DNA of 61,749 bases, taken from the NCBI RefSeq assembly GCF_027364955.1, contig NZ_DAHXOI010000012.1, positions 1 to 61,749 on the forward strand, read 5' to 3'. Below, piece after piece: positions 1 through 61,749 of the stretch. The notes under the pieces were generated by a model. It did not search any database. It worked only from the letters and a program-made list of their open reading frames with translations, and was not told the DNA's origin. How positions within the stretch are numbered: position 1 is the first letter of the stretch; every line of letters starts with the position of its first letter. Source of the DNA: Ferrimicrobium sp. (lineage in GTDB: Bacteria; Actinomycetota; Acidimicrobiia; Acidimicrobiales; Acidimicrobiaceae). Both the position numbers and the translations under genes were made by a program.

Positions 1-78
1 GCCGGAACCCAACAAAACTTCAGTCACGGTGACACCACGAAGGCCTAGCATCTGCTTAACTAGAGAGGTAGCGCGCAT
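1..78 (-). CDS. N-terminal fragment, possible ISL3-family transposase
   Basis: Only the first 26 codons lie in the window; the gene runs off the left edge on the minus strand. The start (ATG at 78) has a good Shine-Dalgarno sequence, AAAGGAG, about 11 nt upstream, so this is a real translation start. The visible peptide begins MRATSLVKQMLGLRGVTV, which resembles the opening of ISL3-type transposases (a short helix, then an LLGL.GV.V motif). The family call rests on this short stretch alone and is tentative. No terminal inverted repeat could be recognised to the right. Confidence 0.4.
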   Translation of the reverse strand, partial: MRATSLVKQMLGLRGVTVTEVLLGSG

Positions 79-463
79 GGTTCTGAACTCCTTTTTGATG
101 CGTTGTTAACACCAAATTTAGAGCTCAGAAACCGTGCGCGTTCCTTATGCGGCTATTTCGGCCCCAATTACTCCCGTTGAACTGGGACTACGGCTCAGAT
201 CCGAACCAAATCCATCCACATGAATGTCAGGAGAGCCTAAAAACCCATGACAGGTGGGCAGCTTTTCGGACATCAAAGCTCTCCCTTCAGTTGGTGAAGA
301 TGCGAGGATAAGCTCCCTGTTGATGTGTGGTGGACCATTTTGTGATTCTTTTGCTTTAGGATTAGGAGTAGGTAGACCAATCATGGGTAAGTTGAATTAA
401 AGCGTAATTCGGGCCGACTGTATGATCCATGTAGAGTTTGTTGGAGTAGGAACTATGAGTGAG
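79..463. other. Intergenic region without a supported gene
   Basis: This 385-bp stretch lies between the start of the left-edge gene and the end of the first cyclophilin. It has a 79-codon open frame on the minus strand (145-384), but that frame has no Shine-Dalgarno site and no recognisable protein. If the left-edge gene is a transposase, the end of its element should lie here, but I could not identify an inverted repeat or target duplication. Confidence 0.5.
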
Positions 464-1042
464 TTATTTTCGAGATTCCTGGATTACCACAACAGATGTG
501 ATCGTGCACGCCTGTTTTGGGTTTCCGCCTGGAGTTCCTTCTGAATCGAGAGATGTGATGACATCATCACCATCTTTGAGTTGTCCAAAAAGGCTATATA
601 GCGGCGGTAGCGATACGCCACTTGGCCCCGAGATGATAAAGAATTGGCTACCGTTCGTGTTCGGCCCGGCATTCGCCATGGCCAAGCTGCCACGCTGGTA
701 CTCTCCGGCGTTAGGGAGTTCGTCACGGAATTTATAACCTGGACCGCCGGCACCCGATCCTGTTGGATCACCACCTTGGACTACAAAGCCTGGGATGATC
801 CGGTGAAAGTTGATGCCATCGAAGTAGTGGTAGCGGGCGAGAAAGACGAAGCTGTTGACGGTGATAGGTGCGCGTTCGGGGAATAGCTCAAAGCGCATGG
901 TGCCATGGTTGGTTTCCATGATGGCTTCGTAGGTAGCGTTGTCTTCGAGGCAGTACGAAGGGCTCGCATCGAAGTGTCGAACTTGAGGACTTGAACCGTC
1001 AGCCTCGGGACACGGGTAACTTTCCTTCTTCTTGCCCAGCAT
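464..1042 (-). CDS. Peptidyl-prolyl cis-trans isomerase, cyclophilin type
   Basis: A 192-residue cyclophilin that would catalyse cis-trans isomerisation of Xaa-Pro bonds. After a 40-residue N-terminal extension comes the fold with family motifs: FHRIIPGFVVQGGDPTGSG (catalytic Arg and Phe region), then GSLAMANAGPNTNGSQFFI, then YSLFGQLKDG. There is no signal peptide or membrane segment, so it is probably cytoplasmic. The start at 1042 has AAGGAG about 8 nt upstream. The gene lies just downstream of a second, membrane-anchored cyclophilin on the same strand, with a 35-bp gap, so the two probably form one unit. The family call is secure; the substrate is unknown. Confidence 0.93.
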   Translation of the reverse strand: MLGKKKESYPCPEADGSSPQVRHFDASPSYCLEDNATYEAIMETNHGTMRFELFPERAPITVNSFVFLARYHYFDGINFHRIIPGFVVQGGDPTGSGAGGPGYKFRDELPNAGEYQRGSLAMANAGPNTNGSQFFIISGPSGVSLPPLYSLFGQLKDGDDVITSLDSEGTPGGNPKQACTITSVVVIQESRK

Positions 1043-1077
1043 CGTCTAACTCCTTCAGTTGTTTGTAGAGACCAGTG

Positions 1078-1878
1078 TTACTTGGTGACCTGGATCGTGA
1101 CTGTGTTGATCTTGTAAGTTGTCTTCGGTGGGATGCCATTGTTTGCGGTACTTCCACCTGCGTTGATTTTCGCGATAACCGAAAGCCCCTTGGTCACCTG
1201 GCCAAAGACGCTGTAGGTGTCGCTCAACTCTTTCTCACCGGCGGTTCCCGATACCACAAAAAATTGGCTCCCGTTGGAGTTCGGTGAGCCGCTGTTGGCC
1301 ATCGCAACGGTTCCAATGTGATAGGAGCCGGCCGGAGGGTTCTTGTCACCAAAACTATAGCCGGGAGTTCCAAAGTCGTTGTTGGTTGGGCTACCTCCCT
1401 GGATCACGAACCCGGGAATGACTCTGAAGAAGGTTGTTCCGTCGAAGAAGTGGTAGAGAGACAGCACATAGAAGTTGTTTGCTGATTTCGGCCCCAGATT
1501 TGGTTCGAGCTTAATATCAAAGGTGCCGGCCGTGGTGTTCACGATGGCCGTGTAGTGATCCTTCGGATTAAGGCACTCTGGTGGATACTTCTTGAAGTGG
1601 GTTTTGTGCGGGATGATAGCATTCGGATTCGGGCACCCATCAGGCAGTAGGTAGCCAGTCGTTTTCGCTGTTGATGTCTTCGCCGTAGTCTTGGTGGTGG
1701 CTGTTGTCTTCTTCGCCGTTGGCTTGGTGAGAAAATAGATTCCCACAAAGACCACGATCGCAGCTATCACCACGATCGCGCCGTTGCGCATCAGTCGACG
1801 CCGTTTGGCACGCGCCATTTCCGCTTCCTTCAGTTTCTGTTGGTTCGCTCGAATCCGAGCCCGCTTTTCGCTTGGCAC
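1078..1878 (-). CDS. Membrane-anchored cyclophilin
   Basis: A 266-residue protein with a basic, helical N-terminus (about residues 1-32), one membrane segment (about 33-51, GAIVVIAAIVVFVGIYF), a Thr/Lys-rich linker, and a C-terminal cyclophilin domain (about 105-266) with FFRVIPGFVIQGGSP and GTVAMANSGSPNSNGSQFF motifs. The layout suggests a peptidyl-prolyl isomerase facing the outside of the membrane. It starts with GTG at 1878, divergent from lysC with 71 bp between the genes. No clear Shine-Dalgarno site precedes the GTG. It is paralogous to the neighbouring cytoplasmic-type cyclophilin. Confidence 0.9.
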   Translation of the reverse strand: MPSEKRARIRANQQKLKEAEMARAKRRRLMRNGAIVVIAAIVVFVGIYFLTKPTAKKTTATTKTTAKTSTAKTTGYLLPDGCPNPNAIIPHKTHFKKYPPECLNPKDHYTAIVNTTAGTFDIKLEPNLGPKSANNFYVLSLYHFFDGTTFFRVIPGFVIQGGSPTNNDFGTPGYSFGDKNPPAGSYHIGTVAMANSGSPNSNGSQFFVVSGTAGEKELSDTYSVFGQVTKGLSVIAKINAGGSTANNGIPPKTTYKINTVTIQVTK

Positions 1879-1914
1879 GTGAACACTTTAATAGCACAAG
1901 ACCGGTCTATCCTC

Positions 1915-1943
1915 TTGGTTCGACCCTTTCGGGCTGGTAGATT
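1915..1943 (+). promoter_or_regulatory. Candidate lysC promoter giving a leaderless mRNA
   Basis: TTGGTT (1915-1920), a 17-bp spacer, then TAGATT (1938-1943). The lysC GTG at 1950 begins 6 nt after the -10, where transcription would start, and there is no Shine-Dalgarno site. This is a good sigma-70-like match read from sequence only. Confidence 0.5.
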
Positions 1944-1949
1944 GTTCTA

Positions 1950-3158
1950 GTGGCTCTCATAATTCAGAAGTACGGTGGTACCTCGGTAGCTGATGCCGAC
2001 CGTATTCGCACGGTCGCTGACTACGTTGCACGCTCAAGGCGCAGGGGAGACGATGTGGTGGTGGTCGTCTCTGCGATGGGGAAGACCACCGATGACCTGA
2101 TCCGACTCGCAGGAGATGTCAGTAGGACGATCCCTCCACGCGAGATGGACATGTTGCTTACTGCTGGTGAGCGCATCTCGGTGTCGTTGCTATGTATGGC
2201 GCTCGCCGATCTAGGCGTAGCGGCAGAATCCTTTACTGGTTCGCAGGCAGGCATCATCACTGACACCGACCACACCAAAGCAAAAATAGTTGAGATCAAA
2301 CCCGAGCGGATTAAGGCAGCACTCGCCGCCGGGGTGGTTCCGGTGATAGCGGGTTTTCAGGGGGTCTCCACGGATCGCAATGTCACGACGCTGGGACGAG
2401 GAGGCTCTGATACGACAGCGGTCGCTATCGCAGCCAGCCTTGGAGCGAATGTTTGCGAGATCTATACCGATGTCTCTGGGGTATTCACGGCTGATCCTCG
2501 TGTGGTTCCTGCCGCTCGTAAGATCCCAAGGATTTCATTTGAGGAGATGCTTGAGCTCTCGGCCTCTGGCGGACGAGTCCTTGCGTTGCGTTCGGTTGAA
2601 TTTGCCAGGAACTACGGCGTGCGGCTCCATGTTCGTTCGAGTTTCACGTGGGAGCCGGGTACCTGGGTGGTAGAGGAGGAAGAGACAATGGAACAGGCAG
2701 TGGTGAGTGCAATCTCCCATGACGCATCTGAGGTGAAGCTCACATTGTTGAGGGTGCCTGATCAACCTGGTGTGGCAGCTCGAATTTTTCGCGTGATCGC
2801 CGACGCTGGTGTGAATGTCGACATGATTGTGCAGAATACCTCCATCGAGGGTCATACGGACATCTCGTTCACTGCACCGAAACTTGACCTCGAGCTCGCA
2901 CGAAGCGTGACCGAAGAGGTGGCGAGGCAGGTCGATGCGAGTGAAGTGGTGACGGATACCGAGATCGGTCGCGTATCCCTGGTCGGCGCTGGCATGAAGT
3001 CGAACCCTGGCGTAACCGCAACGATGTTTGAGACGCTCGCTAACCACAACATCAACATCGAGATGATCTCCACTTCCGCTATACGGATCTCGTGTGTTAT
3101 TCGAGTTGAACTGCTGGAGACTGCCGTGCAAGCACTACATGAGGCATTTTCACTATGA
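1950..3158 (+). CDS. lysC: Aspartate kinase with internal beta-subunit start
   Basis: Phosphorylates aspartate, the first step towards lysine, threonine, methionine and diaminopimelate. The protein has 402 residues: a kinase domain with KYGGTS at 7-12 and FTGSQAGI further on, then paired ACT domains (about 260-402), the usual site of feedback inhibition by Lys and Thr. Inside the frame, ATG at 2688 follows an AGGAGGA site at optimal distance and would make a 156-residue protein holding just the ACT region. This matches the alpha/beta overlapping arrangement known for Bacillus AKII and Corynebacterium LysC. The GTG start at 1950 lacks a Shine-Dalgarno site and looks leaderless. The gene overlaps asd by ATGA. 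Confidence 0.97.
   Translation: MALIIQKYGGTSVADADRIRTVADYVARSRRRGDDVVVVVSAMGKTTDDLIRLAGDVSRTIPPREMDMLLTAGERISVSLLCMALADLGVAAESFTGSQAGIITDTDHTKAKIVEIKPERIKAALAAGVVPVIAGFQGVSTDRNVTTLGRGGSDTTAVAIAASLGANVCEIYTDVSGVFTADPRVVPAARKIPRISFEEMLELSASGGRVLALRSVEFARNYGVRLHVRSSFTWEPGTWVVEEEETMEQAVVSAISHDASEVKLTLLRVPDQPGVAARIFRVIADAGVNVDMIVQNTSIEGHTDISFTAPKLDLELARSVTEEVARQVDASEVVTDTEIGRVSLVGAGMKSNPGVTATMFETLANHNINIEMISTSAIRISCVIRVELLETAVQALHEAFSL
2688..3158 (+). CDS. Internal in-frame start: aspartate kinase beta subunit
   Basis: A second start inside lysC: ATG at 2688 preceded by GAGGAGGAAG at about 2671-2680. It would yield the 156-residue regulatory ACT-domain polypeptide that pairs with full-length kinase to give an alpha2-beta2 enzyme, as established for several Gram-positive LysC enzymes. 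Seen directly: the ribosome-binding site and frame. Inferred: that it is used here. Confidence 0.6.
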   Translation: MEQAVVSAISHDASEVKLTLLRVPDQPGVAARIFRVIADAGVNVDMIVQNTSIEGHTDISFTAPKLDLELARSVTEEVARQVDASEVVTDTEIGRVSLVGAGMKSNPGVTATMFETLANHNINIEMISTSAIRISCVIRVELLETAVQALHEAFSL

Positions 3159-4168
3159 GGAGCGCTGGAACCCTTGCCGTTGTAGGTGCAACCGGCCAGG
3201 TGGGTGGCGTGATGCGCCAGATTCTCAAGGAGCGACAGGTCCCATTCGATCACATTCGCTTCTTCGCTTCCCCTCGATCGGCAGGCGTTGTTATCGAGTT
3301 CAGTGGGCGTCTTGTCGCGGTCGAGGATGTGGAGACAGCAGATCTGCGAGGAGTCGATTACGCCATCTTCTCGATCGGGGCGACCGCTTCCAAAGTGCAC
3401 GCTCCTCGCTTTGTTGAGGCTGGCGCGGTGGTGATCGACAACTCATCGGCGTATCGGATGGACCCCGAGGTTCCGCTGGTGGTTCCGGAGGTCAATCCTA
3501 GGGAAGTTCACAACCGCCCACATGGGATCATCGCGAATCCGAACTGTACAACGATGATTGCGATGCCTCCATTGGCGATCATCGATCGCCTTTTTGGTCT
3601 CGAGCGTGTGATCGCTTCGACTTACCAGGCAGCCTCTGGAGCTGGTAGGGAAGGGGTGGCAGAACTTGATGCCGAATTGCAACGGCCCAACCTCGCAGCA
3701 CTCACCTTCGATGGTGGTGCCGTCGACTTCATGTCTCCAGCAAAGTTTCCAGCTGTTTTGGCAGGAAATGTCATCCCCCTCGCAGGGGATCTTCACGATG
3801 GCGACACCTCTGAGGAGGAGAAGTTCGTCAATGAGTCGCGAAAAATTTTGGGGTTGGCTGATCTGCGTTGCCATGCCACCTGTGTGAGGGTGCCCGTCTT
3901 TACTGGACATAGTATCGCGATTGTTGCAGAGTGCCGAGACACTCCCCAAGTCGCTGAGCTTGTGGATGCGCTCAAGCAAGAACCGGGTTGTCAGATCGTT
4001 GAGCTGCCAACCCCTCTCGCTTCGGCTGGGGTCGATCCGGTCCTGATTGGACGGATTCGACCGGATCATTCATCGACGAATGGCATCGCTTTCTTCGTGG
4101 CAGGAGATAATCTGCGTAAAGGAGCGGCATTGAACGCGATTCAGATTCTGGAGTTGTTGTTGCAATAG
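3155..4168 (+). CDS. asd: Aspartate-semialdehyde dehydrogenase
   Basis: Reduces aspartyl phosphate with NADPH to aspartate semialdehyde, the step after aspartate kinase. The 337-residue protein begins with the nucleotide-binding motif VVGATGQVG (9-17) and carries the catalytic Cys in NPNCTTM (Cys131). The length is typical. Its ATG overlaps the lysC stop (ATGA), so the two are translationally coupled, as in many actinobacteria. No terminator was recognised before the flagellin promoter region. Confidence 0.97.
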   Translation: MRSAGTLAVVGATGQVGGVMRQILKERQVPFDHIRFFASPRSAGVVIEFSGRLVAVEDVETADLRGVDYAIFSIGATASKVHAPRFVEAGAVVIDNSSAYRMDPEVPLVVPEVNPREVHNRPHGIIANPNCTTMIAMPPLAIIDRLFGLERVIASTYQAASGAGREGVAELDAELQRPNLAALTFDGGAVDFMSPAKFPAVLAGNVIPLAGDLHDGDTSEEEKFVNESRKILGLADLRCHATCVRVPVFTGHSIAIVAECRDTPQVAELVDALKQEPGCQIVELPTPLASAGVDPVLIGRIRPDHSSTNGIAFFVAGDNLRKGAALNAIQILELLLQ

Positions 4169-4212
4169 ATCCTCAAGGTTTGCCGATGAGCTCCCGATGT
4201 ATCCAAAGACGC

Positions 4213-4240
4213 TTGGTAAGCCTGGCGTTGGTTAGATAAT
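4213..4240 (+). promoter_or_regulatory. Candidate flagellin promoter, sigma-70-like
   Basis: TTGGTA (4213-4218) and GATAAT (4235-4240) are separated by 16 bp, placing a start site near 4247 and an AAGGAGG Shine-Dalgarno site just before the flagellin ATG. No convincing sigma-28 (TAAA-N15-GCCGATAA) box was found here, although GCCGATGA occurs at 4181 without a matching -35. Confidence 0.35.
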
Positions 4241-4265
4241 ACATGAGGGAATTCAAGGAGGATTC

Positions 4266-5099
4266 ATGTCCCTTTCGGTGAACACAAACATCTCGGCGAT
4301 CGAGGCGTATAACAACTTAAACGCAACGAACAACGCGATGCAGACAACTATTAATCAACTGTCATCTGGTCTGCAGATTCAGACGGCGGCCAACAACGCA
4401 GCAGGCTATGTGATCTCCCAGGGCCTTGAGACCCAGGCGAACGGCCTTGGCGTTGCGATCAACAACGGACAAGACGCAAACTCGGTGCTCCAGATTGCCA
4501 CCGGCGCCATGAACCAACAGGTGGCTATCCTGCAGACGATGAACCAGTTAGCAACCCAAGCTGCAAACTCAGGCGCATCGAATACCAATTCGCTCACTGC
4601 AGACCAGCAGGAGTTTGCGGCGTTGCAGAATCAGCTCGATCAGATCGCAAATTCGACCCAGTTTGGCAGCCAGCAGTTGCTGAATGGTAGTTTCGCAAAC
4701 GAGTCGTTCCAGATCGGTGCCTACGACAGTTCTGTTGATCAGATTGTCGTAACGATTGGGGCATTGACGACCGGCGCACTTGGAGTCTCAAGTGGTACAA
4801 TTAGCATTGGTTCCTCCACTGCTGCCCTTGGGGCAATGTTGGCAGTCCAATCGGCGATTACGCAAGTGGCAACCACGGAAGCTCAAGTTGGTGCGATCCA
4901 GAATCAGATCCAGGCCATTGTTGCTAACGATACAGTGGGCCAGCAGAATGTGACCTCGGCAAACTCCACGCTGATCGACACCAATATGGCCCAAGCTATG
5001 ACGACGTTCTCGTCGCAGCAGGTGCTGATGCAGGCTGGTGTGGCGATGTTGTCACAAGCTCAAGCATTGCCGCAGTTGATTCTCAAACTTCTGCCATAA
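4266..5099 (+). CDS. fliC: Flagellin
   Basis: Filament subunit of 277 residues. The N-terminal D0/D1 region is present (MSLSVNTNISAIEAYNNL, LSSGLQIQTAANNAAGYVIS), as is the C-terminal helix (VLMQAGVAMLSQAQALPQL). The variable centre is short. A strong Shine-Dalgarno site (AAGGAGG) precedes the ATG and a strong terminator follows, so it is probably its own transcript. The composition is unusual: no arginine, one lysine (near the C-terminus) and about 12 acidic residues in the whole protein. The conserved Arg of the usual SGLRI motif is Gln here. Function is secure; the charge depletion is probably adaptation to acid. Confidence 0.95.
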   Translation: MSLSVNTNISAIEAYNNLNATNNAMQTTINQLSSGLQIQTAANNAAGYVISQGLETQANGLGVAINNGQDANSVLQIATGAMNQQVAILQTMNQLATQAANSGASNTNSLTADQQEFAALQNQLDQIANSTQFGSQQLLNGSFANESFQIGAYDSSVDQIVVTIGALTTGALGVSSGTISIGSSTAALGAMLAVQSAITQVATTEAQVGAIQNQIQAIVANDTVGQQNVTSANSTLIDTNMAQAMTTFSSQQVLMQAGVAMLSQAQALPQLILKLLP

Positions 5100-5114
5100 G
5101 TTATTTCGATCGAT

Positions 5115-5148
5115 GGATGGGCCGGAGAGCATGCTCTCTGGCCCATCC
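5115..5148 (+). terminator. Rho-independent terminator after flagellin
   Basis: A long hairpin: GGATGGGCC and GGCCCATCC arms enclose GAGAGC/GCTCTC, with single-base bulges, followed by a T-rich run (about 5150-5165). It separates the highly expressed flagellin from fliD. Confidence 0.85.
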
Positions 5149-5187
5149 TGGTTTCTTTCCTTTTCCCTTCTGCAATGAGGAGGTCGA

Positions 5188-7737
5188 ATGTCTTCCGTCT
5201 CTCCAACAACGACTACGACGTCGACGACGCCTACCACCAGTAGCACGACGTCGACGAGTTCCACGAACCCTTTTGCCCCGCCGATTCAGTTCAACGGGGT
5301 GATCTCTGGTCTTGATACCAGTTCCATTATCAACGCACTAATGCAGGCCTATGAACAACCCCAGGTTGATATCCAGAACCAGATCACCTCGCTTCAGACC
5401 AACCTGAACGACTATCAGCAGCTTTCGGCGGACCTTCTCAGCTTGCAGAGCGCGGCGAGTAATCTGACCTCGAGTGCGGATTGGCAAGTGATGTCAGCGT
5501 CGACCTCAAACTCTGCCGTTGCGACCGCCACCACTTCAACCGGCGCCGCTCCCTCGACGATCAGTTTCAACGTTGACCAGCTCGCACAAGCCAACGTTCT
5601 GGCTGGCTCCAGCACCGTGAGTTCCCTCTCCTCGACCGTTGCCTCTGGGAATTTTCTTCTTTCCTCGACCGCCGCCGGATTTGGTGTCACCTCACTGGCA
5701 GGGAGTTCATTGGCGGTTGGGTCACACTCCTTCGATGTCACCCAGGCATTGACCGGTGGTACCGCTTCGACAACATCGGCACTGGCGAGTTCGACAACCA
5801 TAGGGTCCTCCAACGATACCATCACCGCCAACGTGAATGGGACCGCCCAAACCTTCACGATTGCCAGTGGCACGTACACACCGTCCCAACTTGCCCAAGC
5901 GATCACCGCAGCGACGTCGGGGAGTGGCACACCTTTGGTGAATGCTACGATCGACGCTCGCGGCCAACTCCAGCTCAGTACTGCTCTACTCGGAAGCTCT
6001 TCTTCCTTGCAAGTCACCGGTGGTACGGCGTTGACGAGCCTCGGTCTTGCCACACAATCGACTGCCTCAGTGGGTACCGCTGGAGCGATTACGCTCGACG
6101 GCACAGCCACCAGTATCAACAACGTCCAAGCTGGCTCCACGACGACGCTGACCGACGGTTCGGGGGGCACGGTGACCCTCGGTGTCGGCACATCAGGTCT
6201 CGCAAAGGGTAGTTTTTCGGCGACGGAGGTCTCTGCGGGGAGCGGCAGCTTAAGTCAGGTGGTGAGCAACATCAACGCTGCGAACGCCGGTGTAACCGCC
6301 TCTGCTGTGGGGGTAGGCACTAACGCTTATATTCTGCAGCTCTCCTCTAACACCACGGGCACCAACGGCAATATCACCGTTGAGTCGTCACCGTTTTCAG
6401 CGTCAGTCGGTAGCTTCAACTCCATCACCCAGGGCCAGGACGCGGTGATCAACGTCGGTGGTTCCAATGGGTATGAACTGTCCTCACAGACTAACACGGT
6501 CTCGGGTGTCCTGCCAGGGGTCAGCATCAACCTGGTCTCCGCTCAGGCTCCTGGATCTTCGCCGGTAACTCTCTCGGTTACCCCGGACGGGAAGGCGATG
6601 GCCACCAGTGTCCAAACCTTGGTGACGGCCGCCAACACCGCGCTATCTGATATCAACAAGTACGCTGGTTACAACGAGGCAACGGGTTCCGGTGGACCAC
6701 TGATGGGTAACTCGAGCCTCAACGCCATTACTTCGCAGATTCTCGGAGTCATCTCGAACGTTGTCGGTCTCAATGGATCGACCGCCGCTACCGCAGGGTT
6801 AAACCTTAATAAGAACGGCTCCATTGACTTCAACGCCACCACCTTTGCCCAGGCCTTTGATGCGAACCCTTCACAGGTCTCCTCTCTGTTTACACAGGGC
6901 GGCACCCTTCAAGCTGCATCGAATGCCTATTCGGGTTCCGTCACGCTCAACTACGCGGGTGATGCCACTGCTGCTGGGAGCTACCCAATTGTGATCACGC
7001 AGTCAGCAACCCAGGCGGTTGACACTGGCAGCGTCGTTGCTGGAGGCGCGATCACCAGTGCGGAGAACCTCTCGATCACCTCATCTGGGACGACCGCAAC
7101 CTACGCAGCTAGTGCCGGCGAGTCGCTCACCAGTATTGCGCAGGGATTAAACGCCGCCTTTGTGGCTTCTGGCCTGTCCCTCTCGGCGACGGTGAAGACG
7201 AGTTCTTCCGGTGCGCAGCTCGTGGTGTCATCCGATTCCTATGGTTCTGCGGGGAGCTTTTCGATTGCCACCAGTGGTACAACTGGCCAACTTGGCCTCA
7301 CAGCAAATGGCACCACCTACACGGGATCGAACGTCGCAGGAACGATCGACGGGGTGCAGGCTACCGGGAATGGTCAGTTTCTCTCCGCACCCATCACCAA
7401 CGCGACGCTCGCGGGTCTTACGGTGCAGGTGACCGCGACCGGCATCTCTGGTACCGCCACCAACCTTGGCAACTTTGACTACACTCCCGGGATTGCTGGC
7501 GGCTTTGCCACGACTGGATACCAGGCAAGTGATCCGGTGAATGGCTCGATCACTTCAACGATCGCCAGTATTAATCAACAAATCTCGAGTTTGCAGCAAC
7601 AGTATGCAAACTATACGCCGATGATCAACTCAGAGCAGAAGATGCTTCAGCAGGAGTTCAACAATATGGAGACCCAGCTTGGGTCGTTAAAGAACCAGGG
7701 AAGTTATCTCACTAGCGAGATCGCCCAACTCCCGTAG
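5188..7737 (+). CDS. fliD: Flagellar filament cap protein FliD (HAP2)
   Basis: The 849-residue cap protein sits at the filament tip and promotes flagellin polymerisation. The N-terminal signature is FNGVISGLDTSSIINALMQAYEQPQ (about 34-58, given in part: SGLDTSSIINALM). The C-terminal coiled coil has ASINQQISSLQQQYANY and EQKMLQQEFNNMETQL. It is much longer than the usual 450-650 residues because of a Ser/Thr/Gly-rich middle. Basic residues are almost absent (about 1 Arg and 7 Lys in 849). It starts at ATG 5188 after a GAGG site and is followed at 12 bp by fliS. Long antisense frames here are artefacts of the repetitive composition. Confidence 0.93.
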   Translation: MSSVSPTTTTTSTTPTTSSTTSTSSTNPFAPPIQFNGVISGLDTSSIINALMQAYEQPQVDIQNQITSLQTNLNDYQQLSADLLSLQSAASNLTSSADWQVMSASTSNSAVATATTSTGAAPSTISFNVDQLAQANVLAGSSTVSSLSSTVASGNFLLSSTAAGFGVTSLAGSSLAVGSHSFDVTQALTGGTASTTSALASSTTIGSSNDTITANVNGTAQTFTIASGTYTPSQLAQAITAATSGSGTPLVNATIDARGQLQLSTALLGSSSSLQVTGGTALTSLGLATQSTASVGTAGAITLDGTATSINNVQAGSTTTLTDGSGGTVTLGVGTSGLAKGSFSATEVSAGSGSLSQVVSNINAANAGVTASAVGVGTNAYILQLSSNTTGTNGNITVESSPFSASVGSFNSITQGQDAVINVGGSNGYELSSQTNTVSGVLPGVSINLVSAQAPGSSPVTLSVTPDGKAMATSVQTLVTAANTALSDINKYAGYNEATGSGGPLMGNSSLNAITSQILGVISNVVGLNGSTAATAGLNLNKNGSIDFNATTFAQAFDANPSQVSSLFTQGGTLQAASNAYSGSVTLNYAGDATAAGSYPIVITQSATQAVDTGSVVAGGAITSAENLSITSSGTTATYAASAGESLTSIAQGLNAAFVASGLSLSATVKTSSSGAQLVVSSDSYGSAGSFSIATSGTTGQLGLTANGTTYTGSNVAGTIDGVQATGNGQFLSAPITNATLAGLTVQVTATGISGTATNLGNFDYTPGIAGGFATTGYQASDPVNGSITSTIASINQQISSLQQQYANYTPMINSEQKMLQQEFNNMETQLGSLKNQGSYLTSEIAQLP

Positions 7738-7749
7738 AAAGGATGCCCT

Positions 7750-8130
7750 GTGGCCTATTCTGGCAAGCGAAGTTACACCATCAATGCGGTCCAGACCGCC
7801 TCGCCAGCGACGCGTTTGGTGATGGTGATCGACCAATTGGATGCCTCTCTCGCCCGCGCACTGAGCGGTTATGAGAAGAATGATCTCTACGAGATTCACT
7901 GTGGGCTAAAGAATGCACAGGCTGTTGTGGCCTTGCTCCGCGATTGCCTGCAGGTCGAAGTGTGGGATGGTGCGAGTGATATGCGGCGACTGTATGAGTA
8001 CTCGCTTGATCGTCTCGTCCGCTCAAACCTTGCCAAGGAGCGCGAGTTGCTCGCAGAAGCTGAGGCAGTCCTTCGCCCACTGATGAGTGCCTGGCGCCAG
8101 GCAGCGGTCTTGGTGAACGCGGATGGATGA
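7750..8130 (+). CDS. fliS: Flagellin export chaperone FliS
   Basis: A 126-residue cytoplasmic helical protein that binds the flagellin C-terminus and prevents early polymerisation. It is identified by length, by position right after fliD, and by family features: YTINAVQTASPATRLVMVIDQLDASLARAL at the start, followed by helices (AQAVVALLRDCL, YEYSLDRLVRSN). The start is GTG at 7750 with AAAGGA upstream. It overlaps the next small gene by 8 nt. Confidence 0.88.
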   Translation: MAYSGKRSYTINAVQTASPATRLVMVIDQLDASLARALSGYEKNDLYEIHCGLKNAQAVVALLRDCLQVEVWDGASDMRRLYEYSLDRLVRSNLAKERELLAEAEAVLRPLMSAWRQAAVLVNADG

Positions 8131-8401
8131 GTGGCTCGCCTATCTTGACGCGTACGAAGCGCATCTGAATGCCGTCGCAGACTCCCTCGCCACCGGCAGA
8201 GTGGTGACGACGAGCTTCTGCTGCGAACAGCCAAGCGTCCATCTGCCTCGGGCCCTGCGGGATCGTTCGGAGTCGCTCGTGCTTCGTACGCAGGAGTTGA
8301 GTGAGGAGTTGCGTTCGCGCATGGACGCATTTGCAACAGTGTTGCGATATTCTCGCATGAAAGATCCTGAGCGGATTGTGCTGATCGACGTACTTGCCTA
8401 A
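8123..8401 (+). CDS. FliT-like small flagellar protein (by position)
   Basis: A 92-residue, probably helical protein overlapping the end of fliS. It has no motif I can assign. In many flagellar loci fliS is followed by fliT, a small helical chaperone for FliD, and the length and place fit that role. The sequence MDEWLAYLDAYEAHLNAV and the C-terminal Arg-rich helices are compatible with a chaperone but do not prove it. A coupled start (ATG 8123 inside fliS) supports a real gene. Confidence 0.55.
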   Translation: MDEWLAYLDAYEAHLNAVADSLATGRVVTTSFCCEQPSVHLPRALRDRSESLVLRTQELSEELRSRMDAFATVLRYSRMKDPERIVLIDVLA

Positions 8402-8764
8402 CTGGTGGCGCCTATGGCGCTGTTTTCGCTGCGGACGGCGCTGAACTTCGACCGGGCGAGCGGTTACCGCCGCTCGATAACTTGCTTGAGATCACTCATA
8501 TCCTTTGTGGACGATCCTCGTCTTTGCCACGAATTTCCTCGAACGAATTCGGCATGTGTACCGAGCATGTCTGATAGCACTGTTCTAGTGAACGATTCCA
8601 ACTATTTGCTTTGACTTGGCTTCCTCCCACTGGTGGGTACAATGATCTAGTAGCCATCAACAAAAGTTATTTAAGTGGGTACATGGATGAACCGAAGCTC
8701 TTCATGCGGGCATGGATCGCTCGGAAGTGGGCTACGGATAGCTTTACTTTGAAAGGGCGCTACC
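8402..8764. other. Intergenic region before the flgB operon
   Basis: This 363-bp region has no convincing gene. It holds a short hairpin (GCGCC/GGCGC, 8408-8420, followed by TGTTTT) and a 7-bp stem, CGAGCGG/CCGCTCG (8457-8476); either may end the fliD-fliS transcript. The likely promoter for the long flagellar operon follows (8616-8643). Open frames at 8405-8614 and 8611-8805 lack ribosome-binding sites and family resemblance. Confidence 0.6.
8616..8643 (+). promoter_or_regulatory. Candidate promoter of the flagellar operon with palindromic spacer
   Basis: TTGGCT (8616-8621) and TACAAT (8638-8643) are separated by 16 bp. The spacer ends with the palindrome CCCACTGGTGGG (8626-8637), abutting the -10, a natural place for a regulator. 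It lies about 120 bp upstream of flgB, the first gene of an unbroken run to 29853. Confidence 0.4.
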
Positions 8765-9103
8765 GTGGGTTCTACCTCGATTCAGGCTCTCCAGTTTGCT
8801 CTTGATGGATTAACATCGCAACAGCAGGCGATCGCGAATAACCTGGCCAACGTCAACACGCCGGGTTTCCAAGCGACCAACGTCTCCTTCCAGTCTTCGC
8901 TTTCGAATGCGCTGGCCAACGGAGGGACTGCATCAGCGACACTTACCCCGTCGACTAACCCGGAATCACTTGATGGCAACAATGTCTCTATGGGTAACCA
9001 GTTGGTTCGGTTGCAGAACAATGCGCTGGCATACCAAGCCGTCTCCGATCAACTTACCACGCAATTCCAGATTCTCTCAGGAGCGATGGGAGGTCAATTC
9101 TGA
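8765..9103 (+). CDS. flgB: Flagellar basal-body rod protein FlgB
   Basis: A 112-residue proximal rod protein. It has the rod/hook N-terminal signature (about 25-38, AIANNLANVNTPGFQA) and a C-terminal helix ending in FQILSGAMGGQF. The start is GTG at 8765 with AAAGGG upstream. It holds one Arg and no Lys. The stop overlaps the flgC start by one base. First gene of the main flagellar operon. Confidence 0.93.
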   Translation: MGSTSIQALQFALDGLTSQQQAIANNLANVNTPGFQATNVSFQSSLSNALANGGTASATLTPSTNPESLDGNNVSMGNQLVRLQNNALAYQAVSDQLTTQFQILSGAMGGQF

Positions 9104-9537
9104 TGTCACTCTTCGGTGCAATCAACATCGCGGGAACTGGCGTGAGTGTTGAGCAAACCTGGCTTAATTCCATCGGTTCAAACATCGCGAATGCGAATGA
9201 TATCGCAGGAGTCAATCAACCACAGTACCAAGAACAAGAGGTTCTGGTCGCTCCAAAGCCGTCAGTCAACTCGTCAGGGATTCCTAACTTTACCAACTAT
9301 GCACTTGGGGATGGCGTGCAGGTGAGTTCCATTGTCACCCCGAAACCCAACGGTGAATTGACCTATGATCCAAGTTCCACGCTGGCGAACAAACAGGGCA
9401 TGGTCAAGGAGCCAGGAATCAACCTCGGCACTCAGCTTGGGGATCTCGTCACCGCTCAATACAGCTACGAGGCAAACGCATCGGTCATCAGTCAGGCAAA
9501 AGCTGCCTATCTGTCAGTCCTTGGGATCGTGAGCTGA
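9103..9537 (+). CDS. flgC: Flagellar basal-body rod protein FlgC
   Basis: A 144-residue rod protein with the family signature near the N-terminus (NSIGSNIANANDIAG, about 22-36) and the C-terminal helix SYEANASVISQAKAAYLSVLGI. It lies between flgB and fliE as in most bacteria and overlaps both neighbours by one base, showing tight coupling. Confidence 0.93.
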   Translation: MSLFGAINIAGTGVSVEQTWLNSIGSNIANANDIAGVNQPQYQEQEVLVAPKPSVNSSGIPNFTNYALGDGVQVSSIVTPKPNGELTYDPSSTLANKQGMVKEPGINLGTQLGDLVTAQYSYEANASVISQAKAAYLSVLGIVS

Positions 9538-9836
9538 TGGTCCCCGCGATCGGTGCCATCACCTCAAGTCTTGGCGCAAACCTGCCGCCGATTGGTTCCA
9601 GCGCGCCGAGTGCAAGCTCGAGTTCCTTTGGCCAGATTCTCGGCAACGCTATCGATTCACTCCAAGGCACACAAGCAACGGCGGCGACACAGGCGCAACA
9701 GGTTGCTGCGGGTCAAGCAAATCTCAGTGATGCCATGGTGGCATCCAACGAATCTCTACTCGCGACGCAGTTAGTGGTCGCGCTGCGCAATGGTGCGGTG
9801 AGTGCCATCAATCAAGTGATGTCGACACAGTTCTAG
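9537..9836 (+). CDS. fliE: Flagellar hook-basal body protein FliE
   Basis: A 99-residue protein joining the MS ring to the rod. Family features: SSFGQILGNAIDSLQGTQATA in the middle (about 30-45) and the C-terminal ANLSDAMVASNESLLATQLVVALRNGAVSAINQVM. One Arg, no Lys. The last five codons and the stop form the first unit of a 16-bp tandem array that continues into the gap before fliF. Confidence 0.92.
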   Translation: MVPAIGAITSSLGANLPPIGSSAPSASSSSFGQILGNAIDSLQGTQATAATQAQQVAAGQANLSDAMVASNESLLATQLVVALRNGAVSAINQVMSTQF

Positions 9837-9912
9837 CGCGACACAGTTCTAGCGCGACACAGTTCTAGATCGACACAGTTCTAGATCGACACAGTGCTGG
9901 ATCGACACAGTG
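9823..9912 (+). repeat. 16-bp tandem repeat across the fliE stop codon
   Basis: The core CGACACAGTTCTAG occurs at 9823, 9839, 9855 and 9871, with 2-bp linkers CG or AT. A fifth copy (9887) has two changes and a partial sixth starts at 9903. The first copy is the last codons and stop of fliE, so the array looks like repeated duplication of that gene end. Sixteen is not a multiple of three, so growth only affects the untranslated gap before fliF. Confidence 0.95.
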
Positions 9913-9956
9913 CAATGGTTCATTTCCATCAATTGAATTTTGGGTAGGGAGTAGGA

Positions 9957-11498
9957 ATGGCATCGACGGATACCTTGTCGAATGTGACGAAGAGTCTCAA
10001 GAAGTTTGCAGACGGTTTCACCACCGGTCAGAAGGCCGTTGTCTTGGTTGGTCTCGCGATCGTGGTGGCCATCGTCTTTGTGGTCTCGTCGATGACCTCC
10101 AAGCCGACGTATGGAGTGTTGTTTACGAACCTGTCAGCCTCGGATGCGGGATCTATCACCTCCAAACTCACCAGTGCCGGGGTCCCTTATCAGCTCGAGG
10201 ATTCGGGGTCGGTGATCGAGGTGCCACAAAACATGGTCGATCAAGAGCGTATCGCGATGGCACAGGCTGGACTACCGGCCAACTCCACCGTAGGTCTCTC
10301 CTTGTTGTCGAGTGTTGGTATCACCACTTCGCAGATCACCCAACAGGCTGACTATCAGGAGGCGCTCCAGGGCCAGCTTGAGCAGACGATCGAGGCCATC
10401 AATGGCGTGCAGGCTGCACAGGTCAACTTGGCTTTGCCTCCCACCGATGTCTTTGCGGTCGGAGGAAACCAGACGCCCACGGCGTCGGTGATCGTCACGC
10501 TCGACAACGGCGTCACACTCTCCTCGACCCAGGTGCAGGCGATCGTGCACCTCGTCGCTTCGGCGATCCCGAACATGAACGCCAACGGGGTGACCGTCGT
10601 CGATCAGAACGGTGACGTCTTGGCCGCACCTGGTCAAGGAGTGACCGGAACGGGGACCAGTTCTGCGACCCAATCCTACGACAACACGCTGGAGGCGAGT
10701 CTGCAGTCGATGCTTGACTCGGTGCTCGGTCCGAACCAAGCCAATGTTCGAGTGGCCGCCACCCTCGACTACAACCAGGTGACGACCAAGTCGCAGCAGG
10801 TACCAACGGTCAAGGGAAAAGTCCAATCTGCACTCACCCAATCCAATACCCAGACGCAGACCTTTACGGGTGCCGGCACGGTCGCTGGCGGAACCCTTGG
10901 CGCGGTTACCCCGGCCCCCGGCAACGGCACCAACAGCAACTATAAGCAGAACTCGACGAATAACAGCTACGCGGTCGGTCAGATCGATCAGACGACCGTG
11001 CAGGCCCCCGGCCAGGTACAGCGCCTCTCGGTAGCGGTTGCGGTGAACTCAAAGCTCAAGGGGGGCTACTCACTCGCCAAGATCAAGAACATGGTCGCGG
11101 CGGCCGCTGGCATTGTCGCCAAGCGTGGGGACACCCTGAGCGTGGTTGCCCTGCCGTTTGCTACCCAGACCACGGCGGCACCTGCGGCCGCGAGCCCACT
11201 GGGTTCGATCTTCTCGTTGGGCAAAATCCTGTTGCTAGTGCTCGGAGTCGTCGGGGCTATCCTGTTGATGGCACGATCCTCGGCACGCACCGAGATTGAG
11301 CCCCTCTTCCTGGACGCAGCAGCTCCGACCATGGCGCTGGGTCCTGGCCCTAGCGATGCCACCCAACTCATGCCCGCCCTTTCGATGCCGATGGCCCAGC
11401 CGATCGTCGCCGATGACGTGCTCGATTACATCGATAAGCAACCAGACGATGTTGCCAAGCTGCTCCGCATCTGGATGGGATCACGGGGTGCGAGATAG
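9957..11498 (+). CDS. fliF: Flagellar MS-ring protein FliF
   Basis: The 513-residue MS-ring protein, base of the motor and housing of the export gate. Membrane segments at about 26-46 and 418-438 flank the periplasmic domain. Family motifs: YGVLFTNLSASDAG, LEQTIEAINGVQAAQVNLALP and VTVVDQNGDVLA. The C-terminal tail, which binds FliG, ends in QPDDVAKLLRIWMGS. Length is typical. fliG starts at the base after its stop. Confidence 0.95.
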   Translation: MASTDTLSNVTKSLKKFADGFTTGQKAVVLVGLAIVVAIVFVVSSMTSKPTYGVLFTNLSASDAGSITSKLTSAGVPYQLEDSGSVIEVPQNMVDQERIAMAQAGLPANSTVGLSLLSSVGITTSQITQQADYQEALQGQLEQTIEAINGVQAAQVNLALPPTDVFAVGGNQTPTASVIVTLDNGVTLSSTQVQAIVHLVASAIPNMNANGVTVVDQNGDVLAAPGQGVTGTGTSSATQSYDNTLEASLQSMLDSVLGPNQANVRVAATLDYNQVTTKSQQVPTVKGKVQSALTQSNTQTQTFTGAGTVAGGTLGAVTPAPGNGTNSNYKQNSTNNSYAVGQIDQTTVQAPGQVQRLSVAVAVNSKLKGGYSLAKIKNMVAAAAGIVAKRGDTLSVVALPFATQTTAAPAAASPLGSIFSLGKILLLVLGVVGAILLMARSSARTEIEPLFLDAAAPTMALGPGPSDATQLMPALSMPMAQPIVADDVLDYIDKQPDDVAKLLRIWMGSRGAR

Positions 11499-12509
11499 AT
11501 GACCCAGGTCAAGGACCTCACTGGCATGCAGAAGTCGGCTGCCGTATTAGTACAGCTCGGCACCGAGCTCGCCGCCCGGGTGTTGCGTTCGATGAGCGAG
11601 ACCGAGGCGGTAGCCCTCACCCTTGAGATCGCCAAGCTGCCAAGTCTTGAGAAGGAGACCATCACTGAGCTGATGGAGGAGTTTGTCGAGTCGGTGATCG
11701 CGGTCAAGACCGTGGGTCAAGGGGGGATGGACGCCGCGCGCGAGATCCTCTCGGCTCGTCTGGGTAAGAACCAGGCCGACGAGGTGCTCGCCCAGTTCTC
11801 TGGTCGTTCGGTCGAAAATCCACTCTCATTCCTTTCGCACGTAGAATCCTTCCAGCTCGCCTCCTTTTTGCAAGGGGAACACCCCCAGGCGGTGGCGTTG
11901 ATACTCTCGCATGTGCACTCAACGATGGCCGCAGAGGTCATGGGCGCGATGCCCGATGAGATGCGCGCTGACGTAACCCGACGTATCGCCCTCCTCAATC
12001 GGGTCGATCCGATGATCGTCGAACAAACCGCCGTTATCTTGCAGCGCAAACTCGCTGGACTGACGAAGGCTGGCCCAGTGGCGATGCACAGTGGACTCAG
12101 TTCCGTCGTTGAGATCCTCAACAATATCGATCAGACTACTGAGCGGCGCATCCTCTCTGACCTCGATGCCGTCGATCCTGAACTAGCTGATCGGATTCGG
12201 GAGCAGATGTTTGTCTTCGAGGATGTGCTCGCCCTTGATGATCGGACGCTCCAACGTGTGCTGCGGCAGGTGAGCCCGAAGGACCTGGCGGTTGCCTTGA
12301 AGGGCGTAGCACCCTCCTTGGTCGCCAAGGTGATGGGCAACATCTCCGAGCGCGCCGCGCTCGACCTTGAGGAGGAGATCGAGATCCTTGGTCCCGTTCG
12401 TCTCTCCACGGTCGAGACTGCCCAAGCATCTATCGTGCGGTCAGTTCGAGAGCTCGAAGCCGCCGGCGAGATCATGATCGCTCGTTCCGATGAGGAGCTG
12501 GTGAACTAG
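11499..12509 (+). CDS. fliG: Flagellar motor switch protein FliG
   Basis: The 336-residue rotor protein that contacts the MotA stator. N-terminal FliF-binding part (KSAAVLVQLGTELAARVLRSM), middle part with EHPQAVALILSHV (near 127-139), and C-terminal torque helix region (FVFEDVLALDDRTLQRVLRQV). It abuts fliF and fliH without gaps. Confidence 0.95.
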   Translation: MTQVKDLTGMQKSAAVLVQLGTELAARVLRSMSETEAVALTLEIAKLPSLEKETITELMEEFVESVIAVKTVGQGGMDAAREILSARLGKNQADEVLAQFSGRSVENPLSFLSHVESFQLASFLQGEHPQAVALILSHVHSTMAAEVMGAMPDEMRADVTRRIALLNRVDPMIVEQTAVILQRKLAGLTKAGPVAMHSGLSSVVEILNNIDQTTERRILSDLDAVDPELADRIREQMFVFEDVLALDDRTLQRVLRQVSPKDLAVALKGVAPSLVAKVMGNISERAALDLEEEIEILGPVRLSTVETAQASIVRSVRELEAAGEIMIARSDEELVN

Positions 12510-13151
12510 ATGGAGCCACGATCGAATCCAAACGATGTCATCCGTCTCGATCTGCCCTCAGTCGACTCCGTCTTGGAGGATATTGGACTCGGGAACGCGA
12601 CGACAGCACGATCGACGAGCCAGTGGCGCGAAGAGCTCGAACTCGCCCGTGGCGAGGGTTTCACTGCGGGTATCGAGCACGCCAGAAGTATCCTCGATCG
12701 GGAGCTCAAAGAGGAGCTGGAACGCTATCGCAGGAATAACGAACTCCTCGATGCAGCGATTCGCGGACTTCACCAGGCTCGAGCTCAGCAGTTTTCGTTG
12801 GAGCTCGCTGATATCATTCGTTTCGCTCTCGAACTGACCCAGCGTATCCTGCGCACCGACGTCGCAGATCCGATCGATCGCATCCAAAAGATCGTGGATG
12901 AGACGGCAGAATCAGCGGCGGCCCAGGAGACATTTTTAGTGCGGGTTGCCACAGACAACCTCGAAGCCGTCAGCGCCGTTGTGCTTCCGAAGTTGTTGGA
13001 CCAGGGTTTCGAGGCGGTGGCGGTCGTCGGTGAAGGGTTCGGTATCCATGATCTTGTCATCGAGTCAGGTGCACGCGTCCTTGACGCTCGAATCGCTACG
13101 GCCTTTGAACGGGTCGTGAATGAGCTGGGGAGTTGGCACCATGATTCCTGA
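12510..13151 (+). CDS. fliH: Flagellar export apparatus protein FliH
   Basis: A 213-residue cytoplasmic regulator of the FliI ATPase, resembling the peripheral stalk of F/V-ATPases. The N-terminus is variable, the middle is helical (about 50-110, rich in Glu and Arg), and the C-terminal domain includes LVRVATDNLEAV and GFGIHDLVIESG. Immediately after fliG; its end overlaps the fliI start. Confidence 0.85.
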   Translation: MEPRSNPNDVIRLDLPSVDSVLEDIGLGNATTARSTSQWREELELARGEGFTAGIEHARSILDRELKEELERYRRNNELLDAAIRGLHQARAQQFSLELADIIRFALELTQRILRTDVADPIDRIQKIVDETAESAAAQETFLVRVATDNLEAVSAVVLPKLLDQGFEAVAVVGEGFGIHDLVIESGARVLDARIATAFERVVNELGSWHHDS

Positions 13152-14451
13152 GCTGATGCGGGAGCGACTGTTGTCGGTGGTCGAACCAACGCCGAGGGGG
13201 CGTGTCTGTCGGTTGGTGGGGATGCACCTCGAGGTTGAGGGAGTCGAAGCGGGGATCGGGGATGCGGTCGTGGTGGATCTGGGAGGGAATAAGACCCTGA
13301 TCGCGGAGGTCGTTGGGCTCGATAACCAGCGGCTCATCTGCATGCCTTTTAAGGAGATGACCGGTGTGCGTTATGGCAATCCGGCATGGTCACTGAAGCG
13401 GCCACCTCTCTTTCCGGTTGGACCAGCCCTCCTGGGAAGGGTCTTGGACTCGGAGGGGCGCCCGATTGACCAACTCGGACAGCTCGCACCCGAGGATCTA
13501 GTGGTGATCGATGGCAGGGCACCTTCGCCAATGGATCGCACCCTCATCGACGAGCAACTCTCGCTTGGGATACGGGTCATCGACACACTGGTCCCGTGTG
13601 GGATCGGCCAGCGGCTCGGTGTCTTTGCTGGAGCTGGAGTGGGGAAGTCTTCACTGTTGTCGATGATGATCCGCGGTGCCGATGTCGATGTGATCGTGTT
13701 GGCGCTCGTAGGAGAGCGAGGACGCGAGGTGAAGGAGTTCTTAGAACACGATCTCGGTCCCGAAGGATTGGCCAAGGCGGCGATCGTGGTGGCCACCTCT
13801 GATGCACCACCGTTGTTGCGTGTGCGTGCAGCACTGGCGGCGACAAGGGTCGCGGAGTGGTTCCGTGATCAGGGGAAACGCGTTCTGCTCGTGATGGACT
13901 CACTGACTCGGCTCGGTTTGGCACAGCGCGAGATTGGGCTCTCGGCGGGTGAGCCGCCGAGCGTGCGCGGTTATCCGCCCTCGGTCTTTGCGTTGATGGC
14001 ACGACTGTTGGAGCGAGCCGGCACCTCGAGCCGCGGAAGTATCACCGGAATCTATTCGGTCCTCGTCGATGGGGACGACTTGAATGATCCAATCGCCGAC
14101 TCCGCACGTTCAGTGCTCGATGGTCACATCGTCCTCAGCCGGAGCCAGGCCCAGCGTGGTCTCTATCCAGCGGTGTCGGTATTGGAGTCGATCTCGCGCC
14201 TTGAGACTGCGATCCTTGATGAGTCCCAGCGTGCATTAGCCCATGAGGCTCGGCGGCTCTACGCCGAACTCGATCAGGTGCGCGACCTGATCGATCTTGG
14301 TGCCTACGTCGCTGGCTCGAATCCAAACGTCGATCGAGCGCTTGCTGTCGTCCCTCGGTTAACGCAGCTATTTGCGCAGGATCTGATGGACTTGACCCCG
14401 GCGTCTGCAACCTGGTCACGGTTATCTCAAGTACTCGGGGTGACACAATGA
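13141..14451 (+). CDS. fliI: Flagellum-specific export ATPase FliI
   Basis: A 436-residue F1-beta-like ATPase that energises substrate unfolding for flagellar export. Walker A is GAGVGKSS (about 164-171); further motifs are VIVLALVGERGREVKEF, VLLVMDSLTRLGLAQREI (Walker B) and GEPPSVRGYPPSVF. I chose ATG 13141 because GGGGAG lies 8 nt upstream; an in-frame ATG at 13120 would add 7 residues but has no ribosome-binding site. It overlaps fliH by 11 nt and fliJ by ATGA. Confidence 0.95.
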   Translation: MIPELMRERLLSVVEPTPRGRVCRLVGMHLEVEGVEAGIGDAVVVDLGGNKTLIAEVVGLDNQRLICMPFKEMTGVRYGNPAWSLKRPPLFPVGPALLGRVLDSEGRPIDQLGQLAPEDLVVIDGRAPSPMDRTLIDEQLSLGIRVIDTLVPCGIGQRLGVFAGAGVGKSSLLSMMIRGADVDVIVLALVGERGREVKEFLEHDLGPEGLAKAAIVVATSDAPPLLRVRAALAATRVAEWFRDQGKRVLLVMDSLTRLGLAQREIGLSAGEPPSVRGYPPSVFALMARLLERAGTSSRGSITGIYSVLVDGDDLNDPIADSARSVLDGHIVLSRSQAQRGLYPAVSVLESISRLETAILDESQRALAHEARRLYAELDQVRDLIDLGAYVAGSNPNVDRALAVVPRLTQLFAQDLMDLTPASATWSRLSQVLGVTQ

Positions 14452-14861
14452 ACCTAGCTGGTCGCCGACGAGCGTTAACGCTGTTACTTCGTATGCAAGA
14501 GATTGAGCGTTGGGGTCATCTACGCGAGCTGCGAGAGGCTGCCGAGCGTCGCGGTGCAGAACTCGACAAGGTGGATGACCATCTTGCCGTCGTCGAGGCT
14601 CGTAGCGATTTTGGAACCCTTGGTCCAGTGCATCTCTCGTTGGCTGCGCAACATGGAGAACGCGCCTTGGCGGCGACGCAGACTATGGCGGTGCAGGAGC
14701 GAGTCCTGGTCGCCATCGATGCGAAGCGTAGGACGCTTGAGGATCTGCGTACCGCGACCGTTGGTGAACTTGAGCGCCAACGCGCCCGACGTGAGCTCGT
14801 TGAAGTTCTTGATTTCTTTGTAGCCCGCCAAATTTTTGATCGTCAACTAAGGAGTGAGTGA
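14448..14861 (+). CDS. fliJ: Flagellar export protein FliJ
   Basis: A 137-residue basic, coiled-coil protein directly after fliI, as expected for FliJ, the central stalk and chaperone-escort of the export ATPase. The sequence is variable in this family, so the call rests on length, predicted helices (RLQEIERWGHLRELREAAERR-like heptads) and place. Coupled to fliI (ATGA) and to the next gene (TGATG). Confidence 0.8.
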   Translation: MNLAGRRRALTLLLRMQEIERWGHLRELREAAERRGAELDKVDDHLAVVEARSDFGTLGPVHLSLAAQHGERALAATQTMAVQERVLVAIDAKRRTLEDLRTATVGELERQRARRELVEVLDFFVARQIFDRQLRSE

Positions 14862-16003
14862 TGAACGCCATCCCCGCAACCCTTCCAGCGCTCACCGATC
14901 TTTCTAATGCCTTTGGCCAACTGGCCAGTCAGGCTACCTCGGCGAGTGGGCCGGGTGAGTTTCTCCAAACTCTCAATCAAGTGCAGTCGACGATTGGGTC
15001 GATTCTCGATCCGACAGCGGCCACAAGTACCTCGTCAGCCGTTGATTCCTCGGCCGTGACCAACACGGGAACATCCTTGGCTGCAGGGATGACGAGTATG
15101 GGACTTGGCACGACGACTGGTACCACAGGAGCCGAAACGGCCGGCACCGGTCTGGTGAGCACGCCCGCGTTGACGGCGTCGGCAGCGTTCGGGGCAACAC
15201 CAGCGACGAGCCCTGTGGGAACTGCTAGTCAGAGCTCCTCTCCGGTGACCCAAGCGGTTGCCAATGCCTTGAATGAGATCGGTGTCCCCTATGTCTGGGG
15301 CGGTTCCTCTCCATCGACCGGGTTCGATTGCTCTGGGTTGGTGCAGTGGGCCTATGGCCAGGCCGGTATCGATCTGCCACGAGTGGCTGACCAACAAGAG
15401 CAGGTGGGGACCCAGGTCGCCTCGTTGGCTCAGGCACAACCTGGTGATCTGGTCTTCTATGGCAACCCTGCCTATCACGTGGGAATCTATCTCGGCAACG
15501 GATACATGGTCGATGCACCTGAGACGGGACAGACCGTGCAGATCCAGCCAGTGGGGGACCCAACCGAGATTCGCTCCGTTGCGCCGGCCATGAACAGTGC
15601 TCAGGTGAACGCGCCATCAGACCTATCCTCTGTCTTTGCGGCGGCGACCCAGGCCTACAACCTGCCACCGAATCTGTTGACTTCGGTAGCAACGGCGGAG
15701 TCTGGGATGAATCCATCCGCGGTCTCCTCTGCGGGTGCAGAAGGACTCATGCAGATTATGCCGCAGACGGCCGCCTCGTTAGGTGTGAATCCGATGAACC
15801 CTACCCAGGCGATCTATGGAGCTGCTGAACTCCTTTCTCAGAAATTAACCAAGTTTGGATCAGTGCCACTTGCTTTGGCGGCCTACAACGCAGGCGACGG
15901 GGCGGTGGAGCAGTACGGAGGTATCCCACCGTATGCCCAGACGCAAAACTACGTGACCGAGGTCATGGGACTCATGGGAGGCCAAAATGTCACCAATAGC
16001 TAG
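14861..16003 (+). CDS. Two-domain peptidoglycan hydrolase (NlpC/P60 + lytic transglycosylase) in the flagellar operon
   Basis: A 380-residue protein. After a low-complexity N-terminus (1-125) comes an NlpC/P60 endopeptidase domain (about 129-235) with catalytic Cys157 in GFDCSGLVQWAYG and His206 in YHVGIYLG. An SLT-type lytic transglycosylase domain follows (about 252-370), with catalytic Glu280 in ATAESGMNPSA, then AEGLMQIMPQTA and ALAAYNAGDGAV. It could cut both peptide and glycan strands, opening the wall for the rod, a task done elsewhere by FlgJ. No signal peptide is visible, so export by the flagellar system is possible. ATG 14861 is chosen for its AAGGAG site. Confidence 0.9.
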   Translation: MNAIPATLPALTDLSNAFGQLASQATSASGPGEFLQTLNQVQSTIGSILDPTAATSTSSAVDSSAVTNTGTSLAAGMTSMGLGTTTGTTGAETAGTGLVSTPALTASAAFGATPATSPVGTASQSSSPVTQAVANALNEIGVPYVWGGSSPSTGFDCSGLVQWAYGQAGIDLPRVADQQEQVGTQVASLAQAQPGDLVFYGNPAYHVGIYLGNGYMVDAPETGQTVQIQPVGDPTEIRSVAPAMNSAQVNAPSDLSSVFAAATQAYNLPPNLLTSVATAESGMNPSAVSSAGAEGLMQIMPQTAASLGVNPMNPTQAIYGAAELLSQKLTKFGSVPLALAAYNAGDGAVEQYGGIPPYAQTQNYVTEVMGLMGGQNVTNS

Positions 16004-17381
16004 TTCAACAACCACACCGCTCCTTGAGGTGCTGCCTCGAGAGTCTCCAAAGGCGAGTGCTGCGTCAACGCCTCAGGCTACCTCCAAGGAACACGATGAG
16101 GCTGGTGGTGCCAAAACTCACCTCCCGCCGACCTTTGCGGAGGTACAAGCGGGCCTGGATCGGCCTGTGGTCAATCGGCATCGGCCAACAACGCTGATCC
16201 CTGTCGTCACGACCCTGACAGCCCCCGTTCCTTCGGCGATCGCTCAGGCTGGTCACGATACCAAGGAATCTGGACAACCTATGGGTGGAGTGGCGGCCCT
16301 TGCCACGAGGAGCGACGCTACCGACCTCCTTCCCGCGCCCCCGACGCCCCCTGGCGCTCCAATGGTGCAGAACCTAGGGAACGTAGCAGCTCAAACCCGG
16401 ATTGTGACGCCGGAAGACGTTGGTGGCCAGGCTCAGGCTGCTGCGTCGACAACGAAGCCGGTAGCTGTCGTATCCTCGGCGAGCGAGGCACAAGCAGTGG
16501 CCGTAGTACTACCACCGCAGGTTCCTCTGGGTAAGGATCGCCAGATCGGTGTCGCCATTCCAACAAGCCTGCCGGGCCGAGGCGGAGAGGAGGTCGGCGC
16601 GTCACTCGCACCCCTTTCACCAGCTACCAGTGTCAGCCGCGCACCGGTCATGGGCGACGGATTGCCACGACCAGTCTCTCGTAGTTCTTCAGCGGCTGCA
16701 CCGTTACCCGCGTCCGGTAGATCGAATCAAGGTAGTCAAACCCTTGGTATCCGATGGTCTCTGTCTGCTGCACCGTTACCCGCGTCCGGTAGATCGAATC
16801 AAGAGGTGAACGCAAAGGCCGAAACTAATGCGTACAGTGGCTCCCAGCTTGTCGATGGACAATCTCGCGTGGTGCACCAACCAGCACAGGTTGGCCCGCT
16901 CGTCGAGATGAATGGAGCGAGCCCACTACAGCGCCTCGATATGGCCCCGCCTCCCTCCGTCCCCGTGGCTGGTGCGACTGGTGAAGCGGTGGCATCCTCC
17001 CCGCTGGGGCAACTCGGCAATATCGTAGCGCAGGTGGTTCGGGAGGGTAATCTTCCAAGGACGATCACCATCGCACTTGAACCAAAGGAACTTGGGCAGC
17101 TTCAGCTGCAGGTGACCTCGAATGGTGGTGAAATCCAGGTTCATATCCAGATAGCGGATCCACTGACGAGAGGGATCGTGAGCCAGCAGCTCAGTGATTT
17201 GACCAATACATTGCAGCGTGATCTTGGATTTGGTGGCCAGCAGACTGGGGGACAGGGGGAGCCATCACAGTCCTCGTCATCCGATGGAGTGCCGATGCTC
17301 GGCGCGACGCCTGGTGCGCATATCGCAGCTGGAGCTCAGACGGCTGTAGTTACACATTCGCTTGTCGATGTACGGCTCTAA
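15987..17381 (+). CDS. fliK: Flagellar hook-length control protein FliK
   Basis: A 464-residue protein with a long, Pro/Ala/Gln-rich N-terminal ruler and a conserved C-terminal export-switch domain (about 340-420: ITIALEPKELGQLQLQVTSN, then VHIQIADPLTRGIVSQQL). It contains an in-frame duplication: 37 bp at 16695-16731 recur at 16767-16803, giving two copies of AAPLPASGRSNQ 24 residues apart. It overlaps the hydrolase by 17 nt and precedes flgD. Confidence 0.88.
   Translation: MSPIASSTTTPLLEVLPRESPKASAASTPQATSKEHDEAGGAKTHLPPTFAEVQAGLDRPVVNRHRPTTLIPVVTTLTAPVPSAIAQAGHDTKESGQPMGGVAALATRSDATDLLPAPPTPPGAPMVQNLGNVAAQTRIVTPEDVGGQAQAAASTTKPVAVVSSASEAQAVAVVLPPQVPLGKDRQIGVAIPTSLPGRGGEEVGASLAPLSPATSVSRAPVMGDGLPRPVSRSSSAAAPLPASGRSNQGSQTLGIRWSLSAAPLPASGRSNQEVNAKAETNAYSGSQLVDGQSRVVHQPAQVGPLVEMNGASPLQRLDMAPPPSVPVAGATGEAVASSPLGQLGNIVAQVVREGNLPRTITIALEPKELGQLQLQVTSNGGEIQVHIQIADPLTRGIVSQQLSDLTNTLQRDLGFGGQQTGGQGEPSQSSSSDGVPMLGATPGAHIAAGAQTAVVTHSLVDVRL
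16695..16803 (+). repeat. In-frame 37-bp direct repeat in fliK
   Basis: The same 37 bp occur at 16695-16731 and 16767-16803. The 72-bp period equals 24 codons, so the duplication keeps the reading frame and lengthens the ruler part of FliK. Confidence 0.95.
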
Positions 17382-17402
17382 GGAAGAAAGGAAAATACGG
17401 CA

Positions 17403-17861
17403 ATGACCTTACCTATTAGCTCGGTCGGTGCTTCAAGTGCGATGGGGGCGGCCAATGGCGCTGCTACCAATCCATCCAACACCTCAAATAACTCGATTGC
17501 CTCACTCTCATCTAATGAGTTTCTACAGCTCCTGGTCACTGAGTTGACGAACCAGAATCCACTCTCGCCGATGAACCCGAGTGCGATGGTGCAACAGACC
17601 TCAAGTCTGTCGATGGTGCAACTTCTTGACAGCGTCAGCAATGAACTGCAATCGCTCCAATCTCAGGAAGGAGTGGTGAACGCCTCCAGCCTGATCGGCC
17701 AGACGGTGAGCTACACGACGGCGGGAGGCACCCAAGGGAGCGGCGTGGTCTCGGGAGTAGCGATGGCGAACGGATCACTCAATCTCAATATCGATGGGGT
17801 GGCGATACCGAGTGCCGAAGTGACCGCCGTCGGCAAGACGATCGGAGGCGCGAGCAACTGA
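17403..17861 (+). CDS. flgD: Flagellar hook cap / assembly protein FlgD
   Basis: A 152-residue hook-cap scaffold. It carries the FlgD N-terminal motif FLQLLVTELTNQNPLSPM (about 39-56) and then QQTSSLSMVQLLDSV, followed by a short C-terminal domain. It is short for the family, lacking the long C-terminal domains of enteric FlgD. One Lys and no Arg in the whole protein. It sits between fliK and the hook gene. Confidence 0.93.
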   Translation: MTLPISSVGASSAMGAANGAATNPSNTSNNSIASLSSNEFLQLLVTELTNQNPLSPMNPSAMVQQTSSLSMVQLLDSVSNELQSLQSQEGVVNASSLIGQTVSYTTAGGTQGSGVVSGVAMANGSLNLNIDGVAIPSAEVTAVGKTIGGASN

Positions 17862-17967
17862 TCAACGTGCACGCTGTGCAAGACGGCCACCTGTTCTTCA
17901 TCACCATAAGTTCTTTATCAGCACGAGCAATCGATGAGTTTTAGTTCTATATTCCAAGGAGGAAATC

Positions 17968-19257
17968 ATGACCAAGTCCCTATCCGCAGCCATCACCGGT
18001 ATCAACGCCGATCAGCAGTGGCTTGACAACATCGCCAACAACATCGCCAACTCGAACACCGTTGGCTACCAATCGACCTCGATCCAATTCGCTGACCTAC
18101 TCTATCAGCAGTCGCAAGGAGCGGGCGCGCCCACCGTGGGCAATCAGGGCGGTACCAACCCGATTGTGATGGGATCGGGTGTGCGGGTCGCCAGCGACAA
18201 CACCAACTTCGCCCAAGGAACGATGCAACAGACGGGGGTCTCAACGGACCTCGCGATCTCCGGTAACGGTTTCCTTGTAGTCTCTCAGGGAGGCCAAGAC
18301 TACTACACCACCGACGGCGCGCTACAGCTCGATGCTGCTGGTCAACTTGTGACCTCCACTGGTGCGATCGTGCAGGGCTGGGCACCAGGGGCCAACGGGC
18401 AGATCAATCCGAACAGTCCACTCACCGGCATCACGATTCCCCAAGGTCAAGTAGCGAACCCAGTGGAGACTCAGAACATCACCTTGGGAGGCAACTTGGC
18501 GGCTGGCGCAACGAATCCGGTGACGGTTACGACCACCGCGTATGACTCTCTAGGTGACCCGATTCCAATTACCTTTACGTTTACCCCGCCATCAGGAGGT
18601 TCGTCATCGACGAGCGACACATGGACAGTGTCGGCAACGGCCGCAGCGGCACCGGGGTCGAGTTCATCAACACCTGTGACGCTTTCCCTATCACCGAGCT
18701 CGATTAGCTTCTCCAGTACCACGGGCCAACTTACCAGCCCGACCACGCCGATCACGTTGACATTTCCGACAGGTTCGGGTTATAACCTCAAGACCTCGAC
18801 GATGAACCTCGACTTCCCAGCTGCTGGCTCCACCAACGCGGTTACTCAATTCGCCGGGAACTCCTCATCCTTGGCGGTCACCAACCAAGACGGGGCTCCC
18901 TCTGGCGCACTGACGGGCTTTAGCATCGGATCAGACGGAACGGTGCAGGGCACCTATGCGAACGGCACCAAGCAGGTGCTTGGCCAGATCGCGAGTGCGT
19001 TGTTCACGAACCCCGAGGGTCTTGCCAAGCAGGGGAACCTCCTCTACCAGGCAACCCTGAACTCGGGCGCTGCGCAACTTGGAGCGGCGGGAGCGGGTGG
19101 TCGTGGGACCTTTGTGGGCGGCTCGGTGGAGGAGTCGAATGTGAACCTCGGTAATGAGCTGACCGACCTGGTGCTTGCACAGACCGCCTATCAGGCGAAT
19201 ACAAAGGTGGTCTCCACGACCGCCTCGGTTCTCCAATCTCTGGTGCAGATGGCATAA
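17968..19257 (+). CDS. flgE: Flagellar hook protein FlgE
   Basis: A 429-residue hook subunit. N-terminal rod/hook signature (WLDNIANNIANSNTVGYQ, about 18-35), the FlgE hairpin (ISGNGFLVVSQGGQDYYTTDG), a variable centre, and C-terminal ESNVNLGNELTDLVLAQTAYQANTKV. A strong AAGGAGG Shine-Dalgarno site precedes the ATG. No flgF or flgG is found in the window; this is the only gene of the FlgE/F/G group, and length and place after flgD favour hook. About 2 Arg and 5 Lys. Confidence 0.93.
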   Translation: MTKSLSAAITGINADQQWLDNIANNIANSNTVGYQSTSIQFADLLYQQSQGAGAPTVGNQGGTNPIVMGSGVRVASDNTNFAQGTMQQTGVSTDLAISGNGFLVVSQGGQDYYTTDGALQLDAAGQLVTSTGAIVQGWAPGANGQINPNSPLTGITIPQGQVANPVETQNITLGGNLAAGATNPVTVTTTAYDSLGDPIPITFTFTPPSGGSSSTSDTWTVSATAAAAPGSSSSTPVTLSLSPSSISFSSTTGQLTSPTTPITLTFPTGSGYNLKTSTMNLDFPAAGSTNAVTQFAGNSSSLAVTNQDGAPSGALTGFSIGSDGTVQGTYANGTKQVLGQIASALFTNPEGLAKQGNLLYQATLNSGAAQLGAAGAGGRGTFVGGSVEESNVNLGNELTDLVLAQTAYQANTKVVSTTASVLQSLVQMA

Positions 19258-19330
19258 AATTAGCACCCATTTGCTCTTGAGGTGGCCGAGGTTTGTGCCG
19301 ATGCTCCTTACAGCACATGGGAGGTGCACG

Positions 19331-19573
19331 ATGATCGAGGTAACTCGGCTGTCAGGATCGACAGTTATTCTGAACGCAGATCTGATTGAAAAGATCGAGG
19401 CGACACCGGACACGGTGATCACGCTTACGACGGGAGCGTGTTTTGTCGTCAAGGAGTCGGTGTCAGCGATCGTCGGGATCGTGATCGAGTACAAGGCGAG
19501 GATTCTTAATCCAGCGCTTGGGAGTCAGGATCATCGGTCATTGATGGTGTTACATGGAAGTGAGTTGGAGTAG
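19331..19573 (+). CDS. flbD: Flagellar protein FlbD
   Basis: An 80-residue protein of the small FlbD family, which lies after flgE and before motA in Gram-positive flagellar loci. It starts MIEVTRLSGSTVILNADLIEKIE and has TPDTVITLTTG, both typical. Its function is not well understood. ATG 19331 has GGGAGGTG upstream; a longer frame from 19175 overlaps flgE and is rejected. motA follows after 2 bp. Confidence 0.85.
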   Translation: MIEVTRLSGSTVILNADLIEKIEATPDTVITLTTGACFVVKESVSAIVGIVIEYKARILNPALGSQDHRSLMVLHGSELE

Positions 19574-19575
19574 AC

Positions 19576-20382
19576 ATGGATGTTGCAACCCCGGTAGGGA
19601 TCGTATTTGCGCTCATCGCCGTCATCGTTGCGATGGTACTCGATGGCGGCAATCCAGCGTCGCTGATCGCGCCTTCGGCGATGCTCTTGGTGATCGGCGG
19701 CACGGTTTTTGTCTCCCTTGCTGGCATCCGCTTCAAGGAAGTTGGCAGGATCGTCGGCGCACTGAAGTCGGCGATCCTTGCCAAGTCCTTGACAGCGGAA
19801 GAGACCGTCGAGACGCTGGTCAAGTTCGCGGAGATGGCTCGGCGTGAGGGAGTACTCGCTCTCGAGACAGCGGCGAAGGATCTTACCGATCCGTTCTTGA
19901 AGAGCGGGATCCAGCTCATCATCGACGGGGTCGACGGTGAGAAGATTCGCGAGATCCTCGAGGCTGATATCGAGGCGATGCGCTCTCGCCATAAGGCCGG
20001 CGCCAAGTTCTTTAAGGACATGGCGGGTTTTGCTCCGACACTTGGCATCCTCGGCACTGTGATGGGCCTGATCCATGTGCTCGCGAACCTCTCGTCACCA
20101 AATACCTTGGGTCCTGCGATCTCAGCCGCCTTCACCGCCACACTCTGGGGTGTTATGACGGCGAATGTGATCTGGTTGCCGATCTCGAACAAACTCGCCC
20201 ATCTGGCCGAGCAGGAGCACATGGCAAAGCTCCTCATCGTCGATGGCGCCTTGGCCATCCAGAGCGGATCCTCGCCGCGTCTCTTAGAACAGCAGCTGTT
20301 GACCTATCTAGCTCCGGCTGATCGGGCGAACGGGGAGAATCCAAAGCAAGGCAAGAGTCAGGGTAAGGGTCAGGCGGCTTAG
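19576..20382 (+). CDS. motA: Flagellar stator protein MotA
   Basis: A 268-residue stator subunit with four membrane segments (about 5-20, 32-50, 150-170, 185-205). The conserved stretch GFAPTLGILGTVMGLIHVL lies at the third segment, and the cytoplasmic loop that meets FliG lies between segments 2 and 3. Works with MotB to convert ion flow into torque. Confidence 0.95.
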   Translation: MDVATPVGIVFALIAVIVAMVLDGGNPASLIAPSAMLLVIGGTVFVSLAGIRFKEVGRIVGALKSAILAKSLTAEETVETLVKFAEMARREGVLALETAAKDLTDPFLKSGIQLIIDGVDGEKIREILEADIEAMRSRHKAGAKFFKDMAGFAPTLGILGTVMGLIHVLANLSSPNTLGPAISAAFTATLWGVMTANVIWLPISNKLAHLAEQEHMAKLLIVDGALAIQSGSSPRLLEQQLLTYLAPADRANGENPKQGKSQGKGQAA

Positions 20383-20384
20383 GC

Positions 20385-21170
20385 ATGGGAAAACGTGCCG
20401 AGGGCGAGGCGGAGGCGGAGAACTCCGAACGTTGGTTGCTCACCTATGCCGATATGATCACGCTTTTGCTGGCGCTCTTTGTCGTGCTGTTCGCGATGAG
20501 TAGCATCTCACAGAAGAAGTTCGATGAGTTCAAGACTGGGTTATTGCAGACCTTCTCACAGATGCAGCTGCAGTCTGCCCTGAAGGGTGGAACCGGTCTC
20601 TTAGAACACCGCTCACTCATCACCCATCCCGGGGTTACGCCAGGACCACCACAGATCGCAATACCCCAGACGGGTGCTGGAACCCCCGCGAGTGTCTCCC
20701 AGCAAAGCAGCCAACTCGCAGCCCAGATCAACGCGGCGCTCGCACAGGCAAACCTCGCCAACGATGTGGAGGTGGCGGTTGAAAAACGCGGAGTGGTTGT
20801 TCGGCTGCTCTCGGATAAGGTCTTTTTCAACACGGACTCCGCTGCGCTTGGTCCGGTCGGTAGCGAGGTCGTCAATATCATCGGAAAGGTGGTGCAGCCG
20901 CTGCCAAATGATATCGATGTGGAGGGCTATACCGACTCAGCACCCATCTATGGCGGACCGTTTTCATCGAACTTCGAACTCTCAGCCGTGCGAGCGGTGA
21001 CGGTCTTGGAGCAGCTCATGCGTACCGATGGGGTCAGTGCGAACCGGCTCTCCGCGACTGGTTTTGGTGCGACCCACCCAATCGTACCCAATTCAAATCC
21101 GACGAACATGGCGTTGAATCGAAGAGTCGATGTCGTGATTCTTAACTCACAAGCAAACAACCGACTGTAA
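20385..21170 (+). CDS. motB: Flagellar stator protein MotB
   Basis: A 261-residue stator subunit. One membrane segment follows WLLTYADMITLLLALF, with the ion-binding Asp at 23. The C-terminal OmpA/MotB domain (about 130-255, VEGYTDSAPI, NFELSAVRAVTVLEQL, GFGATHPIVPN, NRRVDVVI) anchors the stator to peptidoglycan. Protons are the likely ion in an acidophile, but the sequence does not prove it. Confidence 0.95.
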   Translation: MGKRAEGEAEAENSERWLLTYADMITLLLALFVVLFAMSSISQKKFDEFKTGLLQTFSQMQLQSALKGGTGLLEHRSLITHPGVTPGPPQIAIPQTGAGTPASVSQQSSQLAAQINAALAQANLANDVEVAVEKRGVVVRLLSDKVFFNTDSAALGPVGSEVVNIIGKVVQPLPNDIDVEGYTDSAPIYGGPFSSNFELSAVRAVTVLEQLMRTDGVSANRLSATGFGATHPIVPNSNPTNMALNRRVDVVILNSQANNRL

Positions 21171-21182
21171 GGAGGCACAGCG

Positions 21183-21668
21183 ATGGCGACCAAGATGGCA
21201 CCAGCAGAGGCGACCCCAGAGGAGCAGCCGAAGAAGAAGGGTAAGAAGAAGTTGATGCTCATCATCTTGGTGGTGGTGATCGCGGCGGTAGCAGCCTACT
21301 TCTTGGTGCTGAAGAAGCCCCCAAAGACTGCGAAGGGAACGAAGGCGGCCGTAACGCTGCCGAGCATCTCCTACACGATGCCGGTCATTACGACCAATCT
21401 CGACGATGGCCACATCGTTCAGGCCCAAATGCTCCTTGAACTCGCGCCGGGAGATACCAAGGCTGAGGTTGTCAAGGACCTTCCACAACTGAACAACGCT
21501 GCGATCTTGAGCTTTGGTGGCATGGGCTATAGCGAACTCCTTCCGACCTCAGGCAGAACGCAGGCGGCGGTGACGCTGACCAATGCCTTCAACACAGTGT
21601 TGCATACTGGACCAAAGCCCTGGGACACGGTGCAGTCCATCCTCTTTGCGAGTTTCATCGTGCAGTAG
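21183..21668 (+). CDS. fliL: Flagellar basal-body-associated protein FliL
   Basis: A 161-residue protein with a Lys-rich cytoplasmic start, one membrane segment (about 24-42) and an external domain typical of FliL, which rings and supports the stator. It lies between motB and fliM, as usual. A GGAGG site precedes its ATG. Confidence 0.88.
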   Translation: MATKMAPAEATPEEQPKKKGKKKLMLIILVVVIAAVAAYFLVLKKPPKTAKGTKAAVTLPSISYTMPVITTNLDDGHIVQAQMLLELAPGDTKAEVVKDLPQLNNAAILSFGGMGYSELLPTSGRTQAAVTLTNAFNTVLHTGPKPWDTVQSILFASFIVQ

Positions 21669-21713
21669 GAAGGAAATTCTTCAGTTCAGGGTTCTACGGT
21701 CGATGAAGAACCC

Positions 21714-22619
21714 ATGAGCGGGGAGACCACAGAGGATCAGAAGCGACGATCGATACGACCGGTCGACTTTCGTCTACCAAGAAGTTTTGAACGTTCTCAT
21801 CTGCGCGGTGTGGAGTTGCTGCTCGAGAGCGCATCGCGGCCGAGTGCAACCCTACTCGGGGCTGCCTTACGTCGCAATGTCAAGATCGAGCTCGACACTA
21901 TCGACCAGCTGTCATGGGAGAGTGTCCTTTCGGAGCTGACTGGTTCAGGGTTGGTGATCAACTTCGCACTTCATCCGCTCGCCTCGCGAGCGACGATCTT
22001 TCTGCCGGCGGCGGTTACTCTTCGGCTGATCGACCTTCGCCTTGGAGGTGAAGGAGACTCACCGCCGATCGAGTCGCGTGAGTTAACTGATCTCGAACAG
22101 AATCTTGCCTCCAAACTCTTTGAAGACATGGTGACCCAGGTCGCAGCCGCGATCTCGACCCAGACCGCGGTCGTTCCCGATCGTATCCACACGGAACCGT
22201 CGTTGGAGTTTATTCAGGGCATCCCTCTCGGTGAGATGTGCGTATGGGCGAAGTTCCGTTTCTCACTTGGCGATGACGAGCTGAGTCAACTCTCGATGAT
22301 CTTGCCCTATTCGATGTTGCGTCCGGTGGTGGAGACGATCTCCTCCCGGGCGGTCGTCATGCAGGAGAATGGAACCGATTTCCAGGCAGCTTTTGAACGC
22401 CGCTTGCAGGAGGTACCGGTCATTGCCCGGGTTCGTCTGACCCCCACAACGATCTCGTCGCAGGCCTTCCTTCGGCTTAAGCCAGGAGACGTGGTCGGCC
22501 TTGGACATCGAAAGAGTCGTCCGATGTCGGTGGTGGTGGACCGAGTGGAACTGTACAAAGCGGTACTGGGGCAGGCTGGTTCCCGTGTCGCAGCAATCAT
22601 CGTGGGTGAGGAGGAGTAA
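21714..22619 (+). CDS. fliM: Flagellar motor switch protein FliM without the CheY-binding peptide
   Basis: A 301-residue rotor protein with the family middle domain (RPVDFRLPRSFERSHLRGVELL at about 17-37, LSWESVLSELTGSGLVINF) and a C-terminal SpoA domain (about 225-300, LRLKPGDVVGLGHR). The usual N-terminal LSQ.EIDALL peptide that binds CheY-P is absent. No start codon exists between the fliL stop and ATG 21714 in this frame, so the absence is not a start-site error. A GGxG motif in the middle domain was also not seen. Switching may not be controlled by CheY. Confidence 0.88.
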   Translation: MSGETTEDQKRRSIRPVDFRLPRSFERSHLRGVELLLESASRPSATLLGAALRRNVKIELDTIDQLSWESVLSELTGSGLVINFALHPLASRATIFLPAAVTLRLIDLRLGGEGDSPPIESRELTDLEQNLASKLFEDMVTQVAAAISTQTAVVPDRIHTEPSLEFIQGIPLGEMCVWAKFRFSLGDDELSQLSMILPYSMLRPVVETISSRAVVMQENGTDFQAAFERRLQEVPVIARVRLTPTTISSQAFLRLKPGDVVGLGHRKSRPMSVVVDRVELYKAVLGQAGSRVAAIIVGEEE

Positions 22620-22621
22620 GG

Positions 22622-22930
22622 ATGGAAAATGAGGAGATAGCCGAGGTGGAACGACCAGTGACGGTCGATAACCTTGCGGTGCTTCGCAATGTCGAGATGG
22701 AGTTGACCGTAGAGCTCGGCCGGGCGAAGATGTCTGTCAAGGCACTCCTGAATCTCACCAGCGGTGACGTCATCGAACTCGATCGCGCGGCAAATGCACC
22801 AGTCGATGTTTTGGTGAACGGAACCCTGGTGGCCCATGGTGAGGTCGTCGTCGTCGATGACGAGTTCGGTGTGCGCATCGTCGAGGTGGTCAACTCTGAA
22901 GAGGTCGATAACCTGAGGGCTGGGCGCTGA
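22622..22930 (+). CDS. fliN: Flagellar motor switch protein FliN
   Basis: A 102-residue C-ring protein, essentially one SpoA domain: NVEMELTVELGRAKMSVKAL, then LTSGDVIELDRAANAPVDVLVNG and VVDDEFGVRIVEV. There is no extra CheC-like domain as in FliY. Two bases after fliM. Confidence 0.93.
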   Translation: MENEEIAEVERPVTVDNLAVLRNVEMELTVELGRAKMSVKALLNLTSGDVIELDRAANAPVDVLVNGTLVAHGEVVVVDDEFGVRIVEVVNSEEVDNLRAGR

Positions 22931-23349
22931 TGGGGTCGATTGTTACCGCGTTGCTGGCCCTTGGGGCTGTCATTGCCCTCATCGTTGGTATGGGTAAGGT
23001 TGCCAAACGCCGACGGATTGGGATGGTGGGTGCTGAACGAGGGCACGGACCACTCAAGGTGACCCAACGGGTCGCTCTCGGTCAGAAGGCGAACATCTTT
23101 GTACTCGATGCAGGGGAGAAGCGCCTGCTCATTGGGGTCTCTGGCACACAGCTTCAACTTCTCGGAGAGCTTGGCGTGGAGCTCACCCCTGAGGAGCCGG
23201 TCGAAGTCTTGGATCTTTCAATGATTGAAGATCCGGAGCGCGAACTGCTGGCGACCTGGGGCAGGACGAATGGCGATATCTGGCATGGACGGCAGAAGGA
23301 GAGCGTAGTGGCTGGCATTCGCCGGCTACTCGGCGGACAACAGAGTTAG
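22930..23349 (+). CDS. fliO: Flagellar export protein FliO
   Basis: A 139-residue protein with an N-terminal membrane segment (about 4-22) and a cytoplasmic part with LKVTQRVALGQKANIFVLDAGEKRLLIGVS, typical of FliO, which helps assemble the FliP ring. It sits between fliN and fliP and overlaps fliN by one base. Confidence 0.85.
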   Translation: MGSIVTALLALGAVIALIVGMGKVAKRRRIGMVGAERGHGPLKVTQRVALGQKANIFVLDAGEKRLLIGVSGTQLQLLGELGVELTPEEPVEVLDLSMIEDPERELLATWGRTNGDIWHGRQKESVVAGIRRLLGGQQS

Positions 23350-23352
23350 TCA

Positions 23353-24069
23353 ATGGGCTCTGCTACTCTCGGGACGGCACTACTTGGGGCCGTCGGGCCG
23401 GCGACGAAGTTGCCGAGCCTGAACATCAGCTTGCACGGTGCCTCAGGGCCGAGTGAATCGCTGATCATTATCTTGGTGCTCACCCTGTTGTCGGTTGCAC
23501 CATCTCTCCTTATCCTGTTGACGGGATTCGTCCAGATCGTGGTGGTGCTCTCGATCACGCGAAATGCACTTGGGCTTACCGCGACACCCCCAAACCAGGT
23601 GCTGGCGGGACTTGCTCTCTTTCTTGCGATCTTCATCATGGCACCGACCATCAAAATCGTCGATCATGTGGCGGTCCAACCCTATCTGCACGGACAGATC
23701 AATGCGGTGCAGGCCTATGATCGGGCGCAGACCCCGATCAAGGAGTGGATGCTCTCCAATACCAGGACCCAAGAGCTTGAGCTCTTCGCAAAGGTGAATC
23801 ATCAAGGCACGGTCGCACCCACGAAAGTTTCGATGGATGCGGTGATACCCGCCTTCTTACTCTCGGAGTTGCATTCGGCCTTCATCATCGGCTTTGTGAT
23901 CTTTCTGCCTTTTCTCGTGATCGATCTCGTGGTGTCGTCGATCCTGATGAGTTTGGGCATGATGATGTTGCCACCAACGCTGGTATCACTTCCCTTCAAG
24001 CTGTTACTTTTTGTCATGGTCGATGGCTGGACACTTGTGGTGCATGCGTTGTTAGTGAGTATGAAATGA
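23353..24069 (+). CDS. fliP: Flagellar export gate protein FliP
   Basis: A 238-residue membrane protein of the export gate. Family motifs: SVAPSLLILLTGFVQIVVVL, NQVLAGLALFLAIFIMAP, LLSELHSAFIIGFVIFLPFLVIDLV and LGMMMLPPTLVSLPFKLLLFV. Four membrane segments. Length is typical. Confidence 0.95.
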   Translation: MGSATLGTALLGAVGPATKLPSLNISLHGASGPSESLIIILVLTLLSVAPSLLILLTGFVQIVVVLSITRNALGLTATPPNQVLAGLALFLAIFIMAPTIKIVDHVAVQPYLHGQINAVQAYDRAQTPIKEWMLSNTRTQELELFAKVNHQGTVAPTKVSMDAVIPAFLLSELHSAFIIGFVIFLPFLVIDLVVSSILMSLGMMMLPPTLVSLPFKLLLFVMVDGWTLVVHALLVSMK

Positions 24070-24076
24070 GTAGGCA

Positions 24077-24352
24077 ATGAATGATGGACCTGTTCTCCAG
24101 ATCGCCGGCCAAACCCTCTATCTCGCCGCCAAGCTCGCCGGACCGGTCTTGGCTGGAGCCCTAGCGATTGGCCTCGTTGTGGCCTTTATCCAGACGCTTA
24201 CCCAAATTCAAGAGGCGACCTTGAGCTTTCTTCCAAAGCTTGTCGTGATTGCACTCATCATCTTCCTTGCTGGTCATTGGATGCTCTCTCAACTCGATGG
24301 GTTTACGATTCAGATGTACCGAGAGATTCCTTCCTTGGTGAGTTCTCTTTGA
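24077..24352 (+). CDS. fliQ: Flagellar export gate protein FliQ
   Basis: A 91-residue protein with two membrane segments and the FliQ motif TLTQIQEATLSFLPKL (about 35-50). Between fliP and fliR, as usual. Confidence 0.93.
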   Translation: MNDGPVLQIAGQTLYLAAKLAGPVLAGALAIGLVVAFIQTLTQIQEATLSFLPKLVVIALIIFLAGHWMLSQLDGFTIQMYREIPSLVSSL

Positions 24353-24382
24353 GATGGCCAAGCACCAAGGAAACGGGTTCGT

Positions 24383-25141
24383 ATGCAGGTAGCCTTCGAC
24401 GCGCATTGGCTGATCGGGTATCTCCTGGCGTTCAGCCGTTCGATGGGTTTTATTCTGGTGGCCTTTCCGTTCGCGATGCCGGTGGTTCCGATCTCGGCGC
24501 GGGTGGCGATCGCTGTCGCCTTTGGCCTTGGAACCGAGTCGCCGCTTGTTCGGGGCATGGCACTGCCGACGACGACGGGTGGCTTGATCGGAACCACCGC
24601 TGAACAACTACTCATTGGAGCGGCGCTCGGCTTCTTCGCTATGTTGTTTGTCTCTCTTGGGGAGTCGGCGGGCGGGTTGGTAGGTCTTTTCGGTGGCTTC
24701 TCGACTCCACCAGCGCTCGACCCGCTATCGCTGAATGAGACGCCGGTGACTGGCGAGTTCTACAACCTGATGTGGATCGTCCTGTTCTTCGTCTCAGGGG
24801 CCGATGTGGTGGTGATCCATGGATACTTCGCCAGTTTTGGGACACCGAATCTCTTCCATCTCTCCTTCACGCTCGGCATCTTAGTCAAGTCGGTGACGAT
24901 TCTCTTTGTCTCCTCGCTCGAAGTAGCCTCGCCGATCCTTGCGGTGATGTTTTTCTCTCAGATCGTCGTCGGTGTCCTCACCAAGGTCGCTCCCCAGCTC
25001 TATGCATTGACCTTCATCTTCCCACTCCAGATTCTTCTGTCGTTCATCCTGATGGTGGTCGCGGTGCCCCTCTTACCACATCTCTTTGATGCCTCGATCC
25101 GCGACCTCTTAGCGGCAGAGCGGGACCTCTTGGGAGGTTAA
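24383..25141 (+). CDS. fliR: Flagellar export gate protein FliR
   Basis: A 252-residue membrane protein with about six hydrophobic segments and FliR features (FSRSMGFILVAFPFAMPVVPISARVAIA near the start). The start at ATG 24383 is chosen for length. flhB begins at the base after its stop. Confidence 0.9.
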   Translation: MQVAFDAHWLIGYLLAFSRSMGFILVAFPFAMPVVPISARVAIAVAFGLGTESPLVRGMALPTTTGGLIGTTAEQLLIGAALGFFAMLFVSLGESAGGLVGLFGGFSTPPALDPLSLNETPVTGEFYNLMWIVLFFVSGADVVVIHGYFASFGTPNLFHLSFTLGILVKSVTILFVSSLEVASPILAVMFFSQIVVGVLTKVAPQLYALTFIFPLQILLSFILMVVAVPLLPHLFDASIRDLLAAERDLLGG

Positions 25142-26272
25142 GTGCCAAAGAATGAGGGTACCGAACAGCCAACGGCACAGAAGCTACAAAAAGCCAAGAA
25201 GGAGGGGACGGTCGCGCGTTCAGCCGAGCTAGCAACGTGGTTGGTGATCCTCGCCTTTTCGTTGGCCGCACCGTTGATGTTTCATCTCGTGGAGGCAAAG
25301 ATCGTCGCCTTTGGTCACCTTGCGCTCGATGGAGGTGCGTCAATTACCGCTGGAATGGCCCTGCGTCGGCTCGAGGCGGGACTCGAGACCGTGGGAGAGC
25401 TTGCGATTATTGTCGCGACGCCAGTCGCAGTTTTTGTGGCACTTATCAACATCGCGCAGGTGGGAATACGCTTTGTGCCCAAGAAGATCACACCAACCTT
25501 TACCCATTTTTCGCCGAAGCAGAACCTTTCACGCATCTTCTCCACCACCCCGGCGATTGAGGCGGCGAAGTCGCTCGTGAAGTTGTTGATCGTGGTGGTG
25601 GTCTCGACGCTCCTGTTGTTGGGGGGTGTCGATGCCTTGACATCAGCGTCAGTTGCGCCACTCGCGGTCGCCGCACAGGTCGCCGCCATGAGTCTGGAAC
25701 TGGTACGACTCACCGGGGTTTTGGGACTCGCCATTGCACTGATTGACTACGGTCGTTCTCGGCAGCAAGTGCGCAAGCAGCTGCTGATGACCCGCCAGGA
25801 GGTGAAAGACGAGATCAAGCAGTATGAAGGGGATATGCAGACCAAAGGGAGGCGTCGGCGAGTCGCTCGGGAGCTCTCCAGACGGCGCATGATCGCTAAC
25901 GTCGCCCTCGCTGACGTGGTAGTAGCGAATCCTACCCACGTCGCGGTTGCGCTCAAGTATGAGCCAGCGACCCATCGTGCACCTATCGTGTTGGCTAAGG
26001 GCTCGGAGTATATCGCTGCCACCATTCGAGAGCGGGCCCGGGTGGCAGGGGTACCAATCGTCATCGACCCCCCTTTGGCACGCGCGCTCAATATCGCGGT
26101 TCCTGTTGGAGAGTCGATCCCCGGCTCTCTGTTCTTGGTCGTGGCTCGTCTCCTGGCCTTTGTCTACCAGCTCTCGACGACCGCGCGGTACTACGAGTCC
26201 ACCCATCAGTCCAATTTAGATGAGATCCCAGAGGAGATCCTTGAGCGAGTTCTCACCGAACTCGCCACCTAG
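25142..26272 (+). CDS. flhB: Flagellar export protein FlhB
   Basis: A 376-residue export-switch protein. The N-terminus has EQPTAQKLQKAKKEGTVARS; four membrane segments follow; the cytoplasmic domain carries the autocleavage motif NPTH (in VVANPTHVAVALKYE, about 263). FlhB changes substrate class from rod/hook to filament together with FliK. The start is GTG at 25142, directly after the fliR stop. Confidence 0.95.
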   Translation: MPKNEGTEQPTAQKLQKAKKEGTVARSAELATWLVILAFSLAAPLMFHLVEAKIVAFGHLALDGGASITAGMALRRLEAGLETVGELAIIVATPVAVFVALINIAQVGIRFVPKKITPTFTHFSPKQNLSRIFSTTPAIEAAKSLVKLLIVVVVSTLLLLGGVDALTSASVAPLAVAAQVAAMSLELVRLTGVLGLAIALIDYGRSRQQVRKQLLMTRQEVKDEIKQYEGDMQTKGRRRRVARELSRRRMIANVALADVVVANPTHVAVALKYEPATHRAPIVLAKGSEYIAATIRERARVAGVPIVIDPPLARALNIAVPVGESIPGSLFLVVARLLAFVYQLSTTARYYESTHQSNLDEIPEEILERVLTELAT

Positions 26273-26394
26273 GCAGATCCAATTCATCGTTGGTTGATGG
26301 TTTTAATTAAAGGTCGTGGACTTGACTGACGAAGTGTTGAGTACACGGATGAGCCCTGTTCTCAAGGATGACCAAGGTTTAATGAGGGAGGACC

Positions 26395-28437
26395 ATGGAG
26401 AGTGCCCGTATGCGCCGATTGGCGCTCGCGGTACCGATTGGCATCGCCGTGATTGTGGTGATGTTAGTCGTTCCAATTCCTTCACAGTTGCTTGATATTC
26501 TTATCACTGCCAACATCACCTTTGCCTTAGTTGTCCTCGGGGTCTCCTTGCGAGTGACCGATCCCTTGGAGTTTGCAGCCTTCCCCTCAGTGCTCTTGAT
26601 CGCCACCATGTTTCGATTGGCACTCAACGTCTCGGCGACCCGATTGGTGCTGTTGCATGCCTATGCCGGATCCGTGATCGAGAGCTTTGGCCACTTTGTG
26701 GTCGGCGGATCGGTCATCGTCGGTCTCGTCGTCTTCGCCATTTTGTTCATCATCCAGTTTGTCGTCATCACCTCTGGTGCTGGACGTGTTGCTGAAGTGG
26801 GTGCTCGCTTTACGTTGGATGCGATGCCGGGTAAGCAGATGGCTATCGATGCCGACCTCAATGCGGGTCATATCGATGAGGCTGAGGCTCGGCGACGACG
26901 CGCGCGCATCTCGAAGGAGGCTGACTTCTACGGTGCGATGGACGGCGCTTCAAAGTTCATCAAGGGTGATGCCATTGCCGCAGCGGTGATCACCGTGATC
27001 AACCTCATCGGTGGCTTCATCGTCGGGGTAGTCCAGCATCATCTCTCGATCAGCCAGTCGATCGACACCTACTCTTTGCTCTCCGTCGGTGACGGTCTCG
27101 TCAGCCAGATCCCCGCGCTGCTCCTGTCGATTGCAACCGGTCTGGTCGTGACCCGAACCTCGAATGACTCAGACTTTGGCCTCGACCTCTTACAACAGCT
27201 CTTGAAGCAGTCCGTAGCCCTCCAGATCGCCGGTGGTATTATCGGCACTCTTGGTTTGCTGCCGGGCTTGCCCAAGCTCCCGTTCCTACTCGTTGGTGGT
27301 ACCGTCTTTGTGATTGGGTGGCGAGTCTCGAAGACTCCTGAGCGAGACGAAGAGGCGACAGCCGAGGCGCTGACCCAGGTCGCTGCTCCCGAGACTGCCC
27401 AGGACGTGGTTGGTGTGGAGATTCTCGAACTCGAGTTGGGCTTTGAACTCCTCGATGTGGTGGATCCAGCAAAGGGTGGCGATCTCCTCGAGCGGGTCAA
27501 GGGGTTGCGCCGCAAGCTGGCCGGAGAACTGGGCTTCGTGCTCCCACCGGTGCGAACGCACGATAATTTGGATATCGGTCCCACCGAGTACGTGATCAAA
27601 ATCGCAGAGATGGAGATCAGCCGCGGAAAAGTCCCTCGTGATCGCGTACTCGCGATCGGTGATAATCTCGATGCATTACCCGGTGAGGCGACCGTCGATC
27701 CTGTCTTTGGCCTACGAGCTCGTTGGATCCCACCAGACTACAAGACCCAGGCACAAGTACTCGGAGCTACCGTGGTGGATCGCTCTTCGGTGATCGTCAC
27801 CCATCTCTCAGAGGTTGTCCAGCATCATGCAGGTGCGTTACTCACTCGGCAGCAAACCAAAGAGATGCTCGATGCCCTCAAGCGAGTTGCTCCCGTGGTG
27901 GTTGACGAACTCAACACCGCTCAGGTGGCAATGGGTGACATTCAGCGAGTCTTGCGAGAACTGCTTGACGAACGCGTTCCGGTGAGAAACCTGCCGGCGA
28001 TTGTTGAGGCGATTGTCGATAAGTACCGCACCTCCAAGGAGCCAGATGCGCTTCTCGATGCGGCGAGAGAAGCGCTCGGCGGGGCCATCTCATCGACTTT
28101 TGCCCAGGATGGGATGTTAGCAGTTGTGTACCTCTCGTCACAGCTCGAGATGCGCTTCGCCGAGAGCCTGGTGACCGTAGATGGTCGCCGGGTGTTAGGT
28201 ATCGGCATGGAAGAGATCGTTCGCCTTCGAGAAGAGATCCGGGCGGCCAAGCTACGGGCTGAGATGGAGGGCCATGAGCCAGTACTCGTTTGCATGCCCG
28301 CTATTCGTAAAGCACTCTTCCAGACCCTTCGCTCGGGTGATGCAGCGATTCCAGTGTTGGCCGTGAGGGAGCTTGCTCCTTCGCTTAAGTTGATTCAGAT
28401 AGGAGTGATTGGTGATGTCGAACCAGCTACGGTTTAA
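26395..28437 (+). CDS. flhA: Flagellar export gate protein FlhA
   Basis: A 680-residue export receptor. An N-terminal part with about eight membrane segments contains the FHIPEP signature (RFTLDAMPGKQMAIDADLN, about 140-158). The C-terminal cytoplasmic domain (about 325-680) docks chaperone-substrate pairs. Length is typical. A 122-bp gap separates it from flhB, with GGGAGG before the ATG. Confidence 0.95.
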   Translation: MESARMRRLALAVPIGIAVIVVMLVVPIPSQLLDILITANITFALVVLGVSLRVTDPLEFAAFPSVLLIATMFRLALNVSATRLVLLHAYAGSVIESFGHFVVGGSVIVGLVVFAILFIIQFVVITSGAGRVAEVGARFTLDAMPGKQMAIDADLNAGHIDEAEARRRRARISKEADFYGAMDGASKFIKGDAIAAAVITVINLIGGFIVGVVQHHLSISQSIDTYSLLSVGDGLVSQIPALLLSIATGLVVTRTSNDSDFGLDLLQQLLKQSVALQIAGGIIGTLGLLPGLPKLPFLLVGGTVFVIGWRVSKTPERDEEATAEALTQVAAPETAQDVVGVEILELELGFELLDVVDPAKGGDLLERVKGLRRKLAGELGFVLPPVRTHDNLDIGPTEYVIKIAEMEISRGKVPRDRVLAIGDNLDALPGEATVDPVFGLRARWIPPDYKTQAQVLGATVVDRSSVIVTHLSEVVQHHAGALLTRQQTKEMLDALKRVAPVVVDELNTAQVAMGDIQRVLRELLDERVPVRNLPAIVEAIVDKYRTSKEPDALLDAAREALGGAISSTFAQDGMLAVVYLSSQLEMRFAESLVTVDGRRVLGIGMEEIVRLREEIRAAKLRAEMEGHEPVLVCMPAIRKALFQTLRSGDAAIPVLAVRELAPSLKLIQIGVIGDVEPATV

Positions 28438-29626
28438 CGGGAAAACGATTGAGGAGGCGGTCGCAAAGGCGAGAACAGCACTTGGCGAGGGCGTTCGGCT
28501 GGTGGCCGCGGAGCGGGTAAGCAAGCCCGGCTTTGTCGGAAAGAGAATCAGCTTCACCGTCGTGGTCGAACCCCCATCGGCACCGATCTCAGCGCCTGGA
28601 TTTGCAGCTGCTCTTCGTAATGTGCTCGTCAGTGCAGGCCCTCGACCGCTAGCACCTGCCGAAGCGGATGAATCCGATTATCGGAGCGTTCAAGATGAGC
28701 TTGCGAGAACCTATGGACGATCAACTACGACAACTGGTTCCTCCCCGACACCTCCAATTTCCGCTCCGATGTCAACCCCCAAGGTGTTCCGTCGAGATGG
28801 AAAGGTGACGAAGTTGACCAACATCGCTGCTCCGAGCTGGGCAACACTAGCGGATCCGGTCATGGTTCCTCCGAACGAGGCCCAGCCAGAGCATCCGGTT
28901 ATCTTGACCACGTCTGACGAGTCCGATAGAAGGCTGATGCCTGCTCAGCTCATGGTTGATGCTACTGATGCCCAATATGTCGAACAAGTGGACGCCGAAC
29001 ATATGGACGCTGGCACCACATTGACAGAGACAGAGCTCGTCCAGGCCGCCCGTCGTGCGATGGAGGCAGGATCGGCGCCCGGCGCGTTCCTCGTTGATCG
29101 AATCGATGCGCTTGTCGTTGATCTCGCTCGTGACGAACCAGTTGTTGATCTTCGGGGGCATCCCTTCATCGCCGAAACGGCCCAGTTCGGGGGCAAGACC
29201 CAGCTGGTAGCCATTGTGGTGCCGTCGGCGACTGACCCAATCGGACGCTTTACCGAGATCTGTGAGGAGCTGGGAATCGTGCCGGTCCATCGTTTTGTGC
29301 TTGCGCGTCGTCGCCGAGAAGTCCCACCACAGATGCTGAGTTCAGCCAACGCGGTAGCCCGGTCGGTAATGGATTGCACTGAGTCGAGTGGCCGCACGGG
29401 AGTTTTGGTGGATCCTGGTCAACTGCGCCTGTTGCGCGGCTCCTTTCTGGATTCCATGATGGCCGTCGTTGTCGCTGTCGAGGGTAATGCGACGGTCGCC
29501 CGACTGGAGCGTGAGATGAGTCCCTGTGGTGAGATCGATGCGCTCTGGTATCGCGGCGATGACATGATCGCTGCCAAGTTAGGAATTGCGCGGTTGCGGC
29601 CATCGACCACAGGAGCTGATCGGTGA
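28415..29626 (+). CDS. FlhF-like protein lacking a GTPase domain
   Basis: A 403-residue protein in the place usually held by flhF. The first 50 residues (LRFNGKTIEEAVAKARTALG, then VRLVAAERV) resemble the N-terminal B domain of FlhF. The rest differs: there is no P-loop (G.xGxGKT) and no other G-motif of SRP GTPases. The C-terminal part (about 240-400) resembles nothing I recognise; it includes TAQFGGKTQLVAIVVPS and RTGVLVDPGQLRLLRG. It may still help place the flagellum, or do something else. ATG 28415 is chosen for the AGGAG site 9 nt upstream; TTG 28409 and GTG 28412 are alternatives. It overlaps flhA by 23 nt. Confidence 0.6.
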   Translation: MSNQLRFNGKTIEEAVAKARTALGEGVRLVAAERVSKPGFVGKRISFTVVVEPPSAPISAPGFAAALRNVLVSAGPRPLAPAEADESDYRSVQDELARTYGRSTTTTGSSPTPPISAPMSTPKVFRRDGKVTKLTNIAAPSWATLADPVMVPPNEAQPEHPVILTTSDESDRRLMPAQLMVDATDAQYVEQVDAEHMDAGTTLTETELVQAARRAMEAGSAPGAFLVDRIDALVVDLARDEPVVDLRGHPFIAETAQFGGKTQLVAIVVPSATDPIGRFTEICEELGIVPVHRFVLARRRREVPPQMLSSANAVARSVMDCTESSGRTGVLVDPGQLRLLRGSFLDSMMAVVVAVEGNATVARLEREMSPCGEIDALWYRGDDMIAAKLGIARLRPSTTGADR

Positions 29627-29853
29627 AGGTGCCATGGCGGGTGCGCTTGACACTCGTCGGTGCCTTCATCGCCACCTACTCCAGCCTGCGCAACGTTTTG
29701 GAGGGCTATAACGGTTGGTCAATCTATCTCGAACATCTATTGATCGCACTCTTGGTTGTCTATGTCGGTCTCTCGATTCTTGCGACCATCACCGCCTGGT
29801 ACAACTTACAGAACTTGGCTGAGCGGCGTAGGCGATCAGATGAGCTACCGTAA
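29623..29853 (+). CDS. Small two-helix membrane protein, end of flagellar operon
   Basis: A 76-residue protein, not recognised. Hydrophobic segments at about 8-24 and 38-60 are followed by a basic tail (AERRRRSDELP). The GTG start overlaps the previous stop (GTGA), showing coupling to the flagellar operon, of which it is the last gene seen. A role in flagellar placement or stator support is conceivable but has no direct evidence. Confidence 0.6.
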   Translation: MKVPWRVRLTLVGAFIATYSSLRNVLEGYNGWSIYLEHLLIALLVVYVGLSILATITAWYNLQNLAERRRRSDELP

Positions 29854-29862
29854 CGGGGCAGA

Positions 29863-30015
29863 TCAACGATCGGGCTGTTCTTGCTCATCGCGAAAGATGG
29901 TGGCGGGCAGTTCCCCGATGAATGGGTTCTGAGACAGCGCAGTAATGCCCTTCCATCGTTCCCAAAGATGAGCGATCACTCCCTTGTTGGGTAAAGATTC
30001 ACTGTTCTCGCGCAT
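29863..30015 (-). CDS. Possible 50-residue protein
   Basis: A short minus-strand frame, ATG at 30015 to TGA at 29863, encoding 50 residues with a natural-looking composition (MRENSESLPNKGVIAHLWER... to ...DEQEQPDR). A TATAAG hexamer lies about 14 nt upstream of the ATG on this strand; no Shine-Dalgarno site is seen. It is convergent with the end of the flagellar operon. No family is recognised, and chance is possible. Confidence 0.3.
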   Translation of the reverse strand: MRENSESLPNKGVIAHLWERWKGITALSQNPFIGELPATIFRDEQEQPDR

Positions 30016-30142
30016 GCTGGGCATTCTTATAGGTTACAATCTCTTCCAATCATGGATGACCAGTGGTAGCGATTGTCTACCGCCCTAGCCTTCAGGAGGC
30101 ATGATCTAAGACGGCCCAACATGACTGAGATAAGACGTAAGG

Positions 30143-30940
30143 GTGGGGAAGTTGACTGAAGTAGAGGTCCAACAACATGGTGCGACGATGATCGTCACGA
30201 TCAATCGTCCTGAGCAATTGAACTGTGTCAACGATAGGGTCGCGGAGGGGATCACTGAGGCACTCCAGGATGCGGAGACCGACTCCTCGATCCGGAGCGT
30301 TGTCCTAACGGGAGCGGGAGACCGTGCCTTCTGCACGGGAATGGATCTCAAGTTTGCCCAAGCTAACGGTAGCCGTGGCGTCATCATCCCCGGTCGCGGG
30401 TTTGCCGGTATTGGCGGTTACGATTTCCCCAAACCTTTGATCGCTGCGGTCAATGGTTACGCGGTTGCGGGAGGTTTTGAGATCGTCCTCAACTGTGATC
30501 TGGTCGTCGCGAGTGAAGGGGCTCGTTTCGGCCTCCCTGAGGCAAAACGCGGTCTCCTGGCGACGGGCGGTGGCCTTATCCGATTGAGCGAACTTGTTGG
30601 GCGGAGCGTGGCGATGGAGCTCGCCCTGACCAGCGAGCCGATTGGAGCTGATCGTGCTCTGGAGCTCGGGATGATCAACAGAGTCGTTCCGCGAGAGCAG
30701 TTGCTCACCGAGGCACTCGTCTTTGCAGAGAAGATCGCTGCTGCTGGTCCACAGGCTATTTTGCATGCCAAGCGATTGTTACGCAGCACCTATGCACGTG
30801 CAACGGAGATGATCTGGCAACTCAACTCCGAGCTCGCCGTTATCACCATGGAGTCCGCCGAGGCTGCCGAGGGGATGGCGGCCTTTGTCGAGCGGCGCGA
30901 ACCCAGGTGGCAGCCCTTGGAGGACGAGGCCATCTCCTAG
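30143..30940 (+). CDS. Enoyl-CoA hydratase/isomerase (crotonase family)
   Basis: A 265-residue crotonase-fold protein that probably hydrates a 2-enoyl-CoA or acts on a related CoA ester. Motifs: RPEQLNCVNDRVAEGI, AFCTGMDLK (first oxyanion-hole part), AAVNGYAVAGGFEI and GLPEAKRGL. The second active-site Glu of hydratases is uncertain. The start may be GTG 30143 or TTG 30152 (GGTGGGGA upstream). It stands alone, so the substrate cannot be told from neighbours. Confidence 0.85.
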   Translation: MGKLTEVEVQQHGATMIVTINRPEQLNCVNDRVAEGITEALQDAETDSSIRSVVLTGAGDRAFCTGMDLKFAQANGSRGVIIPGRGFAGIGGYDFPKPLIAAVNGYAVAGGFEIVLNCDLVVASEGARFGLPEAKRGLLATGGGLIRLSELVGRSVAMELALTSEPIGADRALELGMINRVVPREQLLTEALVFAEKIAAAGPQAILHAKRLLRSTYARATEMIWQLNSELAVITMESAEAAEGMAAFVERREPRWQPLEDEAIS

Positions 30941-31102
30941 GCATACTGTTGCTCTGGGATCAGGTCGCCCACGAGGTTCGCCATCGTCTCTGGCTGGTCA
31001 CGCATGCGGAGAATCTCTGGAACCTGGTTACGGGTTTGAGGTTTCGCTTGGAACTTTCCTGGTGCGTTTGTCTGCGATAACAGTGATGGAGGCAATCTTG
31101 GC

Positions 31103-31816
31103 CTAGGTCGACGTAGGTCGTTGCGGGTGAACATCACGGGCAAGCTGGTGGAAGTGCTCAACCGCCTCGGCGAGATGCCCACGATGTGCCATGAGAGCGG
31201 AGCCGGATACGAGGACCTCTGCCCCGTTGATCACGCATGCTTGGATCGTCTCCTCGGAGACGCCACCGTCAACCTCGATCTTGACCAGTGGGTTCGTAGC
31301 TTCGCGGAGAGCAACCGCCGCCAGAATCTTGGCATCCATCGCCTCGATATAGTGTTGGCCACCAAAGCCTGGGTTGACGCTCATGATCATCAACACATCG
31401 AGTTGATCCATGACGTACTCGACATCGGTGAGTGGCGTAGCTGGGTTGAGGGCAACCCCGGCACGTACCCCGAATGACTTGATGAGACTAAGGGTCCGGT
31501 GGAGATGACGGGTGGCCTCTGCGTGCACGGTGATCAACTCGCAGCCCGCCTCGACGAACTCGCTCACGTAACGCTCAGGGTCGACGATCATCAGGTGTAC
31601 CTCGTAGGGGAGCGTGCTGTAGCGTCGGCAGCTGGCGATCACGGGTGCCCCGATGGTGATGTTGGGTACAAACACGCCATCCATCACGTCCCAGTGGATT
31701 CGATCCACGCCAGCCTCTTCTAAGGCCCCTAACTCCTCGCCGAGTCGTCCAAAGTCACACGGCAAAACCGACGGGGCGAGTTCAACGATCCTTTCAGCTC
31801 GCTGCGATGTAGTCAT
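31103..31816 (-). CDS. rpe: Ribulose-phosphate 3-epimerase
   Basis: A 237-residue TIM-barrel enzyme interconverting ribulose 5-phosphate and xylulose 5-phosphate in the pentose phosphate or Calvin cycle. Motifs: LAPSVLPCDFGRLGEE, IHWDVMDGVFVPNITIG, VHLMIVDPE, MSVNPGFGGQ and KIEVDGGVS. Its start overlaps the rlmN stop by 4 nt (ATGA), so the two are coupled. Confidence 0.95.
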   Translation of the reverse strand: MTTSQRAERIVELAPSVLPCDFGRLGEELGALEEAGVDRIHWDVMDGVFVPNITIGAPVIASCRRYSTLPYEVHLMIVDPERYVSEFVEAGCELITVHAEATRHLHRTLSLIKSFGVRAGVALNPATPLTDVEYVMDQLDVLMIMSVNPGFGGQHYIEAMDAKILAAVALREATNPLVKIEVDGGVSEETIQACVINGAEVLVSGSALMAHRGHLAEAVEHFHQLARDVHPQRPTST

Positions 31817-32919
31817 GTGGTAACTCCTTGCTGTTGCGAAATGGGCTGGGACCTGTCCTCATTGGGGCTTGCATTGCCTGCTATGAGGCTGGGGTTCGGC
31901 CGGCGACGAATGGTCATTGGCTCTGTGCGCATTGCGAGCTGTCCACAGGCTGCATCAATGGTCTGACCGCGTGTTGATCGAATAGTGCAGCGCACATCGT
32001 TCGCCCGGAGGGCCCGCTGAAAGGCGAGTACTCTCTCACGCGTGCTGCCACGAACAAGGTAGCCAGGCGTGGGGTTGAGAGGGATGAGATTGACGTGTGC
32101 TCTGAGGCGTCGTGCGATGGTGCTCAGCTCGTCGGCGGCACGTTCGGTATCGTTGAAGTCAGCGATCATCGCCCACTCCAAACTCACCAGACGGGAGGTA
32201 GCCGCTGTCCATTCTTCGCAGCTTGTCATGATCTGCTCGATCGGATAGCGTCGATTTAGCGGAATGATCTCGGAGCGATCTTGGTCATTGGCGGCGTGGA
32301 GTGAGACGGCTAACGTCAACGGCAGCCCTTCTGTGGCAAGGCGCTTGATGCCTGGAACGACACCGACGGTCGACACGGTGATGCGCCGTGGCGATATTCC
32401 GAAACGATCGACGATGACTCTGAGCGCCCCTATCACGGCTCGGTAGTTGGCGAGGGGTTCCCCCATGCCCATCATGACAATATTGGAGAGGCGGCGAGGT
32501 AGTGCGGCTTGCTTGGCTCGGTAGACCTGCTCGATGATCTCCGCAGTGGTGAGTTGTCTCCCAAACCCTCCCTGGCCAGTCGCACAGAAGCTACAGGCCA
32601 TGGCGCAGCCAGCCTGGGTCGAGATGCATGCCGTGGCTCGTTGTGGGTACTCCATTAGGACAGTCTCAATGCGATAGCCACCGTCGATTGAGTACAGCCA
32701 TTTACGGGTCGTCATAGCATCGCTGCTCGTCATGGTCACTTCGCTGAGGCTCAAGGGATAGTCGCTGGCGAGCTGGGCACGCAGCCGAAGCGGGAGACTG
32801 GTGATCTCTTTCACTGGTAGCGCCTTCTCGAAGAGCCCTTCGAAGAGCTGCTCGACCCGATAGCGAGCGCCGAGTGTCTCCTCGGCGGTGACGAAATCGA
32901 GGTCAAAGAGCGAAGGCAT
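31813..32919 (-). CDS. rlmN: 23S rRNA (adenine-2503-C2)-methyltransferase RlmN
   Basis: A radical-SAM enzyme of 368 residues that methylates A2503 of 23S rRNA (and A37 of some tRNAs). It carries the cluster motif CAMACSFCATG, then GMGEPLANY, RRITVSTVGVVPGI and SLHAANDQDRSEIIPLN. I chose ATG 32919 (MPSLFDLDF); a longer frame from 33012 overlaps the preceding gene and adds residues unlike the family. It follows the ABC operon and is coupled to rpe. Confidence 0.93.
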   Translation of the reverse strand: MPSLFDLDFVTAEETLGARYRVEQLFEGLFEKALPVKEITSLPLRLRAQLASDYPLSLSEVTMTSSDAMTTRKWLYSIDGGYRIETVLMEYPQRATACISTQAGCAMACSFCATGQGGFGRQLTTAEIIEQVYRAKQAALPRRLSNIVMMGMGEPLANYRAVIGALRVIVDRFGISPRRITVSTVGVVPGIKRLATEGLPLTLAVSLHAANDQDRSEIIPLNRRYPIEQIMTSCEEWTAATSRLVSLEWAMIADFNDTERAADELSTIARRLRAHVNLIPLNPTPGYLVRGSTRERVLAFQRALRANDVRCTIRSTRGQTIDAACGQLAMRTEPMTIRRRPNPSLIAGNASPNEDRSQPISQQQGVTT

Positions 32920-32986
32920 ATGAGTAAGGCTAGTCAGGAGTCGAACATCGGCGGTGAACTTCGTCTCCCACCGATGGCAAACGTGG

Positions 32987-34009
32987 TTAACTCGCCGGCA
33001 CCTTGTTGGCAAAGCTCTGGTCGATATAGCGAGAGGCGCTCAACGGTTGGTGATAGTCGACGAGTCCATTGGACAGATAGACCTGCTGCATCGCTTGAAG
33101 GGTAGAGACGGGAGGTGCGAGATTTGGTGCATAGATGCTCGGAGGTTCCGTGGCTAAGATACTCGTGGACTCTCCGGTGGCCTTAGCAATGATGGCGAGG
33201 TTGGCGGCGCTGGTCTGAGCGGACCCTTGGAGGTCCTGGGATCCCTTGGCGAGTGCATCGAAGAAGCGTTGGGCCGCAGGAGTCTTGGCGAAGGATCCGC
33301 CATAGATCACACCGACGACCGCAGCCTTGACTGGTGCAGGGGAGACGAGGGTCCCATCCTTGGCGGCCAGAATCGCAGAGAGGAAGGGAGCTGCCGGATA
33401 GGCCGCTGCAACGGAGTGGTTGGCGAGTGCCGTCTCCATATCGGGTAACCCGAGGTTGACGACGTTCACGTCAGCGAGGGTCAAATGATACGGCTTGAGT
33501 GCTTCGGCGAGGAGATAGCCCCCGGCTGCTCCGGCGCCACCATCGATACCGATTTTGGCACCACGTAGCTCGGCAGCGGTGAGGGATTTGCCAGCTGGTA
33601 CAACGCCGTTCGCAACGACGAGCCCATTTGCGGCAGTGCCTGGTGCCTCGGCCGCCATCGATCCGACCACCTTAAAATTTAATCCCTGGTTGATAGCATC
33701 GAACATGCCCGCAGAGAAGCCTCCAAGGACGACCTGGACGCGGTTGGTGGCTGCCAAGGTGGTGGCACTCTGCCCTGAAGAGACGACGGTCAAGTGGACG
33801 TCGAGATGTTCCTTGGTGAAGTAGCCCTTGGCCATAGCGATGTAGAGGGGGTCAAAAAGCGGGATCGGCACATAGGCGACCGTGACATTGGTCGTGGACG
33901 CGGTGCTCGTCGTTGCACTTGAATTCGCGCTCGTGCTGCCACAAGCAGCGAGGATGCCCGATGCTCCTAGGGCAAGTGCAACGGCAGCCAACCTATTCAT
34001 TTGACGCAT
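32987..34009 (-). CDS. ABC transporter substrate-binding lipoprotein, NitT/TauT type
   Basis: A 340-residue lipoprotein with a signal peptide ending in the lipobox LAAC (Cys about 23), then a type-2 binding domain of the SsuA/TauA/NitT group (VTVAYVPIPLFDPLYIAMAKGYFTKEHLDV). Substrates of this group include sulfonates, taurine, nitrate and thiamine precursors; the sequence does not tell which. The start has AAGGAA upstream. It is last of the ABC genes, 134 bp after the permease; an AGTATA/TATACT hexamer at 34096-34101 could be an internal promoter. Confidence 0.88.
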   Translation of the reverse strand: MRQMNRLAAVALALGASGILAACGSTSANSSATTSTASTTNVTVAYVPIPLFDPLYIAMAKGYFTKEHLDVHLTVVSSGQSATTLAATNRVQVVLGGFSAGMFDAINQGLNFKVVGSMAAEAPGTAANGLVVANGVVPAGKSLTAAELRGAKIGIDGGAGAAGGYLLAEALKPYHLTLADVNVVNLGLPDMETALANHSVAAAYPAAPFLSAILAAKDGTLVSPAPVKAAVVGVIYGGSFAKTPAAQRFFDALAKGSQDLQGSAQTSAANLAIIAKATGESTSILATEPPSIYAPNLAPPVSTLQAMQQVYLSNGLVDYHQPLSASRYIDQSFANKVPAS

Positions 34010-34143
34010 CGTATCTGTTCCTTACTGCATGTTTTCTAGGGACACATAGGGTTGGGAGTACCTTGTGAACTGTCCTGGTGTGGATGTTTCAGGCGAGTAT
34101 AATCAACCAACACGGCACTCCCGGCTGAGATCAAGGTAACTGG

Positions 34144-34977
34144 TCAGTCACGAGCGTTCCGACGTGACCAGGGCATGATCCTTCGCGCGACGAGTTCGAC
34201 GATACCGGTCAGTATCACTCCAACCAGCGCGATGGTGATCAGGCCAACATACATCTGGTTGGGTTCGAAGAGTTGCCATGAGTTCCAGACCAGATAGCCC
34301 AATCCACTGTTGGCGGCGACGAACTCAGTCGCTGTGACGACGACAAGTGCAAGTGCTGCCGCCACCCGGAGGCCGGTGAAGATGGCGGGCAAGGTTCCAG
34401 GGATGAGGACGTGCCAAAACAGACGTCGGCCTTTGGCTCCATATGCCCTTCCGGCTTCGATGAGTTGGGGATCGATCGAGCGTACCCCCGCCATTGCGTT
34501 GATCTCGAGGACAAAAAACGAGACAGCGGCCACGGTGAGGATCTTTGGTGTCTCCCCGATCCCAAAAATGACGAGGAGCAGTGGTAGTACCGCGATCTGG
34601 GGTACCGCGTAGAGGGCGGAAAACAGCGGAGAGAAGGCGGCACGGAGCGTGCGAAAGATGCCAAGAAAGATCCCGACAACGATCCCTGCCGCACCTCCAA
34701 GGACGAAGCCGACGATGAGACGGAGCGAGGTAATACCGAGATCGTGGGTCAGGATGCCGTTGTTGATCAGGGTGATGGCGGTGGAGAAGATGGTTGTCGG
34801 TGGGGTAAAGATCTTGGCGTCGATCAGACCAGTAGAACTAGCGATCTGCCACAGTACGAGTAGTGCGACCGGGGTGGCGATCCCTAGCACCAAGTCGCGC
34901 TGGCGCAGACGGCGACTGTGGGCCGAGCTCCGATTGAGTTCAGCATCGATCCGATTCTCTGTGGATGTTGTGGTCAA
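34144..34977 (-). CDS. ABC transporter permease, NitT/TauT type
   Basis: A 277-residue permease with about six membrane segments and the family loop EAGRAYGAKGRRLFWHVLIPGTLPAIFTGLR (shown in part: EAGRAYGAKGRRLFWHV), the EAA contact to the ATPase. It partners the ATPase gene (4-nt overlap upstream) and the binding lipoprotein downstream. Confidence 0.93.
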   Translation of the reverse strand: MTTTSTENRIDAELNRSSAHSRRLRQRDLVLGIATPVALLVLWQIASSTGLIDAKIFTPPTTIFSTAITLINNGILTHDLGITSLRLIVGFVLGGAAGIVVGIFLGIFRTLRAAFSPLFSALYAVPQIAVLPLLLVIFGIGETPKILTVAAVSFFVLEINAMAGVRSIDPQLIEAGRAYGAKGRRLFWHVLIPGTLPAIFTGLRVAAALALVVVTATEFVAANSGLGYLVWNSWQLFEPNQMYVGLITIALVGVILTGIVELVARRIMPWSRRNARD

Positions 34978-35825
34978 CGAAACTCCATCGATGCCATGAC
35001 CTCATCGTGGAGATCGTTGATGATGGTGTCCTTCAAGGTGACGAATCGAGGGTCAGCCATGTTGTGAAGGGTGCGAGGGCGCTCCAGCGATACGGTGAGG
35101 CTGGCCTTGATGCGGCCGGGGCGTCGACTCATGACCATCACCTGGTCGCCGAGGAGGATGGCTTCGTCAATGGAGTGAGTGACCAGAAGCACCGTCTTGC
35201 GGGTCTCCTCCCACAGGCGGATCAAATCCTCTTGGATGAGGAGCCTGGTCTGTTCATCCAGTGCCCCCATGGGCTCGTCCATGAGGAGGACATCGGGTTC
35301 GGTCACGAACGCTCGAGCGATGGAGAGGCGTTGCCGCATGCCCCCGGAGAGGGCATTGGGGAACGCCCTCTCAAAGCCAGCAAGCCCTACCCGTTCGATC
35401 CAGAGTTGTGATCGGCGGTTGCGCTCCTTGGTCTCCACGCCTGCCATTTTGAGGCCAAAGCTGACGTTGTCGAGCACAGTGAGCCAAGGGAAAAGGGCAT
35501 GGTCTTGGAAGACAAAAGCAACCTGGAGTGCGCGTGCGTGTTCGACGGACCCCTGGCTCGGAGTCTCGATACCGCCAACAATCCTGAGGAGGGTGGACTT
35601 GCCACACCCCGATGGCCCAATGAGCGAGGTAAAGGAGCCTCGTGCCAATGTTAGATCAACATCGTTGAGTGCGAGCACGCCCCGGCCGTTGGTGGTAAAA
35701 ACTTTGGTAATACCCTTGGCGCGAACGAGCCAATCATCCCGGTTTACCCCCGTCACGTTATCGATCCTCCCAGCAAGATTGTGTTGCAGTTTAGTGACTG
35801 GTGTTGCTGAGTTGGACCCAGCCAT
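34974..35825 (-). CDS. ABC transporter ATP-binding protein, NitT/TauT type
   Basis: An ATPase of about 283 residues. Walker A GPSGCGKST, signature LSGGMRQRLSIARA, Walker B DVLLMDEPMGALDE and switch His (VTHSIDEA). First gene of the operon, overlapping the permease by ATGA. The start is uncertain: ATG 35825 gives a normal length; ATGs at 35924 and 35987 would add 33 or 54 residues unlike the family. Confidence 0.93.
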   Translation of the reverse strand: MAGSNSATPVTKLQHNLAGRIDNVTGVNRDDWLVRAKGITKVFTTNGRGVLALNDVDLTLARGSFTSLIGPSGCGKSTLLRIVGGIETPSQGSVEHARALQVAFVFQDHALFPWLTVLDNVSFGLKMAGVETKERNRRSQLWIERVGLAGFERAFPNALSGGMRQRLSIARAFVTEPDVLLMDEPMGALDEQTRLLIQEDLIRLWEETRKTVLLVTHSIDEAILLGDQVMVMSRRPGRIKASLTVSLERPRTLHNMADPRFVTLKDTIINDLHDEVMASMEFR

Positions 35826-36095
35826 GGCGCACGACACATCGTCTACCTGGTTGAAGGCGCCTGTCTCGTTCTGGTGCGGGTCGTCGCGCGACTGAGCGCT
35901 TCGTGGGGCACCTTCCCAGTTCATGATCGGATTGTGACCGCTAGCGAAGTAACACGAGACCTCTTGGGCGTTTGGCCACCGCGTCAATCCCAGTTGCTGT
36001 AGATAACAGTTCTCGGGGGTGATGACGATGAGCTTCCGGCGAAGGAGCCATAAGACTATACTGGCTTAGAAGCCGAGGTGGGAGGTGATCGAATT

Positions 36096-36560
36096 GTGCT
36101 GATCACGTTAGAGGATAGGTTGTTGAGCGCCTCCTCTCGTCTGCCCAAGCTTCCCGATGCCGTCGTTGATCGTCTGACGAAGTGGGCGTGGGTGATCGCG
36201 TTGGCGGTTGGAGTGCTCGTTCTCTTGGACGCCTTTGATATTGTGAGCGCTGCGACGGCCTTTGGAGGATCTTGCACAGGAGTACTCCTCGGCTGTGTCG
36301 GTGGGTCTGCGCTCTCGAGCTTCTATGTGGCCGCGGCATTGACTGCCGCCTATGGAGTCATGTATCTGCGGAGTGTCCAGCCACTGCGAGAACTTCGGGA
36401 GCGAGGGTGGCGCATCGTCTTTCATGGTACCCTTGTCCAACTCGGAGCAGGGGTTGCGCTGACATTCTTCTTTGGCCTGAACGGTATTGCTCTCGTGGTG
36501 CTCGAAGTCGCCTGTGGATGGTATTTGCTCTTTGCGATCCGTCCTGCCTTCAGGTATTGA
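36096..36560 (+). CDS. Four-helix membrane protein, unknown function
   Basis: A 154-residue protein with four hydrophobic segments (about 28-48, 68-85, 107-125, 130-147). No family is recognised. Two Cys lie in GGSCTGVLLGCVGG. The GTG start at 36096 is chosen because GGAGGTGATC, an almost perfect anti-Shine-Dalgarno match, lies 7 nt upstream; a GTG at 36078 would be before that site. Confidence 0.7.
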   Translation: MLITLEDRLLSASSRLPKLPDAVVDRLTKWAWVIALAVGVLVLLDAFDIVSAATAFGGSCTGVLLGCVGGSALSSFYVAAALTAAYGVMYLRSVQPLRELRERGWRIVFHGTLVQLGAGVALTFFFGLNGIALVVLEVACGWYLLFAIRPAFRY

Positions 36561-36648
36561 GCGTGGGTCGATTGAGCTTTGAGCGTGCCGTTCGCGATGG
36601 TTGTCTCGTGGTTATCGAGCCGATGGAGTCGGTGCTAAACTGCCAGAC

Positions 36649-36789
36649 ATGATGGATGATCGTGAAACGCAGGCAGTTGAGGAGACGCTCGTCGGAGTTG
36701 AGGAGACGCTGCGAACCCTCCATCAGGCATTCGATCTCCTGACGACGGAGATCGCCCAACTGCTCGATCCGAGGGATCGTGATCGTTAG
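36649..36789 (+). CDS. Small acidic helical protein, 46 residues
   Basis: MMDDRETQAVEETLVGVEETL... forms a short, Glu-rich helical protein with a leucine-rich second half. No family is recognised. TAAACT (36636-36641) lies 7 nt before the ATG and no Shine-Dalgarno site is present, so the mRNA may be leaderless. Its end overlaps the MoaD/ThiS-like gene by 11 nt, suggesting coupling. Confidence 0.5.
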   Translation: MMDDRETQAVEETLVGVEETLRTLHQAFDLLTTEIAQLLDPRDRDR

Positions 36790-37018
36790 ATTCTTCGGGA
36801 ACGCCAAGGCAGTCGCTGGTGCCGATACGATCGAGATTGAGGTCGAGTCCGGCACCGTCTCGCACTTTGTCGCCCAGCTTGGTGAACACTGTGGCGATGG
36901 GATGAAGGCGCTTCTCCCGTATTGTCGTCTGGCCCACGGCTCCGTGGTTCTTGACCCAGAGAGTGCCATGCCCACCACCGGTGAGGTTGTGGTGCTGCCC
37001 CCGGTCTCTGGTGGCTAG
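36779..37018 (+). CDS. MoaD/ThiS-family sulfur-carrier protein
   Basis: A 79-residue ubiquitin-fold protein beginning VIVRFFGNAKAVAGADTIEIEV and ending VVVLPPVSGG. The C-terminal Gly-Gly is the tail that is adenylated and thiocarboxylated in molybdopterin, thiamine or other sulfur-transfer pathways. The alignment to MoaD is better at the start (VRFFG.AK...G). No MoaE, MoeB or ThiF gene is next to it, so its partner is unknown. GTG start. Confidence 0.8.
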   Translation: MIVRFFGNAKAVAGADTIEIEVESGTVSHFVAQLGEHCGDGMKALLPYCRLAHGSVVLDPESAMPTTGEVVVLPPVSGG

Positions 37019-37269
37019 CGCTCTGCGGGTTGGTGACGACTGTCCGCGCGTTGGCCGAGCATATGCGTCGTGTGATCTGGTAGGGGAGAAACACCGAACC
37101 AGTACGACGTAGTGTTTTGTCAGCCTCGTTGCTGGTGATCGATCGTGATGGGTGTTCACAGAAACGTGCTGTCGTCGTAACACTCGATGATACCGACTGC
37201 TCCTTTGATCGATAGCGGCAGTAGTTCACGACGATTACACTGATAGTGCTATTCGTAAGGGGTTACGCC

Positions 37270-38466
37270 ATGCCAAGAATGCACGACAACGTACTCGTCT
37301 GGGGGGAGATCGAAGATGCCACCATTGACCAGGCGGCACGCCTTTCCCGCATGCCCTTTGTCACGGGACACGTTGCGCTGATGCCCGATGCGCATGTAGG
37401 CATGGGTTCGACGATTGGAACCGTCTTTGGGACGCGCGGTGCCATTATTCCTGCAGCGATAGGGGTCGATATCGGGTGTGGCATGGTGGCACAGTTCCTG
37501 GGCGTGAAGGCAGACGAACTTCCCGATAATCTCAATGAGCTCCATCATGCGATTGCGCGCTCCATCCCGGCTGGCATGGGACAGGGGCATCGTGGTGATC
37601 ATCGCGATGACACGACCAGGACCACGATCGAGCATCTGATCGCCGCGCGGTCCGATTGGAACGAACAGGATCAACGACGTGCCTACAGCCAGTTTGGGAG
37701 CCTCGGAAGTGGCAACCACTTCGTGGAGATCTGTCTTGATGAGAACGATGACGTCTGGGCAGTGCTTCACTCTGGATCGCGAGGTATCGGCAATGCTCTT
37801 GCCACCAAACACATTGAGTGTGCCAAGGGGCTGATGCGTCAGTACTTCATTGAACTTGAAGATCCTGATCTGGCCTACCTTGTGGAAGGTACTGACGAGT
37901 TCAACGCCTATATCGGGGATATGCGTTGGGCTCAGGAGTACGCCTTTGCGAACCGACAGGCAATGATTGATGAGGTGGTACGTCAGGTAGCTTGGTTCCT
38001 TGGACGCACCTTGCTGCCCGAACCAGCGATCAACTGTCACCACAATTACACGGTCATGGAGCACCATGGTGGGAAGGATGTCTGGCTGACGCGTAAGGGT
38101 GCCATCCGGGCGCGTAGTGGAGACTTGGGCGTTATCCCTGGTTCGATGGGGGCCAAGAGCTATATTGTCCGTGGTCGAGGTAGTGTAGCCAGCTATACGA
38201 GTTCATCCCATGGTGCTGGCAGGCGTCTGTCACGGATGGAGGCACGTCGGAGTCTCTCTGTTGATTCGTTGAATGCCGAGATGGCAGGTAAGACCTGGAA
38301 CGCAGCCAGCGCCGAGGCGCTCTTAGATGAACACCCCGATGCCTATAAGCCGATCGCGGAGGTGATGGAGGCACAGACTGATCTCGTTGAGGTTGTTCAT
38401 GAGCTGCGTCAGATCGTGAATTACAAAGGAGTCGAAGAAGTGAGAAGGAAGGGGCGAGCACGATAG
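37270..38466 (+). CDS. rtcB: RNA-splicing ligase RtcB
   Basis: A 398-residue GTP- and Mn2+-dependent ligase joining 2',3'-cyclic phosphate or 3'-phosphate RNA ends to 5'-OH ends. Metal-binding and guanylation motifs: MPDAHVGMGSTIGTV, IGVDIGCGM (Cys), FGSLGSGNHFVEI, VLHSGSRGIGN, NCHHNYTVMEHH and SSSHGAGRRLSR (guanylated His). ATG 37270 is chosen for its AAGGGG site. No archease or repair cyclase neighbour is seen. Confidence 0.95.
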   Translation: MPRMHDNVLVWGEIEDATIDQAARLSRMPFVTGHVALMPDAHVGMGSTIGTVFGTRGAIIPAAIGVDIGCGMVAQFLGVKADELPDNLNELHHAIARSIPAGMGQGHRGDHRDDTTRTTIEHLIAARSDWNEQDQRRAYSQFGSLGSGNHFVEICLDENDDVWAVLHSGSRGIGNALATKHIECAKGLMRQYFIELEDPDLAYLVEGTDEFNAYIGDMRWAQEYAFANRQAMIDEVVRQVAWFLGRTLLPEPAINCHHNYTVMEHHGGKDVWLTRKGAIRARSGDLGVIPGSMGAKSYIVRGRGSVASYTSSSHGAGRRLSRMEARRSLSVDSLNAEMAGKTWNAASAEALLDEHPDAYKPIAEVMEAQTDLVEVVHELRQIVNYKGVEEVRRKGRAR

Positions 38467-38522
38467 GTCGTCGCGTTCTGGGACGGCCATGAGAAGATGC
38501 CAGATCGCGACGGGTGAGTTGA

Positions 38523-38568
38523 GCACAAAATCGAGAGACCGCCCAACTACCTGTTTGGGCGGCCTCTC
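38523..38568. terminator. Bidirectional terminator between rtcB and glnII
   Basis: Arms GAGAGACCGCCCAA (38533-38546) and TTGGGCGGCCTCTC (38555-38568) pair with one G-U. On the minus strand the hairpin is followed by GATTTTG, a T-run for the glutamine synthetase transcript; it can also stop rtcB from the other side. Confidence 0.8.
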
Positions 38569-38627
38569 TACTCTGATTCATGTTGACGTCTCGTTCTGGA
38601 TGAGGCGATCAACCCAAAGGTTTTGGC

Positions 38628-39668
38628 TTAAATGGCGTCGGCGAGATCAGCCGGAGCTGCTTCTACGGACGACTCAGCATCCGAACAGACGGTGTCGATG
38701 ATAAGACGGCAGACCGTATAGGGATCCATGTTGGCGTTTGGACGTCGATCCTCGAGCCACCCCTTGCCTGCCTTAGCGGCAGCCCACGGGATACGAATCG
38801 AGGCGGCACGGTTAGAGACGCCGTAGCTGAACTCGTCGTAGCGAGCGGTCTCATGTTTACCGGTGAGCCGACGCTCAATGCCGTCTCCGTAGTTGGCGAT
38901 GTGCTCCTCGACTTTTCGGCCAAGCGCCTCACACCCCGCGATAATAGGATCGAAGTCGTTACGCATAGCCAGGGTGGAGAAGTTGGTGTGGGCACCGGCA
39001 CCGTTCCAGTCGCCAGCGACGGGCTTGGCATCCCAGTTGACCTCGACCTCGAAGTCCTCAGCGATGCGCATGAGTAGCCAACGGGCAACCCAAAGCTCGT
39101 CACCGATCTCTGGTGGAGCGAGCGTGCCAATCTGGAACTCCCATTGGGCCATCATAACCTCGGCATTGGTGCCTTCGATATGGAGACCAGCCTCCATGCA
39201 GGCGAGCGTATGGGCCTCGATGATATCGCGGCCGACGATCTTCTGGCCGCCGACGCCGCAGTAGTAGGCTCCCTGCGGCGCAGGGAAGCCGTTGACTGGC
39301 CACCCCAATGGCCGGCCGTCCTTGAAGAAGGTGTACTCCTGTTCGATGCCGAACATCGGCTCCTGATCGGCAAAACGCTCTGCCGTCTGCACTAACGCCG
39401 AGCGTGTATTGGTGGGGTGTGGGGTGAAATCGGTGAGAAGAACCTCGCAGAGAACAAGGACATTATCTCCGCCGCGAATAGGGTCTTGACACTGGAAGAC
39501 CGGTTGCAGGACGCAGTCAGAGTTCTCTCCAGGGGCCTGGTTGGTGCTGGAGCCGTCGAATCCCCAGATATCGGGTGCCTTGCCATCTTGGATAATACGA
39601 GTCTTATTTCGCATCAAAGGCGTCGGTTTTGTTCCATCAATCCAGATATATTCAGCCTGGTAACTCAT
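38628..39668 (-). CDS. glnII: Glutamine synthetase type II
   Basis: A 346-residue enzyme forming glutamine from glutamate, ammonia and ATP. The short length and motifs WGFDGSSTNQAPGENSD, FGIEQEYTFF, GTNAEVMMAQWEFQIG and GAGAHTNFST mark the eukaryote-like GSII group, found in Frankia, Streptomyces and rhizobia beside GSI. ATG 39668 is chosen; an upstream GTG (39704) falls inside the likely -10 hexamer. No adenylylation site is expected in GSII. A candidate GlnR-like site lies upstream. Confidence 0.95.
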   Translation of the reverse strand: MSYQAEYIWIDGTKPTPLMRNKTRIIQDGKAPDIWGFDGSSTNQAPGENSDCVLQPVFQCQDPIRGGDNVLVLCEVLLTDFTPHPTNTRSALVQTAERFADQEPMFGIEQEYTFFKDGRPLGWPVNGFPAPQGAYYCGVGGQKIVGRDIIEAHTLACMEAGLHIEGTNAEVMMAQWEFQIGTLAPPEIGDELWVARWLLMRIAEDFEVEVNWDAKPVAGDWNGAGAHTNFSTLAMRNDFDPIIAGCEALGRKVEEHIANYGDGIERRLTGKHETARYDEFSYGVSNRAASIRIPWAAAKAGKGWLEDRRPNANMDPYTVCRLIIDTVCSDAESSVEAAPADLADAI

Positions 39669-39703
39669 GGTATTTTCGCTTTCGGTTTCAGGTGTGGCTG
39701 ACA

Positions 39704-39732
39704 CCGATAGAAGGAATCCAGCCGCACTCCAA
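39704..39732 (-). promoter_or_regulatory. Candidate glnII promoter
   Basis: On the minus strand, TTGGAG (39732-39727) and TATCGG (39709-39704) are separated by 17 bp. A start about 7 nt further gives a leader of roughly 30 nt before ATG 39668. Confidence 0.35.
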
Positions 39733-39783
39733 TTGCTTCATCTGTAAGAGTATGCGTTCTGGCTAGCGCGTGCGGGGAGTTAT

Positions 39784-39799
39784 GTTAACTCACTGTAAC
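39784..39799. promoter_or_regulatory. GlnR-like box upstream of glnII
   Basis: GTTAA-CTCACT-GTAAC matches the actinobacterial GlnR half-site pair gTnAC-n6-GnAAC at 9 of 10 positions counting wildcards. It lies about 52 bp upstream of the proposed -35 of glnII. GlnR control of glnII is known in Streptomyces; use here is inferred. Confidence 0.35.
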
Positions 39800-40175
39800 G
39801 ATTGGGTCTCTACTGTCCAATACCCTGGCGGTGCGGTGGGTGACGGACCATGTTTGCTTTGTCGTGGGGTGGTGGAGGTCGCAACCGGCTACGCATCCCA
39901 TGATTGAACGCTGCCTGTCACGTGCGACGCTGCGGGCAATGGTCAACGTGTTCGTTGCCAGACATTGTGAAGGTCTGTACGAGATGGAGGCGCAGTCGCT
40001 GGACTAGTGGGCAGTAACGGTGGCAAGAAAGCAGTGGTGCCGGATCACGGCGTTCCCAAAGCGATGCTCGGTGCGGTAGTGCGTGGAGTCGATCCGTTGT
40101 TGCACAGGCTGATGTTTTGCTCGGCGTGTTGTTCCTGGGTGTAGAGTGGTGGCGTTGATCGATAAGGGGGTAGCA
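39800..40175. other. Intergenic region between glnII and the APC permease
   Basis: About 375 bp between divergent genes. Apart from the glnII promoter and GlnR-like box to the left and an AAGGGGG ribosome-binding site just before 40176, I see no gene, RNA or repeat. Minus-strand frames at 39918-40223 and 40004-40402 lack start signals and run into the permease. Confidence 0.5.
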
Positions 40176-41597
40176 ATGACTGAGGACGTGAAGCCAACCG
40201 AAAAGTCGAATAGACTTCGACAAAACTCGTTGAGCACCGCTGATATTCTTGGCGTCTCGCTGGCCGACACGGCGCCGGCGATGAGCTTCTTCTTCTCATT
40301 CGCTGCCATCGCGGCAGCGGCGGGCATTGCGAGTCCCTTGGCGATCATCGTCGCCGCCGTCGCCATTCTGCTGAAGCTCAACAGCCTGACTGAATTCACC
40401 AAGGTGTCTCCGAGCTCGGGCTCCTATATCTCCTACATCGGGAAGGCGTTCGGAGCGATTCCTGGGGTGATGACGGCGTGGGCACTCTCTGTTGGTTATA
40501 TCGTCGCGGTTGGCTATGTCATGGCGATCATGGGCGGCTGGACCAGCCTGATCCTCCTGAAGTACCTCCATATCACCATCGCTTGGGAGCCCATCACGAT
40601 TGTCTTCGTCGCGTTTGTGAGTTTTCTGGTCTATCGTGGCGTCAAAGTCAGCGCACGGTGGGCGACGATGGCCTTCGCGTTCGAGCTGTTGCTGATCATC
40701 GTCAGCATGGTAGCCATCGTCATCACCAACTCCTCGCATCTCAACTTTGCGAGCTTTGAGCCAAGCTTGATTCATAGGGGTATCTCGGGGTTGGGGCTTG
40801 CCTTCCCACTCGCGATGTTCCTCTTCATCGGCGTTGGCAACCCTGGTGCTATGGTGGAGGAGACTCGTAACGCCAGACGTGCAGTGCCACGGGCTATCTA
40901 CATTGCGACGATTTCGGTGGCGATCATCTACGTTCTGATGGCGTGGACGACCTCGGTGGCCTTCCACAACAACGCCACGACCATCGGTGGTCTTTCGGCC
41001 CCATTCGTTACCGCCGCCGACAAGGCTCTTGGGCCGGTATCAATTCTGGTCTACCTTGCCGGTCTTACCAGCACTTTCTCTTCGCTGATCGGAGCAACGA
41101 CCGCACAGACCCGCATCATCTTCAGTGCTGGGCGGGAGAAACTGCTGCCAAGCGCCCTCGGAAAGTTGAGTGACCGATACGGAACTCCTGTAATATCGCT
41201 GTTGGCCTACTCCTTGATCGCGTTGATTATCACGCTCCTGTGGGCGAGCCATGGTAATCCCCTGGACATCGCTGGCGATATCGCGACGCTTGGAACGATC
41301 CCCATCATCCTGGTCTATCTCGCGCTGAACGTTGCGTTGCCGGTCTACTTTCTCCGCGAGCATCGAGAGCTTTTCTCGGTGCTCCGACACCTCATCATTC
41401 CTGTTCTTGGTGTCATCGCGTTGGTGCTGCCGCTGTGGGGGTTGATCAAGCCTGGGCAACCCTATCCATTTGATATTTTCCCGTGGATTGTACTCGCCCT
41501 CTTAGTCGTCAGCTTTGTCTTTGCCGTGATCCGTAGACGTCAAATCCCGGATCTTGGGAAGAAGATTGGAAGTGTACTTGCCGATGACTTCGAGTAG
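40176..41597 (+). CDS. APC-family amino acid permease
   Basis: A 473-residue transporter with about twelve membrane segments. The first segment holds the APC signature region (ADTAPAMSFFFSFAAIAAAAG); FPLAMFLFIGVGNPGAMVEETRNARR matches the family's segment 6 and adjoining loop. Probably an amino acid or amine importer driven by protons. ATG 40176 is chosen for its AAGGGGG site. Being next to glnII suggests nitrogen supply, but that is inference. Confidence 0.88.
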   Translation: MTEDVKPTEKSNRLRQNSLSTADILGVSLADTAPAMSFFFSFAAIAAAAGIASPLAIIVAAVAILLKLNSLTEFTKVSPSSGSYISYIGKAFGAIPGVMTAWALSVGYIVAVGYVMAIMGGWTSLILLKYLHITIAWEPITIVFVAFVSFLVYRGVKVSARWATMAFAFELLLIIVSMVAIVITNSSHLNFASFEPSLIHRGISGLGLAFPLAMFLFIGVGNPGAMVEETRNARRAVPRAIYIATISVAIIYVLMAWTTSVAFHNNATTIGGLSAPFVTAADKALGPVSILVYLAGLTSTFSSLIGATTAQTRIIFSAGREKLLPSALGKLSDRYGTPVISLLAYSLIALIITLLWASHGNPLDIAGDIATLGTIPIILVYLALNVALPVYFLREHRELFSVLRHLIIPVLGVIALVLPLWGLIKPGQPYPFDIFPWIVLALLVVSFVFAVIRRRQIPDLGKKIGSVLADDFE

Positions 41598-42055
41598 CTA
41601 GTGAAAAGGCCTGACCGGATCGGGGTGAGCGTTCGTCAGGGTTTCGGTGCGCCGTTTGCAAGATAAGTGGATATCCTCGTGAGTTCCGATCCCGTTGCTG
41701 GGTGAACCGATCACCTCCATGGCTGACGCTCGCATCGCTGCTAAGGTTCGCCCAAGCAGCGTCGGTACCGGTATGGCTGAGTGAGCAGTATCCTTGGCGA
41801 AGAACTCTTGGCGCGGGTCTGTGATCGGGAAGCTTTGCCAGCGAGAACCGCGTGTTATCGAGATGCTGTTGTGATCGATAGCGAATCGCTATTACTGACA
41901 TGGCCAGTGGCGCTCAAACCGCCGACGATGACTGCTGGCGATCGAGCGGTATCGAGACCCAGGCCGATACGTCATACGTCAGCGATGCATCGGCCCCTTG
42001 AGTTGGCCGCTCCCATGGAGGTGTGTGGTAGCGTACGAGAAGGTGGAGGTAATCG
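41598..42055. other. Intergenic region before the MftD-like gene
   Basis: A 458-bp stretch. A 15-bp palindrome, ATAGCGAATCGCTAT (41878-41892), lies 164 bp before the next gene and could be a regulatory site. An imperfect CCTGAC/GTCAGG hairpin lies just after the permease stop. Frames through the region (for example 41781-42170) have no convincing start or family. Confidence 0.5.
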
Positions 42056-43231
42056 ATGTCGAGTACACGTACATGGTTTGAATCGGTGGCGGAGGCGGAG
42101 CGTCGTGCTCGTCGGATACTCCCGCCCTCTGTCTTCGCAGCGATTCGCGCTGGTGCTGAGGCCGGGGTAACCGCATCCGAGAATGTCGCAGCGTTTTCTC
42201 GTCTTGCACTTCTGCCGACGGTAGCTGATCTACCGGCTGAGCGAGCGCTGGCTACGGTCGTCATGGGAACAGCGGTGAGCTTCCCCGTGCTTCTCTCGCC
42301 CACCGGTGTTCAAGCGGTGCACCCGGAGGGCGAGGTTGCCGTGGCACGCGCGGCGAACGAAGCGGACACCCTGATGGGGGTCTCTGCGTTCGCCTCCTCT
42401 CCCCTCGAAGCCGTTGCGGCGGTGACGGAGAAGTTTCTCTTTCAAACCTATTGGTCAGGATCTCGGTCGCTCTTGATGAGCCGACTCCAGCGCGCACGCG
42501 AGGCGGGTGCACGCGGCCTGATTGTGACTTTGGACTGGTGTTTTGACTTTCGACGTGATTGGGGAAGTCCGTGGATCCCCCAACGCCTCGACACAAAGGC
42601 CATCGTTAGGTATCTGCCGGAGCTCGTCAGGCGACCAGGCTACGTGCAGCGCTACCTCGCCGCAGGCGGTCCGCCGGATCTTGGGGTCCCTAACATGGCT
42701 GATCTTCGCGGTGAAGTTCCAGGATTCTTTGCTGCATTCGAGGAGTGGATGCGTACCCCTCCTCCGACGTGGGGTGATCTCGCTTGGCTGCGCGAACAAT
42801 GGGATGGACCCTTCATGATCAAAGGGGTGACTCGGGTCCAAGACGCCTATCGGGCGCGAGATATTGGAGCGACCGCTATCTCGGTCTCCAACCATGGGGG
42901 GAACAACCTCGACTCGACCCCGGCTACGGTTCGTTGTCTGCCTCGCATTGTTGATGCCGTTGGTGATGACATCGAGGTGTTGCTCGATGGGGGTGTCCGA
43001 CGAGGTTCCGACGTGGTAAAGGCGCTCGCGCTCGGCGCTCGCGCGGTGATGATTGGCCGCCCATATCTTTGGGGGCTCGCGGCGGGAGGTGCGCTTGGCG
43101 TTACCAATGTCCTCGAGATTCTTCGCGCCGGCGTCTCAGAGACGCTTTATGCCTTGGGCAAGGCATCGATTGCAGATCTCAATCCTGCGGATGTGCTCGT
43201 GCCAGATGACTTTGCCATCGGTGATCGCTAG
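42056..43231 (+). CDS. MftD-like FMN-dependent alpha-hydroxy-acid oxidase
   Basis: A 391-residue (S)-2-hydroxy-acid oxidase-fold protein. FMN and active-site motifs: LLSPTGVQAVHPEGE, QTYWSGSR, FMIKGVTRVQDA (catalytic Lys), ISVSNHGGNNLD (catalytic His), EVLLDGGVRRGSDVVKALALGARAVMIGR. It is close to mycobacterial MftD (LldD1), which deaminates the mycofactocin precursor: the SNHGGNNLD, WATPPPTW-like (MRTPPPTWGDL) and LWGLAA stretches are nearly the same. No mftA, B, C or E is in the window. A strong GGAGGT site precedes the ATG. Confidence 0.9.
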   Translation: MSSTRTWFESVAEAERRARRILPPSVFAAIRAGAEAGVTASENVAAFSRLALLPTVADLPAERALATVVMGTAVSFPVLLSPTGVQAVHPEGEVAVARAANEADTLMGVSAFASSPLEAVAAVTEKFLFQTYWSGSRSLLMSRLQRAREAGARGLIVTLDWCFDFRRDWGSPWIPQRLDTKAIVRYLPELVRRPGYVQRYLAAGGPPDLGVPNMADLRGEVPGFFAAFEEWMRTPPPTWGDLAWLREQWDGPFMIKGVTRVQDAYRARDIGATAISVSNHGGNNLDSTPATVRCLPRIVDAVGDDIEVLLDGGVRRGSDVVKALALGARAVMIGRPYLWGLAAGGALGVTNVLEILRAGVSETLYALGKASIADLNPADVLVPDDFAIGDR

Positions 43232-43333
43232 GCAGATGCAGTATCTTGAGCCATCGTGGATAGAGGGCCATGGTATACACCTTCAGGATTGGTGTGCTGG
43301 AAGGAAACAGGGTGGGTTCATGAGGACTGTCTG

Positions 43334-44218
43334 CTAGTCGTGGGCGAGCAGGCGAGGGGAACGTTGGACGAACCAAGCGCCGATGAGAATGAGCGCAGCC
43401 CCGATGGGCTGGTACCAGATGAGGCGCTCCTCCAGAATGAAGGCTCCCGCGAGGGTGGAGAAAATGGGCATCACTAAGGGGGTGAGTGAGGCACCTAATG
43501 CTCCGACTTGGTGGATGAGTGCGTAGTTCAGGATATAAGCAACACCTGTTCCCATCACTCCCAAGAGGAGGATCGCGATGATCGATCGCGGATTGATCGC
43601 TTGGGTGCCGTGCCAGAACAGCGGTAGGACGATGAGAGCTTCAGCGGCAGCCATGAGCAGTTGCCCTCCAGCGAGGCCAAGACGAGCCTCATCGGTAATG
43701 GGGATGATCTTGCGGACAACGACGAAACCGACCCCGTAGGAGACGGCGGCCAACAGGCAAGCAGCACTGCCAAGCAGCGATCCTGACGCAATATTGCCAC
43801 CCACGCCGAGCACGACCAGCACGCCAAGGAAGCCGAGGGCCAGTCCAAGGATACGCCGAGAGGAGGAGTGTTCGATTCCGGCGATGATCGCTACTGGGAA
43901 CGTGACCAACGGTGTCATCGCATTGAGAAGGCCTGCCAAGATGGCGCTGATATGGGTCTCTCCGTAGCCAAAGAGCACATAAGGAATCGTGTTCGAGACG
44001 GCTGCTGCGATGGCGAGCCTCCACCAGAGACCGCGACCATGCGGGAATTGGAGCCCTCGAGCATGGACGATGACGAGGATAACGGCGGAGCCCAAGAGAG
44101 TGCGGAGGAGTGCAATCTCAATGGGTGAAAAGCTTTCGACTCCCACCTTGATGAAGATGAAGGAACAGCCCCAGATGAGCGAGAGGCAAAGAAGCGTGAG
44201 CGTGGCTCGAGTATTCAC
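43334..44218 (-). CDS. EamA/DMT-family transporter
   Basis: A 294-residue membrane protein with ten hydrophobic segments in two EamA repeats, starting LTLLCLSLIWGCSFIFIKVG (first-repeat signature) and with a second-repeat PLVMPIFSTLAGAFILEERLIWYQ motif. Probably exports a small metabolite such as an amino acid or drug. Convergent with the MftD-like gene. Confidence 0.9.
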   Translation of the reverse strand: MNTRATLTLLCLSLIWGCSFIFIKVGVESFSPIEIALLRTLLGSAVILVIVHARGLQFPHGRGLWWRLAIAAAVSNTIPYVLFGYGETHISAILAGLLNAMTPLVTFPVAIIAGIEHSSSRRILGLALGFLGVLVVLGVGGNIASGSLLGSAACLLAAVSYGVGFVVVRKIIPITDEARLGLAGGQLLMAAAEALIVLPLFWHGTQAINPRSIIAILLLGVMGTGVAYILNYALIHQVGALGASLTPLVMPIFSTLAGAFILEERLIWYQPIGAALILIGAWFVQRSPRLLAHD

Positions 44219-44394
44219 GTCGCTGGTGCTATCAACGTATCGACCAAACTTTCCTTACCCGAGAGTCGGAGCTAGCCCAGCCCTAGCTGACGCCACCAGC
44301 TTACCGGTAGGGCAGGCCTCATCATTCTGATATTGGCTGGCCTCTCCTTTGCAGGGATTGGCGTCTAGGCCATCAGGGGAGTGTGCATGCAAAG

Positions 44395-44432
44395 ACACCA
44401 ACTCCCCCTCGTAGATGAGGGGGAGTTGGTGT
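44395..44432 (-). terminator. Terminator hairpin after the DoxX-like gene
   Basis: A perfect 16-bp stem (44395-44410 with 44417-44432) with a 6-nt loop, followed on the minus strand by CTTTG. It lies 36 bp past the DoxX-like stop. The T-run is short, so efficiency is uncertain. Confidence 0.65.
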
Positions 44433-44467
44433 GTGCCTTGGGGATGTGGATTAAGGTCTGTGGGTCT

Positions 44468-45109
44468 TCAGTTGGTTGAGTCTCGACTGATTGGGTCTCG
44501 GCTGATTGGGTCTTGAGTTGGGAGAGCACGCTGGTGCTGCCATGGGGTTCCCATCCGTGGAAGCAGGTAACGGTCAAGTCCTAGCCACCCAGCGTTCCTC
44601 CAGGCCAGTACGATGCCGATGCCAAGGATGATAAAGACGGGGTTCGTTGAGACAGCACCGGAAAAGACATAGGTGAAGTTCAATGCAAGGCCAAAGAAGG
44701 CAGCGATTGCACTAAAGGCACCAAGAACCAAGGCGATCCCGATCACCAACTCTGCGATTGCATCGACGCGTGCTACCAACAGATAGTGTGGGAGCACCCC
44801 ATGACGCAGTATCGTGACCCACCAGCCATAGGAGACCTGTGCATGGGGTCCCTTGGACTCAGCGATAGCACCAAGGGTAAAGCCCTTGACACCAAGGCCA
44901 CTCCTCCAGAACGCCGCCGACTCTGCTCCCCAGAGCTTGGAGGCACCTGCGTTAATCCACTCATAGCCCAACCAGAGCCGTACGATCAGCCAGATCCATG
45001 AGGCGGCCTTGCTGGCAAAGAGCCAACGAGCCGCTCGTGGCTCCTCGATATTGGTGACATCGGCCGTCTTGGTTGGTGTCGTTGTCTGATGATGCATGAA
45101 CTTGGTCAT
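44468..45109 (-). CDS. DoxX/DoxD-like membrane protein
   Basis: A 213-residue protein with about four hydrophobic segments. The start of the first (WLIVRLWLGYEWINAGASKLWG) and GALSAIAAFFGLALNFTYVFSG-like stretches fit the DoxX family, members of which include subunits of thiosulfate:quinone oxidoreductase and others of unknown role. ATG 45109 is chosen for the AAGGAGTGATC site; a longer frame from 45196 lacks one. The C-terminus holds a small repeat (DPISRDPISRD). Confidence 0.75.
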   Translation of the reverse strand: MTKFMHHQTTTPTKTADVTNIEEPRAARWLFASKAASWIWLIVRLWLGYEWINAGASKLWGAESAAFWRSGLGVKGFTLGAIAESKGPHAQVSYGWWVTILRHGVLPHYLLVARVDAIAELVIGIALVLGAFSAIAAFFGLALNFTYVFSGAVSTNPVFIILGIGIVLAWRNAGWLGLDRYLLPRMGTPWQHQRALPTQDPISRDPISRDSTN

Positions 45110-45274
45110 GATCACTCCTTCCACTCCCTGGCCCACCCGGGCTTCACCTACTCGTTTTAGGGATCGAACGGGGCAATACCCAGTGGCCTTGGACACAGCA
45201 AGGGCGGGACTTAGGGCCTTGGTGAGGAGTGGCGGAGAGCTATCCTTGCGTCTCTGCGAGACCTGCTCGGAAGG

Positions 45275-45877
45275 TTATGCCGTAGTAGGGTCGCTTGGGC
45301 GCTGGAGGAGTGCGACAAGGGAAGGTGCCGCGTGGCCGTGATCGGCGATGTCAGAGACCTTTGTGAGTGTTTCGATGGTGAACCCGTCAAAGGCCGACCG
45401 GATCTCGTCCTCATCGATGAGACGATCTCGGTCGGGTGGACCGGTCACGCCGAAGGAGTCGACATGATGACCGATGATATAGAGATGGCCACCAGGATTC
45501 ACGATTTCACGCAGATGGGCGTAGAGATCGAGGCGCGCGGGACGTGGGGGGTGGATATTTGCAAGGATCACGAGGCCAAAGCGATGTGGGTGGGCGAGGT
45601 ACGAGTACATGTCTTCGCAGACGGTCTCGATGGTCAGACCTTCATTCGCCGCAACGGTACGAAGTCGATCTAAGGCGACGTCAGCGAAGTCTACGGCGGT
45701 TACCTGGAAGCCCTCTCGAGCAAGGTAGAGAGCATTGCGACCCTCTCCGCAGCCAAGATCGAGTGCAGTTGTTGGCGCGATTGTAGCCATTGCCTCCTTG
45801 AGGGATGCGTCGGCGTCTGGAATCCAGAGCCGGTCGCTTTCACGGTAACGCTCGTTCCATTGGTCAGCTTCGCTCAT
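45275..45877 (-). CDS. SAM-dependent methyltransferase (TehB-like)
   Basis: A 200-residue class I methyltransferase. The SAM site is ALDLGCGEGRNALYLAREGF (motif I), followed by VTAVDFADVALDRLR. WNERYRESDRLW at the start is typical of the TehB/small-methyltransferase group. The substrate is unknown. ATG 45877 has AAGGAGGCGG upstream. The gene overlaps the end of the FAD oxidase by 14 nt, so the two are coupled. Confidence 0.88.
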   Translation of the reverse strand: MSEADQWNERYRESDRLWIPDADASLKEAMATIAPTTALDLGCGEGRNALYLAREGFQVTAVDFADVALDRLRTVAANEGLTIETVCEDMYSYLAHPHRFGLVILANIHPPRPARLDLYAHLREIVNPGGHLYIIGHHVDSFGVTGPPDRDRLIDEDEIRSAFDGFTIETLTKVSDIADHGHAAPSLVALLQRPSDPTTA

Positions 45878-47216
45878 ATCCGCCTCCTTGTGATGGGTCC
45901 AGCATAACATTTGGATTGACAACCCTTCCTGGGTTGAAGAGTTCAATCAGCTGAGAGAGACGATGACGTTCGCTAGCCGATCGCATCAGGGGGAGAACCC
46001 CCTTCTTGAGGGTACCAATACCGTGTTCGGCACTGATGGTGCCACCGAGGTCAACCGCCGCCTGATAGATCGCTCGAGAGGATGTTTCGAGGGAATGATC
46101 ATCGCCTACGAGGTTGATATGGAGGTTGCCGTCGCCGAGATGACCGAAGCAGACGCACTGAATGCGGGCATCCTGTGCTACCATTTGCGCCTGTCGGTAG
46201 AGGTCGCCGATGCGGTTGATTGGCACGGCGAGGTCGAGTTTGAGCGGTTTGCCAACCCTGGCCACCCACATTGCAATGTCTTCGCGCCAGGACCAGAGGC
46301 CATGAATCGCTTGTGTCGTGTCGGCGAGCACCCACTCTCGATCAAGGCTGAGATTGTCGAGGGTATCGACCAGTGAGGAGGTTGTTTCGAGAACCTCAAT
46401 AAGGAGTGCGCCGCCAGCCCCACGCTCCCAGGGTGGATTGGACGGGCTGAGGGCAATCGCCTCAGGTCCGAGGTATTCGATGGCGTTTACCGATGCTAGC
46501 TTGCCACGGAGCAACGTGCTGATAGCCACGCCCTCGTCGATCGACTCCAAAGGGGTGATGGCGACCGAGCGATGTTGTGATGTTGCCTGCAAACGCAGAG
46601 TTACCGAGGTGATCACGCCAAAGATGCCCTCGGAACCGATAAGCAGACGTTGCAACGATGGGCCCGTCGCGTCTTTAAGCAGGGTGTCGCGGCGCTCGAT
46701 TGTCGATCCATCGCCAAAAACACAGGAAAGGTTCACGACATTATCGGCCATTGGTCCGTAGCGTAGGACGTGGATCCCTCCTGCGTTGGTTGCCGTCATG
46801 CCACCAAGCGTCGCGGAGCCTCGAGAGGCGATGTCGACGCCAAAGCTGAATCCGTAACGGGCGATCTCTGACTGGAGCCGGGCGAGCGTTACGCCGGCTC
46901 CGACCGTCGCCGTCATCGACGCTGGATCGACGGCGATCGTGTCGAGGCGTTCGGTGGTGAGAAGAATCTCATGAGCAAGCGGAACGGATCCACCGGCAAG
47001 CGAGGTATTGCCTCCCTGTACGAGAAGGGTTGCACGGTGTTGACGTGCGGCCTGCACCAATTGAGCAACCTCATGGTGGGTACCGGGGCGCAGGAGTAGG
47101 TCAGTTGTGCCGATGACGCGACCAGTCCAGTCGTTGCAATACGGATCAATGATGTCCGGATCGGTCACGCAGACCCTGTCGGCGAAGGAGGTCGGCAGGT
47201 CGAGCGGTCGTGTCAC
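45864..47216 (-). CDS. FAD-linked oxidase, GlcD/D-lactate dehydrogenase family
   Basis: A 450-residue flavoprotein. The PCMH FAD-binding domain (about 38-215) has VQGGNTSLAGGSVPL, VGAGVTLARLQ, GVDIASRGSATLGGMTATNAGG and LIGSEGIFGVITSVTLRL. The C-terminal domain has CFGHLGDGNLHIN and EHGIGTLKKG, as in glycolate oxidase GlcD and D-lactate or D-2-hydroxyglutarate dehydrogenases. The exact hydroxy acid cannot be told. No GlcE or GlcF is adjacent. Confidence 0.93.
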   Translation of the reverse strand: MTRPLDLPTSFADRVCVTDPDIIDPYCNDWTGRVIGTTDLLLRPGTHHEVAQLVQAARQHRATLLVQGGNTSLAGGSVPLAHEILLTTERLDTIAVDPASMTATVGAGVTLARLQSEIARYGFSFGVDIASRGSATLGGMTATNAGGIHVLRYGPMADNVVNLSCVFGDGSTIERRDTLLKDATGPSLQRLLIGSEGIFGVITSVTLRLQATSQHRSVAITPLESIDEGVAISTLLRGKLASVNAIEYLGPEAIALSPSNPPWERGAGGALLIEVLETTSSLVDTLDNLSLDREWVLADTTQAIHGLWSWREDIAMWVARVGKPLKLDLAVPINRIGDLYRQAQMVAQDARIQCVCFGHLGDGNLHINLVGDDHSLETSSRAIYQAAVDLGGTISAEHGIGTLKKGVLPLMRSASERHRLSQLIELFNPGRVVNPNVMLDPSQGGGYERS

Positions 47217-47424
47217 GGGTTTACTCTAATGGAGACCGAGATTGCTTGTTGTCGCGACAGGGGTGCCGAGGCATTCGCAACCGCTTCTCAACCCAGGCGA
47301 CACGAGGGTGCACCCTGTCCAGGAGCAGGAGAGCCCCAACGATGGGAGTCATTGCCTATCCCAGACGATAAAGAAAATTCCCGGTAGGTGCAAGCAAGAA
47401 TTGCTATCTGCTATTGTAGATTGC

Positions 47425-48393
47425 GTGAAGGGTTCTCGAATTCGGATGGTGGTAGCGACGGGGATGAGTGCCCTGGTGCTGAGTGCGTGCGGTGCGTCAA
47501 CGGGGGCGTCGCCTGTCTCACATCAGACAGCGAATGTCGCCTACGCTGGATCGTTGCAATTATTGAATGAAGGGACCATTGGACCTGCCTTTGCCAAGAC
47601 CAGCGGATATGGTTATCTTGGGAGGGGTGCTGGATCTTTTGGTCTGGCTAAGGAGATCGTTGCTGGAGAGATTTCCCCGAATGTTTTTGAGAGCATCGGA
47701 GCTGCTCCGATCGCCGAACTCGAGCCGTCGAAGACTTCCTGGTATGTCTCCTTTGCCGCTTCTCCGATCGTGGTGGCTTATAACCCCCACACCTCCTATG
47801 CCCCGACTCTTAAAAAAATTAGCCAAGGAAAGCTTCCGATCTCCCGGCTCTTCGGCCTCCTCGACGCGAAAGGGTTCCTCCTCGGTCGCACCAACCCCAA
47901 TACAGATCCCCAGGGTCAGGCCTTCTATGAGATGGTCGAACTCGCTGTCAGGCGCATGCATCTCCCATCGAGTCTCGTGACGGGGATCCTTGGCGCTCTC
48001 GACAACCCGGCCGAGGTCTTTTCGGAGACCTCACTTGAGGCACGATTAGAGGCTGGCCAACTCGATGCCGCGAGTGCATTTCAGTCACAGGCGATCCAAC
48101 TCCACCTGCCCTACATTGCGTTGCCTGCCGCGATCAACTTCGGGAATCCGCGTCTTGCTAAGGACTATGCCAGCGCACGGCTCACCCTTACCGATGGTGC
48201 CGTCGTGCATGGAGTACCGTTGCTTGTTGATGCGACGGTACTGGGACATTACGACGCGCGTGCCGCTGACGCTTTTGTTCGGTACCAGCTTGAATCCTTG
48301 GGTCGGCGGGCATTCATCCACGCAGGTTACACCGTCTTTAAGCCCATCTTTGTGGGTGCCGATGTCCCACGATCTGTTCGGAATGCAGACTAA
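47425..48393 (+). CDS. Molybdate/tungstate ABC transporter binding lipoprotein (WtpA/ModA-like)
   Basis: A 322-residue lipoprotein; signal peptide RMVVATGMSALVLSAC with the lipidated Cys about 24. The body fits the WtpA-type oxyanion-binding family: GAGSFGLAKEI, WYVSFAASPIVVAYNP and LLGRTNPNTDPQGQAFYEMV. It would catch molybdate or tungstate outside the cell. The start is taken as GTG 47425, just before the signal peptide; a longer frame from 47242 has no signal. It overlaps the permease by 32 nt and heads a four-gene operon. Confidence 0.88.
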   Translation: MKGSRIRMVVATGMSALVLSACGASTGASPVSHQTANVAYAGSLQLLNEGTIGPAFAKTSGYGYLGRGAGSFGLAKEIVAGEISPNVFESIGAAPIAELEPSKTSWYVSFAASPIVVAYNPHTSYAPTLKKISQGKLPISRLFGLLDAKGFLLGRTNPNTDPQGQAFYEMVELAVRRMHLPSSLVTGILGALDNPAEVFSETSLEARLEAGQLDAASAFQSQAIQLHLPYIALPAAINFGNPRLAKDYASARLTLTDGAVVHGVPLLVDATVLGHYDARAADAFVRYQLESLGRRAFIHAGYTVFKPIFVGADVPRSVRNAD

Positions 48394-49186
48394 CGTCCAC
48401 CCGTCGATCCGACCTGCGACGTGGGCGTCGTGGCTCGCGGTTGCCTCCACCATCGTGATCTGGTTGGTTCTTGTTGGACCCCTCATCACCTTGGTGCTGA
48501 AGGTCTCACCATCCGAGATCGTGACGGCGCTGCGCCAACCAGGAGCCCTCTCACCCCTCGGAGTCTCTGTCGGCTCGGCGCTTATCGCCCTGTTGATCCT
48601 GGTATTGTTGGGTACGCCGCTCGCCTACACCTTGGCACGATCACCGAGGCGCGGAGTTCGTTGGTTAGAGGCAGGGATGTTGTTGATGTTGTTGATGCCC
48701 CCCCTGGTCATCGGGCTTCTTCTTGTCTTCATGCTGGGTCCGCTCACGCCGTTGGGTGGGTTGTTGGCACACGTCCATTTGTCCGCGACGAACACCTTCT
48801 TTGCCCTCATCGTTGCCGAGGTCTATGAGGCCGCGCCGTATTACGTGCTTGGAGCCCAGTCGACTTTTGTCGGTCTCGATCAGGGCATGCTTGACCAAGC
48901 CTCTCTCCTTGGTGACACTCCGAGACAGCGCTTTTTTCGGATCTCATTGCCGCTTTCGCTGCCACAACTCACCTCGAGTCTCGCCATCGCATGGGCGCGA
49001 GCGATCGGAGCGTTTGGTGCCGTCATCATCATCGCCTACCACCCGTATGGTCTGCCGATGCAGGTTTGGACGACACTCAACGAGGTAGGGCTGCAGAGGG
49101 CACTACCCTATGCGCTCGTGCTTTTGGTCGTCTCGTTGCCGTTCCCTTTGCTGGCATTTTTCTGGAGTCGGCGTGCTCGCCGTTGA
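48362..49186 (+). CDS. Molybdate/tungstate ABC transporter permease
   Basis: A 274-residue permease with about six membrane segments and the EAA-like loop DQASLLGDTPRQRFFRISLPLSLPQ. Its place between a WtpA/ModA-like binding protein and an ATPase with a molybdate-type C-terminus sets its role. The start is ATG 48362; ATG 48383 is possible. A longer frame from 48065 overlaps the binding-protein gene in another frame and is rejected. Confidence 0.93.
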   Translation: MSHDLFGMQTNVHPSIRPATWASWLAVASTIVIWLVLVGPLITLVLKVSPSEIVTALRQPGALSPLGVSVGSALIALLILVLLGTPLAYTLARSPRRGVRWLEAGMLLMLLMPPLVIGLLLVFMLGPLTPLGGLLAHVHLSATNTFFALIVAEVYEAAPYYVLGAQSTFVGLDQGMLDQASLLGDTPRQRFFRISLPLSLPQLTSSLAIAWARAIGAFGAVIIIAYHPYGLPMQVWTTLNEVGLQRALPYALVLLVVSLPFPLLAFFWSRRARR

Positions 49187-50192
49187 CTTTGCGATCACTC
49201 GACAGGAACAGACCATCGCATACTCCTTTGAGGCTAAACCCAGCCGAAGGCTGGGTATCTTTGGCCCCTCTGGCGCGGGGAAGACCACCGCAGTGGAGAT
49301 TGCCGCTGGGCTTGCGATCCCGACGACGGGCCGTGTGACGCTCGGCGGACGTGTCCTGACCCAGCTGGGTGCGACTGGGCAACACGTTCTTGTGGCACCG
49401 CACGAGCGCCAGATCGGTCTCATCAGTCAACGTCCGCACCTGTTTCCCCATCTCAGCGTGCGTGACAATCTACTCTACGGCAAGGACCAGCACTCGCTGG
49501 TGCCATTGTTGCCGATGATCGAGCGGTTGGAGTTGGGGCCTCTGCTCTCCGCACGACCGCATCAGCTCTCGGGAGGCGAGGCACAACGTGTCGCCATCGC
49601 TCGTACCCTTGGACGATCTAACCGGGCGCTCTTACTCGACGAGCCCTTCCAGGGACTCGACGATCGCCTGCGCCAAGAGTTGCTTGTTTTGCTCGATGAA
49701 CTGCTGAGTCCCCTTGAGATTCCGGTTGTGGTGGTGGCCCATGAATTGGAGCTTGTCGCCCAGTTTGCCGATGATCTCGTCGTTGTGGAACATGGCCGTT
49801 CCCTTGGATCAGGAGCGCTTGCTACGTTGTTGCGAGAGCCGTCGACCGTTGCGATGGCGAAGATACTTGGCTATACGAGTTTTGTCGCTATCGATGAGCT
49901 GTCTCGTATCGGGGTCCGTCCGGACCGTGTCATCGCTCAGGCGGATCCAGCCCGTGGGTGCGTGCTCCCAGTCTCAATTCTGTCCGCACGTGACGTCGGC
50001 ACTGGCGTGCGTTATCGGCTACGACTCGCAGACCAGGAGCTCCTCGTGACCTTTGCCGATAACCGGCTCACCGAGAGCGATCAGCCAAGCGTGACGGTGT
50101 TGGATCCCCCGGTGTTTGGCAATGACGATCGATGTCTCGGGCGCTGGTCCTGCACCTCATCGGCTGGCGGCTATGGAAGGAGCGAACGATGA
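49173..50192 (+). CDS. Molybdate/tungstate ABC transporter ATPase (ModC-like)
   Basis: A 339-residue ATPase. Walker A GPSGAGKTT (about 30-38), signature LSGGEAQRVAIARTL, Walker B ALLLDEPFQGLD, switch His in VVAHELEL. A C-terminal regulatory TOBE/Mop-like domain follows (about 270-335). The start is GTG 49173 (VLAVDFAITRQ) with GGAGT upstream, overlapping the permease end by 14 nt. Confidence 0.93.
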   Translation: MLAVDFAITRQEQTIAYSFEAKPSRRLGIFGPSGAGKTTAVEIAAGLAIPTTGRVTLGGRVLTQLGATGQHVLVAPHERQIGLISQRPHLFPHLSVRDNLLYGKDQHSLVPLLPMIERLELGPLLSARPHQLSGGEAQRVAIARTLGRSNRALLLDEPFQGLDDRLRQELLVLLDELLSPLEIPVVVVAHELELVAQFADDLVVVEHGRSLGSGALATLLREPSTVAMAKILGYTSFVAIDELSRIGVRPDRVIAQADPARGCVLPVSILSARDVGTGVRYRLRLADQELLVTFADNRLTESDQPSVTVLDPPVFGNDDRCLGRWSCTSSAGGYGRSER

Positions 50193-51280
50193 GAGGCGAT
50201 CGGATGCGGCTTGCCCGCATTGGCTTGGGGCTTTCCCAACAGCAGTTGGCTGCTCAGGTCGGGGTGTCACGTCAAGCGATCGCCGCTATCGAGGCTGGTC
50301 TCTCTGATCCATCCCTGAAGTCGGCGATCGCATTGGCAAGGGCGCTGGGAGTAGGGGTGGAGGAGTTGTTCTCCGTAGCCGTGAGGTATCCCGAGGTGGT
50401 GGCGACCTCACTCGCACCAGAACTCACGGCCTCTCGAGCCGACTTTTCCTGGGTCAACGGTCGTGCCGTTGCGCTGCCACTTGCTGGCGATCACAGCCTC
50501 AATGTGGGCTTTGGGGCCGCTGGCGCGACCATCTCTTCGTCGACAGCGGGTTCCGCGGACTCGCCGTCTGGACAAGCGAGTCCGCGCCGTCTTGGTGACG
50601 TTGCCCTGAATCCGAATCGCGAGGTGCCACCTGCGCTGATTATCGCTGGCTGTGACCCAGCACTGGCGCTGCTGCCCAGTATTTTTGCCAACGTTGACCC
50701 GCGAATCGGGTGTCTCTGGTGGCCAGCGTCGAATGGAGAGGCGCTGGATCTCTTGCGTCGTGGCCTCATCCATGCAGCCGGATTCCATGTTGCTGATGGC
50801 GCACCCTATCCGAAGGTTGACGCTGAGCTGTTCCGATTCGCACGTTGGCGCGAGGGATTGGCCTATCGATCTGAGTCTCCAACGCCGGCGAAGATTGAAC
50901 AGGGGCTGCGCCTTGCGAATCGGCAACCGGGCTCGGAGGCGCGTCACATGGTCGACGAAGTGCTCAGTGAGTTGGGCGTGTCGGGTGAAGCCGTGACTGG
51001 TTATGACTCTGCTCTCTCGGCCCACGCACTGGTTGGCAGTGCCATCGTGTCGCGGGTTGCGGATTTTGGTGTCACGATCGAGCCCGTGGCGCTCGAGTTT
51101 GGGCTCAACTTCCAGGCGCGAGCGACCGAAGATTTCGTCCTGGCGATCCCGGCGGGGCACATCTCGACGCCTGAGATCAGAGCACTCTTCCGAGCACTGA
51201 CGAGCCAAGAGTTGCGATCCCAGCTAGGGGCGATTCGGGGCTATCTTGAGGTCGAGCGCAGTGGCGAGCCGATGGGCTGA
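50189..51280 (+). CDS. XRE-family regulator fused to a binding-protein-like domain
   Basis: A 363-residue one-component regulator. N-terminal XRE helix-turn-helix (about 5-60: LSQQQLAAQVGVSRQAIAAIEAG). The rest (about 130-360) resembles the PBP-like domain found in molybdate-linked regulators and molybdopterin-biosynthesis proteins: LIIAGCDPALALLP, HAAGFHVADG and TGYDSALSAHALVGSAIVSRVADFGV. It probably senses the oxyanion or a cofactor and controls the preceding operon. ATG 50189 overlaps the ATPase stop (ATGA) with AAGGAG upstream. Confidence 0.85.
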   Translation: MRGDRMRLARIGLGLSQQQLAAQVGVSRQAIAAIEAGLSDPSLKSAIALARALGVGVEELFSVAVRYPEVVATSLAPELTASRADFSWVNGRAVALPLAGDHSLNVGFGAAGATISSSTAGSADSPSGQASPRRLGDVALNPNREVPPALIIAGCDPALALLPSIFANVDPRIGCLWWPASNGEALDLLRRGLIHAAGFHVADGAPYPKVDAELFRFARWREGLAYRSESPTPAKIEQGLRLANRQPGSEARHMVDEVLSELGVSGEAVTGYDSALSAHALVGSAIVSRVADFGVTIEPVALEFGLNFQARATEDFVLAIPAGHISTPEIRALFRALTSQELRSQLGAIRGYLEVERSGEPMG

Positions 51281-51334
51281 CGAGCGACAACTCCAAGACC
51301 TGATGCCGAGCTGTGGGTGTGTTCGCCCCTCGAC

Positions 51335-51363
51335 TTTGTCTGTAGTTGATGGGTCGCTATGAT
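51335..51363 (+). promoter_or_regulatory. Candidate promoter for a leaderless mRNA
   Basis: TTTGTC (51335-51340), 17 bp, then TATGAT (51358-51363). The ATG at 51370 begins 6 nt after the -10, and no Shine-Dalgarno site is present. Confidence 0.4.
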
Positions 51364-51369
51364 GAAAGC

Positions 51370-51789
51370 ATGGACGAGGCTATCGCAGCGAATCAACAGT
51401 GCATGATCAATCAACCCCCATCAGCGTCACGCTACGATGCTTTGGCGAGAAAGATTCTTCGTATCCCCGACGTTCGTCCTACGGTGCGCCGCGAGGAGGC
51501 CGCTGAGCGACTTTTTAGTCTGGCGATGGTTATCTCTGGACTGCGATGCACCTTGAGCTACGTTATTGTTCCGTTCATTCTCCCGGCTCTCGGGATCGGT
51601 GCTCTCGCTGGTTTTGGCCCCGAGATCGGCATCCCGATCGGTGTCGCTGCTCTCTTCTTCGATGTGAAGGGAATACGGCGTTTCTGGGTCGCGAACCATA
51701 AGTGGCGCTGGCAGATGAGTTTCATCTATCTAGCGGTGATCGGACTGGTGCTCTATCTCGTGATCGCTGATATCGTAGCGCTGCTCTAA
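51370..51789 (+). CDS. Small membrane protein, unknown function
   Basis: A 139-residue protein with a charged N-terminus (about 1-45) and three hydrophobic segments (about 48-72, 78-94, 113-136). No family is recognised. ATG 51370 is chosen because a TATGAT hexamer sits 6 nt upstream; ATG 51346 is possible. It stands alone between the molybdate operon and a convergent rhodanese gene. Confidence 0.65.
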   Translation: MDEAIAANQQCMINQPPSASRYDALARKILRIPDVRPTVRREEAAERLFSLAMVISGLRCTLSYVIVPFILPALGIGALAGFGPEIGIPIGVAALFFDVKGIRRFWVANHKWRWQMSFIYLAVIGLVLYLVIADIVALL

Positions 51790-51877
51790 GCCGCCCTTAT
51801 CGACGGTGCCGATAGCCGCTGCTCTCGGTGGCACAGGAGTAACGAAGGCGATCGGTGGCCTCTGCAAAGCGCTGGAC

Positions 51878-52708
51878 CTATGTTTGACAGGGCTGCGTGC
51901 AGATTGGATGGGATGGGTCGCTGGACCACCCTGAATAGGAGGGGGGATAGAGCTTGATGTCACGACCTAAGGCTCGGAACGCCAATACCAGCGTGCATGC
52001 GGTAACCCCCGACCCACAGTAGGCGACGATGACCCGGTCGCTGGCGAGGAGGGATTGTAGCTCTGGATCTGCAGTGACATCGATGGCAGCCTCGATCCTG
52101 TCGAGGATGCTCTGCCACGGGAACGACTGTGCACCTGGGATGTGGCCACCTACTCGGTCAATCGGCTCTTCGTTGCCGAGGTAGCGAGCCTGGGCGCGGG
52201 CATCGAGTAACAGATACTCGGAGGTTGCTGCCTCGATCTCTTCGGTGGTGGCGATACGTTCGGTTGGCCATTGCTCGAGTGATGGAACCCAGGGGGCAGC
52301 TGGGACTGGAAGGCAGGGTGTGGTACACAGGTCGGTGGCTGCCAACTGCTGGATCCCACCCCACAGAACATAGGCTTCGATGCCGAGCACATCGAGCATC
52401 CACCAGAGTCTGGCTGCGATCGAACCGCGAGCATCATCCATGACGAGTACCTTCGTCGTAGGTTGGATGCCGAGCGCCGCGAGGGAATAGGCAAATTGCT
52501 CTGGTGATGGGAGTGGATGGCGGCCAGCAGTCGCCTTGCCGGGCTGGGTGGCGACGGTATCCAGGTCGACGAAGATCGCACCAGGGTAGTGCCCTTCGAG
52601 ATAGCTCGTGCGGCCATTGCGGCCGTCAAGATACCACCGAACGTCAAGCACAACCGGGTGGGAGAGACGTTTAATGTGGTCGTGTTCGATAAACGGTGCG
52701 CGATTCAT
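51878..52708 (-). CDS. Sulfurtransferase with two rhodanese domains
   Basis: A 276-residue tandem rhodanese, like thiosulfate or 3-mercaptopyruvate sulfurtransferases. The N-terminal inactive domain has LDVRWYLDGRNGRTSYLEGHYPGAIFVDLD (shown in part: SYLEGHYPGAIFVDLD); the C-terminal domain has LLLDARAQARYLG and the active loop VIVAYCGSGVTACT with the catalytic Cys. The loop CGSGVTA fits either subgroup (thiosulfate or mercaptopyruvate). Confidence 0.93.
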   Translation of the reverse strand: MNRAPFIEHDHIKRLSHPVVLDVRWYLDGRNGRTSYLEGHYPGAIFVDLDTVATQPGKATAGRHPLPSPEQFAYSLAALGIQPTTKVLVMDDARGSIAARLWWMLDVLGIEAYVLWGGIQQLAATDLCTTPCLPVPAAPWVPSLEQWPTERIATTEEIEAATSEYLLLDARAQARYLGNEEPIDRVGGHIPGAQSFPWQSILDRIEAAIDVTADPELQSLLASDRVIVAYCGSGVTACTLVLAFRALGRDIKLYPPSYSGWSSDPSHPICTQPCQT

Positions 52709-52757
52709 AAGGTCACCTTAGGCTGAGCGAGGATCCAGCAGTTGTGCGATCCTCTCA

Positions 52758-53582
52758 TCAGCTTAAAACCAAAATCGCCACACCGAGACAGACGATGATG
52801 GCGGCGACAGCCCTACGGCGCCCAAACCCTTCCTTAAGAAAAAACGCTCCCATCAGCGCTGCCACGATAACGCTCGTCTCTCGGAGGGCTGACACGACGC
52901 CCAAAGGGGCACGTTGTTGTGCCCACAGCACCGCGGCGTAGGCGAGGTAGGAGAGCGCACCAGCACCAAGGCCAAGGCTGAGCTTGGCGGTGATCATTGG
53001 GCGTTGCTGACGAATCCGCAAAAACGTGATCCCGAGTCCAAGTATCCCTCCTTCGAGGAGGAAGAGCAACCCTGCATAGGCAAATGAGGAATGCGCATGT
53101 CGTACGCCAAGGCCGTCGACCAAGCTGTACCCGCCGATGGCAAACCCGGTCGCGATGGAGAGCCAAAGCGTCTTGGAGGCATGAAACTCAGCAATAGAGG
53201 CGAGGGCTGCGGCGATGATGAGGATTCCGATCACCTCGCCGGTGCCGAGGCTCTCCCCCGCGAAGAGGAAGGCCCCGATCGTTACCAGGATCGGAGCAAG
53301 CCCGCGAGCGAGTGGGTAGACCTGGGAGAGATCGCCAAACCGGTAGGAGTTCAAGAGAAAAATGTTATAGGCGATGTGGATCAAGAATGAGACTAGGAGA
53401 AACGGTAGCGCCTCCTCGTTGGGGAGGCCGACGAACCCGAGGAAGACGACACCAATACCGGCCACGGTGAGATTGATCCAAGCAAAGGCAAGGCTGGCGT
53501 CGTCGATGTACTTTGCCAGCGCGTTCCAGGTGGCATGAGCGACAGAGGCAAGAAGCACGACCCCCAATACCCAGATCCCAAT
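52758..53582 (-). CDS. EamA/DMT-family transporter with possible ATT start
   Basis: A membrane protein of about 274 residues with ten hydrophobic segments and two EamA repeats (WVLGVVLLASVAHATWNALAKY at the start; SYLAYAAVLWAQQRAPLGVVSALRETSVIVAAL, shown in part, near the end). The start is unclear. GAGGAGG lies 8 nt before an ATT codon at 53582, which gives a normal N-terminus. The upstream start at 53693 would cover the divergent promoter region and add 37 residues unlike the family. Confidence 0.85.
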   Translation of the reverse strand: MGIWVLGVVLLASVAHATWNALAKYIDDASLAFAWINLTVAGIGVVFLGFVGLPNEEALPFLLVSFLIHIAYNIFLLNSYRFGDLSQVYPLARGLAPILVTIGAFLFAGESLGTGEVIGILIIAAALASIAEFHASKTLWLSIATGFAIGGYSLVDGLGVRHAHSSFAYAGLLFLLEGGILGLGITFLRIRQQRPMITAKLSLGLGAGALSYLAYAAVLWAQQRAPLGVVSALRETSVIVAALMGAFFLKEGFGRRRAVAAIIVCLGVAILVLS

Positions 53583-53660
53583 CGTGGTGGCCTCCTCGCC
53601 GAACGCATGAACAAGGTTAACAATACATGAACGAAAGTGTAATGGCAGGTAACAACGTCC

Positions 53661-53695
53661 CGTTGGGTTCCGCTGGTGACCAGAGGAACCCAACG
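53661..53695. promoter_or_regulatory. Perfect inverted repeat between divergent genes
   Basis: CGTTGGGTTCC (53661-53671) and GGAACCCAACG (53685-53695) are exact reverse complements, 13 bp apart. They lie between the divergent EamA and dioxygenase genes, overlapping where the -35 of the dioxygenase promoter (-10 TATACT, 53714-53719) would sit. A dimeric repressor operator is likely. Confidence 0.5.
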
Positions 53696-53713
53696 AATGT
53701 GTGCATCTGCAAC

Positions 53714-53719
53714 TATACT
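53714..53719 (+). promoter_or_regulatory. -10 hexamer of a leaderless dioxygenase mRNA
   Basis: TATACT ends 6 nt before ATG 53726. The -35 position holds ACGAAT, a weak match that overlaps the inverted repeat. Confidence 0.4.
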
Positions 53720-53725
53720 GGGGAC

Positions 53726-54517
53726 ATGTCTGTCACCTCTTCTAGTTCCATGCCGGTGCTCTATCTCAGTCATGGCGCGCCACCTCTGCTCGATGATACG
53801 CGTTGGATCGATGAACTTCGGGAGTGGCGAAGCCGTCTACCGACTCCGGAGTCAATTCTTGTGATCTCTGCGCACTGGGAGTCGAATCCTATCAGTCTGA
53901 GTTCCTCGGGATCCGTGCCGTTAGTCTATGACTTCTGGGGTTTTGAGGAGCGCTTCTACCAGCTGGAGTACCCTGCCCCTGGTTCAGCGTCGCTTGGAGC
54001 GTCTCTCGATCGCTTGCTTGCCAAAGCACACCAGCCAGTCGACCATGATGAACCGCGAGGGCTGGACCATGGTGCGTGGGTGCCGCTGATGGTCATGTTT
54101 CCCGAGGCGACGATTCCGGTGATGCAACTCTCATTGCCGACGCTGGATCCCGTCCAGTTGCTGGCATTGGGCAAGGCGCTTGCACCCCTGCGTGATGAGG
54201 GCGTCCTGATCATCGGTAGTGGATTCTTTACCCACAACCTCCGTGCGATGCGATGGGCCGCTGGGCCCGATGCGGATCCACCGTCATGGTCTCGGGAGTT
54301 TGATGAGTGGGGAGCGAACGCCCTCGCGAACGGTGAGGTCGGTCAGCTGCTCGATTTCGCACACGCGGCACCGGCGGCAGGTATCGCTCATCCTCGCACT
54401 GAGCACTTTGCACCGTTGTTTGTGACGCTGGGAGCCGGTGGTGATGACCCAATTGTCAACGAGGTTGAGGGCTTTTGGTTCGGTTTGGCGAAGCGTTCCA
54501 TCTCGATGGGAGCGTAA
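53726..54517 (+). CDS. Extradiol-type ring-cleavage dioxygenase (DODA/LigB family)
   Basis: A 263-residue class III extradiol dioxygenase. Metal ligands are likely the His in VLYLSHGAPPLL, the His in ILVISAHWES, and the His in LDHGAWVPLMVMFP and FFTHNLRAM. Family members include DOPA 4,5-dioxygenase and the bacterial YgiD group. The substrate is unknown. ATG 53726 is chosen for the -10 just upstream; the longer frame from 53627 would cover the inverted repeat. Confidence 0.88.
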   Translation: MSVTSSSSMPVLYLSHGAPPLLDDTRWIDELREWRSRLPTPESILVISAHWESNPISLSSSGSVPLVYDFWGFEERFYQLEYPAPGSASLGASLDRLLAKAHQPVDHDEPRGLDHGAWVPLMVMFPEATIPVMQLSLPTLDPVQLLALGKALAPLRDEGVLIIGSGFFTHNLRAMRWAAGPDADPPSWSREFDEWGANALANGEVGQLLDFAHAAPAAGIAHPRTEHFAPLFVTLGAGGDDPIVNEVEGFWFGLAKRSISMGA

Positions 54518-54560
54518 GTGAACTGCCGCTGATAGCTGGGAATAAAGTGGGTAACAAAAG

Positions 54561-54635
54561 TAGTTGCAGGTTGCAAGCAACTAACAGCTAGGCTGTGGTA
54601 GCAAAACAGTAGCTGTTGCCGAAGGTTCACCTTCG
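54561..54635 (+). promoter_or_regulatory. Structured region upstream of the MFS gene
   Basis: Three perfect inverted repeats in 75 bp: TAGTTGC/GCAACTA (54561-54583), AACAGCTA/TAGCTGTT (54583-54617) and CGAAGGT/ACCTTCG (54620-54635). They lie 130-205 bp before the MFS start, where a promoter, operator or leader RNA would be. Confidence 0.4.
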
Positions 54636-54766
54636 TTGGCGGCTGATGGTTGGTCTGAGGAACCGTCTCTTTGCCTGGGGGTGGGTGAGTGACACGAGGA
54701 AGCAGTGTGGCAGCTCTGCATGGCAGATAGTCACAACAACAATCGAAGAGTATTAAGGAGAAACAA

Positions 54767-56611
54767 ATGGCGGCAACGTTGGAGGGAAAGTCCTCCTTTC
54801 GGCAGCGAAGCGCTGCGATGCGAGATAACCCAAAGTACAAGTGGCTAGTCCTGTCGAACACCACGCTTGGGGTGTTGATGGTTATGATCGACTCGTCGAT
54901 CGCGCTCATCTCCTTGCCAGAGATCTTCAACGGCATCCACCTCGACCCGTTGGCCCCCGGCAACACCTCCTACTTCCTTTGGGTCCTCATGGGTTACCTG
55001 GTCGTCACGGCGGTGATGGTGGTTAACTTTGGCCGACTTGGCGATATGTTTGGTCGCTCTCGTATGTACAACATGGGTTTTGCGATCTTTACCTTCTTCT
55101 CGATCATGCTCTCCATTACCTGGATGCATGGAAGTGCTGGCGCCCTGTGGCTGATCGCGATGCGTATCTTCCAAGGTTTGGGTGGGGCATTGCTCTTTGC
55201 CAACTCAGCGGCGCTCTTGACCGATGTATTTCCTGCGAACCAACGCGGTCTTGCTCTTGGCATCAACAACGTAACCGCCATCGCTGGTTCCTTCATCGGA
55301 CTGATCCTCGGTGGCATTCTGGCACCGATCTCGTGGAGGTTGATCTTCCTCGTTTCGGTGCCGGTCGGCATCGCTGGTACGATCTGGGCCTACATGGTGC
55401 TCCACGACACCGGTATTCGGATCAAGGCCAAGATCGACTGGTTCGGTAACTTCCTCTTTGCCGCTGGGCTGATCTCAGTCTTGGTGGGCATTACCTATGG
55501 AATCCAGCCCTACGGTGACCACACCATGGGTTGGACGAACCCTGGCGTCATTGCCGCGATCTTTGGAGGACTTGCTACCCTGGGCGTCTTTATCTGGCTC
55601 GAACTACGCCTCGACGAGCCCATGATCAACGTGCGACTCTTCAAAATTCGAGCCTTTACGGCCGGGAACCTGGCGAGTCTCCTGGCTTCTCTAGGCCGGG
55701 GTGGGATGATGTTTATCCTCATCATTTGGCTTCAAGGTATTTGGTTGCCGACCCATGGATTCAGTTACTCGCAAACACCGTTGTGGGCGGGCATCTACCT
55801 TGTGCCCTTGACCATCGGATTCCTCGTCGCTGGACCAGTATCTGGTTATTTCTCAGATCGCTACGGCGCACGGCCTTTCGCGACCGGAGGTATGATTATC
55901 GCGGCGGGCTCCTTTATCGGGTTGATCTTTCTCCCGGTGGACTTCTCCTACATGGACTTTGCGATTCTGCTAGCGATCAACGGGTTGGCGATGGGACTTT
56001 TCGCCTCACCAAACCGCGCTGGGATCATGAATAGCTTGCCAGCAAATCAACGCGGAGTTGGTTCCGGCATGAGTGCGACCTTTATGAACTCGGCGATGGT
56101 GCTCTCGATCGGTGTCTTCTTCAGCCTCATGATCTTTGGGTTGCGTTCGCACCTCTCGAGTGCCCTCTTGTCCGGGTTGACCAAGCAGCATGTGCCGGTC
56201 GCTTTGGCGAAACAGGTGGCCTCGCTGCCACCGGTGAGCACGCTGTTTGCGGCCTTCTTGGGTTACAACCCGATGTCAAAGCTGCTGGGGTCCAAGCTTC
56301 TTAGCACCCTGCCAGTGGCCAATGCCCATTATCTCATCGGTCGTTCCTTCTTCCCTAGCCTTATCTCCCCAGCCTTTGGTCATGGGCTCTCAGAGGCCTT
56401 CACTTTTGCTGCGATTGCCTGTTTGATCGCCGCTGGGGCGTCGTGGATGCGTGGTGGTAAGTACAACGCAACCGATGCCGAAGAGGCGATGGAACACCTT
56501 CATGAAGAGCACGCAGCCCATGCAGCCGCCGATCACCGTGTGATTGAGTCTGTCGCTGGTGCCGATGACTCGGTGAAGCCCGAAGAGATCAAATCCACCT
56601 TCTCTGACTGA
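54767..56611 (+). CDS. MFS transporter, DHA2 family (14 membrane segments)
   Basis: A 614-residue exporter with about fourteen membrane segments. Motifs of the drug:H+ antiporter-2 group: TLGVLMVMIDSSIALISLPEI (segment 1), GRLGDMFGRSRMYNMGF (motif A), VFPANQRGLALGINNVTAIAGSFIG (motif C region). The 90-residue C-terminal tail is charged and cytoplasmic. It probably expels toxic compounds. TAAGGAG precedes the ATG, and a strong terminator follows. Confidence 0.92.
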   Translation: MAATLEGKSSFRQRSAAMRDNPKYKWLVLSNTTLGVLMVMIDSSIALISLPEIFNGIHLDPLAPGNTSYFLWVLMGYLVVTAVMVVNFGRLGDMFGRSRMYNMGFAIFTFFSIMLSITWMHGSAGALWLIAMRIFQGLGGALLFANSAALLTDVFPANQRGLALGINNVTAIAGSFIGLILGGILAPISWRLIFLVSVPVGIAGTIWAYMVLHDTGIRIKAKIDWFGNFLFAAGLISVLVGITYGIQPYGDHTMGWTNPGVIAAIFGGLATLGVFIWLELRLDEPMINVRLFKIRAFTAGNLASLLASLGRGGMMFILIIWLQGIWLPTHGFSYSQTPLWAGIYLVPLTIGFLVAGPVSGYFSDRYGARPFATGGMIIAAGSFIGLIFLPVDFSYMDFAILLAINGLAMGLFASPNRAGIMNSLPANQRGVGSGMSATFMNSAMVLSIGVFFSLMIFGLRSHLSSALLSGLTKQHVPVALAKQVASLPPVSTLFAAFLGYNPMSKLLGSKLLSTLPVANAHYLIGRSFFPSLISPAFGHGLSEAFTFAAIACLIAAGASWMRGGKYNATDAEEAMEHLHEEHAAHAAADHRVIESVAGADDSVKPEEIKSTFSD

Positions 56612-56631
56612 CGTACGTGTTACTGTCTTGA

Positions 56632-56675
56632 GCAAGAGGAGGAGCCCTTTATGGGTTCCTCCTCTTGCTTTTCCC
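56632..56675 (+). terminator. Rho-independent terminator after the MFS gene
   Basis: A 16-bp stem (56632-56647 with 56653-56668, one G-U pair) and a 5-nt loop, followed by TTTTCCC. Confidence 0.85.
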
Positions 56676-56712
56676 TAGAGGGAGATATGGTGCGCTGTGG
56701 ATTGCTTTGAGT

Positions 56713-56726
56713 ATGACAGTTGTCAT
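56713..56726. promoter_or_regulatory. Operator-like palindrome upstream of the ABC exporter
   Basis: ATGACA-GT-TGTCAT (56713-56726). The same half-sites, ATGACA and TGTCAT, recur at 56782-56800. Confidence 0.45.
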
Positions 56727-56780
56727 CAGGAACTCATGCCAGCACACACCATCGGCTAGACGGGGTGCTTGCTAGTGTAA

Positions 56781-56801
56781 CTGTCATGAAAACGATGACA
56801 G
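56781..56801. promoter_or_regulatory. Operator-like inverted repeat over the ABC exporter start
   Basis: CTGTCAT-GAAAACG-ATGACAG (56781-56801), 7-bp arms. It covers the ATG at 56786, so a bound protein would block a transcript that starts there. A -10-like TAGTGT (56773-56778) ends 7 nt before the ATG. Confidence 0.45.
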
Positions 56802-57691
56802 ACACCCCTTCCATTGTGTTGAAAGGGGTAACCAAGGCCTTTGGCCCCGTTCTCGCTGTCCGTGGCGTGGATCTTCTCATTCAACCAGGCGAGACTGTCG
56901 CGCTGCTGGGTCCAAATGGGGCCGGCAAGACGACCACGCTCGACATGGTGCTCGGGCTCGTGCACCCCGATCAGGGAGAGGCCGAGCTCTTTGGGATGTC
57001 CCCAGCCAAGGCTATCGCGGCTGGCTTAGTGGGAGGCATGCTCCAAACAGGGACCCCACTTGATCACCTACGGGTGCGTGAATTGATCGAGTTGATGGCG
57101 TCGTTCTATCCCCATCCACGCAATCTCGATGAGGTCATGGAGCGAACTGGGTGCGATCAATTCCAGCGACAGCTCACCACCGGACTGTCAGGTGGCCAGG
57201 CGCAACGGGTACGTTTCGCGGCCGCCTTGGTTGGGGATCCCGAGCTTCTCATCTTGGACGAGCCCACCGCCGCGATCGACGTCGAAGGGAGGCGGGAGTT
57301 CTGGCGGGCCATGCGTGAGGTGGTCGAGGATCGAAAGACGGTGGTGTTTGCGACCCATTACCTCGAGGAGGCTGATGCCTTTGCGGATCGGGTAGTGCTC
57401 ATGGCCAATGGGTTGATTGTCGCCGATGGGACTCCTAACCAGATCAAGGCCAAGGTGGGGTCAAGGATGATTCGAGCTACCCTGCCCGATGTTGACGTTC
57501 GCTGCCTGGGGGCCTTCGACGGGGTAGTGAACGTCGAGCGGCACGGCCCCACCGTGATTCTGACCTGCTCTGATTCGGATCGGGTGCTCTATGCCCTCCT
57601 TGGTGCCTATCCAGGGCTGACTGATATTGAGGTCACCGGCGGCAGTCTCGAACAGGCCTTTGTTGAGTTAACACGAGAGGGAGAAGATTGA
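56786..57691 (+). CDS. ABC-2 exporter ATP-binding protein
   Basis: A 301-residue ATPase. Walker A LGPNGAGKTT (about 42-51), signature LSGGQAQRVRFAAAL, Walker B LLILDEPTAAID, switch His in VFATHYLEEAD. The pattern matches drug/lipid exporters of the DrrA/CcmA group. ATG 56786 is chosen; a frame from 56720 runs through the operator region. The permease starts on its stop codon, and a histidine kinase and response regulator follow. Confidence 0.93.
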   Translation: MKTMTDTPSIVLKGVTKAFGPVLAVRGVDLLIQPGETVALLGPNGAGKTTTLDMVLGLVHPDQGEAELFGMSPAKAIAAGLVGGMLQTGTPLDHLRVRELIELMASFYPHPRNLDEVMERTGCDQFQRQLTTGLSGGQAQRVRFAAALVGDPELLILDEPTAAIDVEGRREFWRAMREVVEDRKTVVFATHYLEEADAFADRVVLMANGLIVADGTPNQIKAKVGSRMIRATLPDVDVRCLGAFDGVVNVERHGPTVILTCSDSDRVLYALLGAYPGLTDIEVTGGSLEQAFVELTREGED

Positions 57692-58416
57692 TGGGTTTAC
57701 TCTATGTTCGCTATGAGCTGTTACGCACGCTACGTAACCGCAGGTTTGTGATCTTCTCCTTCGTCTTCCCACTGGTTTTGTACGTCGCCTTCACATCGGC
57801 CGATCGCCATGACAAGCTCGGAGGGGTCCCGTTTCCGTTGTACTACATGATCGCGATGGCAGGCTTTGGCGCCCTTATTGCAGCGATCTCGATTGGACCG
57901 AGGATCTCCGTAGAACGGCAGACGGGTTGGACCCGGCAGATGCGGCTGACTCCGTTGCCGACCTGGTACTACTTTGCTGCAAAAATCCTGGCCGGTTACA
58001 TGATTGCGATTCTCACCCTCATCGTCATGTATCTCGCTGGTAGCGCCTTTGGCGTTCATCTCACGATGGTCCACTGGTTGATCATGACCGGGCTGTTTCT
58101 CGTCGGTTTGTTGCCCTTCACCGTGATCGGTGTCATGATCGGTCACCTTCTCAAACCGGACTCGATGGGTCCAGTCACTGGCGGCGTCTCCACGCTCTTT
58201 CTTCTGATCGGTGGAGGGTTTGGCAACATTGGTGGCGATGGATTGATTCACAAGATCTTTGAGCTGATACCCTCCTATTGGTTGATTCGGGCAGGTGCAG
58301 TCTCGCTTGGAGGATCTCCATGGACGCTTGAGGGGTGGCTCGTAGTGACCATCTGGACGGTAGCCTTTGTTCTGCTGGCTCGGCTCGTCTATGTCCGCGA
58401 CACTTCGCGAGTCTGA
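57691..58416 (+). CDS. ABC-2 exporter permease
   Basis: A 241-residue membrane protein with about six hydrophobic segments, starting YVRYELLRTLRNRRFVIFSFVFPLVLY, as in ABC-2 permeases linked to DesK/DesR-type systems. ATG 57691 shares its first base with the ATPase stop (TGATG). Confidence 0.92.
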   Translation: MGLLYVRYELLRTLRNRRFVIFSFVFPLVLYVAFTSADRHDKLGGVPFPLYYMIAMAGFGALIAAISIGPRISVERQTGWTRQMRLTPLPTWYYFAAKILAGYMIAILTLIVMYLAGSAFGVHLTMVHWLIMTGLFLVGLLPFTVIGVMIGHLLKPDSMGPVTGGVSTLFLLIGGGFGNIGGDGLIHKIFELIPSYWLIRAGAVSLGGSPWTLEGWLVVTIWTVAFVLLARLVYVRDTSRV

Positions 58417-58486
58417 TGCAGCCATCGGGGAAGGTGGACGTTGGATGGGCCAAGGTTGGTGTGATGAGGTAACTGAAGGCGGGAAC

Positions 58487-59557
58487 GTGCCCTTGACGTG
58501 GGTCAGGGTCGCACTTCCCCTTCTCTTTCTCGCCTACTGCGCACAGGTGGCCGGTGGCGTCCTGAGCTTTGGCCATGGAGCAGGGCTATTGGTCGGGCTT
58601 GGAGTTCTCGTCCTCTTTGGTGGTCTCTATATTGTGCTGGTATTCACCGGGATCACGGCTCGCCCCTTACTCTTTGTCTCGGTCATCGGCATTATGGGCC
58701 TCTGTTTCCTGATTGAGTTACCAATTGCCCGCGATGATGCGCTGATCATGCCGCTTTTTATTCTCGCCCCCATTATCGGGAGGCTAAAGACAAAGGCATG
58801 GCCGTTCATCGTTCTTGCGATTCTGGTGTCCTATCTCTTGCCGTTCGCTGAGCCAGGGTGGAGGGTAGCAGGGAGTCTATCGATGCCGCTCACGATCCTC
58901 CTGGCGAGTCTGGTCGTTCTCGCGTTTTCGCAACTCGTTCGCACCAATTATCTGCTGGTTGAGACTCGCGATGAACTCGATCGGGTAGTTCGTGAGAGCG
59001 AGCGTCTTAGGATTGCGCGCGACTTACATGACGTGCTCGGACACTCTCTCACCTCGATCACCATCAAAGCTGAACTCGCCACCAAGATCTTTGATCGAGA
59101 TCCGGCGCAGGCTCGTATCGAAATCCACCAGGTCGAGACGCTTGCTCGACAAGCGCTGGCAGAGGTGAGGGCGACGGTGGCGGGGTATCGAGGCAGGTCG
59201 CTTGCTGGAGAGCTGGAAGCTGCAAGAGCACTACTCTCCAGCGCAGGTGTGGAGCTCACGGTCGAACACGCTGGTGCCGAGCTCTCCCCCGGGGTCGAGG
59301 AGTTATTCGGTTGGGTGATCCGTGAGTCAGTCACCAATGTGGTTCGGCATGCGCGTGCTACCAACTGTACCATCGAGCTGCGGTCGGCCTCGATGCGTGT
59401 GCGAGACAATGGATGCGGGGGTGAGGTCCACTTTGGCAATGGACTTGCAGGTCTCGCCGAACGAGTCGCCCGTGTGGGAGGATCGCTAGAGGTAGGTCCC
59501 AAGCACCCGCTCGGTTGGGAGGTCAAACTCGTGGTGCCGGAACGGAGTCGATGGTGA
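58487..59557 (+). CDS. Sensor histidine kinase, DesK-like (HisKA_3)
   Basis: A sensor kinase of about 356 residues. Five or six N-terminal membrane segments (about 1-150) have no large outer domain, as in DesK, which senses the membrane itself. The dimerisation helix has the phospho-acceptor His about 181 in RIARDLHDVLGHSLTSI. The ATPase domain has VIRESVTNVVRHARATNC and VRDNGCGG. GTG 58487 is chosen with GAAGGCGGG upstream; ATGs at 58445 and 58391 are possible. Overlaps the regulator gene by 7 nt. Confidence 0.9.
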   Translation: MPLTWVRVALPLLFLAYCAQVAGGVLSFGHGAGLLVGLGVLVLFGGLYIVLVFTGITARPLLFVSVIGIMGLCFLIELPIARDDALIMPLFILAPIIGRLKTKAWPFIVLAILVSYLLPFAEPGWRVAGSLSMPLTILLASLVVLAFSQLVRTNYLLVETRDELDRVVRESERLRIARDLHDVLGHSLTSITIKAELATKIFDRDPAQARIEIHQVETLARQALAEVRATVAGYRGRSLAGELEAARALLSSAGVELTVEHAGAELSPGVEELFGWVIRESVTNVVRHARATNCTIELRSASMRVRDNGCGGEVHFGNGLAGLAERVARVGGSLEVGPKHPLGWEVKLVVPERSRW

Positions 59558-60171
59558 TCGACATTCTTCTTGCAGACGATCAAGAGCTCGTGAGAACCGC
59601 ATTGGCAACCCTCCTTGAACTTGAGGATGATTTCCACGTCGTCGCTGCCGTTGGTCGCGGCGATGAGGCGGTCATCGCCGTCGAGCGGACGCGGCCGATG
59701 ATCGCGCTCTTGGATATTGAGATGCCTGGATTGGATGGCATCTCTGCTGCTATTGAAATACACCGGCGCTACCCTGCCTGTCGAATTATTATCCTCACCA
59801 CCTTCGGCCGACCGGGATATCTCCGACGGGCAATGGAGTCGGGTGCCTCAGGTTTTGTCGTCAAGGACGCTCCGGCAGCAACGTTGGCCGCGACGATTCG
59901 CTCGGTGGCCCAGGGGCACACCGTTGTCGATCCGGTGTTAGCGGGCGAGGCCTTATCGATTGGCCAATCTCCACTCTCTCCGCGCGAGAGTGAAGTTCTG
60001 GCTGCCTGTCGCTACGGGGCATCGGTCGCCGAGGTGGCTGCCCGTTTGTATCTCTCTGAGGGGACCGTGCGCAACTATCTCTCCTCGGCGATCGCAAAAA
60101 CTGGAACCCGCAACCGTGCGAGTGCACTGCTGCGAGCCGAGGAGCTTGGTTGGCTCTCTTCGTCACCTTGA
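59551..60171 (+). CDS. Response regulator, NarL/DesR family
   Basis: A 206-residue regulator. Receiver domain (1-120) with Asp8/Asp9/Asp10 region ILLADDQE, phospho-acceptor Asp55 in ALLDIEMPG and Lys in VVKDAP. The C-terminal LuxR-type helix-turn-helix (about 145-205) has SPRESEVLAACRYGASVAEVAARLYLSEGTVRNYLSSA (shown in part: LSEGTVRNYLSSAIAKTG). Partner of the preceding kinase; likely controls the upstream ABC exporter. Confidence 0.93.
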   Translation: MVIDILLADDQELVRTALATLLELEDDFHVVAAVGRGDEAVIAVERTRPMIALLDIEMPGLDGISAAIEIHRRYPACRIIILTTFGRPGYLRRAMESGASGFVVKDAPAATLAATIRSVAQGHTVVDPVLAGEALSIGQSPLSPRESEVLAACRYGASVAEVAARLYLSEGTVRNYLSSAIAKTGTRNRASALLRAEELGWLSSSP

Positions 60172-60456
60172 GGAGGGTTTGTCGTCTTTTCAGCATCGTG
60201 TGATGCTGCAACCGCCCGCAATGCTTTCGAATCATGGAGTGACCTATAGCACCAGGTTCTAGCGACCGTTCAGACCTCGGCGCGAGCATGCGCCGGAGGA
60301 TCCTGCCCGTCGCTCCTTGCCCATGGCGTGTGCCTCAAGGGAGTCTCCTAGGAAGGCTTGTGAGAAGCCGGATGGGACCACTATCAGCCGCTTCGAATCG
60401 GGTTCTTGCTGTTCGTATCCGGCGCCGCCACCGCTTCGATGCACGCTTGCGGTGGC
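60172..60456. other. Intergenic region between convergent genes
   Basis: A 285-bp region with a hairpin CAGCATC-GTGT-GATGCTG (60191-60208), 20 bp after the response-regulator stop, without a T-run. A 61-codon minus frame (60259-60444) has no start signal. Nothing else is supported. Confidence 0.5.
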
Positions 60457-60954
60457 TCAGGAAGCGCGCGAACCAATGCCCCGAAACCATCGGGGTACCT
60501 GCTCACAGTATTGGGCATACTCGTCACCAAAGCGGGAGGCGAGGTAGATCTCTTCCCCCGCGATCACCTTCTGGACCAAGAGAGCGAGAGACACTGGGAC
60601 CAAGCCCACCGTGGCCAGGGAACGGCGCACAAGGCCTACTCCGAGTTGGTTGAGGAGCATGCCAAGGTAGATCGGATTCCTGCTCCATCGGAAGACGCCA
60701 CTTTGGTTCAACCGTTGGACTGGAGTTCGTGGATCTGGAGAGTTCCCACAGCGCAGCATAGCAAAAGCGGCCGAGGCCATCAACGATCCGCCAAGGATCG
60801 ACACTGTATACCCGATGATACGAAGGAACGGTGAGGGTGATCGTTTCACACCGACGAGACGATCGATGATCACGCCGGTTATGGTCGCACCGAGCACGAT
60901 GAGCGGTGGAGGGATGGGCGGGGCGCTAGTGTCCTTATGGTGAGATACTTGCAT
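60457..60954 (-). CDS. Isoprenylcysteine carboxyl methyltransferase-like membrane protein
   Basis: A 165-residue protein with about three or four hydrophobic segments. The C-terminal region GVFRWSRNPIYLGMLLNQLG and EEIYLASRFGDEYAQYCEQVPRW fits the ICMT/phospholipid-methyltransferase family (R.P.Y..... and E...E..L...FG..Y..Y). It would be a membrane SAM-dependent methyltransferase of unknown substrate. Confidence 0.85.
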   Translation of the reverse strand: MQVSHHKDTSAPPIPPPLIVLGATITGVIIDRLVGVKRSPSPFLRIIGYTVSILGGSLMASAAFAMLRCGNSPDPRTPVQRLNQSGVFRWSRNPIYLGMLLNQLGVGLVRRSLATVGLVPVSLALLVQKVIAGEEIYLASRFGDEYAQYCEQVPRWFRGIGSRAS

Positions 60955-61363
60955 GGATCCACTCTAGAAGATCGTTCCTTAGGAGCGTATTGATGGGCCT
61001 GGGCATGGAGCGGTTTGTGTGCGAACGATGTCCACTGGACCAAGGTAGGCCTCTGCCTTCGTAGGACTTCTGACAGATTGAGAACGGCACCGATACGCCC
61101 TCTCGAGCGCAAGGAGAAATGTGGTTACTACCCTCTTACAGTCTCTGTCGGTCGAGTTCGATTCCTTCACTGATCGTACAATGAGCTACGATGATTGAGG
61201 TTTTGCGCACCTGCGGCCGTAAAGCAGCGCCTCCCCGCCGGCTTCTCTGGATCTCTCAACGCAGGCCCTGATCCCGTGAGTTATCGCTCACCTCCCAACT
61301 ATGCGATGACCATATCGGTGGAAGGCCCCTTGGAGAACGGAACGGCAGCCATCCAGCGTTCGA
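60955..61363. other. Intergenic region before the repeat protein
   Basis: A 409-bp region between the methyltransferase start and the stop codon of the minus-strand repeat protein. I see no gene, RNA, repeat or clear terminator; short frames (60979-61170 minus, 61195-61386 plus) have no support. Confidence 0.5.
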
Positions 61364-61749
61364 TCAACCAATCGTCGCTGCGGTGACTGGCGTAGTTGAG
61401 GGTCCGGGAGAAGTTGCCATCGCCGGGTAGGTCGGTGCTCCGCCAAAGGAATAGACCGCGCCGTTGGCACCAAAGACCCAATAGCCCGCACCATAGGGAG
61501 TCGCCGCGATACCGACGATGGACGCAGGCGGCATCGGCGCACCTGGCATAAGCGGCGATCCCGGATGCCCAGGATTCGGCATCGTCGCCGCTACCTGACC
61601 ATAGAACTTCGCGCTGCCAAAGTTGTAAACCTTACCGGTAGAGGAGACGAGCCAGTAACCATGCCCCCCCGGAGTCGCCGCGATACCGACGATGGACGCA
61701 GGCGGCATCGGCGCACCTGGCATAAGCGGCGATCCCGGATGCCCAGGAT
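61364..61749 (-). CDS. C-terminus of a repeat-containing protein (runs off the window)
   Basis: The last 127 codons of a larger minus-strand gene that continues beyond the right edge. It has a 58-residue repeat (174 bp): a Pro/Ala/Met-rich linker (MPGAPMPPAS), then IVGIAATP.G.GYW and a G.VY.FG motif. The GYWL...G.V..FG pattern is common in large surface-type proteins of Acidimicrobiia. The frame runs open into the edge, so the ATG at 61723 is probably internal. The final repeat is followed by a short Thr/Pro-rich end. Confidence 0.8.
   Translation of the reverse strand, partial: PGHPGSPLMPGAPMPPASIVGIAATPGGHGYWLVSSTGKVYNFGSAKFYGQVAATMPNPGHPGSPLMPGAPMPPASIVGIAATPYGAGYWVFGANGAVYSFGGAPTYPAMATSPGPSTTPVTAATIG
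61496..61749 (-). repeat. 174-bp coding tandem repeat at the window edge
   Basis: About 80 bp starting near 61496 are repeated without visible change near 61670, giving a period of 174 bp (58 codons). Near-identity at DNA level suggests recent duplication or gene conversion between units. The number of units beyond the edge is unknown. Confidence 0.85.

Follow-up and report, generated by a model that had tools for sequence, protein, structure and literature searches.

Charge depletion of the external flagellum in Ferrimicrobium, a probable adaptation to acid

The flagellum of the actinobacterium Ferrimicrobium sp. is almost free of lysine and arginine (herein K+R) in the parts that face the outside, whereas its cytoplasmic parts carry ordinary amounts. 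In the stretch of 61,749 nucleotides that we analysed (contig NZ_DAHXOI010000012.1, positions 1 to 61,749; herein the window), nearly all positive residues are gone from the external parts and negative residues are down by about half. Judged from sequence composition, this is in all likelihood an acid-adapted flagellum, in which ion pairs and unpaired positive charges on the outside have been swapped for neutral, hydrogen-bonding side chains. The stripping of charge very probably keeps the flagellum from falling apart in acid.

Results

By Pfam family assignment, the window holds an ordinary flagellar gene set with rod, hook, cap, motor and export genes all present; the window genes described here lie on the forward strand, and FliH alone scored below the Pfam cut-off. 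The source bacterium is a relative of acid-loving species. The flagellin FliC (4266..5099; 277 aa, with Lys at position 274 only) has both of the helical domains that define a flagellin (Flagellin_N and Flagellin_C, E 2.1e-30 and 1.2e-14) and can be aligned over its full length with flagellin filaments of known structure (9lah, E 6.5e-44). Along with it are encoded the filament cap FliD (5188..7737; 849 aa, 7 Lys, 1 Arg; FliD_N, FliD_C), the proximal rod proteins FlgB (8765..9103; 112 aa, 0 Lys, 1 Arg; Flg_bb_rod) and FlgC (9103..9537; 144 aa, 5 Lys, 0 Arg, 3.5%; Flg_bbr_C), FliE (9537..9836; 99 aa, 0 Lys, 1 Arg; FliE), a FlgJ-like wall hydrolase with NlpC/P60 and SLT domains in Pfam (14858..16003; 381 aa, 2 Lys, 2 Arg), the hook cap FlgD (17403..17861; 152 aa, 1 Lys, 0 Arg; FlgD) and the hook protein FlgE (17968..19257; 429 aa, 5 Lys, 2 Arg; FlgE domains). 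FlgK (467 aa, 2 Lys, 2 Arg) and FlgL (299 aa, 3 Lys, 0 Arg) are found on a different contig of the same genome.

A preliminary description had reported low Lys and Arg in FliC, FliD, FlgD, FlgB, FliE and FlgE and a Gln in place of the conserved Arg of the flagellin SGLRI motif; recounting from the DNA returned identical numbers, and the window FliC reads SGLQI. The depletion is thus confirmed, and it is more extensive than was stated there, since the FlgJ-like hydrolase, FlgK and FlgL had been overlooked: K+R is 0.4–1.6% in these three and in the six proteins named above, FlgC being the least depleted axial protein in the window. The cytoplasmic proteins, which serve as inside controls, have normal amounts, as had been claimed for FliG (11499..12509; 9.8%; FliG), FliH (12510..13151; 10.8%; FliH, E 2e-4) and the ATPase FliI (13120..14451; 10.4%; ATP-synt_ab, T3SS_ATPase_C); the chaperone FliS (7750..8130; FliS) has 11.9%. 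At a K+R of 9.77%, the mean over 164 proteins classed as cytoplasmic in the 451 kb of the genome that were sampled (the window and 20 further stretches), FliC would be expected to hold 27 such residues, and the probability of finding at most one is 1e-11; for the FliD count it is 2e-27. Against a baseline of 7.2%, averaged over 17 normal flagellins of actinobacteria, the probabilities are 2e-8 and 3e-18, and single proteins are weaker (FlgB 2e-3, FliE 5e-3 and, weakest, FlgC 0.05). Of the 291 genes called in the sample, the seven whose full-length products are poorest in K+R are all flagellar.

We compared flagellar proteins across genomes, requiring at least three external and at least one cytoplasmic protein, which kept 97 of 170 genomes or records with a flagellar match and left out 73. 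Stop-to-stop frames and over-long HMM envelopes overstate K+R via upstream residues; external values were taken from models trimmed to the columns of the window protein. External K+R is bimodal, lying below 3% in 36 of the 97 genomes, between 3% and 4% in none and at 4.3–14.6% in 61 (the lowest value of that group belonging to G036), with a mean per external protein of 5.5–9.1% in ordinary flagella. Cytoplasmic flagellar K+R is 9.9–13.0% in all 97, and equal depletion inside the cell was therefore not found, although FliG is slightly lower in depleted genomes (10.8 vs. 11.7%, p 8e-5; FliH and FliI are unchanged). The same composition was likewise not found in neutrophilic relatives: named actinobacterial and Bacillota genera, which we take to be neutrophilic or alkaliphilic, have 6.1–9.1% K+R externally, and the depletion thus appears to be absent from relatives of neutral and alkaline habitats. 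Many Acidimicrobiia of undocumented pH also carry ordinary external K+R. Second copies of named MAGs account for three of the 97, giving 94 distinct genomes of which 33 are depleted; the copies are included in the 97-genome counts and in the column-replacement and FliF/MotB comparisons below. In G399 the flagellin is cut by a contig end and FlgL was substituted for FliC in the 97-genome comparison, the column-replacement and FliF/MotB comparisons and the charge computation; dropping this genome and the MAG copies moves depleted FliC K+R from 0.87 to 0.86%. Coverage extends to 64 of the 68 class genomes with FliE, window included (G270, G209, G111 and G221 were left out), and a search for relatives with FliI as query kept 80 of 173. 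Among the 73 left out are 22 class genomes with readable rod proteins but no cytoplasmic protein in the stretch, and their rod K+R is normal throughout (6.6–15.1%, from cruder HMM envelopes).

The preliminary description spoke of positive residues; these are indeed nearly gone, but they are not lost alone, as Asp and Glu drop as well. Alignment columns with Lys or Arg in normal relatives keep them in 5.9% of depleted FliC cells vs. 87.6% in FliI, and Asp/Glu columns are kept in 24.7% vs. 91.7%, both charge types in the depleted external proteins being mostly exchanged for Gln, Asn, Ser and Thr. Because Asp and Glu go together with Lys and Arg, the pattern looks like removal of ion pairs, beyond a loss of positive charge. 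The depleted genomes G401, G244 and G256 retain Asp/Glu at 8–10%. Computed FliC charge per 100 residues in depleted vs. normal genomes is +1.3 vs. +8.1 at pH 2 and about equal (−3.6 vs. −3.3) at pH 7.

With the external and cytoplasmic parts of the MS ring protein FliF (9957..11498; YscJ_FliF) separated by hydropathy, the boundary in composition is seen to fall within a single polypeptide. K+R in the window FliF is 4.0% in the external part and 10.2% in the cytoplasmic part; in depleted vs. normal genomes, the external part has 4.0 vs. 7.5% K+R and 4.7 vs. 13.8% Asp/Glu, and the cytoplasmic part 11.6 vs. 13.2% (p 0.005) and 13.3 vs. 15.1%. The external domain of MotB (20385..21170; MotB_plug, OmpA) has 7.3% K+R and 7.8% Asp/Glu in the window, and that of FliL (21183..21668; FliL) 7.6% and 6.7%. 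MotB external domains of depleted genomes are not poor in Lys and Arg (8.4 vs. 8.9% in relatives, p 0.8), although their Asp/Glu is reduced. The change is thus limited to parts exposed to the outside, with the MotB external domain excepted for Lys and Arg.

Low Lys and Arg is also seen in some secreted surface proteins, and the depletion is therefore not exclusive to flagella. In the same genome, the mature parts of four large Sec-secreted surface proteins (with assumed cleavage points) have 1.3–3.8% K+R and two secreted wall hydrolases 3.2–3.3%; lipoproteins are less poor (4.7–9.9%). The signal-peptide rule is crude, and some of the 22 proteins that it calls secreted are clearly cytoplasmic. 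The earlier proposal of a compartment-specific adaptation of the whole appendage to acid is supported, the inside proteins being spared, and needs correcting for the reach beyond the appendage, the accompanying loss of Asp and Glu and the Lys and Arg kept by MotB.

In FliC and FlgE, the positive charges that survive are densest near the C-terminus. Depleted FliC has 0.6% K+R in its body and 4.8% in its last 20 residues (2.9% in normal flagellins), and FlgE has 4.8% in depleted vs. 4.7% in normal genomes over the last 20 aligned residues, as compared with 1.4 vs. 5.0% in the middle. All 18 depleted flagellins of actinobacteria whose end fitted the search pattern have a single Lys 3–4 residues from the end, as against 2 of 24 normal ones, and such a Lys is also present in 30 of 30 Alicyclobacillales flagellins and in Granulicella. 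In known structures, the flagellar C-terminal tail lines the central channel. It is a tentative reading, and one that we favor less than its converse, that hydrogen bonds of amide and hydroxyl groups have taken over from ion pairs in the outer contacts, and that the channel-lining tail is separately constrained and keeps positive charge. The near-terminal Lys could act in the channel, in docking to FliS or FlhA in the neutral cytoplasm, or in pairing with the terminal carboxylate.

Depletion is found again in unrelated acidophiles, the Alicyclobacillales and Granulicella, which brings the phyla to three in all. Acidimicrobium ferrooxidans, a motile species with a growth optimum of pH 2, has an external K+R of 0.99% (five proteins, from a stretch without FliC). 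Alicyclobacillus tolerans (optimum pH 2.5–2.7) has 2.6% externally and 1.1% in FliC; A. contaminans and A. macrosporangiidus (optimum pH 4.0–4.5) have 4.4% and 5.2% externally, and within the order Alicyclobacillales FliC spans 0.7–7.8%. Granulicella tundricola, a tundra-soil bacterium with an optimum of pH 5 that is described as non-motile, has 2.2% in FliC, 2.2% in FliD, 1.8% in FlgK, 2.7% in FlgL and 3.0% in FlgG; strong depletion is not seen in its rod protein FlgF (6.9%) or its rod-binding protein (7.9%). Among these five organisms with documented growth pH, A. ferrooxidans and the three Alicyclobacillus species follow the order of pH and Granulicella departs from it, so that depletion is not strictly graded: FliC has 2.2% in G. 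tundricola at pH 5 and 4.7% in A. contaminans at pH 4.0–4.5 (the latter from a flagellin truncated where the contig ends).

In a FliG+FliI tree of the 92 distinct genomes having both proteins, 29 of the depleted genomes group in a single starred clade, adjoined by the two f16 genomes and one normal long-branch genome, and depletion state changes four times on the tree, with three of the changes forced by starred branches. The depleted Acidimicrobiales in the tree, 31 genomes that fall in one or two clades, thus represent few independent events. That single clade is what would be expected if one Acidimicrobiales ancestor had altered its composition, for whatever cause, and its descendants had retained it. 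We nevertheless regard such inheritance as improbable, since depletion recurs in the Alicyclobacillales and Granulicella and extreme values persist along long branches while FliI retains its charges.

Discussion

We favor adaptation to acid, with low external pH as the probable selective force. At about pH 2 outside the cell, carboxylates would be protonated and any Lys or Arg would become an unpaired positive charge, one repeated from subunit to subunit throughout a closely packed polymer. With both members of each ion pair removed, pH would no longer affect the contacts between subunits, and the filament would carry almost no charge; both repulsion, for which we have computed charges, and the loss of ion pairs would thereby be avoided. 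A second constraint may spare the C-terminal tail of axial proteins, chiefly one flagellin Lys. In one report, Pseudomonas aeruginosa filaments dissociate in a glycine-Triton buffer of pH 2.5 (PMC5431167).

Two further explanations are about equally unlikely. The first is economy, by which abundant proteins lost to the medium would use cheap, nitrogen-poor residues. The computed external cost per residue indeed falls from 20.4 to 19.3 in depleted sets, as does side-chain nitrogen (0.31 to 0.20), with cytoplasmic cost unchanged (21.1) and nitrogen going from 0.38 to 0.36; however, replacing Asp and Glu by Asn and Gln raises both cost and nitrogen content, an equally abundant filament is built without depletion by relatives with ordinary flagella, and FliE, a low-copy rod protein, is depleted as much as the hook protein. 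The second is another stress of mine water, such that the appendage resists trypsin-like proteases or avoids binding metal sulfates and minerals. The depleted proteins do have few trypsin sites, and the habitats are presumably rich in ferric iron and sulfate, but cutting after Lys or Arg gives no reason for the loss of Asp and Glu, and Granulicella from tundra soil is depleted as well.

Least probable is a constraint of the export route, in which unfolded type III passage would select for few positive charges at any outside pH. FliK, an exported ruler absent from the finished appendage, and FlgM are substrates of the same flagellar type III channel. Although type III substrates are the most strongly depleted proteins of this genome, FliK (15987..17381; Flg_hook; 6.25% K+R) and Granulicella FlgM (10.1%) are not stripped, which makes the export route an unlikely cause, ordinary flagella pass the same channel at a mean external K+R of 5.5–9.1%, and some Sec-secreted surface proteins are poor too. 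The FliK profile matched five loci only, and the 6.25% is the value of the window protein by itself; FlgM and a Flp pilin were sought in the genome of the window and neither was found, which limits the FlgM test to Granulicella. Export of FliK by the type III route is given in PMC6972891.

The principle of low charge in acid is already published for acidophile pilins. PilV of Acidithiobacillus thiooxidans, with 4 Glu, 2 Arg and 1 Lys, is soluble and stable across pH changes, which its authors credit to low surface charge, also citing bacterial pili of low charge and archaeal pili rich in Ser and Thr (PMC11016768). The likeness is that charged residues are very scarce in a subunit of an external appendage; PilV, however, is one minor pilin of an unrelated appendage, whereas the change here takes in rod, hook, junction, filament, caps and wall hydrolase, and goes beyond the PilV case in the boundary inside FliF, the comparison with 61 normal genomes and the sparing of the C-terminal tail. 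A literature search for a machine-wide case of flagellar charge depletion found none.

The window proteins match all the families of usual axial proteins (Flagellin_N/C, FliD_N/C, FliE, Flg_bb_rod, FlgE domains, FlgD) but have 0.4–1.6% K+R in most, compared with means of 5.5–9.1%, and mostly Gln, Asn, Ser or Thr at conserved charged positions. Extracellular enzymes that are stable in acid, among them the Sulfolobus endo-glucanase, also work outside with charge adapted to acid; they carry excess surface Asp/Glu, an adaptation called unclear and inconsistent in the review PMC3787623, whereas this flagellum loses Asp and Glu too. The proteome-wide pI shift of the acidophile Methylacidiphilum infernorum, another compositional signature of acid life, is toward basic proteins (PMC2474590), and the flagellum here moves in the opposite direction by losing basic residues.

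We suggest that this is acid rebuilding at the scale of a machine, with homologous parts that have or lack charge, a border that runs through one polypeptide and recurrence in three phyla, which would extend an idea proposed for single pilins to a whole rotary machine. The few surviving charges make testable which flagellar charges are truly needed, and the filaments may offer a template for acid-stable protein filaments. Flagellin composition could mark external pH for uncultured motile bacteria.

Composition of the Flagellar Proteins

The flagellar gene cluster of the window, which comes from a 3.08-Mb genome of the order Acidimicrobiales, is ordinary in content (Pfam), and its FliI has its closest named match, among the best 80 of 173 loci kept from a search of named genomes, in a Ferrimicrobium MAG (97% identity), which makes the organism Ferrimicrobium-like. 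The preliminary description had held that external flagellar proteins are almost free of Lys and Arg, and a recount from the DNA returned the same numbers. FlgK (2 Lys, 2 Arg in 467 residues) and FlgL (3 Lys, 0 Arg in 299), both encoded on another contig, equal the window's external flagellar proteins in this poverty; the FlgJ-like wall hydrolase (14858–16003; NlpC/P60 and SLT domains) has 2 Lys and 2 Arg in 381 residues, and depletion is mildest in FlgC, with 3.5% Lys plus Arg (K+R).

Three further features of the cluster can be described. FliD (5188–7737; 849 aa) is about twice as long as its Aeromicrobium and Granulicella counterparts (448–449 aa) and very rich in Ser, Thr and Gly; the translation of FliK (15987–17381) contains a short direct repeat mid-protein (SAAAPLPASGRSNQ / SAAPLPASGRSNQ); and an ORF without a Pfam match (28409–29626) lies immediately 3′ of the FlhA gene, a position commonly occupied by the FlhF gene.

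Comparison with Relatives

A FliE search matched 68 of 395 genomes of the class, 64 of which were read, and 97 genomes passed the comparison filter (73 failed). External K+R, computed from whichever of FliC, FlgB, FlgC, FliE, FlgD and FlgE are present on each stretch, is bimodal across these 97: 36 genomes lie at 0.95–2.97% (depleted), 61 at 4.26–14.6% (normal) and none at 3–4%. Cytoplasmic K+R (FliG, FliH and FliI), described beforehand as normal for the window, is 10.0–11.8% in the depleted group and 9.9–13.0% in the normal group. Within Actinomycetota, mean K+R in depleted (duplicate genome copies removed) versus normal genomes is 0.9 versus 7.2% for FliC, 1.7 versus 9.1% for FlgB, 2.6 versus 7.5% for FlgC, 1.5 versus 7.1% for FliE, 1.2 versus 6.9% for FlgD, 1.6 versus 5.5% for FlgE and 2.0 versus 7.6% for the FlgJ-like hydrolase, against 10.7 versus 11.7% for FliG (also a small drop; P = 8e-5), 11.0 versus 10.9% for FliH and 11.0 versus 10.7% for FliI. 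Three comparison genomes (G401, G244 and G256) have low external K+R (about 2%) yet retain 8–10% Asp plus Glu (D+E), which at neutral pH would give their filaments a strong negative charge.

FliF joins external and cytoplasmic parts within a single chain (34 depleted and 27 normal rows): outside, K+R is 4.0% in depleted versus 7.5% in normal genomes and D+E 4.7 versus 13.8%; inside, the values are 11.6 versus 13.2% and 13.3 versus 15.1% (P = 0.005). The external domains of MotB differ insignificantly in K+R (8.4 versus 8.9%; 12 and 9 rows) but have half the D+E (7.1 versus 14.0%), and FliL is intermediate (K+R 7.0 versus 10.5%, D+E 6.8 versus 16.1%; 7 and 5 rows). Asp/Glu loss thus marks the external parts examined, and near-complete Lys/Arg loss the axial structure and its helpers.

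Low positive charge is found in several, but not all, of the proteins that this cell places outside, most extremely in the flagellum. Among 291 called genes in 451 kb (the window and 20 further stretches), the seven lowest in whole-protein K+R all encode exported flagellar proteins, and the eighth encodes a surface protein (2.0%). Mean K+R is 9.8% for proteins called cytoplasmic, an average that takes in the signal-peptide-free axial proteins of the flagellum; 7.7% for 22 Sec-secreted proteins, called by a crude signal-peptide rule with some clearly false calls; and 6.7% for five lipoproteins. Values of 3.2 and 3.3% were obtained for two secreted wall hydrolases. Four large, repeat-rich secreted surface proteins have mature K+R of 1.3% (L212:12289–14856, another stretch of the genome) and 1.9, 2.4 and 3.8% (paralogues that share an NRKRRRAS tail, all three on a further stretch, L205:3273–5633, 6071–8449 and 14150–16831); a Pfam scan of two of them (L205:3273 and L212:12289) gave no match.

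Recurrence and Growth pH

Four changes are needed to account for the depleted state on a tree built from FliG and FliI of 92 genomes; starred branches force three of these. Flagellin was matched in 49 of 59 Alicyclobacillales genomes, and K+R in the 30 read spans 0.7–7.8%. FliC has 1.1% in Alicyclobacillus tolerans (reported pH optimum 2.5–2.7), 4.9% in A. macrosporangiidus and 4.7% in A. contaminans, the last cut by a contig end (both with reported optima of 4.0–4.5; PMC5023266).

In the acidophilic acidobacterium Granulicella tundricola, many flagellar genes reside on a plasmid (NC_015057.1), although the species is described as non-motile, with best growth at pH 5 (PMC4148992). K+R there is low in FliC (2.2%), FliD (2.2%), FlgL (2.7%), FlgK (1.8%) and FlgG (3.0%), higher in FlgF (6.9%), the rod-binding protein (7.9%), FlgH (8.2%) and FlgI (7.3%), and 11.1% in FliS and 10.1% in FlgM. 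This species speaks against a strict grading of depletion with pH.

The sole positive residue of the window's FliC is a Lys 3 or 4 residues before the C-terminus. A near-terminal Lys occurs in all 18 depleted actinobacterial flagellins whose end fits the search pattern (and in that of genome G384, whose end does not), in 2 of the 24 normal counterparts (5 carry Arg), in none of 16 other normal flagellins, in that of Granulicella, and in 30/30 Alicyclobacillales flagellins, depleted or normal, where it looks ancestral. The last 20 residues (of the aligned region for all but FliC) are the least depleted portion of five axial proteins, with K+R in depleted/normal genomes of 4.8/2.9% (FliC), 4.8/4.7% (FlgE), 5.3/13.7% (FliE), 4.6/10.4% (FlgC) and 3.3/12.6% (FlgB). 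The tail forms the lining of the central channel in known structures. Because the underlying events are few, the surviving Lys is a lead, not a proof.

Replacement of Charges and Possible Causes

At alignment columns with Lys/Arg in at least 60% of normal actinobacterial rows, these residues are kept in 5.9% of cells in depleted FliC (most frequent substitutes Gln, Asn, Thr and Ser) versus 87.6% in FliI; at Asp/Glu columns, scored alongside, in 24.7 versus 91.7%. Other axial proteins keep more Lys/Arg than FliC (FlgB 12.9%, FlgC 22%, FliE, FlgD and FlgE 33%) and 20–28% of Asp/Glu, except FlgE (56%). With textbook pKa values, computed FliC charge per 100 residues is +1.3 in depleted versus +8.1 in normal genomes at pH 2, and alike at pH 7 (−3.6 versus −3.3); the window's FliC totals +1.7 and −11, respectively.

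Economy, a preference for cheap, nitrogen-poor residues, is consistent in part with these data, as computed cost and nitrogen fall slightly in depleted sets, but replacement of Asp/Glu by Asn/Gln does not fit it. A constraint of the export channel is unlikely, because the window's FliK and Granulicella FlgM, established substrates of that same channel, are not stripped.

Composition, topology and distribution are shown by the sequences, and from them we infer a mechanism in which removal of ion pairs avoids charge repulsion. Acid would protonate carboxylates and salt bridges would be lost, upon which Lys and Arg would repel each other in the packed helix; with both partners replaced by amide and hydroxyl side chains, contacts would become insensitive to pH. 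Among ordinary filaments, those of Pseudomonas aeruginosa are reported to be deliberately dissociated at pH 2.5 in glycine–Triton (PMC5431167).

Titles and abstract openings yielded no description of flagellar Lys/Arg depletion, which is weak evidence of novelty because most subscription journals fall outside the coverage. The low-charge principle is already published for pilins: PilV of Acidithiobacillus thiooxidans (4 Glu, 2 Arg, 1 Lys) is reported as soluble and stable across pH changes, and the authors explain acid stability by low surface charge and point to comparable tendencies in other pili (PMC11016768). The flagellum described here resembles that pilin pattern, unlike the negative surface charge stressed in a review that calls protein acid adaptation unclear (PMC3787623) and the shift to basic reported for an acidophile proteome (PMC2474590).
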